From IMG/VR virus record IMGVR_UViG_3300021440_000059, positions 1 to 41,087 of that record: a stretch of 41,087 bases of DNA; one strand, given 5' to 3'. Both the position numbers and the translations under genes were made by a program. The DNA comes from a virus. The notes under the pieces were generated by a model. That model did not search any database. It saw nothing but the letters and a program-made list of their open reading frames with translations, and was not told the DNA's origin. Of the stretch, positions 1-41,087 are shown in pieces (the stretch's first letter is position 1; the number at the start of each line of letters is the position of its first letter).

Positions 1-433
1 CCTCGCCACTGATGCCAGACACGTCTCCACGGATGTCAGACACGTACCCACGGATGCCAAACACGTCTCCATGGATGTCAGACACGTACCCACGGATGCC
101 AGACACGTACCCACGGATGTCAGACACGTCTCCACGGATGTCAGACACGTACCCACGGATGTCAGACACGTCTCCACGGATGTCAGACACGTCTCCACGG
201 ATGTAAGACACGTCTCCACGGATGTCAGACACGTCTCCACGGATGTCAGACACGTACCCACGGATGCCAGACACGTCTCCACGGATGCCAGACACGTCTC
301 CACGGATGTCAGACACGTCTCCACGGATGTCATACACGTCTCCACGGAGGTTCGCGTGCGCTCCTTTGATTTTTATGCTGTCTTTGTAGTAATAAATACC
401 ATTATTTATATTTTTTACCAATAATGCTTTCAT
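1..433 (-). CDS. Heptad-repeat phage protein, N-terminal part (continues at 41087)
   Basis: The minus-strand frame starts at an ATG (431-433) preceded by GGAG seven bases upstream and stays open to the window edge. The first ~30 residues are a non-repetitive cap beginning MKALLVKNINNGIYYYKDS, followed by heptads of the IRGDVSG type. The frame matches the C-terminal part at 40692-41087 only if the 126-nt end overlap is collapsed; the joined product would be about 230 residues with roughly 25 heptads. A cap, regular LxGxV heptads and a DDCEIT tail match a recurrent phage protein layout I recognise, of unknown function. The glycine and branched-residue spacing suggests a solenoid or beta-helical fold (inference). 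Its start overlaps the end of the preceding gene by 32 nt, and it is followed after the junction by a Cro-like gene. Confidence 0.85.
   Translation of the reverse strand, partial: MKALLVKNINNGIYYYKDSIKIKGAHANLRGDVYDIRGDVSDIRGDVSGIRGDVSGIRGYVSDIRGDVSDIRGDVSYIRGDVSDIRGDVSDIRGYVSDIRGDVSDIRGYVSGIRGYVSDIHGDVFGIRGYVSDIRGDVSGISGE
11..350. repeat. 21-nt tandem repeat array, left part
   Basis: About sixteen near-identical 21-nt units run without spacers. Period 21 equals seven codons, and read on the minus strand the units encode the heptad I-R-G-D/Y-V-S-G/D. Bases 11-136 are identical to 40962-41087 at the other window end, while bases 1-10 fit the repeat poorly. The array is therefore protein-coding and the window was cut inside it. 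Its true copy number is uncertain because the assembly ends meet here. Confidence 0.95.
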
Positions 434-620
434 TATTTTCTCCAGTTAATCTTTTCTTCTCTTGTAAAAATTCGTTTATAAAAATATACCCAGCTATTGA
501 ATCAATAGGATAAGGGCAAGAATTATTAAAGTTTTTGTGTTTAATAGCTGCGTTTTTTGCTTCTCCTTCTATTTTTGCAATTGAATAAATGCCAGTGCTA
601 CAAATCATTATCAAGCCCAT
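402..620 (-). CDS. Small hypothetical protein, 72 aa
   Basis: No family recognised. The N-terminus (MGLIMICSTGIYSIA) is mildly hydrophobic and could be a short membrane or signal-like segment; the rest is Lys/Asn-rich and polar. An internal ATG four codons later is an alternative start, and neither has a strong ribosome site. It lies 8 nt after the preceding gene and overlaps the start of the heptad-repeat gene by 32 nt, as expected inside a compact leftward early operon. AT-rich composition resembles its neighbours. Confidence 0.6.
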   Translation of the reverse strand: MGLIMICSTGIYSIAKIEGEAKNAAIKHKNFNNSCPYPIDSIAGYIFINEFLQEKKRLTGENNESIIGKKYK

Positions 621-628
621 CTTAAAAA

Positions 629-880
629 TTAAACTTTTTTATCAATTTCATAAAACCTACACAAAGACAATAGTTTTCTGTAGCAGTATTGAGAAACAAT
701 CGTTGCCTTAAAAGCATATACAAGATTATCGCCAACAAAAGTATCATTTACTATTTTTGTGAGAATGGAATTGTTGTCCACAATTTGAACTTCTACATAT
801 TTTTCATAATCAAAAATAATTTGCTCAAGTTCATCAGTGGTAAATTCCCCCATTTTTTTATTAAAATCATTGTCCGTCAT
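629..880 (-). CDS. Hypothetical protein, 83 aa
   Basis: The start ATG at 880 (protein MTDNDFNKKMGEF) has AGGA six bases upstream and is preferred over an upstream non-ATG start that lacks such a site. The protein is acidic in its first half (TTDELEQIIFDYEKYVEVQI) with Tyr/Cys near the end. No family recognised. It begins 11 nt after the stop of a 50-residue gene and ends just before the next small gene, consistent with one leftward transcript from the promoter near 1630. Confidence 0.7.
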   Translation of the reverse strand: MTDNDFNKKMGEFTTDELEQIIFDYEKYVEVQIVDNNSILTKIVNDTFVGDNLVYAFKATIVSQYCYRKLLSLCRFYEIDKKV

Positions 881-891
881 TTTTTTCCTAA

Positions 892-1044
892 TTAAATCTT
901 TGATTTGCTTATTACAGCAGTACGCGGGTTTTTTTTGCACAAATTGCTTTCCGGGTTTACACGTTGCAAAGCCCTTTTTTGCGCCTCCTTTGATAATTTT
1001 GGTTGCAACTTTTTCCAGTCAACCGTGAATCTTGGATCGTTCAT
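892..1044 (-). CDS. Hypothetical 50-aa protein
   Basis: A short frame beginning MNDPRFTVDWKKLQPKL and ending at a TAA at 892-894. Its ATG overlaps the upstream TGA in the ATGA arrangement that signals translational coupling, and it fills what would otherwise be a 160-nt gap in a packed operon. The protein is strongly basic, with many Lys, Arg and Gln residues, so nucleic-acid binding is possible but unproven. No family recognised. Confidence 0.65.
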   Translation of the reverse strand: MNDPRFTVDWKKLQPKLSKEAQKRALQRVNPESNLCKKNPRTAVISKSKI

Positions 1045-1382
1045 TTAATTCTTTCAATAACTGATCGCATAATAGTTATCGCCTCCATCAATTGCGCTTT
1101 GCTTTTTTTACCTTCAGTTTTCCCATTTACATGGTCGTAGAGCGCCTCAAATACTTTGCTAACATTTTCTTTGCTCATAACTGCAAAAGTGTTGCAAAGA
1201 GGTTCTTGAATTGCATATTGATTTGAATAATTAAGATGCAAAGTTACAAGCTGCGCTTCTGGAAGTTGCAAGTTGTCTCTTAATTGAACAAGAGTTTGCC
1301 AAGGCAGCTTTGGATCCCAAAATTTATCAAGATCAAAAATTCTCAATAATTGATCCAAAGGCATCGTGTAGTTAACCATCAT
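1041..1382 (-). CDS. Hypothetical protein, 113 aa
   Basis: No family recognised. The product looks like a folded, mostly helical soluble protein (MPLDQLLRIFDLDKFWDPKL, then a basic stretch GKTEGKKSKAQLMEAIT). It is coupled on both sides by 4-nt ATGA overlaps, with the HTH gene upstream and the 50-residue gene downstream. Two consecutive ATGs (1382 and 1379) are possible starts; the first overlaps the upstream stop. Placed directly behind a regulator, it could act in early control, but nothing in the sequence proves it. Confidence 0.75.
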   Translation of the reverse strand: MMVNYTMPLDQLLRIFDLDKFWDPKLPWQTLVQLRDNLQLPEAQLVTLHLNYSNQYAIQEPLCNTFAVMSKENVSKVFEALYDHVNGKTEGKKSKAQLMEAITIMRSVIERIK

Positions 1383-1618
1383 AGTTTTTTTGCTCTCGTT
1401 TTTTGAAGTGGAATTTTCAACTCAGGCCAAAGTATCTCCCAATCATCCGGCCTAAGCTCCTGCAAAGCAAAGCCGTAGTCAAGCTCATGAAGTTGCCTGG
1501 CCAACGTGGGGCTTGGGGCTCTTAGACCTCGGATGATCTGATATAGATATTGTTCCTCTATGCCAAGTCGTTCGGCGACATCGCGCCGTTTGTGTGGGGT
1601 GTAGTTTGGTAGTGCCAT
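1379..1618 (-). CDS. Cro/YdaS-like HTH regulator, probably leaderless
   Basis: A 79-residue protein with a helix-turn-helix in its first half: RRDVAERLGIEEQYLYQIIRG, followed by a region with APSPTLARQLHELD, resembling small Cro/YdaS-type phage regulators. It probably binds operators in the divergent control region. The ATG at 1618 has no ribosome site and lies only seven bases after a -10 box (TAGAAT), so the transcript probably starts at or next to the ATG. Leaderless translation is known for lambda cI from PRM. Whether it acts as lysogenic repressor or as an early-gene switch is open, since no integrase is present. Confidence 0.8.
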   Translation of the reverse strand: MALPNYTPHKRRDVAERLGIEEQYLYQIIRGLRAPSPTLARQLHELDYGFALQELRPDDWEILWPELKIPLQKTRAKKL

Positions 1619-1625
1619 GTTAAGT

Positions 1626-1653
1626 ATTCTAACATATTTCTAGATAAAGTCAA
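1626..1653 (-). promoter_or_regulatory. Leftward early promoter (leaderless)
   Basis: On the minus strand TTGACT (1653-1648), a 16-nt spacer and TAGAAT (1631-1626) form a sigma70-type promoter. The spacer contains TTATCTAGAAATATGT. The divergent promoter has the same TTATCTA start and the same TAGAAT, so one regulator could bind both. Transcription would begin around 1619-1620, immediately before the ATG at 1618. Confidence 0.8.
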
Positions 1654-1716
1654 GCGTTAACCAAGCGCTTGCGAGCCTTTGACCGCGCTCCAAACTAAAA
1701 AATTCTTAAAAAAACC

Positions 1717-1744
1717 TTGACATTATCTAACTTTATGCTAGAAT
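1717..1744 (+). promoter_or_regulatory. Rightward early promoter
   Basis: TTGACA (1717-1722), a 16-nt spacer TTATCTAACTTTATGC and TAGAAT (1739-1744) make a near-consensus promoter for the rightward operon, with a start near 1751. The spacer length, TTATCTA and ATGNTAGAAT are shared with the leftward promoter about 80 bp away, which suggests a shared operator. Confidence 0.85.
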
Positions 1745-1749
1745 TCGTC

Positions 1750-2007
1750 CATCGCAGCAAAAACCGCTGCAAGAGCTGGCAAGCGATACGAAGCCAGTAA
1801 GCCCTGACAGGATGCAGAGGGGCGCTCTAGGAACTGTGTTCCGTTGCGGTTTTGCGATGTGAAAATGCAGATTGATGGTGAATGCGCAGGCTGATGCGCG
1901 GCTAAAGCGATTGACATTGCGGCAACCCTGTAATCCGCAAGTTTTAAGCAGATGGCATATCAGGAAAGCCGGGGATCAGCACCGGCCACCATCAATCTGC
2001 ATTTTTT
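1750..2007 (+). ncRNA. Structured 5' leader RNA, two closed domains (RNA copy A)
   Basis: The leader starts almost exactly at the predicted transcription start. Domain 1 (1750-1859) is closed by CATCGCA/TGCGATG (1750-1756 with 1853-1859) and AAACCGC/GCGGTTT (1761-1767 with 1846-1852), and contains hairpins at 1776-1797 and 1830-1842. Domain 2 is closed by a perfect 19-bp stem (1862-1880 with 1987-2005) that ends in a T-run (2002-2007). It contains hairpins TGCGCA-GGCTGA-TGCGCG, TTGCGG-N12-CCGCAA and GCCGG-N9-CCGGC. The loops of its first and last hairpins are complementary (GCTGAT with ATCAGC). The second domain could act as a terminator or attenuator for the operon. A related copy lies at 9117-9426 on the opposite strand. 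Confidence 0.75.
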
Positions 2008-2062
2008 GGTTTGTTTTATTCTTCAATGTTTATTAAAAAGTTTATTAAGGAAATTGAAAATC

Positions 2063-2503
2063 ATGATGCAATATAGCAATGACCCAGTAGCCGACGCGGC
2101 TGCATATGATGAGTGGCAAGGCGAAATTGAACAATATCAGGCGTCCGTTGGTGAAGCTAAGGTTGACGAATATGTTGCTAGCTGCCAGTCTTTTATGGAC
2201 GCTTGCAGAAAGGCGGACGCAAATGAATTGGTGACATGGGCTCCAAAAACCACAGACTGGGAAACTGTCCGTGCTTCTTTGCATTCTGTGGGCACTGATA
2301 TGCCAAAGCGTTTGCAAACTCTTACCGAGGTGATGCAGGAGTCTTTGGATTATCCAAGCGGGCCAAATATGTCTGAGATTATGCAGTTGGTATTAAACGT
2401 GGCTTATGGACGCGATGTAGTAAACGCACCAGAGCAAGCCCGCAATTTGTTGGAGCGCATGGCAAATACGTGGGCTAGGTTTGATGTGGGGATTGAAAAA
2501 TGA
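2063..2503 (+). CDS. Hypothetical early protein, 146 aa
   Basis: First gene of the rightward operon. The start is placed at the ATG pair at 2063/2066 with AAGG about 12 nt upstream; the same frame extends to 1952, but that part lies inside the structured leader and translates an RNA stem. The protein is acidic, Asp/Glu/Ala-rich and probably helical, with no hydrophobic segment. No family recognised. Its stop overlaps the next ATG by four bases. Confidence 0.75.
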   Translation: MMQYSNDPVADAAAYDEWQGEIEQYQASVGEAKVDEYVASCQSFMDACRKADANELVTWAPKTTDWETVRASLHSVGTDMPKRLQTLTEVMQESLDYPSGPNMSEIMQLVLNVAYGRDVVNAPEQARNLLERMANTWARFDVGIEK

Positions 2504-2832
2504 AGCAATGCCAAAAATACGGATGCGGCAGTTTTGCGTTTAACTTAAAAAAAGACGGTATTGATCAGGGTAATTTTTGTGATGTTTGTTTTCTTAAAGA
2601 AGAAAATAAATTCATTAGAAAAACTTTTTTAACTTTGCTAAAGTCGTATTTGGGTGTTTTCAAAATAAATAACAAATTTTTCGAAAAAATAAACCCTTAC
2701 GCAGGACGAGAAGATTTGCTTAAAGATCTCATTGATATGAACAATCATTTTATTGAAAAAACAGAGAAAAAGTACGAACTAATAAAATCAAACAAACATC
2801 TTACAAAGATAGCAAATTGGAAATTAAAATGA
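2500..2832 (+). CDS. Zinc-ribbon-like hypothetical protein, 110 aa
   Basis: Begins MKQCQKYGCGSFAFNL. Two Cys pairs (C4/C9 and C27/C30, the latter CDVC) could hold one zinc ion, as in small zinc-ribbon domains. The remaining ~75 residues are Lys/Asn-rich and helical. Coupled to the previous gene by ATGA and to the next by another 4-nt overlap. A nucleic-acid or protein-binding adaptor is plausible, but function is unknown. Confidence 0.7.
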   Translation: MKQCQKYGCGSFAFNLKKDGIDQGNFCDVCFLKEENKFIRKTFLTLLKSYLGVFKINNKFFEKINPYAGREDLLKDLIDMNNHFIEKTEKKYELIKSNKHLTKIANWKLK

Positions 2833-3005
2833 CACCAGCAGATTTGTACGCTATTGGCATGGAAAGTGAAACCGCGCAAAGACTAATGCGGGAGTTGTGC
2901 GCTTTGTTATATACAAATTATCCGCCAGACCAAAATAATGAAATACCATTAAGAAATTATTTTTATCAAAAAAAAGTGCCGCCGATGGGGGCTGAGGATT
3001 TGTAA
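2829..3005 (+). CDS. Hypothetical protein, 58 aa
   Basis: The ATG at 2829 overlaps the preceding TGA and has GGA about eight bases upstream; an in-frame TTG 12 nt earlier is less likely. The product starts MTPADLYAIGMESETAQRLM and is a small soluble helical protein. An A8 homopolymer (2968-2975) lies near its 3' end. No family recognised. Confidence 0.65.
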   Translation: MTPADLYAIGMESETAQRLMRELCALLYTNYPPDQNNEIPLRNYFYQKKVPPMGAEDL

Positions 3006-3154
3006 TTAAAAATGGCAAGCTGCAAGCCATTGCACGCAATCCGATAACTGCACCGAACTTAAATAAAAAAGGCAAACCAACGGCCTGTAACGTTGGCAAA
3101 TTAAATAGGACTACATCACATGGCATTTATTGCAACAGACAGCGGCGGCGGTAA
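3005..3154 (+). CDS. Possible small ORF with non-ATG (ATT) start
   Basis: In the 114-nt gap before the SSB-like gene, one frame is open from 2996 to a TAA at 3152 and reads like a protein: KNGKLQAIARNPITAPN, then KKGKPTACNVGKLNRTTSHG. There is no ATG, GTG or TTG; an ATT at 3005 lies seven bases after GAGG. It could use a rare ATT start, be a remnant, or reflect a sequencing indel upstream. The 3' end overlaps the next gene by 35 nt. Function unknown. Confidence 0.3.
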   Translation: MKNGKLQAIARNPITAPNLNKKGKPTACNVGKLNRTTSHGIYCNRQRRR

Positions 3155-3770
3155 CTTTAAGCGCGTTCCGCAAGGCGTATTCATTGGGCGATGCTACTCA
3201 CTTATTGACCTTGGCACACAGCACACCACCGGCCAATATGGCGACAAATTCCAGCACAAGATACGCATTGGCTGGGAGTTGTTTGGTGAAGATGAGCAAG
3301 GCGCACCGCTCACGATTGATGTGGATGGTAAAGAAATGCCGCTCACGATCAGCAAGAGCTACACAGTCAGCCTGCACGAAAAATCAGGCCTTCGCCGTGA
3401 TCTGGCTGCATGGCGTGGGCGTGATTTTACAGAAGATGAAGCTAAGGCGTTTGACGTGTCCAAACTGTTGGGCGCGTTTTGCATGATTAACGTCACCACC
3501 AGCGAAACCAACGGCAAGACATACAGCAATGTGGCAGGCATTACGCCGCTACCGGGCGCACTCAAAAATTCCAAGCCAGCACCAGTACATGAAAACGTGG
3601 TGTTTGATTTGGACAAGCCAGATATGGCAGTGTTTGCTGCGTTTCATGAAAAGCTGCAAGAGGCAATCAAGAAGTCGCCAGAGTGGGCGCAAGTGACAAA
3701 GGGGACTCAGCCACAAGTAGGCAGCACTGACAGCGGATTTGACAATATGGATGAAGAAATTCCGTTTTGA
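3120..3770 (+). CDS. Phage single-stranded DNA-binding protein (SSB-like)
   Basis: A 216-residue protein with a beta-rich N-terminal body (VFIGRCYSLIDLG, KIRIGWELFG, ISKSYTVSLHEKSGLRRDL) typical of a phage-specific OB-fold SSB family. The C-terminus is decisive: DNMDEEIPF imitates the acidic tip of bacterial SSB (DDDIPF) that docks partner proteins. It would coat ssDNA during replication or recombination and recruit host or phage enzymes through that tip. It is followed by a Gp157-like gene, a frequent neighbour of phage recombination functions. Confidence 0.8.
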   Translation: MAFIATDSGGGNFKRVPQGVFIGRCYSLIDLGTQHTTGQYGDKFQHKIRIGWELFGEDEQGAPLTIDVDGKEMPLTISKSYTVSLHEKSGLRRDLAAWRGRDFTEDEAKAFDVSKLLGAFCMINVTTSETNGKTYSNVAGITPLPGALKNSKPAPVHENVVFDLDKPDMAVFAAFHEKLQEAIKKSPEWAQVTKGTQPQVGSTDSGFDNMDEEIPF

Positions 3771-3772
3771 TT

Positions 3773-3827
3773 TACGGGGGAAAACTGCCAGCTTATCTAA
3801 TATAAACAGTAAGTACCCCATTTTTTA
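3773..3827 (+). terminator. Weak terminator-like hairpin with TTATCTA half-site
   Basis: GGGG (3777-3780) can pair with CCCC (3816-3819) and ACTG (3784-3787) with CAGT (3807-3810), followed by a T6 run at 3821. The interrupted stem is weak, so partial termination is the most that can be claimed. The loop holds TTATCTA (3793-3799), the heptamer shared by the two early promoters, which may be a coincidence or an internal control site. Confidence 0.3.
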
Positions 3828-3837
3828 ATGGATCATT

Positions 3838-4332
3838 ATGCAGGTAACTTTATATCAAGCCGCCGAAACTGTGCGGCATTTATTAGAACAAATTGATTCA
3901 GACACCGGAGAATTGCCGGAAGGATTTGAACAATCTCGTTCAATTGTGGCAAACAAAGCGCAAGCTGTTGCGGCTTTTATTCTTGCAAACGAAGCGGAAG
4001 CAGATTTGGTAGAAACCCATGCCAAAGCTTTAATTGACAAAGCAAAAAAAGCCCGCAAGCGTTCAGAATGGTTAAGACAGTATTTGTCTGAGCATATGAA
4101 CGCATGCGGAATTACTGAAATTAAAAGTGACGACGGGACATTTAAGGCGCAATTGTTTATTGACCGCGGTGTGTCGGTGGAGGCATTTAATATTTCACAA
4201 ATACCTATGGAATACATGGTTGAAAAAATAAGTTGGTCACCAGATAAAAATTTAATTAAAAAAAATATATTAAACGGCGTTGACGTTCCCGGTGCAAAAT
4301 TAGTATCAAAAAATTGTCTTACTATTAAATAA
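3838..4332 (+). CDS. Siphovirus Gp157-family protein
   Basis: A 164-residue protein matching the Gp157 family known from Streptococcus thermophilus phages and many others: an N-terminal helix with an acidic loop (LLEQIDSDTGELPEGFE), a long coiled-coil-like helix rich in Ala, Lys and Glu (EADLVETHAKALIDKAKKARKR), then a small beta domain (FKAQLFIDRGVSVEAF). Family members commonly sit beside SSB and recombination genes, as here. The molecular role is not established. GGA lies a few bases before the ATG. Confidence 0.8.
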   Translation: MQVTLYQAAETVRHLLEQIDSDTGELPEGFEQSRSIVANKAQAVAAFILANEAEADLVETHAKALIDKAKKARKRSEWLRQYLSEHMNACGITEIKSDDGTFKAQLFIDRGVSVEAFNISQIPMEYMVEKISWSPDKNLIKKNILNGVDVPGAKLVSKNCLTIK

Positions 4333-4342
4333 AGGAAAAACC

Positions 4343-4624
4343 ATGATACAGTCTGAAATAGAACGTCCACATCCATCTGGTATGGGCGGAATCCAAAAAA
4401 TTTATCGTTTTCAAAATGGATATGGCGCAAGTGTTATTCAATTTCCATTTAGTCGTGGAAAAGAATTAAATCTTTATGAGCTTGCTGTTATTAAATTTAA
4501 TCCAGAATTACCAGAAGATTGGGGGATTGTTTACGATACTCCAATTACAGACGATGTAATTGGATACTTGTCAGACTTAGAAGTTGATGAGTTACTAAAC
4601 AAAATTTCACTTTTGCCATCATAA
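4343..4624 (+). CDS. Hypothetical protein, 93 aa
   Basis: Good ribosome site (AAAGGAAAAACC before the ATG), 10 nt after the Gp157-like gene. The segment GMGGIQKIYRFQNGYGASVI is of a kind often seen in small phage early proteins of unknown function; the C-terminal half is acidic (DDVIGYLSDLEVDELLNKI). No enzymatic motif is visible. Lower GC than its neighbours suggests separate acquisition. Confidence 0.75.
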   Translation: MIQSEIERPHPSGMGGIQKIYRFQNGYGASVIQFPFSRGKELNLYELAVIKFNPELPEDWGIVYDTPITDDVIGYLSDLEVDELLNKISLLPS

Positions 4625-4647
4625 AATAAACTGCAACAAAGGAAAAA

Positions 4648-4872
4648 ATGGCTACTTATAAAATATTTGGGATTACTTTTTGCGTTTGTCTAGAAGAAAA
4701 AATAAAACAAAAAGCAAAAAACGAAGTTATTAAAAGCAGCAAATTAAACTTATTAGAGGAGCACGGGTATATTGAAATACCGGAAATATATAAGCCTTTT
4801 TCTATTGAATGGCATATTTATAAAGACGCCTTTAATCGCGAACGTGGTAAATTTTTTAGGAGCAAAAAATGA
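4648..4872 (+). CDS. Hypothetical protein, 74 aa
   Basis: The start follows AAAGGAAAAA. A small basic protein (about one residue in five is Lys or Arg), AT-rich in codon use, without recognisable domains. Its stop overlaps the ATG of the ASCH-like gene by four bases, so the two are probably co-translated. Confidence 0.65.
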   Translation: MATYKIFGITFCVCLEEKIKQKAKNEVIKSSKLNLLEEHGYIEIPEIYKPFSIEWHIYKDAFNRERGKFFRSKK

Positions 4873-5435
4873 AAGATTGCCCCATTCTTTTCAATGACGA
4901 AATGGTTCGGGCCATTCTTGCAGGGAGAAAGACGCAGACGCGCATGGTTTTGAATAAGCAACCAATGATGGTCGAAGACAACAAATCTGCTGTGTGGAAT
5001 GGGCCGGGTTCAGCGCTACAGCAACAGCTGGAACGGTTAGGCCGTGGTTGCAAATACGGCCAGCCCGGCGACCGGCTTTGGGTGCGTGAGACGTGGGCCC
5101 CGCTTACTGTGGGATTCGCTTATCGAGCCGATAGTGTCTGGAATGATGCCCCACCAAGTGGCAAATGGCATCCAAGCATCCGCATGCCCCGTTGGGCCAG
5201 CCGCATCACGCTGGAGATTACCGGCGTGCGTATGCAGAGGTTGAATTACATTAGCGAGGACGAAGCAATTGCAGAAGGCTTCGTATCAACAGCCAAAGTC
5301 TATAAAAATTGCGAAGACTACACAGGGAAATACGCAATAGAAAACTATAAAGACCAGTGGATAAACATAAATGGCGACGGTTCGTGGTATATAAACCCGT
5401 GGGTGTGGGTAATTGAATTTAAGAAAGTTGATTAA
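4869..5435 (+). CDS. ASCH/PUA-like phage protein, 188 aa
   Basis: N-terminal MKDCPILFNDEMVRAILAG with RKTQTRMVL, then GDRLWVRETWAP, ASRITLEITGVRMQRL and ISEDEAIAEGF form the layout of the ASCH-like phage family (PUA superfamily fold), which I recognise from many temperate and lytic phages. The conserved GRKTQTR and WVRETW motifs probably form a nucleic-acid-binding surface. Its precise substrate is not known. Translation is coupled to the preceding gene. Higher GC in its middle part than in neighbouring small genes indicates a different origin. Confidence 0.75.
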   Translation: MKDCPILFNDEMVRAILAGRKTQTRMVLNKQPMMVEDNKSAVWNGPGSALQQQLERLGRGCKYGQPGDRLWVRETWAPLTVGFAYRADSVWNDAPPSGKWHPSIRMPRWASRITLEITGVRMQRLNYISEDEAIAEGFVSTAKVYKNCEDYTGKYAIENYKDQWININGDGSWYINPWVWVIEFKKVD

Positions 5436-5437
5436 CC

Positions 5438-5695
5438 ATGACAAAAGAAGAATTGGTTAAATGGCAGAAAGCCATGGGTTTTACAAACGAACAGGCGTGT
5501 AATGCTTTGGGGATGTCTGCCACTGGATACAAAAAAATGCTGTACGGTGAAAGCAAGATCGATTACAGAACTGCTCTGGCTTGCTCTGCAATTTATGCAG
5601 GTATTGAACCATGGCCCAAAGAAATTGAAAACGAATCCGTTTTATATGTGCCTGCTTTTGAAGGTGGGCCAGTTCCTAACCATGAGTCGCAATAA
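5438..5695 (+). CDS. Small HTH (XRE-like) DNA-binding protein
   Basis: 85 residues with a helix-turn-helix near the N-terminus: TNEQACNALGMSATGYKKML followed by YGESKIDYRTALACSAIYAG, the spacing of a compact Cro/XRE fold. The C-terminal tail is acidic and probably disordered. It starts two bases after the ASCH-like gene and overlaps the next gene by 14 nt. It may be a second regulator acting inside the rightward operon or on late promoters. Confidence 0.75.
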   Translation: MTKEELVKWQKAMGFTNEQACNALGMSATGYKKMLYGESKIDYRTALACSAIYAGIEPWPKEIENESVLYVPAFEGGPVPNHESQ

Positions 5696-6221
5696 ACCAC
5701 CCCGCAAAGCCTACCGACCTCGCCCAGTCACCGCCGACACCATGGCACTTGCCTTGCACCGAGCCGCCAAACCCACCGCTGCCGACCAAGCGGAAGTTTT
5801 GGGCTTGCTTGCAGACGCAATCCAGGCGCTGCGTGAAGGCGTGGCCACAGAACATCAATGGGGGGTCGTGGCAGGCAGCGTCACCGTCGCCCTGGCCATT
5901 GAGCGCCAGGGCATTGTGCGCGGCCTGCTGGCTTACCTAGAAACCGATGAAAAAGCGTTGCAAAGCATCTACGACCGCGCCATGTGCGAGGGCGGTGGCG
6001 GCTGGGGGCGTGTCACGCTTTACTATCATGATCTGGAAGCTTTACAAACTTTCATGGAGCTGCACGCCTTCCAAATAAACCAACTTGGCCGCGCGGAATT
6101 TTTGGCCGCCATAAACACTGCGCAAAAAGACATCATCGCCCAGGGCCATACGGCCACGGTGGCATTTGCTGAACAAACAGGGCTTCAAAATTTTCGAATA
6201 CCTGCGCTAGATAAATCATAA
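5682..6221 (+). CDS. Conserved phage hypothetical protein, 179 aa
   Basis: The ATG at 5682 begins MSRNKPPRKAYRPRPVTADT; the frame is open further upstream but that part is the shadow of the HTH gene. The body (EHQWGVVAGSVTVALAIERQ, then LYYHDLEALQTFMELHAFQI and LGRAEFLAAINTAQ) is a helical protein of a family I recognise from phages of Burkholderiales, with no known function. The Arg/Pro-rich N-terminus may contact nucleic acid. GC-rich compared with the genes before and after. Confidence 0.75.
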   Translation: MSRNKPPRKAYRPRPVTADTMALALHRAAKPTAADQAEVLGLLADAIQALREGVATEHQWGVVAGSVTVALAIERQGIVRGLLAYLETDEKALQSIYDRAMCEGGGGWGRVTLYYHDLEALQTFMELHAFQINQLGRAEFLAAINTAQKDIIAQGHTATVAFAEQTGLQNFRIPALDKS

Positions 6222-6242
6222 CAAAACACAAAAGAATAAAAA

Positions 6243-6497
6243 ATGACATACACAATCAGAACCACATCTCTCACAGTGTTACCAGAAAAAGAAACAATTT
6301 TTTCAGAGCAAGCAACCACCGTATCAATAGTAGATGAATCGGGTGAATATGTAGAAGTTTCTCAATCAGGTCATATTAGTTTGGGGAAAATAGCTATTAA
6401 CCCAGAGGAGTGGATTGCTTTGAGAGAAGCAATTGATATTTTAATTGACCAATGCAGGCCACTAAAAGAAATAGAAGCGGAAGATGACCACAAATAA
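6243..6497 (+). CDS. Hypothetical protein, 84 aa
   Basis: A small acidic protein (MTYTIRTTSLTVLPEKETIF, later INPEEWIALREAIDILID). No recognised family. The preceding gap holds AT-rich sequence and the ATG follows AAAGAATAAAA. It overlaps the methyltransferase start by 14 nt, so they are probably translated together. It might assist the methyltransferase, but only the overlap suggests this. Confidence 0.65.
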   Translation: MTYTIRTTSLTVLPEKETIFSEQATTVSIVDESGEYVEVSQSGHISLGKIAINPEEWIALREAIDILIDQCRPLKEIEAEDDHK

Positions 6498-7983
6498 ACC
6501 AAATTTAATCCTTGGTGATTGCCTTGATGCCATGAAGTCCATGCCAGACAATAGCGTAGATTCTATTGTGACTGACCCGCCTTATGGCTTGTCTTTTATG
6601 GGCAAAAAATGGGATTACGACGTGCCAGGCGTGGATATATGGCAAGAGTGTTTGCGCGTATTGAAGCCAGGCGGGCATTTGCTGGCGTTTGCAGGCACGC
6701 GCACACAACACCGCATGGCCGTGCGGATTGAGGATGCTGGGTTTGAAATTAGGGACATAATTGGTTGGTTGTATGGAAGTGGGTTTCCAAAGTCGCTGAA
6801 TGTGTCTAAGGCGATTGATAAAAATAACGGTGAAGTTGGACGGTTGCATAAATTCACCAAATACATGCGGACAACCGGACTTACTGCGCGACAGATAAAT
6901 GAAGCAACTGGCACATTTATGGGTTCTCACTACCTAGCCGACAAAAGCCAACCGGCCATACCTACATGTGCACTATGGACAAAACTTCGACCATTGTGCG
7001 GAGATGTTCCGGCATGGGTTGACGAACTGGTAGACCGCATAGAGGCAGATCGCGACCGGATAGGACAGCGAGCAACAACCCATTTATCCTTCGCCCCCGG
7101 CCAAGACAGCGACCGCAGCGGCACCACGCTGGACATCACCGCTCCAGCCACCGAAGCCGCCAAACAATGGAACGGTTTTGGCACAGCTCTAAAGCCCTCA
7201 TTTGAGCCTGTAACAGTTGCCCGCAAGCCTTTAATCGGGACAGTGGCAGAAAATGTGCTTACGCATGGCACGGGCGGAATAAACATAGAAGGGTGCAGGA
7301 TAGGTGCAGAATCTGTAGAATCTGGTCGCTTAAATCGTGGTGATTGCAATGGGTATGGCTCAAAATTGAAGGGCCAACAAAATGGCGGAATCAGTATTGG
7401 ACGATGGCCTGCAAATTTGATACACGATGGAAGCCCCGATGTGTTGGCTATTTTTCCAGAGACTGGATTAAGTTCTGGAGGAGAAACAGGAGAAACAGGA
7501 GAAACAGGAGAAACAGGAGGAATAGGTATTGGTGGCGCAGGAAAACGTTTAGGGGACGGGTCTTTTGGACAAAATTCTGGCGGACTTGGAGATTCAGGCA
7601 GCGCCGCTAGGTTTTTTTATTGCGCAAAAGCAAGCAAGCGTGATCGTGATGAAGGGATGGAGGCGCGAAATAATCACGCAACGGTGAAGCCAACAGACTT
7701 GATGCGATATTTGTGCAGGCTAGTAACACCACCAGGCGGAGTAGTATTAGACCCATTCATGGGCAGCGGCACTACAGGCAAAGCAGCAATTCTTGAGGGC
7801 ATGCAATTTATTGGGATTGAAAAAGACCCAGATTATTTTGAGATAGCCAAAAAAAGAATTGAGTACCAAAGCAAACTTGGCTATCAGCCGACTATTTTTA
7901 GCAAAAAAGAGATGGATAATTTAACAAGCCGTGGGGCTGTGGCGTGGCAAGATGTGCAAAATACAACTGACTGGGTAGAATAA
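6484..7983 (+). CDS. DNA methyltransferase (N4-cytosine/N6-adenine type)
   Basis: 499 residues. Motif IV DPPY is at residues 31-34, after the LGDCLDAMKSMPDNSVD start common to this class, and motif I FMGSGTTGKAA is near 425-434, followed by FIGIEKDPDYFEIAKKRIE. The order IV before I marks the beta group of amino-methyltransferases. The target-recognition part is the long middle region (about 110-390). It would methylate adenine or cytosine in a short site, probably to protect phage DNA from host restriction or to mark it. No restriction partner is visible. Residues 333-344 are a GETGETGETGET run encoded by a four-fold 9-nt repeat. Confidence 0.9.
   Translation: MTTNKPNLILGDCLDAMKSMPDNSVDSIVTDPPYGLSFMGKKWDYDVPGVDIWQECLRVLKPGGHLLAFAGTRTQHRMAVRIEDAGFEIRDIIGWLYGSGFPKSLNVSKAIDKNNGEVGRLHKFTKYMRTTGLTARQINEATGTFMGSHYLADKSQPAIPTCALWTKLRPLCGDVPAWVDELVDRIEADRDRIGQRATTHLSFAPGQDSDRSGTTLDITAPATEAAKQWNGFGTALKPSFEPVTVARKPLIGTVAENVLTHGTGGINIEGCRIGAESVESGRLNRGDCNGYGSKLKGQQNGGISIGRWPANLIHDGSPDVLAIFPETGLSSGGETGETGETGETGGIGIGGAGKRLGDGSFGQNSGGLGDSGSAARFFYCAKASKRDRDEGMEARNNHATVKPTDLMRYLCRLVTPPGGVVLDPFMGSGTTGKAAILEGMQFIGIEKDPDYFEIAKKRIEYQSKLGYQPTIFSKKEMDNLTSRGAVAWQDVQNTTDWVE
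7480..7515 (+). repeat. 9-nt tandem repeat x4 in methyltransferase
   Basis: Four exact copies of GGAGAAACA lie in the methyltransferase middle region and encode GET or its frame equivalents. Because the unit is a multiple of three, copy-number change would alter the length of a loop but not the reading frame. Confidence 0.9.
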
Positions 7984-8000
7984 TTAAGAGGTAACAAAGA

Positions 8001-8342
8001 ATGAACCAATATCCTGACAAAGAACAAACTTTAATTTTATTAAAAGAATGGGAAAATCTTTGGTTTTCTCTTGATAAAATTGATTACCAATTAGAGGTTG
8101 AAATGTTAAGCGATGAATTTAGAAATTTAATTTATAACACGTTTGAGTTATTGTTTGAAAAATATACAAAAGAATTACAATTTCGCATTTGTGGAATAGA
8201 TAAAGGTTGGCTTGGTTGGTTTTGTTACTCTTACAATATGGGAGAACGCGAAGCTACTTTTGTGTTAAACAATGAAAAAAGAACAATTTCTACTATTGAA
8301 AATTTGTGTGATTTGCTTATTAAACTAAGGGATCATAAATAA
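8001..8342 (+). CDS. Hypothetical protein, 113 aa
   Basis: AT-rich gene with a ribosome site (AGAGGTAACAAAGA) before the ATG. The protein is acidic and aromatic-rich (LKEWENLWFSLDKIDYQLEV, GIDKGWLGWFCYSYNMGERE). No family recognised. The last base of its stop codon is the first base of the following ATG, so expression of the two is linked. Confidence 0.7.
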   Translation: MNQYPDKEQTLILLKEWENLWFSLDKIDYQLEVEMLSDEFRNLIYNTFELLFEKYTKELQFRICGIDKGWLGWFCYSYNMGEREATFVLNNEKRTISTIENLCDLLIKLRDHK

Positions 8343-8701
8343 TGAAAACAATACTTATTTTAGTTATCGCATTTTTTGCAATAACTGCGCACACTGAAGA
8401 AAAATCAGAGCAGGAATTGCTTGAGCTAAGAATATGCCAAATGAGTGGTGCATTGGCATATAAGGCATATATGGAGGGCACGTATGATGCGCAGAATCCA
8501 GACTTTGAAAAGCTGCGTTACTTAGTGGACTATTGGGGCGATATGATGGTCGTAAAACACGACCGCAAAGTAGCCCAAAAAGCTGTAATTTACATTGCCA
8601 AAAGAATGCAGATGACTGATATGCGCCAGCCTTGGAGCGGGGCTGCATATGAGGCTATGGGGGAATTTGTTCTTATGAAGTGCGTGCAAAAAGCGTTTTG
8701 A
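8342..8701 (+). CDS. Secreted/periplasmic hypothetical protein, 119 aa
   Basis: A clear Sec signal peptide: MKT then ILILVIAFFAITAH with cleavage likely after the hydrophobic core near residue 18-20. The mature part is helical with two Cys residues (RICQMSG and LMKCVQ), which could form a disulfide in the periplasm. Last gene of the rightward operon. A superinfection-exclusion or envelope-modifying role would fit an exported early phage protein but is only inference. Confidence 0.75.
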   Translation: MKTILILVIAFFAITAHTEEKSEQELLELRICQMSGALAYKAYMEGTYDAQNPDFEKLRYLVDYWGDMMVVKHDRKVAQKAVIYIAKRMQMTDMRQPWSGAAYEAMGEFVLMKCVQKAF

Positions 8702-8726
8702 CGCACATTTGCATGTATTTGAGAGC

Positions 8727-8861
8727 CCCCGCTACTTTGCCGGGGTGGTCAGCTTTGTTTTGCGTGCATAGCTGTCACGGCTGACTTTAACCCCAGCAGC
8801 AAGGGGTGATGGCGTGTTTTTACACCAAATTGGAAGTTATAAACTTGCTGATGCGATCAGC
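8727..8861. other. Hairpin-rich intergenic region after rightward operon
   Basis: The gap 8702-9371 has no convincing gene. Its first part holds CCCCG/CGGGG (8727-8731 with 8741-8745), GTCAGC/GCTGAC (8748-8753 with 8780-8785), CCCC-N8-GGGG (8791-8806) and GCTGAT-GCG-ATCAGC (8847-8861). None is followed directly by a T-run on the plus strand, so these are not canonical terminators, although they probably help end convergent transcripts. They may belong to the 3' part of the minus-strand structured RNA. Confidence 0.5.
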
Positions 8862-8957
8862 TTTCCCGCTGGCTTCTTATGTTGGATTGCGCATCCCAAA
8901 ACATTAATTAAACCAACTTGCCAAACTCATTAAACCTGGCCACTACTAAGCCCAGTA

Positions 8958-9085
8958 CCATCATGGAATAGCTGGGTGGATTTGAACCACCGACCCGCCT
9001 TGAATGTTTCAATTAATCTCCGCATTCAATCGAGTGATACGCCCCCACTGACTCTACCAACTGATTTACAACTATTCCATGATGG
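8958..9085 (-). ncRNA. tRNA-like element with extended acceptor and long extra arm
   Basis: On the minus strand GGAATAG (9078-9072) pairs with CTATTCC (8971-8965) and the stem extends on both sides to 17 bp (8958-8974 with 9069-9085, one G-U). A D-loop-like CAGTTGGTAGA and a T-arm (GGTGG-TTCAAAT-CCACC, 8975-8991) are intact. The middle is abnormal: an anticodon-like stem without U33, and a 7-bp extra hairpin (9000-9006 with 9023-9029). The core is about 115 nt, and three extra nucleotides separate T-stem and acceptor. It is thus tRNA-like rather than a usable tRNA; no amino acid is assigned. Confidence 0.6.
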
Positions 9086-9116
9086 CTCCGGGAGCCCTTC
9101 CCCCGGATGGCTTTTT

Positions 9117-9426
9117 ATGGTGGCCGGTGCTGATCTCCGGCATGGGTGGGGCGTTACCATGATCTAGAAATTGCTAACAAGAATGCCTCCTTGCTACTCG
9201 GTTCTATTTCAGCGGGCAAATCGTCACCCGGCGTATTCGCCGCCTACATGTCTAAACAAGGTTTCAAAGCTTGCCTTCCAATTGCGCATCAGCCTGCGCA
9301 TTCACCATCATCAAAGCGGGCCGGGCTTGATTCCGGCTTATCGTGACCAAGGGCGCAGTTTTAGTCACGTGCTATTTAACTGCCGCGTTTAGCGTGTCCA
9401 TCCACGCCGCCGCTTTGATGATGGTG
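9117..9426 (-). ncRNA. Structured RNA copy B (kissing-loop element)
   Basis: Two blocks match the rightward leader in inverted orientation: 9284-9309 is identical over 26 nt to 1874-1899, and 9117-9141 matches 24 of 25 nt of 1968-1992. Both blocks keep the hairpins TGCGCA-GGCTGA-TGCGCA and GCCGG-N9-CCGGC with complementary loops (GCTGAT/ATCAGC). The spacer between blocks is 142 nt instead of 68 and has its own hairpins. A perfect 17-bp inverted repeat (9303-9319 with 9410-9426) offers an alternative pairing partner for the first block. The ORFs crossing this region look spurious. Confidence 0.7.
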
Positions 9427-9530
9427 CCGTCTTTCCGGCTGCCAGTTGCAATACAGGGGCGCTTAACAACAATATCAAACGCCCTCTTTGCGTGAAGCAA
9501 ATCTTCGTTGCAACGGATGCAGTATATCAT
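9372..9530 (-). CDS. Doubtful 52-aa ORF downstream of Rz
   Basis: An ATG at 9530 opens a frame starting MIYCIRCNEDLLHAKRAFD with a CxxC pair and ending near AAAWMDTLNAAVK. No ribosome site precedes it and a good promoter overlaps the start, so if that promoter is used the ATG is lost. Its 3' part forms one arm of the 17-bp inverted repeat of the structured RNA. It may be a remnant gene or simply non-coding. Confidence 0.3.
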   Translation of the reverse strand: MIYCIRCNEDLLHAKRAFDIVVKRPCIATGSRKDGTIIKAAAWMDTLNAAVK

Positions 9531-9549
9531 AGTTAACAAATTCTGAAAA
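9521..9549 (-). promoter_or_regulatory. Candidate promoter for the minus-strand RNA region
   Basis: On the minus strand TTTTCA (9549-9544), a 17-nt spacer and TATACT (9526-9521) with an extended -10 TG two bases upstream. Transcription would start near 9514 and run through RNA copy B and the tRNA-like element, with no convincing gene downstream. Confidence 0.5.
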
Positions 9550-9555
9550 CTATTT

Positions 9556-10098
9556 TTACGGGGCCGCCTCACCCCTCACCGCATAGGCATCCGCCCGGCA
9601 CGATGCGTAGGCTGCATTCACGGTGTCTGCGTCTGCGGCTTGCTGGAGAAGAAATTCAGTAAGCTGTTTTGAAAGTACCCCACTGGCTTGGGTTGCGTCT
9701 GCTGCACCAGCATCGGGGGCTGGGGGAGCTTCACTTGGGGAGCTACTACTACACGACCCACATCCGGGGGCGTGGGGGTCGCGCAGCCTGCCATCAGAAT
9801 CAGTGAGATTGCGCAAGCGCTCAGATAGGGCAGAGATGGTTTTTTCATTGGTTGAGTCCTTTAGGGTTTGTTTGTCGAGCGCGGCGTGCAGAGCTTGCTC
9901 TGTGGCGAGGGTTTTGGCCGTCTCTGCGGATAGTGTTTGGGCGGCTTCGGACTTGATGTCTGCGATTGCTGCGGTGTAGCGCTGCGTGGCTTCGGCCTGT
10001 CCGGCTTGGTACTGGCAATGCCCATAATACCATACGCCTAGTAGCGAGGCAATCATGGAGACTGCGATTGCTAGAATTTTGATGTCAAAAGAAATCAT
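9556..10098 (-). CDS. Rz: Rz-type inner-membrane spanin (i-spanin)
   Basis: 180 residues from the ATG at 10098, which overlaps the holin-like gene's TGA. An N-terminal membrane anchor (ILAIAVSMIASLLGVWYYG) is followed by a long helical periplasmic part rich in Ala, Gln, Glu and Thr, as in Rz proteins. It spans the periplasm with Rz1 to fuse the inner and outer membranes in the last step of lysis. The Rz1 frame is nested inside. A Ser/Pro-rich insert (near CGSCSSSSPSEAPP) coincides with the nested Rz1 start and probably reflects the double coding constraint. Confidence 0.85.
   Translation of the reverse strand: MISFDIKILAIAVSMIASLLGVWYYGHCQYQAGQAEATQRYTAAIADIKSEAAQTLSAETAKTLATEQALHAALDKQTLKDSTNEKTISALSERLRNLTDSDGRLRDPHAPGCGSCSSSSPSEAPPAPDAGAADATQASGVLSKQLTEFLLQQAADADTVNAAYASCRADAYAVRGEAAP
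9618..9848 (-). CDS. Rz1: Rz1-type outer-membrane spanin lipoprotein (nested in Rz)
   Basis: 76 residues encoded wholly within Rz in another frame. A lipoprotein signal peptide (SACAISLILMAGC, with LMAGC the lipobox) gives a lipid-anchored, proline-rich mature protein (PTPPDV, KLPQPPMLVQQTQPKP), the usual Rz1 signature. AAAGGA lies eight bases before the ATG. It pairs with the i-spanin at the outer membrane. The complete nesting matches the lambda Rz/Rz1 arrangement. Confidence 0.9.
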   Translation of the reverse strand: MKKPSLPYLSACAISLILMAGCATPTPPDVGRVVVAPQVKLPQPPMLVQQTQPKPVGYFQNSLLNFFSSKPQTQTP

Positions 10099-10304
10099 GG
10101 CTTCACTTTGGGCTGGTCTACCAAGCGCCCGACTATTCCAAAAGCCAATAGCGCCACAGTCACCCACTGCACCCAATTTGCAGGCACGCTTGTTTTCATG
10201 TCAGACGGCAATCCCATCCATGCGCCTTGTATTGCGGTGGCCGCTGCCATGGCCTGAACGGATAACATTCGGTAAGCTTTTTTCCAATTTGGGATTAGTT
10301 TCAT
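10095..10304 (-). CDS. Holin-like protein, 69 aa
   Basis: The start is at ATG 10304 (MKLIPNWKKAYRMLSVQAMA), which overlaps the previous stop; the longer frame upstream is a shadow. There are one or two hydrophobic segments, AMAAATAIQGAWMGL and WVQWVTVALLAFGIVGRLV, the latter a clear membrane helix ending in a charged tail. This matches a small phage holin family often found just before Rz. It would form the inner-membrane lesion that times lysis. Topology should be confirmed, since another small membrane protein is encoded two genes upstream. Confidence 0.75.
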   Translation of the reverse strand: MKLIPNWKKAYRMLSVQAMAAATAIQGAWMGLPSDMKTSVPANWVQWVTVALLAFGIVGRLVDQPKVKP

Positions 10305-10744
10305 GCCAGCGCCTTTGCGTTGTTCACGTCGATAGTGACGGTTTCGCCTTTGAGTATGGCCTGGTGTACTTTGTTTTTCACAAGCTCTACAGCAGGGCGG
10401 CTTGTGCCACCGATAAGCGTGGTCTCTGTGGCCTGCATGCCTAAGAGTGGGCATCCTTCGGTGTCGGCGGAGGTGTTGCCAGCATGCATTCGAATGTACT
10501 GGAATCCAGGCACATCGTGAATGGTCAAGGTGTCCGGGCCGAATCTGGCTGAGGGCTCAAGGGTGACTCGGTACTGCCCCGAAGGGATCGCCGTGGCTCC
10601 CTTAATTTTCCACTCAGACACGGGCACTCCTTCAATCTCACGCACCTCGTCCTCCAATGTGCAACATGCGTATACGCCGTCTATGTAGAGCTTGCCAATA
10701 GTAGCACCTCCTAATGACGGACGGCGCTGTAGTGTGAGTTTCAT
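10301..10744 (-). CDS. DUF5675-family protein, candidate lysis enzyme
   Basis: 147 residues from ATG 10744 (MKLTLQRRPSLGGATIGKLY), which overlaps the upstream TGA. The body has ATAIPSGQYRVTLEP, then IHDVPGFQYIRMHAGN and DTEGCPLLG. The H-x-G-N...D-T-x-G-C arrangement is typical of the DUF5675 family and resembles the His/Cys active site of L,D-transpeptidase-like enzymes. Set between a membrane peptide and a holin-like gene, it may attack or modify peptidoglycan; this is inference, as the family reaction is not established. Confidence 0.75.
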   Translation of the reverse strand: MKLTLQRRPSLGGATIGKLYIDGVYACCTLEDEVREIEGVPVSEWKIKGATAIPSGQYRVTLEPSARFGPDTLTIHDVPGFQYIRMHAGNTSADTEGCPLLGMQATETTLIGGTSRPAVELVKNKVHQAILKGETVTIDVNNAKALA

Positions 10745-10878
10745 TTTGAAATCCTTTCGGTAAGCCAAGAAACACAAAACGCCAGTACAAAGCAGAGCAT
10801 AAATATGCCAGCGCCGCAGTAGAAAAACTCGGTGGGCCAGTCAAATTGAATTAATCCCAATGTTTCAGCGTCTATCAT
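10741..10878 (-). CDS. Small single-span membrane protein, 45 aa
   Basis: A short frame beginning MIDAETLGLIQFDWPTEFFY with one strong membrane helix (CGAGIFMLCFVLAFCVSWL) and a charged tail ERISK. Its TGA overlaps the ATG of the DUF5675 gene, and its start overlaps the end of the 161-residue membrane protein by 14 nt. Size, position and topology fit a holin, pinholin or antiholin. It is too short for routine gene calling and easily missed. Confidence 0.75.
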   Translation of the reverse strand: MIDAETLGLIQFDWPTEFFYCGAGIFMLCFVLAFCVSWLTERISK

Positions 10879-11350
10879 TTTTAGTGGCCCTCTCCTTACG
10901 CGCCTCAACTTCGGAGCGAATTGCTGCAGAAATAGCTCTCAGGGATGCGTCACCCTTGCCCTCTCTGCTTGCTGCATTCATTCCCATTTCAATGCGCTTC
11001 ATTACATCCCACCCTACCATTTGACTTTCTACAACTGTAATCCTAGCCTCTTGAGCCCTTAGATTGTCATTCATGCGGGCAAACTCAGTGTCTATTTTGT
11101 CATTAAGCCTTTTAACTTCTAAATTTAGTGTCGGGATTGATTCTCTTACAATCGCCAACTCCTCATTCATTTTGGGTATTGAGTCTGTAACAGAAGCTAT
11201 TTTGTTATACATAATCCACCCGCCAGTAAGTCCACCAAGAACCCCGGCAATAATAATCGGCGGAAGTATTTTGTCTCGAATCCAAAGCATCAAGGACTGA
11301 TCTTCTGCACGCTGATTGTGAGATCGGGTCTCAATGTTTCCGGTTCCCAT
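10865..11350 (-). CDS. Membrane-anchored coiled-coil protein, 161 aa
   Basis: A membrane helix at about residues 29-49 (LPPIIIAGVLGGLTGGWIMY) is followed by a long helical region with heptad features (EELAIVRESIPTLNLEVKRL, then NDKIDTEFARMNDNLRAQEA). The cytoplasmic N-terminus is short and polar. It lies between the NlpC/P60-like gene and the 45-residue membrane protein, so a role in lysis control or envelope docking is plausible. No family assigned with confidence. Confidence 0.7.
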   Translation of the reverse strand: MGTGNIETRSHNQRAEDQSLMLWIRDKILPPIIIAGVLGGLTGGWIMYNKIASVTDSIPKMNEELAIVRESIPTLNLEVKRLNDKIDTEFARMNDNLRAQEARITVVESQMVGWDVMKRIEMGMNAASREGKGDASLRAISAAIRSEVEARKERATKNDRR

Positions 11351-11356
11351 TGTGTT

Positions 11357-11836
11357 TTATTGTGGTACGTTAATAATTCTTGCCCCAGGCATGCTGAGTG
11401 CCAGCGCCATGAATTGCGCGGGGCCTAGGGCGTAGCTGTCTACGATGTAGGGATCGCCTACCCATTCATTGCAAAACCAACGGGTTTCGCTCTGGCCCAG
11501 AAAAATCAGGGCGCTACTGGCAGCGCCGCGCCAGTCGTATTGACTGCCTGCGGTTTTGTTTAGCAAGTCTTGGCTATCAGCAACGTCCCAACTTGGCACG
11601 TCAATAGCAATCCATTTTTCAGCGTTTAGCCGCACATTCTTTTTGATGCGCACGCCCTCATCGCGCACGCTGGCGCTGGCAATGTCCACCGTGCCATCCG
11701 CATGTATGGCATGCACGGCCTCCACATGTGTGCAGCGGGAAAATTTACCACGCTGCACAAGCCGTGTGAGCGCCCATCCCAAGCGGACAGTCCATGAGTC
11801 TTTGGCGTGGTCGCCGATGTAACCTAGGACTATCAT
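11357..11836 (-). CDS. Permuted NlpC/P60 (YiiX/YaeF-like) peptidase, possible endolysin
   Basis: 159 residues. A His in FSRCTHVEAVHAI near residue 37 precedes the Cys in RWFCNEWVGDPY near residue 120, the reversed order of the circularly permuted papain-like YiiX/YaeF group. An N-terminal strand (MIVLGYIGDHAKD) starts the fold. Such enzymes cut amide bonds in peptidoglycan stem peptides or related substrates. As no muramidase or amidase is found, this is the best endolysin candidate, although it lacks a signal peptide and would need a holin. It overlaps the fibre-assembly gene by four bases. Confidence 0.65.
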   Translation of the reverse strand: MIVLGYIGDHAKDSWTVRLGWALTRLVQRGKFSRCTHVEAVHAIHADGTVDIASASVRDEGVRIKKNVRLNAEKWIAIDVPSWDVADSQDLLNKTAGSQYDWRGAASSALIFLGQSETRWFCNEWVGDPYIVDSYALGPAQFMALALSMPGARIINVPQ

Positions 11837-12315
11837 AGCGGGCCTTCAAATACTTCGGGCCAGCCGCCGCTAAAATCATAGCTTGCCGGGTCTTGGCTTG
11901 CCTCCATTGCGGTCTTATGCGCCTGCGCGGCATCATCAATCGCCGCAGCTTGCGAAAACCCGGCTTGAATAATTTGTTTGGCAAGCGATGGTGTCATTGC
12001 CACTTCGCCATTGTCCATAGTCCGCCAGTTTGGGCGAAGTACGGTAGCGTTTGGCAACCCCAAATTGATGATCGAGTTGTATTCTGCGCAAGCAATCATA
12101 TCTGACTTAAACCAATGACCGCTTACTTTTATTCCACCATTAAAACGCAATTGGTCGCGTTTGGCTTTAATGGGATTCCAAACGTCTGATAAAAGATGCG
12201 CTTCAGTAAGAGGTGGGGTGTAAAGCACAGCGCCTTCAACCCATTCATGCCCATCGTATTGAGCGTTTGCATACAAAGCAACAATTTCCCCATTTTCATT
12301 ACGATTTACAAACAT
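11833..12315 (-). CDS. Tail-fibre assembly-like protein (DUF4376)
   Basis: 160 residues from the ATG at 12315, which overlaps the fibre gene's TGA; AAAGGA lies seven bases upstream. The C-terminal two thirds (VWNPIKAKRDQLRFNGGIKV, then HWFKSDMIACAEYNSI and NWRTMDNGEVAMT) is the DUF4376 domain common in fibre-assembly proteins. It probably acts as a chaperone for folding or attaching the tail fibre encoded immediately upstream. Confidence 0.75.
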   Translation of the reverse strand: MFVNRNENGEIVALYANAQYDGHEWVEGAVLYTPPLTEAHLLSDVWNPIKAKRDQLRFNGGIKVSGHWFKSDMIACAEYNSIINLGLPNATVLRPNWRTMDNGEVAMTPSLAKQIIQAGFSQAAAIDDAAQAHKTAMEASQDPASYDFSGGWPEVFEGPL

Positions 12316-14054
12316 CACAAATCCTTTCCACGTAAATCAGTCCAGCCAAGTGTGACAATGCGGGCGGTGCTTGTCCCAACCTCTCTGTGTCCAATCTGAG
12401 CTGACGTGTTTGTCCAAACAGATGCAGGCCCTACAGCATATCCGGAAGCAGTTCCAGAATAATAAACTTGAGCCAAAGGTGTCGCGGTTGTGGATGGGGC
12501 GAGATCAGCGTTTGAAAGGTCACTAAAATAAAAACCTCCGTTACCGCCACCCCCGCCATCGATTGAGGCATGAAAATGCCCTTTCATCTTTCTTCCTCTT
12601 GGGATAGTGCAGGTTAAAGTCAATCTTGTGTTAGTGGGCGACCCGGTGGAGTATTCCAAAATTGGCGTATCCCACCAAAATTCATTATCTATTTGTACAA
12701 ATTTTGTCCATTGCCCAGAACCATTGGTAAGTCCTCCGCCTATATATCTATACTGTGTGTAGTTTGTTGGAAGCGTAGGGTTTGTACTATTTGTTGAAAA
12801 CACTACGTCCACCACGCCAGTATCTGGCCGTCGAATTATGTAAAAATAATACCATGTATTATTTGCTATTGATCCCGTATCTAATCCACCATTTCCAGTT
12901 CCAACAACCCATGAAGCCGTTGTTTTATTTATTGCAGACAAAGAAAGAACAACAACATTTGTACTATCTGTAGCTTGCCCAGAAGCAATAGACATAGTTG
13001 TCGAAGCCCCAGCGGTTGCTAAAGTAAGCCCTGATAAATATGATCTTGGGATTGGAGTGGTATTAGCAATTCCAGTTGCAGGATTCAACAAGACCACCTT
13101 GTCCAGCGTCGAATCATATTGAAGCTCAAGCCAATGACCAGCCCCAGCAATATCGCCTACTGCCAATGTAGTATTAGCGCCTTTTACAATTGTTTTCGCA
13201 GTTAAAACACCGCTATTGGCTGTAAATGTTGGCGTTGTTGTGGCATTAGCAGATGCCGCACGAACCATAAAAGGCACGCCATTAGGCCATATTCTTGGGG
13301 CGGGTGAAAACGTTGCGGTGATTGCATCAGCAGTTCCGCCAGCGCTTGCAATTAAAGATTGATTGGATGCAATTGCATCATATGCGCTATATATATTTGT
13401 TGCATCGCCAAAAATAAATTGGGCAGAATTAACAACCACACCAGTACCTGCCGCAGTTTTACAAGTAATTGTGTATGCGCCAGTTGTGTTATTGACAACA
13501 ATCCATTCGCCAACAATAGATGGAAAAATCAAATTCAAGTTTGCAGTGAGCGTGCCAGTAATAACAACAATAGGCTTGCCATATTGCGCAGCGGTCAACG
13601 TGACGTTGGCATTCGTCATTGTGACGGATGCCGCGCCCGTGGTGAAATCTGGCACCCAGCCCGCAGCAATTGCGCCAGCGCCTTCGGGGTCTGTAGTATT
13701 GCCGTCCGTAGTATTAAACCAATAGCCAGTGCCGTCAGAACGCAGCACCCGTGCGCCTTTAGGATAGCCGCTTACATTGCTATCAGTGGCAAAAGAACTA
13801 TCATATACATACCCCGCCCCAGCGTTTGCCCACCGAACAATTGCAGACAAAGAATATAGAACCCCATTCATGTCTAATCCTGAAGGGGGAACGCCACCTG
13901 CGGCAATTGGCGTTCTTGTAAGAGGCGGGAATCCGTCTGTAAGCGAAGCTGCACCAGGTGTAATGCCGATTTGCGAAGCTGTTGGTATGGAATTTTTACC
14001 ACCAGCGTTTGCAAAAGGCAGAACTAATTTTGCGGGGGAGTTAACTAACTGCAT
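12315..14054 (-). CDS. Tail fibre (host-recognition) protein
   Basis: 579 residues from ATG 14054 (MQLVNSPAKLVLPFANAGGK). The start shows the conserved beginning of many phage fibres (GITPGAASLTDGFPPLTRTP, SGLDMNGVLYSLSAI), which fixes the fibre to the baseplate. The middle is Thr/Asn/Ala-rich beta repeat, and the last third has a Gly-rich segment (IDGGGGGNGGFYF) likely to form the receptor-binding tip. Located between a baseplate gene and its assembly protein. The frame reaches 14165, but the upstream codons overlap the DUF2612 gene and are not needed. Confidence 0.85.
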   Translation of the reverse strand: MQLVNSPAKLVLPFANAGGKNSIPTASQIGITPGAASLTDGFPPLTRTPIAAGGVPPSGLDMNGVLYSLSAIVRWANAGAGYVYDSSFATDSNVSGYPKGARVLRSDGTGYWFNTTDGNTTDPEGAGAIAAGWVPDFTTGAASVTMTNANVTLTAAQYGKPIVVITGTLTANLNLIFPSIVGEWIVVNNTTGAYTITCKTAAGTGVVVNSAQFIFGDATNIYSAYDAIASNQSLIASAGGTADAITATFSPAPRIWPNGVPFMVRAASANATTTPTFTANSGVLTAKTIVKGANTTLAVGDIAGAGHWLELQYDSTLDKVVLLNPATGIANTTPIPRSYLSGLTLATAGASTTMSIASGQATDSTNVVVLSLSAINKTTASWVVGTGNGGLDTGSIANNTWYYFYIIRRPDTGVVDVVFSTNSTNPTLPTNYTQYRYIGGGLTNGSGQWTKFVQIDNEFWWDTPILEYSTGSPTNTRLTLTCTIPRGRKMKGHFHASIDGGGGGNGGFYFSDLSNADLAPSTTATPLAQVYYSGTASGYAVGPASVWTNTSAQIGHREVGTSTARIVTLGWTDLRGKDL

Positions 14055-14703
14055 AAATGGCACTTTCTGAAATAAATGGGGCCTGCCCAAAAGGCGCACA
14101 ATCACCAGCTTCGGAAAAACCAAACACCGGAAAGTCACTTTGTATAAGTGTAGCACTAACACCAACTGGCCTAGGCATTACGCCGGATTCTGCAATAATT
14201 GCCAATTCATATGGACTTAAAACAAACTCAAAAACATATCTCATAGACATGTTTCCAAGATCGTTAACGTAACATTTGCCACGAGTCGCAAACAAATTTT
14301 GTAATAATTGATTTATTGTTTGCGCAGTGCAATTTGATATATTTACTAAGGCTTTTGTAAATATCAATTGACGATATGCGTCGTCTGATAATAAATATGA
14401 TTGCGTAGCTGCCTCTATGCCTGAATAAAAAGGCTGCTCATCAAAAGGATATGAGCCTGGTGACGCTTGGCTAAACCCAAAATACAATGGGTCTTCTGGT
14501 ATTTTTAATACCCTACTGACGTTTACTATCCTGCCCCATACATCCAGCCCAAAACCTTGGGCAGTGTCAACATTCCAAACAAAATCAAAAAACGTGTTAA
14601 AATCAGTACGCGGGTCAATATACTCATTCATATTTTGAATAAGCTGACCAATAGTTGAGCTATTGCCGTATTGACTAACAATTGTTTGTTCTACATCTAA
14701 CAC
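14041..14703 (-). CDS. DUF2612-type baseplate protein
   Basis: 220 residues matching the DUF2612 family of contractile-phage baseplates: a helical N-terminus (IGQLIQNMNEYIDPRTDFNT), FVWNVDTAQGFGLDVWGRIV near residue 45, then SDDAYRQLIFTKALVNISN and a beta-rich end. Position after the J-like gene and before the fibre corresponds to the P2 gpI slot, where the protein links baseplate wedge and fibre. It ends 14 nt inside the fibre gene. Confidence 0.8.
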   Translation of the reverse strand: MLDVEQTIVSQYGNSSTIGQLIQNMNEYIDPRTDFNTFFDFVWNVDTAQGFGLDVWGRIVNVSRVLKIPEDPLYFGFSQASPGSYPFDEQPFYSGIEAATQSYLLSDDAYRQLIFTKALVNISNCTAQTINQLLQNLFATRGKCYVNDLGNMSMRYVFEFVLSPYELAIIAESGVMPRPVGVSATLIQSDFPVFGFSEAGDCAPFGQAPFISESAIYAVS

Positions 14704-14705
14704 AA

Positions 14706-15920
14706 TTACACCAATGTGACAGAAATATCAGATTCGGACAATGTGGGCGATTGGTCAACCCCTACATTTAATGTAGTCAATGTAGGGCTAGAGCTACCGA
14801 TTAAAATAGAGATTACTGAAGCATTAGGCGCTACCAAAGAAACCGCGCCATAATATCGGCTTGCAAAAATAGAAGCCCCAATTCTTTCGCGTGATGCCCC
14901 ATCAGCTCCATTAAACCGCGCAATAATTGCAGCTTTTGTTAAAGCAACAATGTTGGAAGGTAGAGAAGAGTTGTTTGCAATTTGCACTGCAAACTTTATT
15001 GCTAAAGATGACGGCCTCTGAAATTTGACTACATAATAAGGCTGTGGATAGCTGTATCCGCTTGTATCTTGCACCGTGACTGATGTATTTCCGTTGTAAT
15101 CGCAGCCAACGTCTTTTTTTAGCCAAATAGCTTTGGCTATATCAGCGTCCGCTCCGCCCACCACAGCAACATACAGTGAATTTTTTACAAGCGGGTAATT
15201 TGTTGGGCCTGCCAATACAGTAGAGCCGCTTGGATTGTCTAATACGTAAACGTCCAAAACATTGTCCAATGCAAAAACGCTTGCATAAATGGATTGCAAT
15301 GTGCCTAGCCCGTTTAAGGCAACAGAGTTTTTGCGTCTATATTCAAAATCTGCACGACTTTCTACAGTGGAGCCCAAAACACCGTCGGTGGCGTTGGTAA
15401 TGGTAGACCATCCTGGAATTGCTTGATAGACCAATATCAATGTGCCAGCAGCGCATGGTATTGGGCCAGTCTGCACATTTTGAAAAGTAGCAGGTACTGA
15501 ACCCGTCGAGTCTATTGTGACATCGCTCTGATTGATGTAGGTATTGCCAGACGTATCTTGTGCCAAAGTGCCAGCCGGGACAATAGTGCCAACAAGCCCA
15601 CTGACCGTGGCCGTCACTGATGTGGCCGTTGCAGGTTTGCGGTTCAAAAAGTAAATGCGCCCAATGGCATCTTGAAATCTGCCATCCGCATATTGCGGGT
15701 CAATTTGATTTACAAAATATGCAAACTCATTATTTTTGTCAGAAATAATTGCCGATTGACTAGAGGCAAGCTGCCCTTGTGGGGTTTCCAAATTTGGATT
15801 GAGCCCGCCGCCAAAAGCGGCATTCATATCACTTTGAACGCCCGCAAGAATATCAGTTTCAGCGGGAATTGTTATTCCTGCTTGTGTAAACTGAATTTTT
15901 GGAACGCTGGATGTTGCCAT
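14706..15920 (-). CDS. Baseplate J-like protein (wedge)
   Basis: 404 residues with the standard J-like features: TQAGITIPAETDILAGVQSD at the start, NPNLETPQGQLASSQSAII, YADGRFQDAIGRIYFLNRKP, then the conserved Ig-like core and VESRADFEYRRKNSVALNGL. This family (P2 gpJ, Mu gp47, T4 gp6) makes the wedge ring whose rearrangement triggers sheath contraction. The neighbours upstream (gp25/W-like) and downstream (DUF2612) are the expected ones. Two bases separate it from the next gene. Confidence 0.9.
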   Translation of the reverse strand: MATSSVPKIQFTQAGITIPAETDILAGVQSDMNAAFGGGLNPNLETPQGQLASSQSAIISDKNNEFAYFVNQIDPQYADGRFQDAIGRIYFLNRKPATATSVTATVSGLVGTIVPAGTLAQDTSGNTYINQSDVTIDSTGSVPATFQNVQTGPIPCAAGTLILVYQAIPGWSTITNATDGVLGSTVESRADFEYRRKNSVALNGLGTLQSIYASVFALDNVLDVYVLDNPSGSTVLAGPTNYPLVKNSLYVAVVGGADADIAKAIWLKKDVGCDYNGNTSVTVQDTSGYSYPQPYYVVKFQRPSSLAIKFAVQIANNSSLPSNIVALTKAAIIARFNGADGASRERIGASIFASRYYGAVSLVAPNASVISILIGSSSPTLTTLNVGVDQSPTLSESDISVTLV

Positions 15921-15940
15921 TTTATTTGCTTAAAAACTTC

Positions 15941-16300
15941 TTAAAAAGTGACATTGTTTGCAGCGCCAGTTTCGTCTATAAACTGTATTTGACCTGCAAT
16001 TTCTCTCGAATCAAACGAAGAAATTATACATTGCGCAGATACTACGCCTGGAACTGTTAATGCAGCTTTTTCAATATACCCTGTAAGCAATGAAAGTGGC
16101 GGCAATTGCCCAAGTATTTCTTCAAAATACGGTATGCCTTTAGTAGTGTTGTACCACAATTCGCCCAAAAACAAACGCACCGCGCTTGCTACATCTTGGG
16201 CCAAAGCATATGGCGGTTGTGCCATTGCTATGTTGCCAGAACTATCAATCACCAAATCCCATGCCGATCTGTCCAGCAAAAGCGTGTTGTATTGCGTCAT
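15941..16300 (-). CDS. Baseplate wedge protein, gp25/gpW-like
   Basis: 119 residues (LLLDRSAWDLVIDSSGNIAM, YALAQDVASAVRLFLGELWY, TTKGIPYFEEILG) with the layout of the gp25/gpW-like baseplate proteins, which connect sheath to wedge and nucleate sheath assembly. It lies directly before the J-like gene as in P2-type tails, and overlaps the spike gene by four bases. Confidence 0.8.
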   Translation of the reverse strand: MTQYNTLLLDRSAWDLVIDSSGNIAMAQPPYALAQDVASAVRLFLGELWYNTTKGIPYFEEILGQLPPLSLLTGYIEKAALTVPGVVSAQCIISSFDSREIAGQIQFIDETGAANNVTF

Positions 16301-17070
16301 ACTGGGGCTCCTGTTTGTCCGCCACCGGGCTGCACTCCGCCATGTGCATGTGAGTGTAAACTTGTTCCTTGAGCGGTCACATCGCCCGCAACAGACATAG
16401 ATCCGGACAATGTGGCTGCACCTCCTCCAATTTGAGAAAGCGAACCATTTAATACGGTTTCTCCATTTACCCTGAAAATTGGAGTTGTAATAGTTGTAGA
16501 TGTAGTGCCATTTATCTCTACACTTGCTGCGTTTAGTTGAATATCTGGCGCATCTAAAATAACTGCAACAGGGCTATGTAGTTTAATGCCTGCGGTGCTA
16601 AATTGCACATATTGCGTAGGCGTGCCATTCAAAACGCCACCCAAATACATGCCGTCAGCAAAACTATATTGACGATAGCTGCCCGGTGGGGATTGTGTTT
16701 TTGTTGTTTTTATATTTGAAATATCGCGTGAAGCAAAAACACAAATACCAATATCGCCCTTTTGTGGGTCAATAATAATACCGTTTGTCCCGCCTTGAAT
16801 GCGTAAATAAGGCAAGTTATAGATGGTTACATGTAACACAGAATTGCCCGCACCATCTAATTGATTTACCAATGGCGTAACGTCCACAAAACCAACAGGC
16901 GAAACGCCACCGGAATTAGTGCAAGATTCAATACGCACCAATGTTGCGGTTTGCATTTTTGCCAATGCTTGCTGCACTAGAAAAGAAATTCTATTGAATT
17001 CTCCCCAATTGCTAGCAGGCCCAATTGCCCCATTTGGCAGTTGGTTATTATTTGATGATTGCAAAGCCAT
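16297..17070 (-). CDS. Baseplate central spike protein (gpV/gp138-like)
   Basis: 257 residues. The N-terminal OB-like region (LVRIESCTNSGGVSPVGFVD, then PQKGDIGICVFASRDIS) matches the Gp138/gpV group, followed by beta-helical repeats. The C-terminal tip has HSHAHGGVQPGGGQTG, where the H-x-H motif usually coordinates iron in a trimeric membrane-piercing spike. It caps the tail tube end and punctures the outer membrane on contraction. Confidence 0.85.
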   Translation of the reverse strand: MALQSSNNNQLPNGAIGPASNWGEFNRISFLVQQALAKMQTATLVRIESCTNSGGVSPVGFVDVTPLVNQLDGAGNSVLHVTIYNLPYLRIQGGTNGIIIDPQKGDIGICVFASRDISNIKTTKTQSPPGSYRQYSFADGMYLGGVLNGTPTQYVQFSTAGIKLHSPVAVILDAPDIQLNAASVEINGTTSTTITTPIFRVNGETVLNGSLSQIGGGAATLSGSMSVAGDVTAQGTSLHSHAHGGVQPGGGQTGAPV

Positions 17071-17920
17071 ACGGGCTACCTCTTATTGTGGAAAACCATG
17101 CGCCGCCCGGTTTTTCAGATTCTAATTTATGCGCAACAGAAACAACAACCCATTCGCCCTCTGCTTTTTTTATATCGGTTTTGAGCTTGATTGAGCCGCC
17201 AAAAGTAACCGATGGATTAAACAATGTTTGAAAGTTCACACCAATTGCATCAAAAGTTGGGTATCCAATAAGCCCGGACTGAGGTGATATTTCAGGAATA
17301 AAACCTTTTCGCGGCAAGTATTTATTGGTAATTGCCAATATCTTATCGTCAATATACAAAGAACAATTAGCAGCTTTTGCAACTTCTAAAGCCTGTTCTT
17401 TCAAAGTGTTTGCAAGGTAAATGTCAGATAGCATTACGCTAACGTTATTATTTTCAAACGTTAGCCCCATATCTTTGGCAATTCTTTCCATTACAAAAGC
17501 CACGTCAACCCCGCCTTTTATGCTAAACGGTTGCACAGGTTGCAACCCGTTAAAATAGCAAGATTGCGCTTCTATATATAGATGCACATCCGGCATGCTT
17601 TTGTAATCACCCCAAGCATTTACAATGTTGCCAGCAAAAACAAGCGTCTCTATTTTGCCGTCAATTGCAATAACTTGCACCGTGTTTTTAATAGCATAAT
17701 CTGGCCGCCACCTCAAAGTGGTTATGCTGTTCATATCATCTTGTTTTACACCAAAGATTTTTGCCTTTAGCGTGCCCATCATCATGCCGCCAGCTTTATC
17801 AATATCGACGGCTGATCTGAAACCTTCTAAGATGATCTGGTCATTATTTGTCTCGCCAAACTTATCAGTGCCTAGCGTAATAACAAACCGTAGTTGCTTT
17901 TTATTTTCGAATGAGGTCAT
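17048..17920 (-). CDS. Baseplate hub protein (gpD/gp44-like)
   Basis: About 290 residues. The start is taken at ATG 17920 (MTSFENKKQLRFVITLGTDK), though an in-frame ATG at 17932 is possible. The sequence (FAGNIVNAWGDYKSMPDVHL, GVDVAFVMERIAKDMGLTFE, LANTLKEQALEVAKAANCSL) fits hub proteins that form the trimeric ring between tube and spike. It precedes the spike gene and overlaps it by 23 nt and the upstream plug gene by 20 nt. Function by family and position. Confidence 0.8.
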   Translation of the reverse strand: MTSFENKKQLRFVITLGTDKFGETNNDQIILEGFRSAVDIDKAGGMMMGTLKAKIFGVKQDDMNSITTLRWRPDYAIKNTVQVIAIDGKIETLVFAGNIVNAWGDYKSMPDVHLYIEAQSCYFNGLQPVQPFSIKGGVDVAFVMERIAKDMGLTFENNNVSVMLSDIYLANTLKEQALEVAKAANCSLYIDDKILAITNKYLPRKGFIPEISPQSGLIGYPTFDAIGVNFQTLFNPSVTFGGSIKLKTDIKKAEGEWVVVSVAHKLESEKPGGAWFSTIRGSPYGFAIIK

Positions 17921-18215
17921 ATTCCACGTCATTCAAATAAAGCAATTCAAACCTGGTTCCAAGTCCATCATAGGTAGGGTCTGAACGGCCTTGTGTATCA
18001 TTAAAAAGCAGGTTCCCAACAAACCCAGTGTATTCTCGGCATACAATCCCCACAGCATCATGGGCCAGTACGCCAGACACGATCTCTACTTCATCAGAAA
18101 TTACATTTACAAAAATACCTTGAGTTTTTTGATAAATATCAATCTGAACATTTTGACCGCCCAAAACAGATTTTACAGATTGCGATGGTACTGTTTGTAA
18201 TGGTATTGTTTGCAT
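17901..18215 (-). CDS. Baseplate plug protein family
   Basis: 104 residues opening MQTIPLQTVPSQSVKSVLGG, then NVQIDIYQKTQGIFVNVISD, EYTGFVGNLLFNDTQG and a final LGTRFELLYLNDVEY: the hallmark of the small plug proteins of contractile phages, which sit in the hub channel. Its ATG overlaps the upstream TGA (TGATG). Confidence 0.8.
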   Translation of the reverse strand: MQTIPLQTVPSQSVKSVLGGQNVQIDIYQKTQGIFVNVISDEVEIVSGVLAHDAVGIVCREYTGFVGNLLFNDTQGRSDPTYDGLGTRFELLYLNDVEYDLIRK

Positions 18216-18919
18216 CAGTTAGATATACCCAATTTTTTAGCCAAGTTCAAAAGGGTAGATTGTGGTGCGGTTTGCGCTTGCACTTTTCCACTATCAGATT
18301 TTGGAGTGGCCCCAACGTCTTTTGGCTTTTCTGATTCTGCATAAGTTGCAGAAACAGTACGAATTTCTTTTAATGCTATTTCTACAATTAAAAGAGTAGC
18401 TCCCCGCGAGGTACGACGCTGATAGTTGTACCGTTCTATGCTATAACCAATGTATTGCTTTTCTGGAGTTACAACGCTGTATAGATCGGTGGATTTGCAT
18501 GCAAGATCAATAGCATCTAAAAATGTAGTGCGTTCGCTTTTGCTACCGGAAAAACAAAGAGTCACTACGGGGGCCGCCGGGGATTCAACTTTGTTGTAAC
18601 TGGAAAAACTGCCTTTTTCAATTGGAAAATCACTCACCTTTGTTTCTTTGGAATAATCAACAGACCCTGTAGAAAGTGTGGCTCCAATTCCTACAGATGA
18701 TAGGGCAGAATTTGTTAGGCCGCTAAACTTTGATGGATCGCCCAGAGCTTTGCCGTTTGAATCAAAAATTCCCCATTGCGATTCAACTTGAACCAAACTC
18801 CATAGAAAGCCCTGCACCAAGCCAAGGGCCGCGCGGATTGTCGGGGGGAAATTGGGCGAACGCGGTATTGCAGGAACACCAGGCACGTTAGGCACATCGG
18901 GGAAAGGTATAGTTGGCAT
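18215..18919 (-). CDS. Baseplate/tail-hub adaptor protein
   Basis: 234 residues with a proline-rich N-terminus (IPFPDVPNVPGVPAIPR) that is typical of a baseplate protein placed directly after the tape measure in this tail type. The central part (FSGSKSERTTFLDAIDLACK, YSVVTPEKQYIGYSIERYNY, then a Thr/Arg beta strand) suggests a Dit- or gp48-like tube-to-hub adaptor. Its C-terminal quarter is low complexity (SEKPKDVGATPKSDSGKVQA). Function inferred from order. Confidence 0.65.
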   Translation of the reverse strand: MPTIPFPDVPNVPGVPAIPRSPNFPPTIRAALGLVQGFLWSLVQVESQWGIFDSNGKALGDPSKFSGLTNSALSSVGIGATLSTGSVDYSKETKVSDFPIEKGSFSSYNKVESPAAPVVTLCFSGSKSERTTFLDAIDLACKSTDLYSVVTPEKQYIGYSIERYNYQRRTSRGATLLIVEIALKEIRTVSATYAESEKPKDVGATPKSDSGKVQAQTAPQSTLLNLAKKLGISN

Positions 18920-20748
18920 TAGTTAGCCATCCCGTAGTTAGCCTGGGCAGTGAAAAGGTATTCCATAGATTGCCCGACATCCCTAGCAATTCCAGTAGCA
19001 TCAGTGGCCGCAGTGTACACCTTAATTTCGCCGATATTTGTTTCTACACTTCTATTGCCAGCTTGCACCCCGCCACCAGATTTTGACAAAGCCATCTGCG
19101 CAGCGCCCGCGCCGGATGCGGCCTGTGAAGCGCCTGGGATGCCCCCAAGCATGGCAAGCGCCAGTTGCCCGCGCTTCGCGGCTTCCCCGGCCTTGTCGGC
19201 GGGTCGTTCGTAGTGCGTGGACACTACCCCAGCGGCTTCCGCTGCCCCGGTGGTCCCACGCAAAATGTTACCGGCCTTGCGCTCGTTGCCTTGCGTCAAT
19301 TCGTATTGCATGAAGGCCATTTGTTCTTCAAAGGTAGACCCTTGAATGTTTTTGCCAAAACGCTTCTTGAATTCAGCTTGACGGTCTGGATGCCATTGCC
19401 CAATGCCGTATGCTTTGCCGTTATCGCCCACAGCGGATGGATTGAAATTTGATTCGCGGCTGATATTGGCAGCCAGGCCAGCCGCCTGCTCCTTAGACCA
19501 GCCTTGCGCCTGAAAGTAGGCCATTGCCGCAGATGAAGTGCTGCCCGCCGGGGTCGGAGCTTCTTCGCCATACTTCTTGCCGTTGCCGCTGATAAATTCG
19601 CCTACCGCAAATTTGGCACGCTTCCAGTCGCCAGAAAAAACGGCAGCCAGCATGTCGGCTGCGGCAATGGCACGGTAAATAATGTCCCCCAAAGCGTCTT
19701 TAAGCCAGCGAATCGCATTGCTGGCCAGCTTGAAGCCCGGCTCCCATTTTCCCCAATCAATGAAGCTGTCGCCGCCGCGTTTCCACGTTTGATAATCTTG
19801 CCACAAAGCAGCAATTGCCGCAGCTAGCCCTAAAACTGCGGTAGCGGTTAGATTGATTGGTATTGTGGCTATTGCAATACCTGCCAAACCAACACCAATA
19901 ATGGTTAAAAAATTACTGATAAATTCTTTGTTTTCTTTGCACCAATTGCCAAAACTTTGAAAAATTGAAAATAGCTTTTCAAGTGCGGGGCCAGCCGTCA
20001 ATAGCAATTCTCTACCAAAAGCCTCAAAACTTTGGCGACTATCTGTCATTGCCAGTTTAAGACGGCTAGATGATTCGGCTTGTTCTTTGGTAACTGCGCC
20101 ATATTCTTTTTGGCGCTTAATCATCAATTCAACTTCAGAGCGGCCCTTTAACAAAAGGTTCATAGTGCCGGGGTCGATCCCCATGCCAACGCCCATGTTG
20201 TAGGCCGTTTTCCTTTCCATTTTAGAAAAACGGTCTGCCATGTCTAGCAATTCTTCAGTAACATCTCTGACGTTACCGTTTGCATCCGACATGCTTATCC
20301 CGAGAGCTGAGAAATATGGAATAAGCCCGCTTTGGCCTGTTAGCTGTAATTCGGTTTGCGCACGACTCAGCATATCCATAGTGCCCTGCAAGCCCTGTGC
20401 AGAGCCCCCCGCTAGCTCTGCGGCATTTGACCAGGCGGAGACGGTGTTTTCACTAACGCCTAGATTTTTGGAAAATCGATCTAGTGCGGCAGACGATTCG
20501 ATCATCTGCTCTGCAAAGCGCTGGACGGCCATTGTGCCGCCTATTACAGCCAAAAACTTGACGGCGCTTTTAGCTACACTTTCAAAGCCTTCAGAGCCAT
20601 CTTTGCCGGTCTTTTTTAGCTTTGCCCCAGCTTTGTCAGCTTCATTGCCGGTGTCTTTTAAGGCTTTATCGACTTTTGATTTTCCAGCGCTAAACCCAGA
20701 CGAATCTAGTCCTAGCGTTACTATCAAACTGTCAATAATGGTTGCCAT
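18919..20748 (-). CDS. Tail tape measure protein with C-terminal tail-lysozyme domain
   Basis: 609 residues. The N-terminus (SLIVTLGLDSSGFSAGKSKV) and the long helix with membrane-like segments near 285-320 (IIGVGLAGIAIATIPINLTA) are typical of tape measures, which fix tail length and enter the cell envelope. From about residue 405 a phage tail-lysozyme domain begins: AYFQAQGWSKEQAAGLAANI, then SRESNFNPSAVGDNGKAYGI and GQWHPDRQAEF. This domain would open the peptidoglycan during DNA delivery. The short length implies a tail of moderate size. Confidence 0.9.
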   Translation of the reverse strand: MATIIDSLIVTLGLDSSGFSAGKSKVDKALKDTGNEADKAGAKLKKTGKDGSEGFESVAKSAVKFLAVIGGTMAVQRFAEQMIESSAALDRFSKNLGVSENTVSAWSNAAELAGGSAQGLQGTMDMLSRAQTELQLTGQSGLIPYFSALGISMSDANGNVRDVTEELLDMADRFSKMERKTAYNMGVGMGIDPGTMNLLLKGRSEVELMIKRQKEYGAVTKEQAESSSRLKLAMTDSRQSFEAFGRELLLTAGPALEKLFSIFQSFGNWCKENKEFISNFLTIIGVGLAGIAIATIPINLTATAVLGLAAAIAALWQDYQTWKRGGDSFIDWGKWEPGFKLASNAIRWLKDALGDIIYRAIAAADMLAAVFSGDWKRAKFAVGEFISGNGKKYGEEAPTPAGSTSSAAMAYFQAQGWSKEQAAGLAANISRESNFNPSAVGDNGKAYGIGQWHPDRQAEFKKRFGKNIQGSTFEEQMAFMQYELTQGNERKAGNILRGTTGAAEAAGVVSTHYERPADKAGEAAKRGQLALAMLGGIPGASQAASGAGAAQMALSKSGGGVQAGNRSVETNIGEIKVYTAATDATGIARDVGQSMEYLFTAQANYGMAN

Positions 20749-20749
20749 T

Positions 20750-21357
20750 TTATTCCTGTCTGGATAAGGCCATATTGTAATCGTCTACCGTAATTACTTC
20801 TAACATGTCATAGACATCTTGCACTCCATACACGGTGTCTAATTCATGCAAAGTAGCCATTTTTTTTGACAACAAAGTAGCTATTGTTGACGGTAAATTT
20901 ACATATTCTGCATAGTTTTTTTGCGGGCCGTCACCAATTATTCTGCGGAGATTGAGGGGGCGACGGCCTTCAAAAAACCCATGTGCAGTTTCCAAATTTC
21001 TGCGCGAATTTTTATTCGTGTTGCAATTTCCTCTATGTCTTCTTCAATCAAATTTCTTACAACATGAGGTTTATTTGGGTCTGGCATTACTTGTACGCAT
21101 TGCCACATTTCTGCCAACAATGGCTCTGCCACTTCCCATTTAAGGCCAACCAATGCTTTAATGCCTATTTGAGCAAGTGCGGCAACACCCATTTTTTCAA
21201 ACCCAGCGGGTGCTTGCACTCCGCCAGACATCATAGCCAGCAAAACGCGCATGGCCCATGATTCTGCTTTGCTAGCAGGAAGTTCGGTTAGAACAAATAC
21301 TTTGTTTTTGTCCCTGCCATCATCTGTGACCGTGTAATTTAGTGTCGCGCGTGCCAT
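20750..21357 (-). CDS. Tail assembly chaperone, frameshifted long form (gpGT-like)
   Basis: After 129 codons of the short form, -1 slippage at T TTT TTG would continue as EGRRPLNLRRIIGDG through NYAEYVNLPSTIATLLSKKM to the stop at 20750, giving 202 residues. The downstream part has no ATG and no ribosome site at its overlap with the first frame; its only independent start would be a TTG. This reproduces the G/GT pair of lambda and many other tails, where the T part contacts the tube protein. The stop lies just before the tape-measure ATG. Confidence 0.8.
20938..21357 (-). CDS. Tail assembly chaperone, short form (gpG-like)
   Basis: 139 residues (LNYTVTDDGRDKNKVFVLTE, WAMRVLLAMMSGGVQAPAGF, HVVRNLIEEDIEEIATRI). 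It occupies the position between tube and tape measure where chaperones are made as a short form and a frameshifted long form. It would coat the tape measure before tube polymerisation. A slippery heptamer lies eleven codons before its stop. An SD-led 66-residue gene precedes it by one base. Confidence 0.85.
   Translation of the reverse strand: MARATLNYTVTDDGRDKNKVFVLTELPASKAESWAMRVLLAMMSGGVQAPAGFEKMGVAALAQIGIKALVGLKWEVAEPLLAEMWQCVQVMPDPNKPHVVRNLIEEDIEEIATRIKIRAEIWKLHMGFLKAVAPSISAE
20971..20977 (-). other. Programmed -1 frameshift slippery site T TTT TTG
   Basis: In the chaperone frame the codons read GGT TTT TTG, giving the X XXY YYZ heptamer in the correct phase. Slippage moves ribosomes into the open downstream frame that lacks its own start. 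Confidence 0.8.
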
Positions 21358-21558
21358 TCAAACCTCCGTTTTTTCGCAAGACGTTAAGATTTTAATAATC
21401 TCATCTTTTTGTGAAAAGCTAGCCATTTGTGAAAAAACAAATTGAACAATACCATTTTTTATATTGATATTTATTTCCGCACATTTACTTGGATTGATCC
21501 CAAAATGTTTGCATAGCTCTGGCCCAATATCATGAGCAGATATAACGCGGTTTTCCAT
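21358..21558 (-). CDS. Small hypothetical protein before tail chaperones, 66 aa
   Basis: Starts MENRVISAHDIGPELCKHFG, preceded by GGAGAGG some nine bases upstream, a strong ribosome site. It has an AT-rich codon style and ends one base before the chaperone ATG. The internal NINIKNGIVQFVFS looks like a small beta hairpin. Family not recognised; a tail-assembly helper is possible from its place. Confidence 0.75.
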   Translation of the reverse strand: MENRVISAHDIGPELCKHFGINPSKCAEININIKNGIVQFVFSQMASFSQKDEIIKILTSCEKTEV

Positions 21559-21601
21559 TTATGTTACCTCTCCGTAACGGTTTTCCTCTCCTAATTAAGG
21601 T

Positions 21602-21655
21602 GCCCCCGGCGTGCGCTGGGAGAGGGCAACGCGGCTTTTTGGGCCTTCCGGGGGC
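21602..21655. other. Large stem-loop between tail tube and chaperone genes
   Basis: GCCCCCGG (21602-21609) pairs perfectly with CCGGGGGC (21648-21655) around a 38-nt loop with secondary pairings. There is no T-run, so it is more likely an RNA-stability or partial-termination element that lowers chaperone expression relative to tube protein. Confidence 0.55.
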
Positions 21656-21668
21656 GAACTGACTTGCT

Positions 21669-22106
21669 TTACAGCAATGATCTATTGACGCTTTCCCATG
21701 TAATTACATAATCCACTGGCTGCAATACTTTTTGCGCATCAGGAATTTGTTTCGCATTAGTAAGAATGCCACGGGTCAAAGTGAACGATTCGCCAGTAGA
21801 GGGTAAAGCAATAGAGCCAGATACATAAAACACTTCACGGGCCGATTTGGTAGCTTGAATAAGTGCTGTAAAAATGTCTTTACTTGGGCTATCGGCTTGC
21901 AATGTAATGGTTTGCTTGACCGGATTAGGCACAAAGCCAGCGGTCATACGACCGTCTACGCCCATCTGCACCTCCGCCAAGTCTACGGCCTCGGTGGTGA
22001 ACGCTTTGTCGCTAGCGTAACCTTGTAGCTGAACCGGGGCCGGGAATAACCCAGCGATAACAAGTGTGAAGACGCTGTTTGCGCTTGTGATAGTAGTATC
22101 TGCCAT
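21669..22106 (-). CDS. Tail tube protein (DUF3277-like)
   Basis: 145 residues (SANSVFTLVIAGLFPAPVQL, QGYASDKAFTTEAVDLAEVQ, GVDGRMTAGFVPNPVKQTIT, DYVITWESVNRSLL). These features and size match the DUF3277 group of tube proteins encoded right after the sheath gene. Hexamer rings of it make the inner tube through which DNA and tape measure pass. It follows the sheath gene by 12 nt and is probably highly expressed. Confidence 0.85.
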   Translation of the reverse strand: MADTTITSANSVFTLVIAGLFPAPVQLQGYASDKAFTTEAVDLAEVQMGVDGRMTAGFVPNPVKQTITLQADSPSKDIFTALIQATKSAREVFYVSGSIALPSTGESFTLTRGILTNAKQIPDAQKVLQPVDYVITWESVNRSLL

Positions 22107-22118
22107 GGTATCCCCTTA

Positions 22119-23594
22119 TTACATTATGTCGATAGAAGCAACGGTGATTTTTTGAACCGCGCCGCCATCGGTGTACCAGAAATTGATAATCGGCGTGCCC
22201 CGATTGCCTCGCACTTGTGCGCCTGGGTCTAACACTTGCAAATAATAGCCCTGCTGCTGGATGGTGGTAGATACATCGCGGCCCGCCGCTTGATTTACTT
22301 GCGCCTTTTGTAATTCAGACATATCAATGCCAGTGCGGATGGCCCCAAAATTCAATGCAGAATTGATAGGGTCAATCATTGCAGCGCGAATTAAACTATA
22401 GCCGGATTCATTGTAAGGAATAGAATTTACGCTTGTAAGCAACGACAACAACGCAAGCTGCAATTGACTATTCAAATATACCTGATTTACAAATGTATCT
22501 GCCCATTTACATTTGCCAGTTATTTGCCCGTTATATAAAAAATTCCTTCCATCATTTGCTGTGGCATAAGCTCCATAATAACTATATCCATTTGCAAGCA
22601 AATTCACCGATGTTTGTTGGTCTGTTACTGTTGGTATAAACCCGCTTTGAGATTTGAAAGCAGAAGTAATACGTCCGTTTGTTTGGCTAAAATCAATTGA
22701 TGCAAAAAATCCAAGTTGGAGAGCTGCAATTGCTGCATTGTTATATACAGGTTCGACTGCATCGTAACCTGCGGATTTTGCCAAATACCCAAAGTTTGTA
22801 GTAGAGCCGTTTACCGCAGCTTGCGCGTCAGAGTCCCAAACTACATATACATAACGCTGATTCTGCGCATTAGTCCAGACTGCAAAATTTGTTTTGTCTG
22901 CAATCAATGGCTCCCAAATAGTCATAAAGCTGACCCAATTTTGGGTTTTACTTTTAACCATGTCCATGCAAGTTACTGGGGTGTCTACGTTTGCGCCTTG
23001 AGATAGCAACATGCCAGTGGCGCTTGTGAGCTTCAATCCAGCAGACAATGTGCCCGTGGCTTCGGTGATTGTCGAGGCTGCACCCGTGGTGGTAGAGGTA
23101 AGGATAAATACGGCCTTGACGGCATCCCATGCAACCGTGGGGCCTGCTGTAAAACCGGCAGCGATTTTTGTGGCGGCATCACTAAAGCTAGTCGCTGTAG
23201 CCAAATTGATGGATGTAGACGTTTTTACAGTGCCGTTCATGGTCACGGTAAGCACACCAGACAGCGCCTGCAATTGCGTGAGCGTCATGCCAGACAATGA
23301 GCCGGATTGCAACCATGCAGCGCGGGCCGTAGCGACATATGGCGCGAAAAGCAATGTGCCGGGTTTCGCGGTGGAATTATCAAAACCCAAAAAGTAAATC
23401 TGGGCCAGAGAATACTCCGTGCTAGACGGGCCAAAAAAAGAACTAACAGAATCTGCGCTAGCAAAAGATTGCACCGCATTAGTGGGCAAATATGTAGATT
23501 GAGAAAGAATTACGCCATTAAGCGCCAGCGGATTGCCGCCAGTACCAACGACTCCGGGATTTACTACAACAATGTCACTTGCTGGAATAGTCAT
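22119..23594 (-). CDS. Tail sheath protein (DUF3383-like)
   Basis: 491 residues starting IPASDIVVVNPGVVGTGGNP, with NGVILSQSTYLPTNAVQSFA, then SVSSFFGPSSTEYSLAQIYF and C-terminal INFWYTDGGAVQKITVASID. This is the DUF3383 type of contractile sheath. An inserted beta domain (about residues 115-200) decorates the outside. The C-terminal domain forms the contacts that drive contraction. It defines the phage as a myovirus together with the J-like and spike proteins. Confidence 0.9.
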   Translation of the reverse strand: MTIPASDIVVVNPGVVGTGGNPLALNGVILSQSTYLPTNAVQSFASADSVSSFFGPSSTEYSLAQIYFLGFDNSTAKPGTLLFAPYVATARAAWLQSGSLSGMTLTQLQALSGVLTVTMNGTVKTSTSINLATATSFSDAATKIAAGFTAGPTVAWDAVKAVFILTSTTTGAASTITEATGTLSAGLKLTSATGMLLSQGANVDTPVTCMDMVKSKTQNWVSFMTIWEPLIADKTNFAVWTNAQNQRYVYVVWDSDAQAAVNGSTTNFGYLAKSAGYDAVEPVYNNAAIAALQLGFFASIDFSQTNGRITSAFKSQSGFIPTVTDQQTSVNLLANGYSYYGAYATANDGRNFLYNGQITGKCKWADTFVNQVYLNSQLQLALLSLLTSVNSIPYNESGYSLIRAAMIDPINSALNFGAIRTGIDMSELQKAQVNQAAGRDVSTTIQQQGYYLQVLDPGAQVRGNRGTPIINFWYTDGGAVQKITVASIDIM

Positions 23595-23627
23595 TTGTGT
23601 ACCTCATAAAATTTGTGAACCGCATAA

Positions 23628-24158
23628 TTATGGCGACACAATATCCACCGGAATTACGGATTTAGGCGTAATTGTATCGGCGAAATCTTGAGGAACCGTA
23701 ATAGTCGGATTATATTGCATTGAAGCCGTTAACGTCCATCGACTTTCGTATTGTTGCTCACCAGTGAGTAATGGCGATTGAACACCATCAGACGTATAAA
23801 GCGGTTTTATATTTACTGGGAAATGAGTAAATCCCCAGTCGGATCGAAAAGCCGTTTTTGCAGTTTTGCAAAATTCCCCAGCTTGGGCTCCATAAAAATC
23901 TATTTGGACATCAATTCTAGAGGGGCCGTATATTGTGGCGCTGCCAAGTGCGGGCACAGGGGCAATGGGCGGCTGATATTGTGTTGCCGGGACTGATAAA
24001 TCGACTTGCAGTATTTCAGTCAATACGCAGCATGGATTAGATGGTAAGGCGACTCTGTTTACTTGAGCCCGCACAATCTGACCACCAGGCACAAACGGGG
24101 TCAAAAATGCTGCCAGTGCATCAATAACTTGATCGACGGATATAGATGCGGTATACAT
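23628..24158 (-). CDS. Tail completion/terminator protein (LIC_12616-like)
   Basis: 176 residues (DQVIDALAAFLTPFVPGGQI, VRAQVNRVALPSNPCCVLTE, YGPSRIDVQIDFYGAQAGEF). The order (before the sheath) and the pattern resemble LIC_12616-type proteins thought to cap the tail end that joins the head. Its ATG overlaps the previous stop by one base. Function by position and family resemblance. Confidence 0.65.
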   Translation of the reverse strand: MYTASISVDQVIDALAAFLTPFVPGGQIVRAQVNRVALPSNPCCVLTEILQVDLSVPATQYQPPIAPVPALGSATIYGPSRIDVQIDFYGAQAGEFCKTAKTAFRSDWGFTHFPVNIKPLYTSDGVQSPLLTGEQQYESRWTLTASMQYNPTITVPQDFADTITPKSVIPVDIVSP

Positions 24159-24532
24159 TATTGGCCCTGCAATACTATTGCAGCCTTAGTCCAGTCCGGC
24201 CAGCTTTCTAATACACGCACCACAAGCCAAGTTTCTGTATCGTTTTTGCGCTTAATAATATCTCCGCCTGTTCCATCGGGACGAATAACCCCGGCCAATA
24301 CGCCGCGCAAATAAATAGCACGGATAACGCCTTGTATATTTAGACCATCTAACTGCGCAATATCATCAGCATCTAATGCCTGCACTTGCGCAGGGCCAGA
24401 TACAGCCGCCGCATAAGATGGGACTTGCCTAGCCCCCGCGCCTATAGTGTAGCCAGTAGAACGCAATACACTCACAGTTTCATTGGGATTGATTGTGCTA
24501 CTAACTGAATTGGCAATGCTGCGTAAATCCAT
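24158..24532 (-). CDS. Head-tail joining/neck protein, 124 aa
   Basis: 124 residues: MDLRSIANSVSSTINPNETV, then a beta-rich portion (GPAQVQALDADDIAQLDGLN, YLRGVLAGVIRPDGTGGDII, TWLVVRVLESWPDW). This resembles the small neck proteins found between the HK97-gp10-like and tail-terminator genes. It probably seals the connector to the tail. No enzymatic motif. Confidence 0.65.
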   Translation of the reverse strand: MDLRSIANSVSSTINPNETVSVLRSTGYTIGAGARQVPSYAAAVSGPAQVQALDADDIAQLDGLNIQGVIRAIYLRGVLAGVIRPDGTGGDIIKRKNDTETWLVVRVLESWPDWTKAAIVLQGQ

Positions 24533-24534
24533 TT

Positions 24535-25092
24535 TTATGCAACTTTATTAAAAGGGCCGTTGTTAACGCTATAAGCCGGAGCACTTAACATTTTGCCAGT
24601 CCAGTCCAATGGTTTTGCTTGCGTACCAGTTGCCCCAGTTTCCCCTTTGGCAACCTTGGCAGCGGCTTCTCCAACCATTTTTCCAGAAATCAATTCTCTG
24701 TTATTGCCAACCATTTTTCTAATCATTAGAGTTATTGGAGACAATGCTGGGCCGTCAACATCTCGTATTGATTGCCGCAATGCCCCAGCTATATCTTCGC
24801 CCATCATTGCCAAAACACGCTCGCCATCATAATTGGTGGCCTTTGCAAGTTTTGCCATTGTGCTGGGCCACTTTGGAGATTCTGCGGCAATCATTGGCCT
24901 GAAAAATGGCCGCGCTGGAATGGTAGATGTGCCAAACTCATTCCAATATGCCGCCGCCGCTACAGGCGTTCCGTCTGGGTAAATTTCCCCCTCTGGGAAT
25001 CCTACAGACATGCTTCCACCACCCATTTTTTTGGCGATGTCTGATAATGCTTTTGACACCTTATCAGAGCCGCGTAATGCGTGCGATGCCAT
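24535..25092 (-). CDS. Neck protein, HK97 gp10-like
   Basis: 185 residues with the tell-tale YWNEFGTSTIPARPFFRPMI block (about residues 49-68) of gp10-like head-closure/tail-completion proteins. A basic C-terminal part follows. Two to three bases separate it from both neighbours. It helps complete the head-tail interface. Confidence 0.75.
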   Translation of the reverse strand: MASHALRGSDKVSKALSDIAKKMGGGSMSVGFPEGEIYPDGTPVAAAAYWNEFGTSTIPARPFFRPMIAAESPKWPSTMAKLAKATNYDGERVLAMMGEDIAGALRQSIRDVDGPALSPITLMIRKMVGNNRELISGKMVGEAAAKVAKGETGATGTQAKPLDWTGKMLSAPAYSVNNGPFNKVA

Positions 25093-25094
25093 GA

Positions 25095-25493
25095 TTAGTA
25101 CACCGTTGGTTGGGCGCGGTATCTAAAGCCGCGCAATGCGCTTGTGGCTTGCCAGAATGCGGCCCCATATTGGGACTGAACAAACCATGCGTAAGTGCCT
25201 GGGGTGAGGTATTCAAAGCCAGCAGATACGGAACCCTCGCTAGCATTAGAGGTGCGGCCAACTGGCCTAGGCATGCCGTCTGCACTTAACTTTCCACCAA
25301 TAAATGCAATATGCGCAGTCAGCATATTAAGCAATACTGCCCGCCTAGTCACATTTTGCACGGGCGAATTGTTTTCATTGGAAAGATAAAGGCCCGCCTC
25401 ATCAAAGCAGAATTGCAGCGTCTGATTAGACACTGCGGAGAATTCTGGATAGCGGGCCTTAAACGCCGCCGGGTCAAATACGACGGCGGTCAT
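25095..25493 (-). CDS. Head-tail connector protein (DUF4054-like)
   Basis: 132 residues: FDPAAFKARYPEFSAVSNQT, FDEAGLYLSNENNSPVQNV, then an AHIAFIGG helix and YLTPGTYAWFVQSQYGAAFW. This is the helical DUF4054 connector type, placed after the capsid gene as expected. It probably forms a ring beneath the portal. Confidence 0.8.
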   Translation of the reverse strand: MTAVVFDPAAFKARYPEFSAVSNQTLQFCFDEAGLYLSNENNSPVQNVTRRAVLLNMLTAHIAFIGGKLSADGMPRPVGRTSNASEGSVSAGFEYLTPGTYAWFVQSQYGAAFWQATSALRGFRYRAQPTVY

Positions 25494-25496
25494 TGT

Positions 25497-25847
25497 TTAC
25501 TCGTCTTTAGTAGAGCTTGTTTTTACGCCTTTAGCGCGTTTGTCTTTGCCATCAGTGCTCATTGGTTCAAAGCCAGTTTCCCGGTCTTTGAATTCCTCAG
25601 CAATAGCTGCCACTTCATTGTTGTTTTTTGCAACAAAAATAGCGCCAGATTTCAGTGCTGGGAAATCTTTGTTGGCAGCTCCCCATTGTGTCCAAAATTC
25701 CTCATCGACTTGGGTAGTGCCATATTGTGCGCCGATAATTACAGTTGAATTAGCGCCTTTTAATTCTACTTTTTGAGCTGCGTTTGCAGGATGCTCAATA
25801 ATAATTCCATGGGGCAATTTGCAGCCCACAACAATAGATTTAGCCAT
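25497..25847 (-). CDS. Conserved virion-region protein, 116 aa
   Basis: Begins MAKSIVVGCKLPHGIIIEHP, later EFWTQWGAANKDFPALKSGA; the pattern occurs in phages beside DUF4054 connector genes, with no agreed role. A basic, disordered Lys/Thr/Ser-rich C-terminus follows (about the last 30 residues). A good ribosome site (GGAGAG about 12 nt upstream) and a hairpin between it and the capsid gene suggest independently tuned expression. Confidence 0.7.
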   Translation of the reverse strand: MAKSIVVGCKLPHGIIIEHPANAAQKVELKGANSTVIIGAQYGTTQVDEEFWTQWGAANKDFPALKSGAIFVAKNNNEVAAIAEEFKDRETGFEPMSTDGKDKRAKGVKTSSTKDE

Positions 25848-25875
25848 TTTTCAAACTCTCCAGTTTATGTTAAAA

Positions 25876-25898
25876 GCCCAGAGGCCGAGGCCCCCGGG
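25876..25898 (-). terminator. GC-rich hairpin after the major capsid gene
   Basis: On the minus strand CCC-G-GGGGC-CTCG-GCCTC-T-GGG folds into a hairpin followed by CTTTT. It lies 20 nt after the capsid stop and before the next gene, so it probably gives partial termination or protects the abundant capsid mRNA from 3' decay. Confidence 0.55.
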
Positions 25899-25917
25899 TT
25901 GTTACTTGCCAAGTATT

Positions 25918-26958
25918 TTACACGCCTAGCATTTGCGCAATAAATGCGGGGCGGAAAATAATAGTGCCCCATGTGCCTTGGGACTTCTTTTGTTTGAAAG
26001 AAGAGCTTTGTACAACAATAGGATGAGCGCGCAGCTTTTCAGTAAAAGCGCAAGACGCAGTTTTTTGGCCCTCGGCTTCGTCCAAAATCAATTGCACAAG
26101 TTCGCCAGAAGTTGTTGAGTATTCTGGTGCTGTTTTAATTGTCAAATTGGGGAAATTCTTTTTCAGAATGTCCGACACATTGACATTAAAATCAGTGGTT
26201 TTGGTCAAATAAACCTCAGAAATTGGAGACATTGCAAGAGTCATCTTGCTATCAAGTTCTACCAAGCCACCAGCCTGAGTTTGCAATTGTTTATACAACT
26301 TTTGTACATCAGCATTGATTTCTTGAGCAGTAGCAACGCTCCAACCTGTACCGCCTGAGGTTTTGGTAATTGCAACAATAGCAGCAGACAAAGATGGGTC
26401 GTTTAGCAACCCGTAATTTTGCAGCCCAGCCACGCCAAAAAAATATGTCTTATTTTGATATTTATTTAAAGTCAAAATAGAAGCGATATTCAATCGGTTT
26501 GCCCAATCAATCCGTGCAAGTCCAGCAGTTTCAAGCTCCATTTCACCCCATTGCGTCATTACTTGGTAGTGATAGCTCTGGCGCTGCGGGAAGTTGAAAT
26601 TGGAGCTGGCGCTACCGTTTTCGCTATAATCTCCATAAGACGATGTTTCGCCGGTGGATTCAACTAGCGGGAACATTGCGGTCTTGGTAGTCCAGTCGCC
26701 TTTTTTGGCCTCGTCACCGACAATTTCGGCAGCCTTCATGGGCGACACCAAAACCTCAATCAGCTTTGGATCAATAAAAGTTGAAAGGAAGGCCGGGATG
26801 CCAGAGTTGCTGACGGTCACAAGCGACGGCTGGGCATCGCAAGCAAAGCCATCATGCGCCAAGCGCAAAGATGCGTTGGCAGATTGAAAATCCACATTGG
26901 GTTGGCCCATAAAGTGGACACCCGCACGCTCACTCAAAGATTGAAGAATCGGATTCAT
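25918..26958 (-). CDS. Major capsid protein (DUF2184-like)
   Basis: 346 residues with the DUF2184 capsid layout: SGIPAFLSTFIDPKLIEVLV (residues ~50-70), PMKAAEIVGDEAKKGDWTTK, YSENGSASSNFNFPQRQSYH, YQVMTQWGEMELETAGLA and a C-terminal HPIVVQSSSFKQKKSQGTWG. An HK97-fold shell protein by family. It follows the cement gene by three bases; downstream is a hairpin. Likely the most abundant virion protein. Confidence 0.9.
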   Translation of the reverse strand: MNPILQSLSERAGVHFMGQPNVDFQSANASLRLAHDGFACDAQPSLVTVSNSGIPAFLSTFIDPKLIEVLVSPMKAAEIVGDEAKKGDWTTKTAMFPLVESTGETSSYGDYSENGSASSNFNFPQRQSYHYQVMTQWGEMELETAGLARIDWANRLNIASILTLNKYQNKTYFFGVAGLQNYGLLNDPSLSAAIVAITKTSGGTGWSVATAQEINADVQKLYKQLQTQAGGLVELDSKMTLAMSPISEVYLTKTTDFNVNVSDILKKNFPNLTIKTAPEYSTTSGELVQLILDEAEGQKTASCAFTEKLRAHPIVVQSSSFKQKKSQGTWGTIIFRPAFIAQMLGV

Positions 26959-26961
26959 GTT

Positions 26962-27873
26962 TTAACCCCAAGTAGAAATTTTTACAAGCTCGCCAACAGC
27001 GGCGGCGGATTGAGCCTTCCAGCCCGTAGCCGCCACGCCGCCAACACTGGTCACGGTGGTAGATGCTGCATAAGCCGTCGCAGGCAGACTCAGCGCATAC
27101 GTACCCACACCACCGGTCGCGCCAGAGATTTGTGAAGAGATAACAGCACCTGAAGGAATGCCAGTGCCAGTTACTGATTCGCCCACATCCAAACTGCCAG
27201 ATGCCACCGCAGTGACTGTTAGCTTTGTTCCAAAGCTGGTAGCAGTTGCAGCAGAGATCGTTGTGACCACACTAGTCACATATACGCCAGCGCCGCCAGT
27301 AGTACCGCTAGTTTGCGATACGATGGTGGTGCCTGCGGGGATGCCTGTAGTAGTGCCCAGGGTTTCGCCAGGGGTGATTACTCCGGTCACTGCGGATACG
27401 GTCAGATTAGTGCCAGAGCCTGTGGCTGTGAACGTAGCGCCCATAGAGCCTGTGGCAGTAGCATTGGTGGCTGCTGATTGCGCCGCAGAACCATCGGCAT
27501 AGTTTGCATAAACAGCATCGCCTACAGAGAACGCACCAGCGCCAGCGTTAACCGCCCAGAAGTCGCCTTCGTTATGCAATACTACAGGGAAGCCTACGGG
27601 CACGTTCATTGTGGCTTCGCCAAGGTATTGAGTAATCAAGCCTTGTTGCTCACGATGCACAAACCCGGACGGAGCCTTAGCGGCAGTGCCACGGCTGCGC
27701 ACGGTTACGCCATCGGTATCTACCCATGCGAACTTGCCAACGGTCACGCCGCCAGCTCCAGCCACCAAACCGCCGGGGCCAGCAAGAACTGTGGCCCTGG
27801 GGTTTGCAGATGCAAAATTGCCAGCAACCGCAGGTGCCGGAGTCAGATTGACTTGTGTTTGAAAACCGCTCAT
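26962..27873 (-). CDS. Capsid cement/decoration protein (Gp24-like) with beta repeats
   Basis: 303 residues. The ends form a small decoration protein (GPGGLVAGAGGVTVGKFAWV, then SGFVHREQQGLITQYLGEAT and the final GWKAQSAAAVGELVKIST), resembling structural cement proteins encoded just before capsid genes. Between residues ~145 and 272 two copies of a Gly/Thr-rich repeat are inserted (GIPAGTTIVSQTSGTTGGAG and GIPSGAVISSQISGATGGVG), so the protein is much longer than plain cement proteins. The insert probably projects from the shell. SD TAAAAGGAGTAACC precedes the start. Confidence 0.75.
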   Translation of the reverse strand: MSGFQTQVNLTPAPAVAGNFASANPRATVLAGPGGLVAGAGGVTVGKFAWVDTDGVTVRSRGTAAKAPSGFVHREQQGLITQYLGEATMNVPVGFPVVLHNEGDFWAVNAGAGAFSVGDAVYANYADGSAAQSAATNATATGSMGATFTATGSGTNLTVSAVTGVITPGETLGTTTGIPAGTTIVSQTSGTTGGAGVYVTSVVTTISAATATSFGTKLTVTAVASGSLDVGESVTGTGIPSGAVISSQISGATGGVGTYALSLPATAYAASTTVTSVGGVAATGWKAQSAAAVGELVKISTWG

Positions 27874-27887
27874 TATGGTTACTCCTT

Positions 27888-28586
27888 TTAAGCGTTACGG
27901 AATCGGCCAGCAGCCGGGAATTTTTCAAGCAACCCGCCTGCATCTTGTGCAATTTGAGGGGCTTGTTTGTAAGTTTGTGCGGATGCCACTTTGAAAAGTG
28001 CACGCAAAGCAGGTGCGCCTTGCACATCTTTGCGGTCGATCTTTAGATGATCCAATGCAAAGCCATACACGTCAGCGGCGGAATCCATGCCAATAACATC
28101 GCCCACCACATTGCGCACGTCACGGCGGGCCTCTTCAGCTTCGCGCATCTCTTTGCGCAGGCCGTCCATGGCAGCAGCAACATCTTCTTTTTTCATGCTA
28201 TCGTCCTTTTTCTCAGCGTAATCGGCAGAATCCTCTGCGGGTGCGGCAAACAAAGCGCAGGCTTCTTCAATTACAGAACCATCTACTTTGCCTGCCAGCA
28301 ATTGCCGCAATTTATCAGCGGGCGATGCGTCAGCGGCTGCGGCTTGAGGCGGTTCAATTGCTTTTGGCTCTTGTTCAACATCTAGCAATGCATCAATTAC
28401 ATTGTCTAATTGTTGCGGATTAAGAGTGGCATCCATAGCCAATAACTTGGCCTTGATGTCGCTCTTATTAAAGTTTTTACGGTTAGCGGGGCCTACCAAT
28501 GCAGGCAAAGCGGAATCCGCTGCCAACGCTGGAGAGGCCGCGCTGAGAGCCGCAAAAAGGGCCTTGCCCAGTTTGGTCATCTTCAT
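27888..28586 (-). CDS. Internal in-frame scaffold product (Nu3-like)
   Basis: Codon 190 of the protease gene is an ATG with AAGGA exactly seven bases upstream, an ideal ribosome site within coding sequence. The product (MKMTKLGKALFAALSAASPA...) would be 232 residues and contain only the scaffold part. The arrangement copies lambda C/Nu3. Its hydrophobic-looking start resembles a signal peptide but is more likely a helix of the scaffold. Confidence 0.6.
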   Translation of the reverse strand: MKMTKLGKALFAALSAASPALAADSALPALVGPANRKNFNKSDIKAKLLAMDATLNPQQLDNVIDALLDVEQEPKAIEPPQAAAADASPADKLRQLLAGKVDGSVIEEACALFAAPAEDSADYAEKKDDSMKKEDVAAAMDGLRKEMREAEEARRDVRNVVGDVIGMDSAADVYGFALDHLKIDRKDVQGAPALRALFKVASAQTYKQAPQIAQDAGGLLEKFPAAGRFRNA

Positions 28587-29153
28587 AGCGGATTCCTTGT
28601 AATTAAATGGACTGGAGTCGGACACAATTACATCACTTCCGGCGCGTCCGACTTCCACCAACGCCAGATGATTACCTTCAATTTTAGTCATTTTCCCATC
28701 ATATGCTTGCCCTTCAAATATACCGGGCTCCATAATTGGAACATATCTATAAGCACATGACCATGCTCTAATTTGGTTATTTTCAATTCCAACAATTGAA
28801 TTGCTATCCCACACACAAGTGTCAGCATCCAAATAAGGAAAAACAAATTCTATTTCAGAACCAACAGCACCAATAACCAAATCTGGTCTAGGGGCATCTA
28901 CCGTAACAGGCACATGTTTCGACAAAATGGGCAGTCGCGCAAAGGTAGGTGCGGCTCGCTCAAGCTCTACGGGGTCACGCAGCAACCTATACACTTTATC
29001 TGGCACAAGTCCCAATTCTTGGTAGCCAGGAATTTCTCGCCCGTAATATGGATTTACGGCGGCTTTTGATATGTGAGAACGTTCAATATGAAGACGGCCA
29101 TCCGCATCCACCCGTCGAGCGGATTTATCAAAAGCAAAAAGCAAATCACTCAT
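27888..29153 (-). CDS. Prohead protease (DUF2213-like) fused to scaffold
   Basis: 421 residues. The N-terminal ~185 form the DUF2213 protease-like domain: VYRLLRDPVELERAAPTFAR, LPILSKHVPVTVDAPRPDLV and MTKIEGNHLALVEVGRAGSD, where His and the GRAG turn resemble the prohead-protease active region. The C-terminal half is highly acidic/Ala-rich and helical (DEPLR-type scaffold features, KKEDVAAAMDGLRKEMREAE). An internal start at 28586 would give the scaffold alone. It would shape and then mature the prohead. Confidence 0.8.
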   Translation of the reverse strand: MSDLLFAFDKSARRVDADGRLHIERSHISKAAVNPYYGREIPGYQELGLVPDKVYRLLRDPVELERAAPTFARLPILSKHVPVTVDAPRPDLVIGAVGSEIEFVFPYLDADTCVWDSNSIVGIENNQIRAWSCAYRYVPIMEPGIFEGQAYDGKMTKIEGNHLALVEVGRAGSDVIVSDSSPFNYKESAMKMTKLGKALFAALSAASPALAADSALPALVGPANRKNFNKSDIKAKLLAMDATLNPQQLDNVIDALLDVEQEPKAIEPPQAAAADASPADKLRQLLAGKVDGSVIEEACALFAAPAEDSADYAEKKDDSMKKEDVAAAMDGLRKEMREAEEARRDVRNVVGDVIGMDSAADVYGFALDHLKIDRKDVQGAPALRALFKVASAQTYKQAPQIAQDAGGLLEKFPAAGRFRNA

Positions 29154-29158
29154 TTTAA

Positions 29159-30286
29159 TTAGCCATTATACGGCAATTTATTAACATCATAAAATTGGTA
29201 TCGCCCAGCATTTGATGCCCAAGTCGCCGACGCTACAAAATTTGATTGAGCCGCTATATAACCTAAATGCAACGTTGGCAGCCATTTGTTAAACGTATTA
29301 TATGGCGATGTATCATATATATGTTGCGCTTGAATAGCATTTGCGGCAGAAGTATAACTTATTGCATCAGCAGCCAGGCAAAAAAGCCTTGACGCTGGGA
29401 AATATAGAATCTTGTGAACAACCCATTTGTTTGATGGGATTGGCTGCAAGTCTGCCAATGTCATGGCTGCGTTTGGCTCATATAAAGCCAAATTCGCAGT
29501 TGCTAACGTGCCAGCTTTTCGATCTATAAATTGTCCGCCGTTTGTTATGCCATCGGCTACGCCTCTACCACAAAAATTTATTGAGGCGTTTGCTTGTCCG
29601 CCAGTCACAATTGGATCATCAGATATAAAACATGTATCAAATTGATCGTTGTCTTGATTTCTACCAAGCGTAAGCGCAGAACCATTCGCAAGTCTAAAAA
29701 ATGCACCAGTTACAGGCGGAGAAGTTTCGCCAGTGATTTTATACCCATTAGATTTTATTGACCCAGAATACCACATTTTAGAGCGGTCAAAATCACTAAT
29801 TGCGCCTGGGTTTAATCTAAAAAATGCCACGTTTGCGGGGACTGTTCCATCAATTAGCCCTGTACCAGTATCTCTAGTCAAAATGCCATAAACAGCGCAA
29901 TGCTTAACTTCTATTGGCAAAAATTGAACGTAGGTTGTATTTTCTACAATTTTTAGTTTTTTTGTTGTGTCTTTTGTGGAAAAATCAGGCGTAAAACATA
30001 AATATGTAGCGGCCTGCAATGCCCCACCGGGCCATGCTGGAGTCCAGCCAAGTATTGCATCGAAAGACCAATTATTTTCTACCCTAAGAGTTTCATTATC
30101 TGTATAAACAACTCTTGCTGTAAATGCCATGATGTCAACTTTGTTTGCATCGGCAGGATTCCCGGTTCTATTATTTGATGTGGTTACTAATGGCAATGGA
30201 TAAGAAAATCCGCCACTTGTTTGTGGCGAATCAATGTTAATCAAAGAGGATATATCCGCAGATACTGGCAAAGTAATTGTTGACAT
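29159..30286 (-). CDS. Unknown virion-region protein, 375 aa
   Basis: No family recognised. It begins MSTITLPVSADISSLINIDS and is beta-rich with many Thr, Asn, Gly and aromatic residues (WSFDAILGWTPAWPGGALQA, YLCFTPDFSTKDTTKKLKIV, GAFFRLANGSALTLGRNQDN). No coiled coil, signal or enzyme motif is seen. It overlaps the 129-residue gene by one base and lies between morphogenesis and protease genes, where head fibre or decoration genes often occur. Head-surface protein is the best guess. Confidence 0.65.
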   Translation of the reverse strand: MSTITLPVSADISSLINIDSPQTSGGFSYPLPLVTTSNNRTGNPADANKVDIMAFTARVVYTDNETLRVENNWSFDAILGWTPAWPGGALQAATYLCFTPDFSTKDTTKKLKIVENTTYVQFLPIEVKHCAVYGILTRDTGTGLIDGTVPANVAFFRLNPGAISDFDRSKMWYSGSIKSNGYKITGETSPPVTGAFFRLANGSALTLGRNQDNDQFDTCFISDDPIVTGGQANASINFCGRGVADGITNGGQFIDRKAGTLATANLALYEPNAAMTLADLQPIPSNKWVVHKILYFPASRLFCLAADAISYTSAANAIQAQHIYDTSPYNTFNKWLPTLHLGYIAAQSNFVASATWASNAGRYQFYDVNKLPYNG

Positions 30287-30675
30287 TATTCAACTACCGC
30301 TATCAATAATTCAGTCCCAGTGGCAACATATTGTATGGCGGCCAAAGTATCATTACTTGGCGCTACAAAGTTAATAATTTCTCCTGGTTTTAATACAGTA
30401 TTTGCAGATGTAATAGTGGCGTTTGCAGTTCCTGAGTTTGCAAAGCTTACGCTTTTTTTGCCAGCAGAAATTTGGCTTGCATCGGTTTTTCTAAATGCGC
30501 TTGCCAATCTTTGAGTTGTTGCAATTGAAGTTGCTACGGGTGATGCGCGTAGCTGCAAATCAGTTAAACCAAGGCTATCACTTTGGTTTCCAAAAGCATT
30601 TGTTCCATTATTATCCAGAACAACAATTCCTTGCGCAACAGCATTGTTGTTTAATAAAACTTCTGTCCCTGACAT
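30286..30675 (-). CDS. Unknown virion-region protein, 129 aa
   Basis: 129 residues starting MSGTEVLLNNNAVAQGIVVL, followed by TSIATTQRLASAFRKTDASQ and a beta-rich C-terminus (GEIINFVAPSNDTLAAIQYV). No family recognised. Translation is linked to the 375-residue gene by a one-base stop/start overlap, suggesting partner proteins such as a head fibre and its capsid anchor. Confidence 0.6.
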   Translation of the reverse strand: MSGTEVLLNNNAVAQGIVVLDNNGTNAFGNQSDSLGLTDLQLRASPVATSIATTQRLASAFRKTDASQISAGKKSVSFANSGTANATITSANTVLKPGEIINFVAPSNDTLAAIQYVATGTELLIAVVE

Positions 30676-30684
30676 TTTTTACCT

Positions 30685-31530
30685 TTATATTGGCAATACT
30701 GGACGACTTGTACAACGGCAATTTATCTCTTCACCTGGCTGTATAAACTTACCAGATATTTTACATCCTTCGGCTATTTTATACTTTTTTCCATTTGCCG
30801 CAACATGATCCGGCCTTGGATTTTTGCCAGCGTGCGAGTGCAACCATATTGCTTCGGTTATTCCAAGTTCCAATTGTCTGGCACGGGTAACTACCGCATT
30901 GGCTTTGTTTGATTGATCTCTGGCTATCAATACTGCGCGGTTCCCAATAGCCGAGTACAACTCCTGTATATCTTTTACCATTGTTTGAAGGTCGCGGCCT
31001 GCGCTGTATGAACGCATAACAATGCCTTGAATTTCTTGAAAATACTTTCGTGGAATGGTTTTTATAAGCCACACATTTTCCTCAAGCGATGCTGTAAAAG
31101 CATCACGCACGGTCTGGGTCATTTTGAAATCCACCGCCCACCCGGCATCTTTTAGCGCTTTATTAAAAGAATTGTCGCTAGCCTTAAACATGCTTTTCAA
31201 ATAAGCATCAGCAATTACTGGGGCCGACTCCTCGAATTTATCAATCCAGCGCTTTGCCAGATTGTCTAGTATTTTCTTGATTTTGGCGGCAGGGCTGTAT
31301 GCGCTTGCATATCCTTGCAAAAACTTTGCGTTTTCTCCTGGAATTGCAGCATCCTGCGCCTGCTCTACCAATCCGGCCATGCGTGGCGGATATTTACGAT
31401 AGCCCGCAGTTAGCCAATACTCGATTGAACCATGCATTTCTGCAATCATGCGTTGGAGGGCTTTTCGATATTTTGCCTCAATTCCACGATTTGTGGCCAC
31501 ATTGCGCAATACAACTTCACGCTTTTTCAT
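30685..31530 (-). CDS. Head morphogenesis protein (SPP1 gp7/Mu gpF-like)
   Basis: 281 residues. A helical N-terminal half ends in the gp7/F-like domain: IGNRAVLIARDQSNKANAVV, ARQLELGITEAIWLHSHAGK, RPDHVAANGKKYKIAEGCKI and the closing PGEEINCRCTSRPVLPI. The C-terminal R-x-D-H...C-R-C pattern is the conserved core of this minor head protein family, which is packaged with the portal and affects DNA ejection. Located right after the portal as usual. Confidence 0.9.
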   Translation of the reverse strand: MKKREVVLRNVATNRGIEAKYRKALQRMIAEMHGSIEYWLTAGYRKYPPRMAGLVEQAQDAAIPGENAKFLQGYASAYSPAAKIKKILDNLAKRWIDKFEESAPVIADAYLKSMFKASDNSFNKALKDAGWAVDFKMTQTVRDAFTASLEENVWLIKTIPRKYFQEIQGIVMRSYSAGRDLQTMVKDIQELYSAIGNRAVLIARDQSNKANAVVTRARQLELGITEAIWLHSHAGKNPRPDHVAANGKKYKIAEGCKISGKFIQPGEEINCRCTSRPVLPI

Positions 31531-31841
31531 GGCACTTTATCACTATCATTCCAATCAATGTTTTTGCAAGTTTTTTTATTATTTTGGGAAATAATTTTTG
31601 ATAGTTTATGTTTTTTAACCATTTCAACTATTTTAATTGGTGCCTCACAAGGCTCAACAGCTCTTATATCAAGCCATACTTCGCCACTGACTTTTACTTT
31701 TTGATTAACAATTGATAATGCTTTTATTTTTGAAAATTTATACACTTTATCATCAAAAGCATATTTAATCCAATCATTTTTAGACAAGGTTCTATCTATT
31801 AAAACACCGCATTGAGCAATTTTAAAAGAAATACTATTCAT
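31527..31841 (-). CDS. Hypothetical protein between portal and morphogenesis genes, 104 aa
   Basis: AT-rich gene of a style unlike its virion neighbours, so probably a later insertion (moron-like). The product starts MNSISFKIAQCGVLIDRTLS and includes a beta segment (ALSIVNQKVKVSGEVWLDIR) and a Lys-rich C-terminus. No family recognised. It overlaps the next ATG by four bases. Confidence 0.65.
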   Translation of the reverse strand: MNSISFKIAQCGVLIDRTLSKNDWIKYAFDDKVYKFSKIKALSIVNQKVKVSGEVWLDIRAVEPCEAPIKIVEMVKKHKLSKIISQNNKKTCKNIDWNDSDKVP

Positions 31842-31853
31842 TGTTTTATTTTT

Positions 31854-33626
31854 TTAGTTAATGTCTTTACTTACAAACTCTTTGCCGACTTCTTTTGGAA
31901 TACCAAGCGTAGATTCACCATGTGCCGCCGCTTCCATGGCTTTATGTTGCGCTTCGCTAACGCTTTTATCATGAGCTTGTTTTGGTTCAAAATCTGGGTT
32001 TTTAATAGACTCCATTAGATCATTTAAATTTAATTCCGTCCAATCTTCAAGAACATATTCACGATCCCAGCGTCCAGTTAAACCAGATCCGAATTGCCCA
32101 TTTTCAGCGCGTGGATGATCTTCTTCTCTAAACTCCGCATCCATGGCAGAAATACTTTCCTCATCAACAGTCTCATTAGGAGGCACTATTTCAATATCCG
32201 TATCAAGCCCGTTGTATCCGCTATCTGGTGACTTTGCCAGCTTATCGCGCACTTCGGATGGGTCAATCACCCCAGCCGCTATATATGCGCAGTCCGTTGC
32301 CCCATCAGTCTGGCGAATTTCTGCCAATTCTTTCGGTGTCATTTGGTAAAGCGGTACAAAATCAAACCCAATATCAGGGTCTATTTCACCAAACAAAGAT
32401 AGCTGCACCACCTTCATAATGGTTTCTATGGGCTCACGCCAGAAGGCTTCTTGCTGCGCTGCGATCCAGTCGTAAAAGACCCTTATCTCGCCCTCGCTGG
32501 AAGCGTTTAAGCCGCTTGGTGATATGCCAGTGAGAACAACTGCGGGGGTGCGGCTCACTGAACACATGTGTTCCTGTGACTGAGCTTGCAATTCATGCAG
32601 CCCAGATAGCGGCGTATTTACCTGTACCAATTCCTCACGCTCTTTGTCTAAAAGCATAAGCCCGCGATTACTGCGGGTTGCTGTAAACAAATCAGCACGG
32701 GCGAACAGATCAGTTCCATCATCATTGCCCTGAAGCACTTGATCCATAGCCGTTGATAAAACAGTGATTGAAAAATTGTTTATCAAGTCGGCTACACTTT
32801 GCCGTGTGCGCAACCAATTATCAACATATGGCTCTGCCAATTGAGACAGCGACATTCCTGCAAAGTTAAAAGCAGGTTTTAATATGTCTGGCAATTGCCT
32901 TGTAGCCACAGTCATAAGCCTAGAAGAATGCACTTGCTGCCCAAGCATGAACCACCCATGAGGCTTGTAAAAGTCTGGTGCCGCCGGGTCTAGGGCGTTG
33001 TAACCACTTGGTGTAGTCCAAACTGCCTCGACGGTTGAAACACTGTTTAAGCTGCCTTTTTTTACAGTGCGCGGGTCAAGGATAAGCGGGGTTTTTCTGT
33101 CGCCATTTTGAATGTCCAGGAATATCTGCCCACGCCCAAAATAGCAATCATGTTCTACGGCGCGTTGAATTACCCCGCGAATGTTTAACCGCTTGAATTC
33201 TTCTTCAATCTGTTTGATTTTTTCTGCGGTGTCGCCCGCGTCATCTTGCTTGCTTGTAAATTTGATCCACTCGCGGGTAACTTCTGTGGACAATGTAGAT
33301 GCGAATGCGCGATATTCAGCCCGAGTAGCAAGCTGCGCAAGATATTGAAACCCCGGGAATCCACCGCCCGGATATGCCTCTGACGCAAACGTATAAGGGT
33401 TGTAGTCCATCGCCAAAACCGGAGCAGACGCTCCAACAGGCACAACCCCCGGAGCCAATTTAGGCGGCTGTATTGGATACGAATACGGCTTCATATTGCC
33501 ACTATCAGCAGCAATTGAACGCGCACGAATAGCGGCAATTCTTAGCCCCTCGCCTTTAATGGTGTTTGGTTTTTCGGGCACTTGGGTTTTACGGGGGCGA
33601 CCTACGGGGCGTTTGATTTTGTCCAT
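31854..33626 (-). CDS. Portal protein (DUF1073-like)
   Basis: 590 residues. A basic N-terminus (RPVGRPRKTQVPEKP) leads into the DUF1073 portal core: GFPGFQYLAQLATRAEYRAF, EHDCYFGRGQIFLDIQNGDR, ALDPAAPDFYKPHGWFMLGQ and RTPAVVLTGISPSGLNASSE. The C-terminus carries the EEDHPRAENGQFGSG motif often seen attached to phage head proteins. It forms the dodecameric DNA entry ring. No ribosome site precedes the ATG; an AT-rich TAAAAT lies six bases upstream, so a separate promoter is possible. Confidence 0.85.
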   Translation of the reverse strand: MDKIKRPVGRPRKTQVPEKPNTIKGEGLRIAAIRARSIAADSGNMKPYSYPIQPPKLAPGVVPVGASAPVLAMDYNPYTFASEAYPGGGFPGFQYLAQLATRAEYRAFASTLSTEVTREWIKFTSKQDDAGDTAEKIKQIEEEFKRLNIRGVIQRAVEHDCYFGRGQIFLDIQNGDRKTPLILDPRTVKKGSLNSVSTVEAVWTTPSGYNALDPAAPDFYKPHGWFMLGQQVHSSRLMTVATRQLPDILKPAFNFAGMSLSQLAEPYVDNWLRTRQSVADLINNFSITVLSTAMDQVLQGNDDGTDLFARADLFTATRSNRGLMLLDKEREELVQVNTPLSGLHELQAQSQEHMCSVSRTPAVVLTGISPSGLNASSEGEIRVFYDWIAAQQEAFWREPIETIMKVVQLSLFGEIDPDIGFDFVPLYQMTPKELAEIRQTDGATDCAYIAAGVIDPSEVRDKLAKSPDSGYNGLDTDIEIVPPNETVDEESISAMDAEFREEDHPRAENGQFGSGLTGRWDREYVLEDWTELNLNDLMESIKNPDFEPKQAHDKSVSEAQHKAMEAAAHGESTLGIPKEVGKEFVSKDIN

Positions 33627-33666
33627 TTTTGTATTTTACACAAAATTAAATAATTATTTTGCGAAA

Positions 33667-35109
33667 TTATTTTCGCATGGCCTTGTCTAGCACGCCTTGA
33701 GATATTTTTAATTTATTGAATATCGGGTACAGCCTGCGCAAAGCCTGCGTAAGCGCATCCACCTGATCATCGTTAGCCGCAGCCGGGAAGGCGGTTAGTT
33801 CTGAAACTAAATCCTTCACCCATGGAGAAAGCTCAGGATGAGGTAGCCACACATTGCCAGCTTCCCAATACGATGTAATGGCGTGAGCGCGGGCCAGTTT
33901 AGAGCCATCCGGCTCAATTGGGATAATTCCCGGCACGCTTGATTTTAAGGTGTCAATCACCGCAGGGCCGTTAGCTTTGTCTTCAATCAATATCTCGCGA
34001 GTCTTGGGCCATGCATTACGCATATCGACCACTGCCTTGATTGTTTTTGTAAAACGCATTCGCTCACGGACTTGGGCTAGTAAGTATGAGTTCGCACCGG
34101 ACTTGCCCCACACTTGCCCCACTACAAAGTCTGTGCCGTCAGTATCTTTGAATGTGCAATCCCATGATGCCACCACTTTATCAAATTTAGCAGGCAGGTC
34201 TTTTGGCAGATAATAGCGCAGGCCACTTTCCTTGAATACGTTGCCTCCCAATGATTTCGGGGACTGCTGAAACATGGCAGACCACCAGTAATCTGATAGT
34301 TCCGCCTTAAACTCCATCAATTGCGACAATGGGTGCAGCTCTGGTATTAAAGGCCCGCGCGGCAATTCTGGGTTGTATCCAGTTTCTCCCGGTTCATTTA
34401 TGGCCGGGAATCTAAGTATTGTTAGGCGTGGATCGCCTTTATGTAATGATGCAATTCTTGCAGGTAAATCATCTTCTGACCAGCTTGTCGCCATAATAAT
34501 CTGCCCAGAATTGGCAGACATGCGAGTCTTACTTGTGGACTGATACCAATTCCAATGACTTTCTTTTATTGTTGAGCTTAATGCCTCTTGTGCGTTTTTT
34601 ATTGGGTCATCAATAATAAAACAATCAGCAGCTTTGCCAGTAAAACCGCCGCCCACACCGTCCCCAATATAACTGCCAGCGCCGTTTGGAGAAGAGAATT
34701 CGCCGTTGCGGTCTATTTTGTATTTGCTTTTTACATCCGGCGCTGGAAATAGCCTTAAATGCTCCGGAGATATTAAATTCCTGCGCACGTCCAAAGACAT
34801 AGAATCCGCCAAAGTTGCAGAATAGCTGGCAGCAGCGATGCGCCAATCAGGGAATCTGCCAAGTAAATAAGCTGGCAATTTACGGCTAACAATCTCGCTT
34901 TTCCCATGCTGAGGTGGGGCTTGCAAAATCAGCACCGGGCGTATGCCGGACTGCATATCCAAGATGAATTTGTCTAAAGCTGCGCAAACGGCATTAGAAA
35001 AGCCAGAGCGCACATAGCATTTGGTGGTGTATCTAATGTACTCAGCAAGGTTTGTGCGCGCAGCCCTGCGGCGCAATAACTCTGCCGCCGCCTCTTTTTT
35101 GCCAATCAT
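33667..35109 (-). CDS. terL: Terminase large subunit
   Basis: 480 residues. Walker A-like PPQHGKSE (residues 65-72) and Walker B CFIIDDPIK (163-171) form the packaging ATPase, followed by IIMATSWSEDDLPARI (coupling region). The C-terminal nuclease has SWDCTFKDTDGTDFVVGQVW with the first acidic residue, EILIEDKANGPAVIDTLK, and a final NDDQVDALTQAL, giving the RNase H-like acidic set. It cuts and pumps DNA into proheads. It starts two bases after the small subunit. Confidence 0.95.
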   Translation of the reverse strand: MIGKKEAAAELLRRRAARTNLAEYIRYTTKCYVRSGFSNAVCAALDKFILDMQSGIRPVLILQAPPQHGKSEIVSRKLPAYLLGRFPDWRIAAASYSATLADSMSLDVRRNLISPEHLRLFPAPDVKSKYKIDRNGEFSSPNGAGSYIGDGVGGGFTGKAADCFIIDDPIKNAQEALSSTIKESHWNWYQSTSKTRMSANSGQIIMATSWSEDDLPARIASLHKGDPRLTILRFPAINEPGETGYNPELPRGPLIPELHPLSQLMEFKAELSDYWWSAMFQQSPKSLGGNVFKESGLRYYLPKDLPAKFDKVVASWDCTFKDTDGTDFVVGQVWGKSGANSYLLAQVRERMRFTKTIKAVVDMRNAWPKTREILIEDKANGPAVIDTLKSSVPGIIPIEPDGSKLARAHAITSYWEAGNVWLPHPELSPWVKDLVSELTAFPAAANDDQVDALTQALRRLYPIFNKLKISQGVLDKAMRK

Positions 35110-35111
35110 TC

Positions 35112-35831
35112 TTAATCCTGCTCGTCCACCTTAAGAATAGCCGCCAATTGGTCATCAGTAAGATCGTCCGCCGTAATGTGAGACATTGACACAGGGCCCC
35201 CGTTGGGGCCGCTGATCTCTTTTTTCTCGACCAGCATGCCAATATATTTGGCGATGTTAAGCAAGGCAGAATCCTGGTCTCTGGTAAGTATTTTTATACC
35301 GTCCTTTGTTTTTTGCACGCCAGCATACAACCTGCGGGCCGCGCCCTTAAGTTTGCGCGTATCCTCAAAATGCACAAGTTCCTGCCCTAATCCACCGCAT
35401 TCTGGGCAATCTGGGTTTATTTCTGCGTTTACATCAAACCCCATGCCACCACTTGAATCCGGCGGTTCTTTGCCCAGCTCTATGCATTTATTTTGAACCG
35501 CCAAAAATTCTGCCTCAGTCCATTGGTAAGCATGCCCTATTCCATAGCAATGGCGGCAGCACCCACGGCGCAATTGCATCAAATCATTAGCATCAGCCGT
35601 GGCAATTTGTTTCCATTGCTTTAGCACCCAGGCCGCATCAATCTCGGCCAAAGTTGCTATTTTTTCCTTGTATTCGTCAATTGCTGCCTGTATTTCATGT
35701 TTTTTTAGTTGTTCATGCCCAATTTGACCCGCAGCTTTTTCCGAAAAACCTGCGCGGATTGCCGCTTGTGTTGCATTGAAGTCTTTGCAGTATTCCTGCA
35801 CAAATAATTGTTGTTTATGGTTTAAGCTCAT
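35112..35831 (-). CDS. terS: Terminase small subunit with DnaJ-type zinc motif
   Basis: 239 residues. The N-terminal HTH domain (FVQEYCKDFNATQAAIRAGF, then SEKAAGQIGHEQLKKHEIQA) is the usual small-terminase DNA-recognition part. An insertion at 91-150 holds two CxxCxGxG-like motifs, CRHCYGIG and CPECGGLG, as in DnaJ zinc centres. A helical C-terminus with DQDSALLNIAKYIGMLVEKK follows. The ATG has no ribosome site and lies five bases after TAGAAT, suggesting leaderless translation. Confidence 0.85.
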   Translation of the reverse strand: MSLNHKQQLFVQEYCKDFNATQAAIRAGFSEKAAGQIGHEQLKKHEIQAAIDEYKEKIATLAEIDAAWVLKQWKQIATADANDLMQLRRGCCRHCYGIGHAYQWTEAEFLAVQNKCIELGKEPPDSSGGMGFDVNAEINPDCPECGGLGQELVHFEDTRKLKGAARRLYAGVQKTKDGIKILTRDQDSALLNIAKYIGMLVEKKEISGPNGGPVSMSHITADDLTDDQLAAILKVDEQD

Positions 35832-35836
35832 AATTT

Positions 35837-35860
35837 ATTCTATCATTTTTCTAGTGAAAT
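35837..35860 (-). promoter_or_regulatory. Candidate late promoter before terminase (leaderless)
   Basis: The minus-strand sequence CTAGAAAAATGATAGAATA differs in only two positions from CTAGAAATATGTTAGAATA in the leftward early promoter. The -10 TAGAAT (35842-35837) is five bases from the terS ATG. No good -35 is found at 16-17 nt, so an activator is probably needed. Confidence 0.6.
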
Positions 35861-35884
35861 TTTACAACTTATGGGTTTGACATT

Positions 35885-36271
35885 TTACATTCCATTACAA
35901 AAACAAGCTGCTGCGCCGTTTTTGCTGTGGCAAAAGTTACTTGGGTCGGTTTCAAGCCACTCCCAAAAATTAGGGTCATTGCACCACATCGCTGCCAGCC
36001 TTGCTAGTGCACCGCCTTTTGGCTTTTCATGTTTAATTTCTAGCGTTTTATGTACACGTTCTACTGATGTGTTTAGATTCTCGCTGTTTTTAGACAGATA
36101 GCCATTGGATAGCGCAGCAATTGCAGCCGGTGTGCCTGGCGCTGCAAACAGCTTAAATGCGTCTTGTGCGTGCACGGGCTCTATGTCTATCGATAGTCTC
36201 AAAGTTCCATCAGCCATGGTGCGCATGCTTACGCTTGAGCAGGGTATGGCCGTCATATCAGCGACGGCCAC
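35885..36271 (-). CDS. Conserved phage hypothetical protein, 128 aa
   Basis: 128 residues (SVSMRTMADGTLRLSIDIEP, DAFKLFAAPGTPAAIAALSN, GALARLAAMWCNDPNFWEWL). I recognise the RTMADGTLRL...AQDAF pattern from small proteins of many phages of Proteobacteria; no biochemical role is established. It overlaps the upstream 98-residue gene by 19 nt. Located between the replication genes and terminase. Confidence 0.75.
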   Translation of the reverse strand: MAVADMTAIPCSSVSMRTMADGTLRLSIDIEPVHAQDAFKLFAAPGTPAAIAALSNGYLSKNSENLNTSVERVHKTLEIKHEKPKGGALARLAAMWCNDPNFWEWLETDPSNFCHSKNGAAACFCNGM

Positions 36272-36549
36272 TTTATCTTGTCAATACGACCCCGCCAATA
36301 TTTATTCGAATGCCCCCAAAAGGCCTGCGCTTCTTTAATGAGCCGCTTAAGCCGCTCATCTAGCTGATGGGGAGGCACACCACGGGCAGACTCGCTGGCG
36401 CGGAAAATGACCACGCTTGCGTCGTCAGTCTCCAGATCGGCGAAGCCATCGCCATCCCGCACCAGCACTTTGAGTCCGCTGGTGTGGGCTAGGTGGCCGC
36501 TCGCATCGAACGACCACGATTTGTGCCAATTGAAATGCTTATTTGTCAT
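36253..36549 (-). CDS. Hypothetical protein, 98 aa
   Basis: The product starts MTNKHFNWHKSWSFDASGHL, has an internal acidic part (DGDGFADLETDDASVVIF) and a basic Trp-rich C-terminus. No family recognised. It shares its first base with the last base of the preceding gene and overlaps the next gene, typical for operonic small genes. Confidence 0.65.
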   Translation of the reverse strand: MTNKHFNWHKSWSFDASGHLAHTSGLKVLVRDGDGFADLETDDASVVIFRASESARGVPPHQLDERLKRLIKEAQAFWGHSNKYWRGRIDKIKWPSLI

Positions 36550-36785
36550 TACTTATTGATAATGACACCAAAGTACACACAGTCCAATTCTTTGTCTTGA
36601 ATAGTGTATCCAAGTCCCCAGCATGGCTTCATGCTCCTAGACTGCGCCGAGGTAATTGGCTGTGCATCTTGGTGCTTTGCCAAATAGCCAACGCGATCAG
36701 CCTTTGTGTAGAACTTTACGACGTGGGTTTCTGTGCCAAATGCTGGATTGATATCTTTGGCTTGAATGCGTGCTGCGTAGAACAT
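36549..36785 (-). CDS. Hypothetical protein, 78 aa
   Basis: The start ATG at 36785 (MFYAARIQAKDINPAFGTET) has AAGGA seven to eight bases upstream; the longer frame to 36860 runs through leader hairpins and is discounted. Beta-rich, with conserved-looking SMKPCWGLGYTIQDKEL. First gene after a sigma70-type promoter (36856-36883). No family recognised. Confidence 0.7.
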   Translation of the reverse strand: MFYAARIQAKDINPAFGTETHVVKFYTKADRVGYLAKHQDAQPITSAQSRSMKPCWGLGYTIQDKELDCVYFGVIINK

Positions 36786-36805
36786 TTTGATTTCCTTGGA
36801 AGGAG

Positions 36806-36846
36806 CCACCTGCCGGGTGGTGTCGGCGGACTGCTTTGCGCAGTCC
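36806..36846 (-). promoter_or_regulatory. Leader hairpins upstream of the 78-aa gene
   Basis: A 7-bp hairpin GGACTGC-N5-GCAGTCC (36828-36846) begins almost at the predicted 5' end (about 36849) and a 5-bp hairpin CCACC-N5-GGTGG (36806-36820) follows before the ribosome site. A 5'-terminal hairpin usually stabilises mRNA; translational control is possible. Confidence 0.5.
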
Positions 36847-36855
36847 ATGGAAGTG

Positions 36856-36883
36856 ATCATACTACACTTTTAAGACCTTGCAA
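36856..36883 (-). promoter_or_regulatory. Sigma70-type promoter, leftward
   Basis: On the minus strand TTGCAA (36883-36878), a 16-nt spacer and TATGAT (36861-36856) fit a host promoter. It lies in the 143-nt gap upstream of the 78-residue gene and would start transcription near 36849, towards the terminase and virion genes. Confidence 0.6.
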
Positions 36884-36928
36884 GGATTTTTTGAAAATAT
36901 TTTTAAATGGCAGCTTCGCCACTCACCG

Positions 36929-37180
36929 TCACAGCAAGTCCATCTGCGAAGCCTTGGATGCTTGCCTTGAAGCACACCTCTTTGCCCTTCCATTGCGCGC
37001 CAAAACATCGGCCCGAACCAATGGTGTTCCGGGCTCTTCAAACGCGATTAAATAGCTGTATCCGTTGTAATTTATGCCGCCGTAATGTCGTGCTACGCCC
37101 ATTTGGGTGTGTTGCCATTCGTATATGCGCTCTGGAGCAGCGTTCCCATCGGTCAGGTTATTTCTTTGTTGTAAGCTCAT
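36929..37180 (-). CDS. Hypothetical protein, 83 aa
   Basis: The ATG at 37180 (MSLQQRNNLTDGNAAPERIY) has GGAG six bases upstream. The protein is polar with an internal GGINYNGYSYLIAFEEPG beta region and a basic tail. No family recognised. It overlaps the resolvase gene by 23 nt and probably ends the replication transcript before the next promoter. Confidence 0.65.
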   Translation of the reverse strand: MSLQQRNNLTDGNAAPERIYEWQHTQMGVARHYGGINYNGYSYLIAFEEPGTPLVRADVLARNGRAKRCASRQASKASQMDLL

Positions 37181-37577
37181 AAGATACTCCACTAATAATT
37201 TCAACTCCTAAAGCGGCCAATAGCCCGCCTTCTTGTGGGCCTTGTACCCAGTCCACCAGAATTGGCCTAAATCGGCTGTCGTCTATTCCAAGCGCTTGTG
37301 CCATTCCATCAATCATTGCTTTACTAGCTGCCAGCATATTGTCCGCATCACGTTTGCGTTTGTCAGGCGTAAGGTAAACAAGAGACAAAGGTATATCTCC
37401 TACAGGCCATTCTTTTTTCTTTTGAGTTATCTCAAAATCTTTGCGAAAGGCTGCGGCAGTAATGACAAATGCTTCTGATCTTTGTTTTTGCTTTGCCCTC
37501 AAAGTGGCGCTCCAATGTTTTCCGTTTTTCCTATTTGGAAATAGCTCATGCGCTGGAAAAGGCAATTTAATTATCAT
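37158..37577 (-). CDS. rusA: RusA-like Holliday junction resolvase
   Basis: 139 residues. FPAHELFPNRKNGKHWSATL at the start and LTPDKRKRDADNMLAASKAM followed by IDGMAQALGIDDSRF are the RusA signature; the acidic residues D77, D79 and D99/D100 correspond to the metal-binding set and the neighbouring Lys/Arg to DNA contacts. It cuts four-way junctions and branched DNA, which would clear replication or packaging concatemers. It overlaps the upstream ABA-sandwich gene by four bases. Confidence 0.9.
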   Translation of the reverse strand: MIIKLPFPAHELFPNRKNGKHWSATLRAKQKQRSEAFVITAAAFRKDFEITQKKKEWPVGDIPLSLVYLTPDKRKRDADNMLAASKAMIDGMAQALGIDDSRFRPILVDWVQGPQEGGLLAALGVEIISGVSYELTTKK

Positions 37578-37900
37578 TTCATTCTCTTTCCTATTTCAGC
37601 GGCTGCGCAAACTATTGCGCGTCGAGTTGCTGCCAATGCGTCATCTTTTTGTTTTTCCCACCAAAAACCATTTTCAGAATAAATATGTATTTCTTTTAAG
37701 CGATGATTTATTCTTACATCTAAACCAACTTTTACAGCCAGCATTAGCGCATCTCCATTGTCTTCAAGTGGATTCCATGTTTCATGATCCCCGTTTTCTT
37801 CCCCGTCAATTGTAAAAAATACGTCAAGCTCAAAGTTACCCCCGGCGGCTTTAGCTGCAAACTTTAACAATTCTTTGTTTTTGGCAACACAATTTGTCAT
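37574..37900 (-). CDS. Phage ABA-sandwich-like protein, 108 aa
   Basis: 108 residues; ETWNPLEDNGDALMLAVKVG and DALAATRRAIVCAAAEIGKR are typical for the phage ABA-sandwich domain family, small alpha-beta-alpha proteins of unknown role common in early operons. GGAG lies six bases before the ATG. Sits between a zinc-binding protein and the resolvase. Confidence 0.8.
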   Translation of the reverse strand: MTNCVAKNKELLKFAAKAAGGNFELDVFFTIDGEENGDHETWNPLEDNGDALMLAVKVGLDVRINHRLKEIHIYSENGFWWEKQKDDALAATRRAIVCAAAEIGKRMK

Positions 37901-37934
37901 TTAATACTCCGTAAAACATGAACTTCAGACCAAC

Positions 37935-38243
37935 TCAGCGGCGTTTCTGCCGGATCGGGGGCTCGGACTCCGTAGATTGCACCGGGCCAATTGCCATTGG
38001 CCCTTTCACCAATCTGCGTATCTCCGCCTCGCTGTGCCCGTAGTCCATCCAAACTTTCAACATTGCTGCGCGCCTGGTGCTGCACTCCGATTTGGATATT
38101 GGCAGTCGGGCCAATTGCTGAATAATCCTTGCCCCGCAATAAATGCAAGCCGGGCAAAATAGTGCGTAATTCGGGACTTCCAATGATATTTGACATTCTT
38201 TGCACACCTTCAGTTGATTGTTCTGTTTCAGTTGATAAAACAT
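37935..38243 (-). CDS. Cys-rich, probably zinc-binding protein, 102 aa
   Basis: 102 residues with CKECQIS (15-18 region), then FCPACIYCGARIIQQLARLP: the Cys pairs could bind one or two zinc ions. A helical part with WMDYGHSEAEIRRLVKGPMA follows, similar to phage proteins found next to replication initiators. The alternative overlapping frame (37897-38205) lacks these features. DNA or protein adaptor function is likely but unproven. Confidence 0.7.
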   Translation of the reverse strand: MFYQLKQNNQLKVCKECQISLEVPNYALFCPACIYCGARIIQQLARLPISKSECSTRRAAMLKVWMDYGHSEAEIRRLVKGPMAIGPVQSTESEPPIRQKRR

Positions 38244-38264
38244 ATATGCTGAACTTTTCAGACT

Positions 38265-38717
38265 TTACTCTCCACGAATACTAGCCATCGCCATCTGCAC
38301 AACTGTTGGGCTTATCTTTTCCCCAGCCTTGACTCGCTGAATAATCCTTTGCGCCCAGTCCCTGCCATTCGATTTTTGCACAGTCGATGCCCTCAGATCG
38401 GATAACTTCGCAAGCTCTGCCTTCACCCTTGCTGGGTCTGCCTTGGGCCCTGGCAATGCTGGGGTCTCCGCCGACGGGGCCAGCCTGCATATGGCCTTAA
38501 AAGCAACCACATTTGGCGGCTTCTCTGGTAAATTTGCCAAAGCAAACGCAATCGCATGCGGCGCATTTTCAAATGCAGAAAGCTCGTTCATCCAATCCGA
38601 CTTTACGGCGTTTATTGCAGTCGAATCAAACCCCCGCCACCGGCTCAAGAACTCAGCCCCATAAGTCACGGATAGCTTCTCCCAAATTCGATCAACCCAA
38701 GCCAATGGCAACGACAT
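38265..38717 (-). CDS. Replication-region protein, 150 aa
   Basis: 150 residues: PLAWVDRIWEKLSVTYGAEF, LSRWRGFDSTAINAVKSDWM, ENAPHAIAFALANLPEKPPN, then a Pro-rich linker and a helical C-terminus (RDWAQRIIQRVKAGEKISPT). The pattern is common in Burkholderiales phages immediately behind a DUF1376-type initiator. By position it could be a helicase loader analogous to lambda P, but no AAA+ motif is present. Confidence 0.7.
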   Translation of the reverse strand: MSLPLAWVDRIWEKLSVTYGAEFLSRWRGFDSTAINAVKSDWMNELSAFENAPHAIAFALANLPEKPPNVVAFKAICRLAPSAETPALPGPKADPARVKAELAKLSDLRASTVQKSNGRDWAQRIIQRVKAGEKISPTVVQMAMASIRGE

Positions 38718-39501
38718 TGCTTACCTCTGCTTCAAAAGTTTCTGCGGCAATTACACTGCTCCTAGCCGCCAGCCTTGGCACCGCAGCCTCCATGCGCTCA
38801 CGCTCCTCTCTTCGCCAAGATGGCTCGCTATCGCGAGAATGGTTGCCTGCTACCCATTCAGCCTTAAACCCGGCCCAGCCCCTCGCACAGCACTCCCTAA
38901 GCGCGTCCTCAATCGACCACCCGGCCTTTGATGCCTCCCGGCGTATTCCATCAATCGCGGATGGCGTGATGGGTGATTTTTTTGCTTTTCGTAAAGTCTT
39001 GAAATCTTGCCAGACAGAATGCGATACGCCGTCAGGCGGCGCGATAGAGCTTGTATTATTTATTGGTTTATGGTTATTGGTTCTTGGTTCTTGGTTAGTT
39101 GGAGTGCCGTTGCTCGCACGTTCAACGTCTGTTCCAACGTCCGTTGAACGTGCGTTGAGCGCTTGTTGAATTTTGTGGGCTTTTGCAGCCGCAGAAGCCT
39201 TGCCAGCCATGGCTTTTTGCGAATTATTTGATCGGTATCTTTCAATCTCCTCTTCGCAGCGTGCGTGATACCACCCTGTAGGTGTTTTTGTAAAAAACTC
39301 GTTCAACGTCTGTTCAACGGCCGTTGACTCTTCGTTGGTGCGGGCGATTATGCGGCGGCATATCCATTGGGTATCCAACGGTAGCTGCTGCTCTGTGTCG
39401 TAGTAAAGATCGATCAAATCACGATATATGCTGCGCTCAATGCGCGTCAAATGCCTTGTGGCTTTATCGAAATCTCCGATGTGATGCGGGTAATGCTTCA
39501 A
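38692..39501 (-). CDS. DUF1376-type replication initiator (YdaU-like)
   Basis: 269 residues. The first ~90 (YPHHIGDFDKATRHLTRIER, SIYRDLIDLYYDTEQQLPLD, FFTKTPTGWYHARCEEEIER) form the DUF1376 winged-helix-like domain of phage replication proteins; a polar linker and a second helical domain (SHSVWQDFKTLRKAKKSPIT, WSIEDALRECCARGWAGFKA) follow. The start is a TTG at 39501 matching the family N-terminus. It overlaps a four-codon ORF (ATG at 39512, MGKS) whose TGA shares bases with the TTG. Iteron-like repeats lie within the gene, as in lambda O. Confidence 0.8.
   Translation of the reverse strand: MKHYPHHIGDFDKATRHLTRIERSIYRDLIDLYYDTEQQLPLDTQWICRRIIARTNEESTAVEQTLNEFFTKTPTGWYHARCEEEIERYRSNNSQKAMAGKASAAAKAHKIQQALNARSTDVGTDVERASNGTPTNQEPRTNNHKPINNTSSIAPPDGVSHSVWQDFKTLRKAKKSPITPSAIDGIRREASKAGWSIEDALRECCARGWAGFKAEWVAGNHSRDSEPSWRREERERMEAAVPRLAARSSVIAAETFEAEVSNVVAIGLG
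39045..39330. other. Candidate replication origin: iteron-like repeats plus AT-rich tract
   Basis: GTTCAACGTCTGTTC occurs at about 39119-39133 and again at 39301-39315, each followed by AACG and a CCGTTGA motif, with further inverted CGTTGA/TCAACG units between 39119 and 39160. An AT-rich tract with repeated TTGGTT units (39045-39102) lies beside them. Repeats plus an unwinding tract inside the initiator gene mirror the lambda O origin. Confidence 0.5.
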
Positions 39502-39512
39502 GATTTGCCCAT

Positions 39513-39617
39513 AAAAAAAGGCTTCACCTGCACACTCTTCCTTTCGGAAGTTGGTCGAACGGGGCAGTCCCGCCAGTGTGCATGTGAAACCCTACCACCA
39601 AACCCCGACCAAGGGGT
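39513..39617 (-). terminator. Leader RNA element L1 (attenuator-like) before the replication initiator
   Basis: The minus-strand RNA starts with hairpin ACCCC-TTGGTC-GGGGT (39617-39602). A 17-bp stem with one mismatch and one G-U (39591-39575 with 39536-39520) follows, ending in T7 (39519-39513). The 38-nt terminator loop contains hairpin TTCC-GAAA-GGAA (39549-39538) and CGACCAA (39557-39551), complementary to the TTGGTCG of the first hairpin. It lies directly upstream of the TTG start, so it may set how much RNA reaches the replication genes. Confidence 0.7.
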
Positions 39618-39624
39618 CTAAAAC

Positions 39625-39630
39625 ATTATA
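39625..39630 (-). promoter_or_regulatory. -10 box (TATAAT) for L1/replication transcript
   Basis: A perfect minus-strand TATAAT lies just upstream of L1, putting the start near 39618 so that the RNA would begin with the GACCCC hairpin. The -35 region (TGGCAG at 18 nt or GGCAGT at 17 nt) is weak. Confidence 0.5.
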
Positions 39631-39633
39631 CCT

Positions 39634-39915
39634 TCATTCGCCGTGGTACTGCCACAAAACAGCATTGCACAAATTGTGAACAGCACCTATAGTTAACCCG
39701 GTTTTCCTGCAATGGTGCAAATGAACAGGCCAACTAAAAAAACTACTAGGGAACAAAGTTTTATTTATTTTTTTTTCTTGTATATGCTTTGCGGAATCAC
39801 CTGTCAATGGAGCATTGCAGTGACAACACAAACCACCTTGGATATAAACGTACTGCTCACGCGCCTGCCTGCGAACAGTCCAGTGAGCATCATCGTATCT
39901 GATGGGTAGTTCCAT
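39634..39915 (-). CDS. HNH-like nuclease, 93 aa
   Basis: The ATG at 39915 (MELPIRYDDAHWTVRRQARE) has GGAG six bases upstream. CCHCNAPL supplies a Cys pair, and FSWPVHLHHCRKTGLTIGAV, HNLCNAVLWQYHGE provide the HLHH and HNxCN parts of a small HNH/endonuclease-like family known from phages. It could nick DNA in replication or recombination. One metal or catalytic His position (LHHCRKTG) differs from the more usual H-D/H-N patterns I expect, so activity is not certain. Confidence 0.7.
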   Translation of the reverse strand: MELPIRYDDAHWTVRRQAREQYVYIQGGLCCHCNAPLTGDSAKHIQEKKINKTLFPSSFFSWPVHLHHCRKTGLTIGAVHNLCNAVLWQYHGE

Positions 39916-40046
39916 TTTTTTCTCCAAAAAAAGCCCAGGTCGAGACCCTCACTCTTCAGTGTTGGCGGGCTGGTAGGCACCAGCAGATTCTCGGCCTGGG
40001 CTTGCCTAAAATCCCCCGCCAAGGGGTCAAAAAACCAAACACTCAT
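39804..40046 (-). CDS. Possible leader ORF through RNA element L2, 80 aa
   Basis: An ATG at 40046 has AAAGGA about nine bases upstream and opens a frame (MSVWFFDPLAGDFRQAQAEN) that runs through the whole L2 stem-loop and into the HNH gene in another frame. The second half is clearly a shadow of that gene. It could act as a leader peptide whose translation melts L2, or be fortuitous. Confidence 0.3.
   Translation of the reverse strand: MSVWFFDPLAGDFRQAQAENLLVPTSPPTLKSEGLDLGFFWRKKWNYPSDTMMLTGLFAGRRVSSTFISKVVCVVTAMLH
39926..40026 (-). terminator. Leader RNA element L2 (attenuator-like) before the HNH gene
   Basis: Same plan as L1. Hairpin CCCC-TTGGC-GGGG (40026-40014) is followed by a 15-bp stem with one mismatch (40003-39989 with 39945-39931). 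The run of seven T (39932-39926) comes next, and the GGAG of the HNH gene follows at once. The terminator loop holds hairpins CTGGT-N4-ACCAG (39983-39970) and CACT-N4-AGTG (39961-39950), and CCCGCCAA (39969-39962), complementary to TTGGCGGG in the first hairpin. Confidence 0.7.
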
Positions 40047-40122
40047 ATCAAATTTTCCTTTACCCGTGGCTTTACTTTAGGCTAAAATAATTGAGCCATG
40101 TGCCACTGCCTGCACGATTTTT

Positions 40123-40416
40123 TTACGCTTTAATCTTCTTATTAGCAAGTGCATCCCGCATTTGTTGAGCTGGAAAAAATTCAAATGCTGATTCTTTGAA
40201 TGCGCCATTGTCATAAGTTTCTATAAATGAAAACATACCAGCCGCATGTGGCAAATTAACCTCATCATACAAATTGTTTATATATATCTGAATTACTTCG
40301 TTGCATAATTTATGCAACCCATCCGGGCCAAGTGGTATATATCTTTCATTTTCAATATCTACGTGATATTTTTTAGCAAGTTGTCTTGCTTCATCTTTTG
40401 TAATGTAGTTTTTCAT
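40123..40416 (-). CDS. Hypothetical protein, 97 aa
   Basis: 97 residues (MKNYITKDEARQLAKKYHVD, later YINNLYDEVNLPHAAGMFSF). Soluble, mixed alpha/beta. No family recognised. It follows the Cro-like gene by 39 nt, in a leftward early unit that continues to L2 and the HNH gene. Only a weak purine tract precedes its ATG. Confidence 0.7.
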   Translation of the reverse strand: MKNYITKDEARQLAKKYHVDIENERYIPLGPDGLHKLCNEVIQIYINNLYDEVNLPHAAGMFSFIETYDNGAFKESAFEFFPAQQMRDALANKKIKA

Positions 40417-40455
40417 TTTAGTCTTTTTGTGAAGCTTGATCTTTGTATAAAGTTC

Positions 40456-40695
40456 TTATAATTTATACCCAAATAATTTTTTGTACTTCTCAATTATGGG
40501 GCATTTTGCATTACGAAAACGCCTGCCCATAGCCCTCTCCTTGTTTATTATGTAAATTGCTTCATGCACACGAGCTGCAATTCGCGGCGACAAATCGTCC
40601 GGCCATTTTGAAACTGCGGAGTTGGTAATCCACATGGCTTCGGCTGCTCTTGTAACAGTTCCGCCCAAAAGACTGATTGCTTCGGATTTTTTCAT
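40456..40695 (-). CDS. Cro-like transcriptional regulator
   Basis: 79 residues: MKKSEAISLLGGTVTRAAEA, then MWITNSAVSKWPDDLSPRIA. This is the Cro-type HTH, with recognition helix TNSAVSKW and the usual Trp-Pro turn, followed by a basic tail (AMGRRFRNAK). The ATG overlaps the stop of the heptad-repeat gene (ATGA), tying their translation. It probably represses early promoters once replication begins. With the HTH at 1379-1618 there are two small regulators on the same strand. Confidence 0.85.
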   Translation of the reverse strand: MKKSEAISLLGGTVTRAAEAMWITNSAVSKWPDDLSPRIAARVHEAIYIINKERAMGRRFRNAKCPIIEKYKKLFGYKL

Positions 40696-41087
40696 AGTTT
40701 AATCAATTCTTCAATACTTACGCCTTTTTTTCTTTCTTCTAATGTGATCTCGCAATCATCTATATTGCCACTGAGGCCATACACGTCTCCACGGATGTCA
40801 GACACGTACCCACGGATGCCAGACACGTCTCCACGGATGTCAGACACGTCTCCACGGATGCCAGACACGTCTCCACGGATGCCAGACACGTCTCCACGGA
40901 TGCCAAACACGTCTCCACGGATGCCAGACACGTCTCCACGGATGCCAAACACGTCTCCATGGATGCCAGACACGTCTCCACGGATGTCAGACACGTACCC
41001 ACGGATGCCAAACACGTCTCCATGGATGTCAGACACGTACCCACGGATGCCAGACACGTACCCACGGATGTCAGACACGTCTCCACG
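40692..41087 (-). CDS. Heptad-repeat phage protein, C-terminal part (joins 1-433)
   Basis: The frame enters open from the window edge and has about fifteen heptads (IRGDVSG, IRGYVSD, IHGDVFG variants), ending with LSGNIDDCEITLEERKKGVS and IEELIKL. The closing D-D-C-E-I-T...E-R-K-x-G-V-x-I tail is the recognisable cap of this phage repeat family. There is no ATG of its own with a ribosome site; the true N-terminus is at 433. Variation between units is mostly D/Y, S/F and G/D at fixed positions, so the fold is kept while exposed residues change. Confidence 0.85.
   Translation of the reverse strand, partial: RGDVSDIRGYVSGIRGYVSDIHGDVFGIRGYVSDIRGDVSGIHGDVFGIRGDVSGIRGDVFGIRGDVSGIRGDVSGIRGDVSDIRGDVSGIRGYVSDIRGDVYGLSGNIDDCEITLEERKKGVSIEELIKL
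40769..41087. repeat. 21-nt tandem repeat array, right part
   Basis: Fifteen units of the same 21-nt repeat as at 11-350; the last 126 bases (40962-41087) duplicate 11-136 exactly. The array is coding on the minus strand. Units differ by a few substitutions and not by insertions, preserving the frame. Confidence 0.95.

Follow-up and report, generated by a model that had tools for sequence, protein, structure and literature searches.

Two similar elements, here called L1 and L2, lie directly before genes on the minus strand of a virus record of 41,087 bases (IMG/VR record IMGVR_UViG_3300021440_000059; this whole stretch is referred to below as the window). Do they encode RNAs that control these genes and, if so, by what means? 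A sequence-only reading of the window had described them as paired elements with a covarying loop-loop interaction and a terminator-like end, and had proposed a switch between termination and read-through.

Organization of the Locus

L1 and L2 were found where that reading had located them. The order along the minus strand is cro-like gene, 97-aa ORF, L2, 92-aa ORF, L1, and DUF1376 replication gene, and the principal features are as follows:

40456-40695, minus: gene for a Cro-like regulator, farther upstream within this operon (P22_Cro, 7.3e-5, below the Pfam cut-off; phrog_409, 1.9e-6)
40028 to 39926, minus: L2 element (from sequence)
39634-39912, minus: 92-aa ORF directly after L2 (phrog_14729, unknown function)
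39618 to 39513, minus: L1 element (from sequence)
38692-39501, minus: DUF1376 replication (primosomal/O-like) gene with a TTG start, just after L1 (Pfam, 8.8e-31; PHROGs, primosomal protein and O-like)

The genes following L1 and L2 had been taken for a replication initiator and an HNH nuclease. The DUF1376 match bears out the former, but the endonuclease VII/HNH likeness of the 92-aa protein is weak (E 0.017, below the cut-off). The sole exact copies of GACCCCTTGG within the window are those that form the 5' starts of L1 and L2. With pseudoknots left out of the calculation, the predicted folds of L1 and L2 were, respectively, 3.5 and 2.75 SD better than those of dinucleotide shuffles.

L1 and L2 Belong to a Family of Structured RNAs

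Clear relatives came from regions upstream of DUF1376 homologues, where unlike sequences share the same layout. Further members were collected by a descriptor search and by a scan with the motif GGCGG...CCGTTCGRCCAAC, found in these relatives. A covariance model (R1) was built from an alignment of 49 sequences (A1), to which L1 and L2 themselves belonged; against this model L1 scored 111.4 bits and L2 77.8 bits, both as members of the training alignment, and full-length members scored 54-115 bits. After scans with further loop types, the collection comprised 182 distinct members on 179 loci. Most scanned contigs carried one copy and a few carried two, as in the window. Nearly all members came from environmental phage contigs (IMG/VR), with two in Burkholderiales MAGs. 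Bacterial genomes gave two exact-pattern matches, and two of 399 genomes of that bacterial order were positive, both already known, so that statistics on hosts are thin.

The common 5' start noted in the sequence-only reading fared less well as a family feature: GACCCCTTGG does open both elements, but conservation across the family is limited to the TTGG with which the loop begins and does not extend to GACCCC. Used as a family signature in a viral scan, GACCCCTTGG returned mostly coincidences, L009 being the one true relative among the stretches read, and a looser version of the pattern was equally noisy. Both were rejected.

Rfam 15 covariance models gave no match in the window at the gathering threshold. 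Within 39480-40080 they gave chance matches only, with E values of 0.59 or weaker; weak matches to mir-345 and CRISPR-DR10 were rejected as chance. The relatives L241, L242, L260, L267, L009 and L251 were likewise without Rfam match. BLAST of the element against INPHARED phages and PLSDB plasmids returned chance matches only, and searches of the open-licence literature yielded no description of a pseudoknot-leader family. As judged from these comparisons, L1 and L2 are members of a structured RNA family that is absent from Rfam and apparently uncatalogued. Because at least 180 versions occur in other environmental phages, we take the family to be real and widely distributed, with a probable role in gene control. 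Known structured RNAs are thereby joined by a widespread family, seemingly missing from both Rfam and the searched open literature, at the place where phages commit to replication.

A few variants (L341:4832-4944, L346, L347 and L395) lack the TTGG hairpin loop and have more than 20 T after the stem; these may be either decayed copies or assembly artefacts.

Covariation Supports a Fold with Two Pseudoknots

The element is about 105 nt long and consists of a 5' hairpin (P1), a stem (P2) carrying two hairpins (P3 and P4) in a three-way junction, and two pseudoknots. In PK1, the P1 loop pairs with the strand between P3 and P4; in PK2, which the sequence-only reading had missed, the linker between P1 and P2 pairs with the P3 loop. 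P2 has 18 bp with no insertions or deletions and, as a rule, a single mismatch at a distance of 7-8 bp from the junction. In L1 the parts are:

39625-39630, minus: -10 box TATAAT (sequence; across the family, -10 boxes peak at 10-12 nt ahead of the P1 loop)
near 39618-39621, minus: predicted transcription start, at the 5' end of P1 (position of the -10 box)
39601-39618, minus: hairpin P1, core GACCCC/GGGGTT (folding)
39607-39612, minus: PK1 5' strand TTGGTC, the P1 loop (exact complement of GACCAA)
39594-39598, minus: PK2 5' strand GTGGT, in the P1-P2 linker (PK2 covariation)
39575-39593, minus: P2 5' strand (folding and alignment)
39558-39574, minus: hairpin P3, whose loop holds the PK2 3' strand (alignment)
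39564-39568, minus: PK2 3' strand ACTGC, in the P3 loop (PK2 covariation)
39551-39556, minus: PK1 3' strand GACCAA (alignment and loop pairing test)
39537-39550, minus: hairpin P4 with a GAAA loop (folding)
39519-39536, minus: P2 3' strand (sequence and folding)
39513-39519, minus: U7 tract, an intrinsic-terminator-like end; P2 3' strand and U7 together span 39513-39536 (sequence)

The corresponding parts of L2 are:

40013-40026, minus: hairpin P1 (folding)
40017-40022, minus: PK1 5' strand TTGGCG, the P1 loop (exact complement of CGCCAA)
40003-40008, minus: PK2 5' strand TAGGCA (complementarity to the P3 loop)
39985-40003, minus: P2 5' strand (alignment)
39970-39983, minus: hairpin P3 (folding)
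39974-39979, minus: PK2 3' strand TGCCTA, in the P3 loop (complementarity to TAGGCA)
39962-39967, minus: PK1 3' strand CGCCAA (complementarity)
39950-39961, minus: hairpin P4 (complementarity)
39931-39949, minus: P2 3' strand (sequence)
39926-39932, minus: U7 tract; P2 3' strand and U7 together span 39926-39949 (sequence)

The fold was assessed by the way in which paired positions change together. In A1, 97.0% of pair cells held standard pairs, compared with 73.6% in shuffled and 38-44% in slid controls, and 34 of the 43 pairs showed double-sided changes. The covariation score was 0.623, as against 0.182 (shuffled) and 0.07-0.10 (slid), so that the covariation in homologues on which the sequence-only reading had staked its proposal is indeed present. 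Automatic helix parsing left four TG-type members unparsed and mis-registered a few P2 junctions.

PK1 is the loop-loop pairing that had been noticed to covary between the two copies; it is exact in both (TTGGTC/GACCAA in L1, TTGGCG/CGCCAA in L2) and generalises to the 182 members. Because the descriptor used for A1 itself required PK1 complementarity, separate tests were needed. Among motif-scan matches, for which the P1 loop had been left unspecified, A at the variable motif position R went with TTGGTC in 38/38 (A opposite U) and G with TTGGCC in 17/17 (G opposite C), these counts covering loops with T or C at the tested position, with none discordant; three other matches had TTGG followed by G or A in the loop. 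When the loop was specified instead, R1 matched at 112 of 120 loci among the matches listed for the matched combination CG/CG, at 28 of 69 (one truncated) for the matched combination UG/CA, at 4 of 19 (two distinct sequences) for the U-G wobble, and at none of 22 for the C-A mismatch control. The TTGG/CCAA core looks invariant, although the searches and the model used TTGG/CCAA themselves. PK2 had never been used in selecting members, and at least five complementary bases were present in 96% of them, compared with 40% when linkers were dealt to other members. In L1 PK2 is weak (-1.9 kcal/mol; GTGGT/ACTGC includes two G-U pairs) and in L2 it is stronger (-7.1 kcal/mol). Conserved unpaired bases were almost absent, the main ones being G57, U79 and C80.

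The fold of P1 to P4 with PK1 and PK2 is shown by covariation. The structured RNA family is genuine, and its mechanism is sharply testable. Covariation also bears on the idea that the conserved feature is one of DNA, such as an origin cruciform or a protein-binding palindrome: although the element often adjoins replication genes, only a single-stranded nucleic acid such as RNA would account for covarying pseudoknots and G-U pairs, and promoter placement, U-tract and orientation are all strand-specific, so that we give this idea practically no credence.

Transcription Signals and Downstream Genes

In 181 upstream regions, -10 hexamers occurred 42, 74 and 25 times at 10, 11 and 12 nt before the P1 loop, with single digits at most other distances; the commonest spacing of the box from the outermost P1 pair was 6 nt. 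The match to a -35 box was scarcely above control (3.05 versus 2.48 of 6). Transcripts would probably start at P1, as predicted from the placement of the promoter box. L1 has TATAAT at this place; upstream of P1 in L2 a -10 box was looked for and none was found, and L2 is probably read from the cro transcript.

At the other end, both L1 and L2 show the layout of an intrinsic terminator, i.e., a GC-containing stem (the base of P2) followed by U7, in agreement with the T7 runs originally described. Of 129 members, 128 had a U-run of at least four, commonly six to nine. Placement immediately ahead of genes also proved general: in 155 of 175 cases a same-strand start codon lay 7-16 nt after the U-run, the usual distance being 8-15 nt. 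The proteins encoded there fall into at least 28 unrelated clusters, the largest being DUF1376-like replication proteins (59/125), and others including HNH/GIY-YIG-like nucleases, ParB-like and Rha-like proteins. On the upstream side, Cro/YdaS-like proteins are among the neighbours, with ERF recombinases divergent.

An HNH- or GIY-YIG-like nuclease is a frequent first gene after the element (39634-39912 after L2 in the window; also L357, L337, L407, L427 and L448). That the nuclease-like gene in the window has its own promoter-less copy, L2, suggests hitch-hiking on the leader, and, as the element recurs ahead of nuclease genes, it may be a portable expression module exploited by mobile genes. 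In L380, L396, L397, L404 and L352 the first ORF after the element is a conserved one of 36-39 aa (e.g., MNGYEKYEEMKREWVKANPDASNAEYQNAMRRIAAKCGV), for which there was no Pfam match.

A Proposed Promoter-Proximal Attenuator Leader

Between the U-tract and the next gene there is no room for a promoter, so that expression of the gene would require polymerase to run past the U-tract. Because downstream genes need read-through, we take the element to be a promoter-proximal attenuator leader, with regulated or partial read-through as the simplest reading. In L1, the promoter with its -10 box about 6 nt upstream would start the transcript at P1, a step that the sequence strongly supports. The RNA then takes up the fold made of P1, P3, P4, the 18-bp P2, PK1 and PK2, and the outer half of P2, running into the U-tract, is shaped like an intrinsic terminator. 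The element would gate the early replication-region genes through the balance that it sets between termination and read-through. Candidates for what shifts this balance are a phage protein, a host factor and the state of RNA polymerase. A switch of this general kind, as first proposed, appears to be the best reading of L1 and L2. The explanation as a whole, in which L1 and L2 represent a new family of leader RNAs that act in cis as attenuators in tailed phages, we consider on balance probable. The tight spacing to the next gene could, however, reflect genome compaction alone.

How might read-through be decided? The 5' strand of PK2 directly adjoins that of P2. When the helices were modelled as rigid A-form, with PK2 stacking on P3, no placement of full PK2 together with full P2 was found that avoided clashes; clash-free placements appeared with two basal P2 pairs open and were common at three to four. 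This geometry is coarse and ignores tertiary flexibility, and the modelling suggests that PK2 opposes the outermost P2 pairs next to the U-tract. Because PK2 would form before the 3' arm of P2 and would be sterically at odds with those pairs, it may act as a brake on completion of the terminator. In L1, P2a is more stable than PK2 (-12.2 versus -1.9 kcal/mol), so that kinetics or some assistance would be needed for PK2 to prevail. The invariant length of P2 also fits coexistence of PK2 and a nearly full P2. Possibly, though we hold this only tentatively, the terminator is gated by its own pseudoknots, with PK1 and PK2, formed before the terminator stem closes, deciding read-through into the replication genes; neither a leader peptide nor a dedicated protein would then be needed. 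If this were true, phages would have two RNA-only ways of controlling early transcription, this one and the put RNA of phage HK022, the two being unrelated in structure. Two covarying pseudoknots with a built-in terminator-like end make RNA-only control of early transcription testable on short templates.

Comparison with Known Systems

A known element to compare by function is put of phage HK022, which the sequence-only reading had already mentioned while remarking that the sequences were not alike. It is described as an RNA of about 70 nt with two stem-loops and a minor-groove triplex, which binds the beta' zinc-binding domain, needs no dedicated phage protein and has its pause 21 nt past stem II (PMC9378689). 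Through this domain of RNA polymerase, put suppresses distant terminators. Like putL and putR, the L1/L2 family comprises cis-located structured RNAs of phage early operons with a proposed effect on termination, present in one or two copies per phage. Unlike put, its members have four helices, two pseudoknots, about 105 nt, a U-tract adjoining the stem and a predicted start at P1. When HK022 26000-38000 was searched with R1 with filters off, the region being scanned whole since putL and putR are unannotated in the record, the best score was 11.4 bits (E 0.18). Unlikeness of sequence is thus upheld; put appears closest in idea, the likeness being functional only, with a differing architecture.

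By analogy with put, the RNA might stay on RNA polymerase as a self-acting antiterminator, with the U-tract as a loading pause, so that later terminators of the early operon are ignored. The site after cro-like and before replication genes (L421, L466 and the window) is in general that of early-operon antiterminators, the number of copies per contig (one or two) is as for put in HK022 (PMC9378689), nearly all loops are locked in tertiary pairing, and the fixed-length P2 could position the core against polymerase. However, the stem adjoins the U-tract directly, as in a terminator, whereas stem II of put lies 21 nt upstream of the pause; R1 has no match in the HK022 early region; and no convincing compact sense-strand terminators were seen downstream in the window, where the candidates are poor and mostly intragenic. 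We consider this explanation unlikely.

A comparably low probability attaches to a stand-alone small RNA gene with its own promoter and terminator, whose product acts in trans, e.g., by binding a host protein, with leaky read-through accounting for expression of the next gene. The -10 box, the compact fold of about 105 nt and the terminator-like end would suit such a gene, and the analogous int-alpA RNA is typed as an sRNA in Rfam. Against this, the close-set start codons make the next gene's expression depend on read-through, the P1 and P3 loops are engaged in pseudoknots and leave little free seed, and L2 lacks a promoter box.

A complex fold fused to a terminator-like end, ahead of genes, might also recall a metabolite riboswitch, in which ligand binding sets termination versus read-through. 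A ligand pocket would need conserved unpaired bases, of which there are almost none, and the downstream genes are for phage replication, nucleases and regulators rather than a metabolic pathway; a riboswitch is therefore very improbable. With riboswitch and attenuator leaders in general, the attenuator leader that we favour shares a structured leader RNA that has a terminator at its end and precedes coding sequence. It differs in that the terminator stem is the central helix of the fold itself, and we noticed neither an alternative antiterminator hairpin nor a leader peptide that could be recognised.

In phage lambda, nutR-tR1 occupies the interval from cro to the replication genes, close to a terminator, and nut needs N protein and boxA/boxB. 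The L1/L2 family resembles it by position only and is unrelated in structure. The int-alpA RNA (RF02996) is likewise a phage RNA that has a U-tract and takes this position ahead of DUF1376 genes. Unlike the L1/L2 family, it has 71 positions, other helices and a conserved GAAAAG core, and the RF02996 model matched neither L1 nor L2, even at E 10, nor the tested relatives.

Two further observations were made in passing. A tandem 21-nt repeat (CACGTCTCCACGGATGCCAGA-like) occupies 40760-41087 of the window, inside an ORF that runs off its end. RF02996 itself matched L276:4908-4977 (plus strand) and, more weakly, L293:4909-4975 and L280:1728-1794, directly before DUF1376 genes of related phages; with a loose regular expression, int-alpA-like motifs were found before 36 of 80 DUF1376 loci, and at several of the int-alpA-like loci the hairpin loop has its complement beyond the U-tract.
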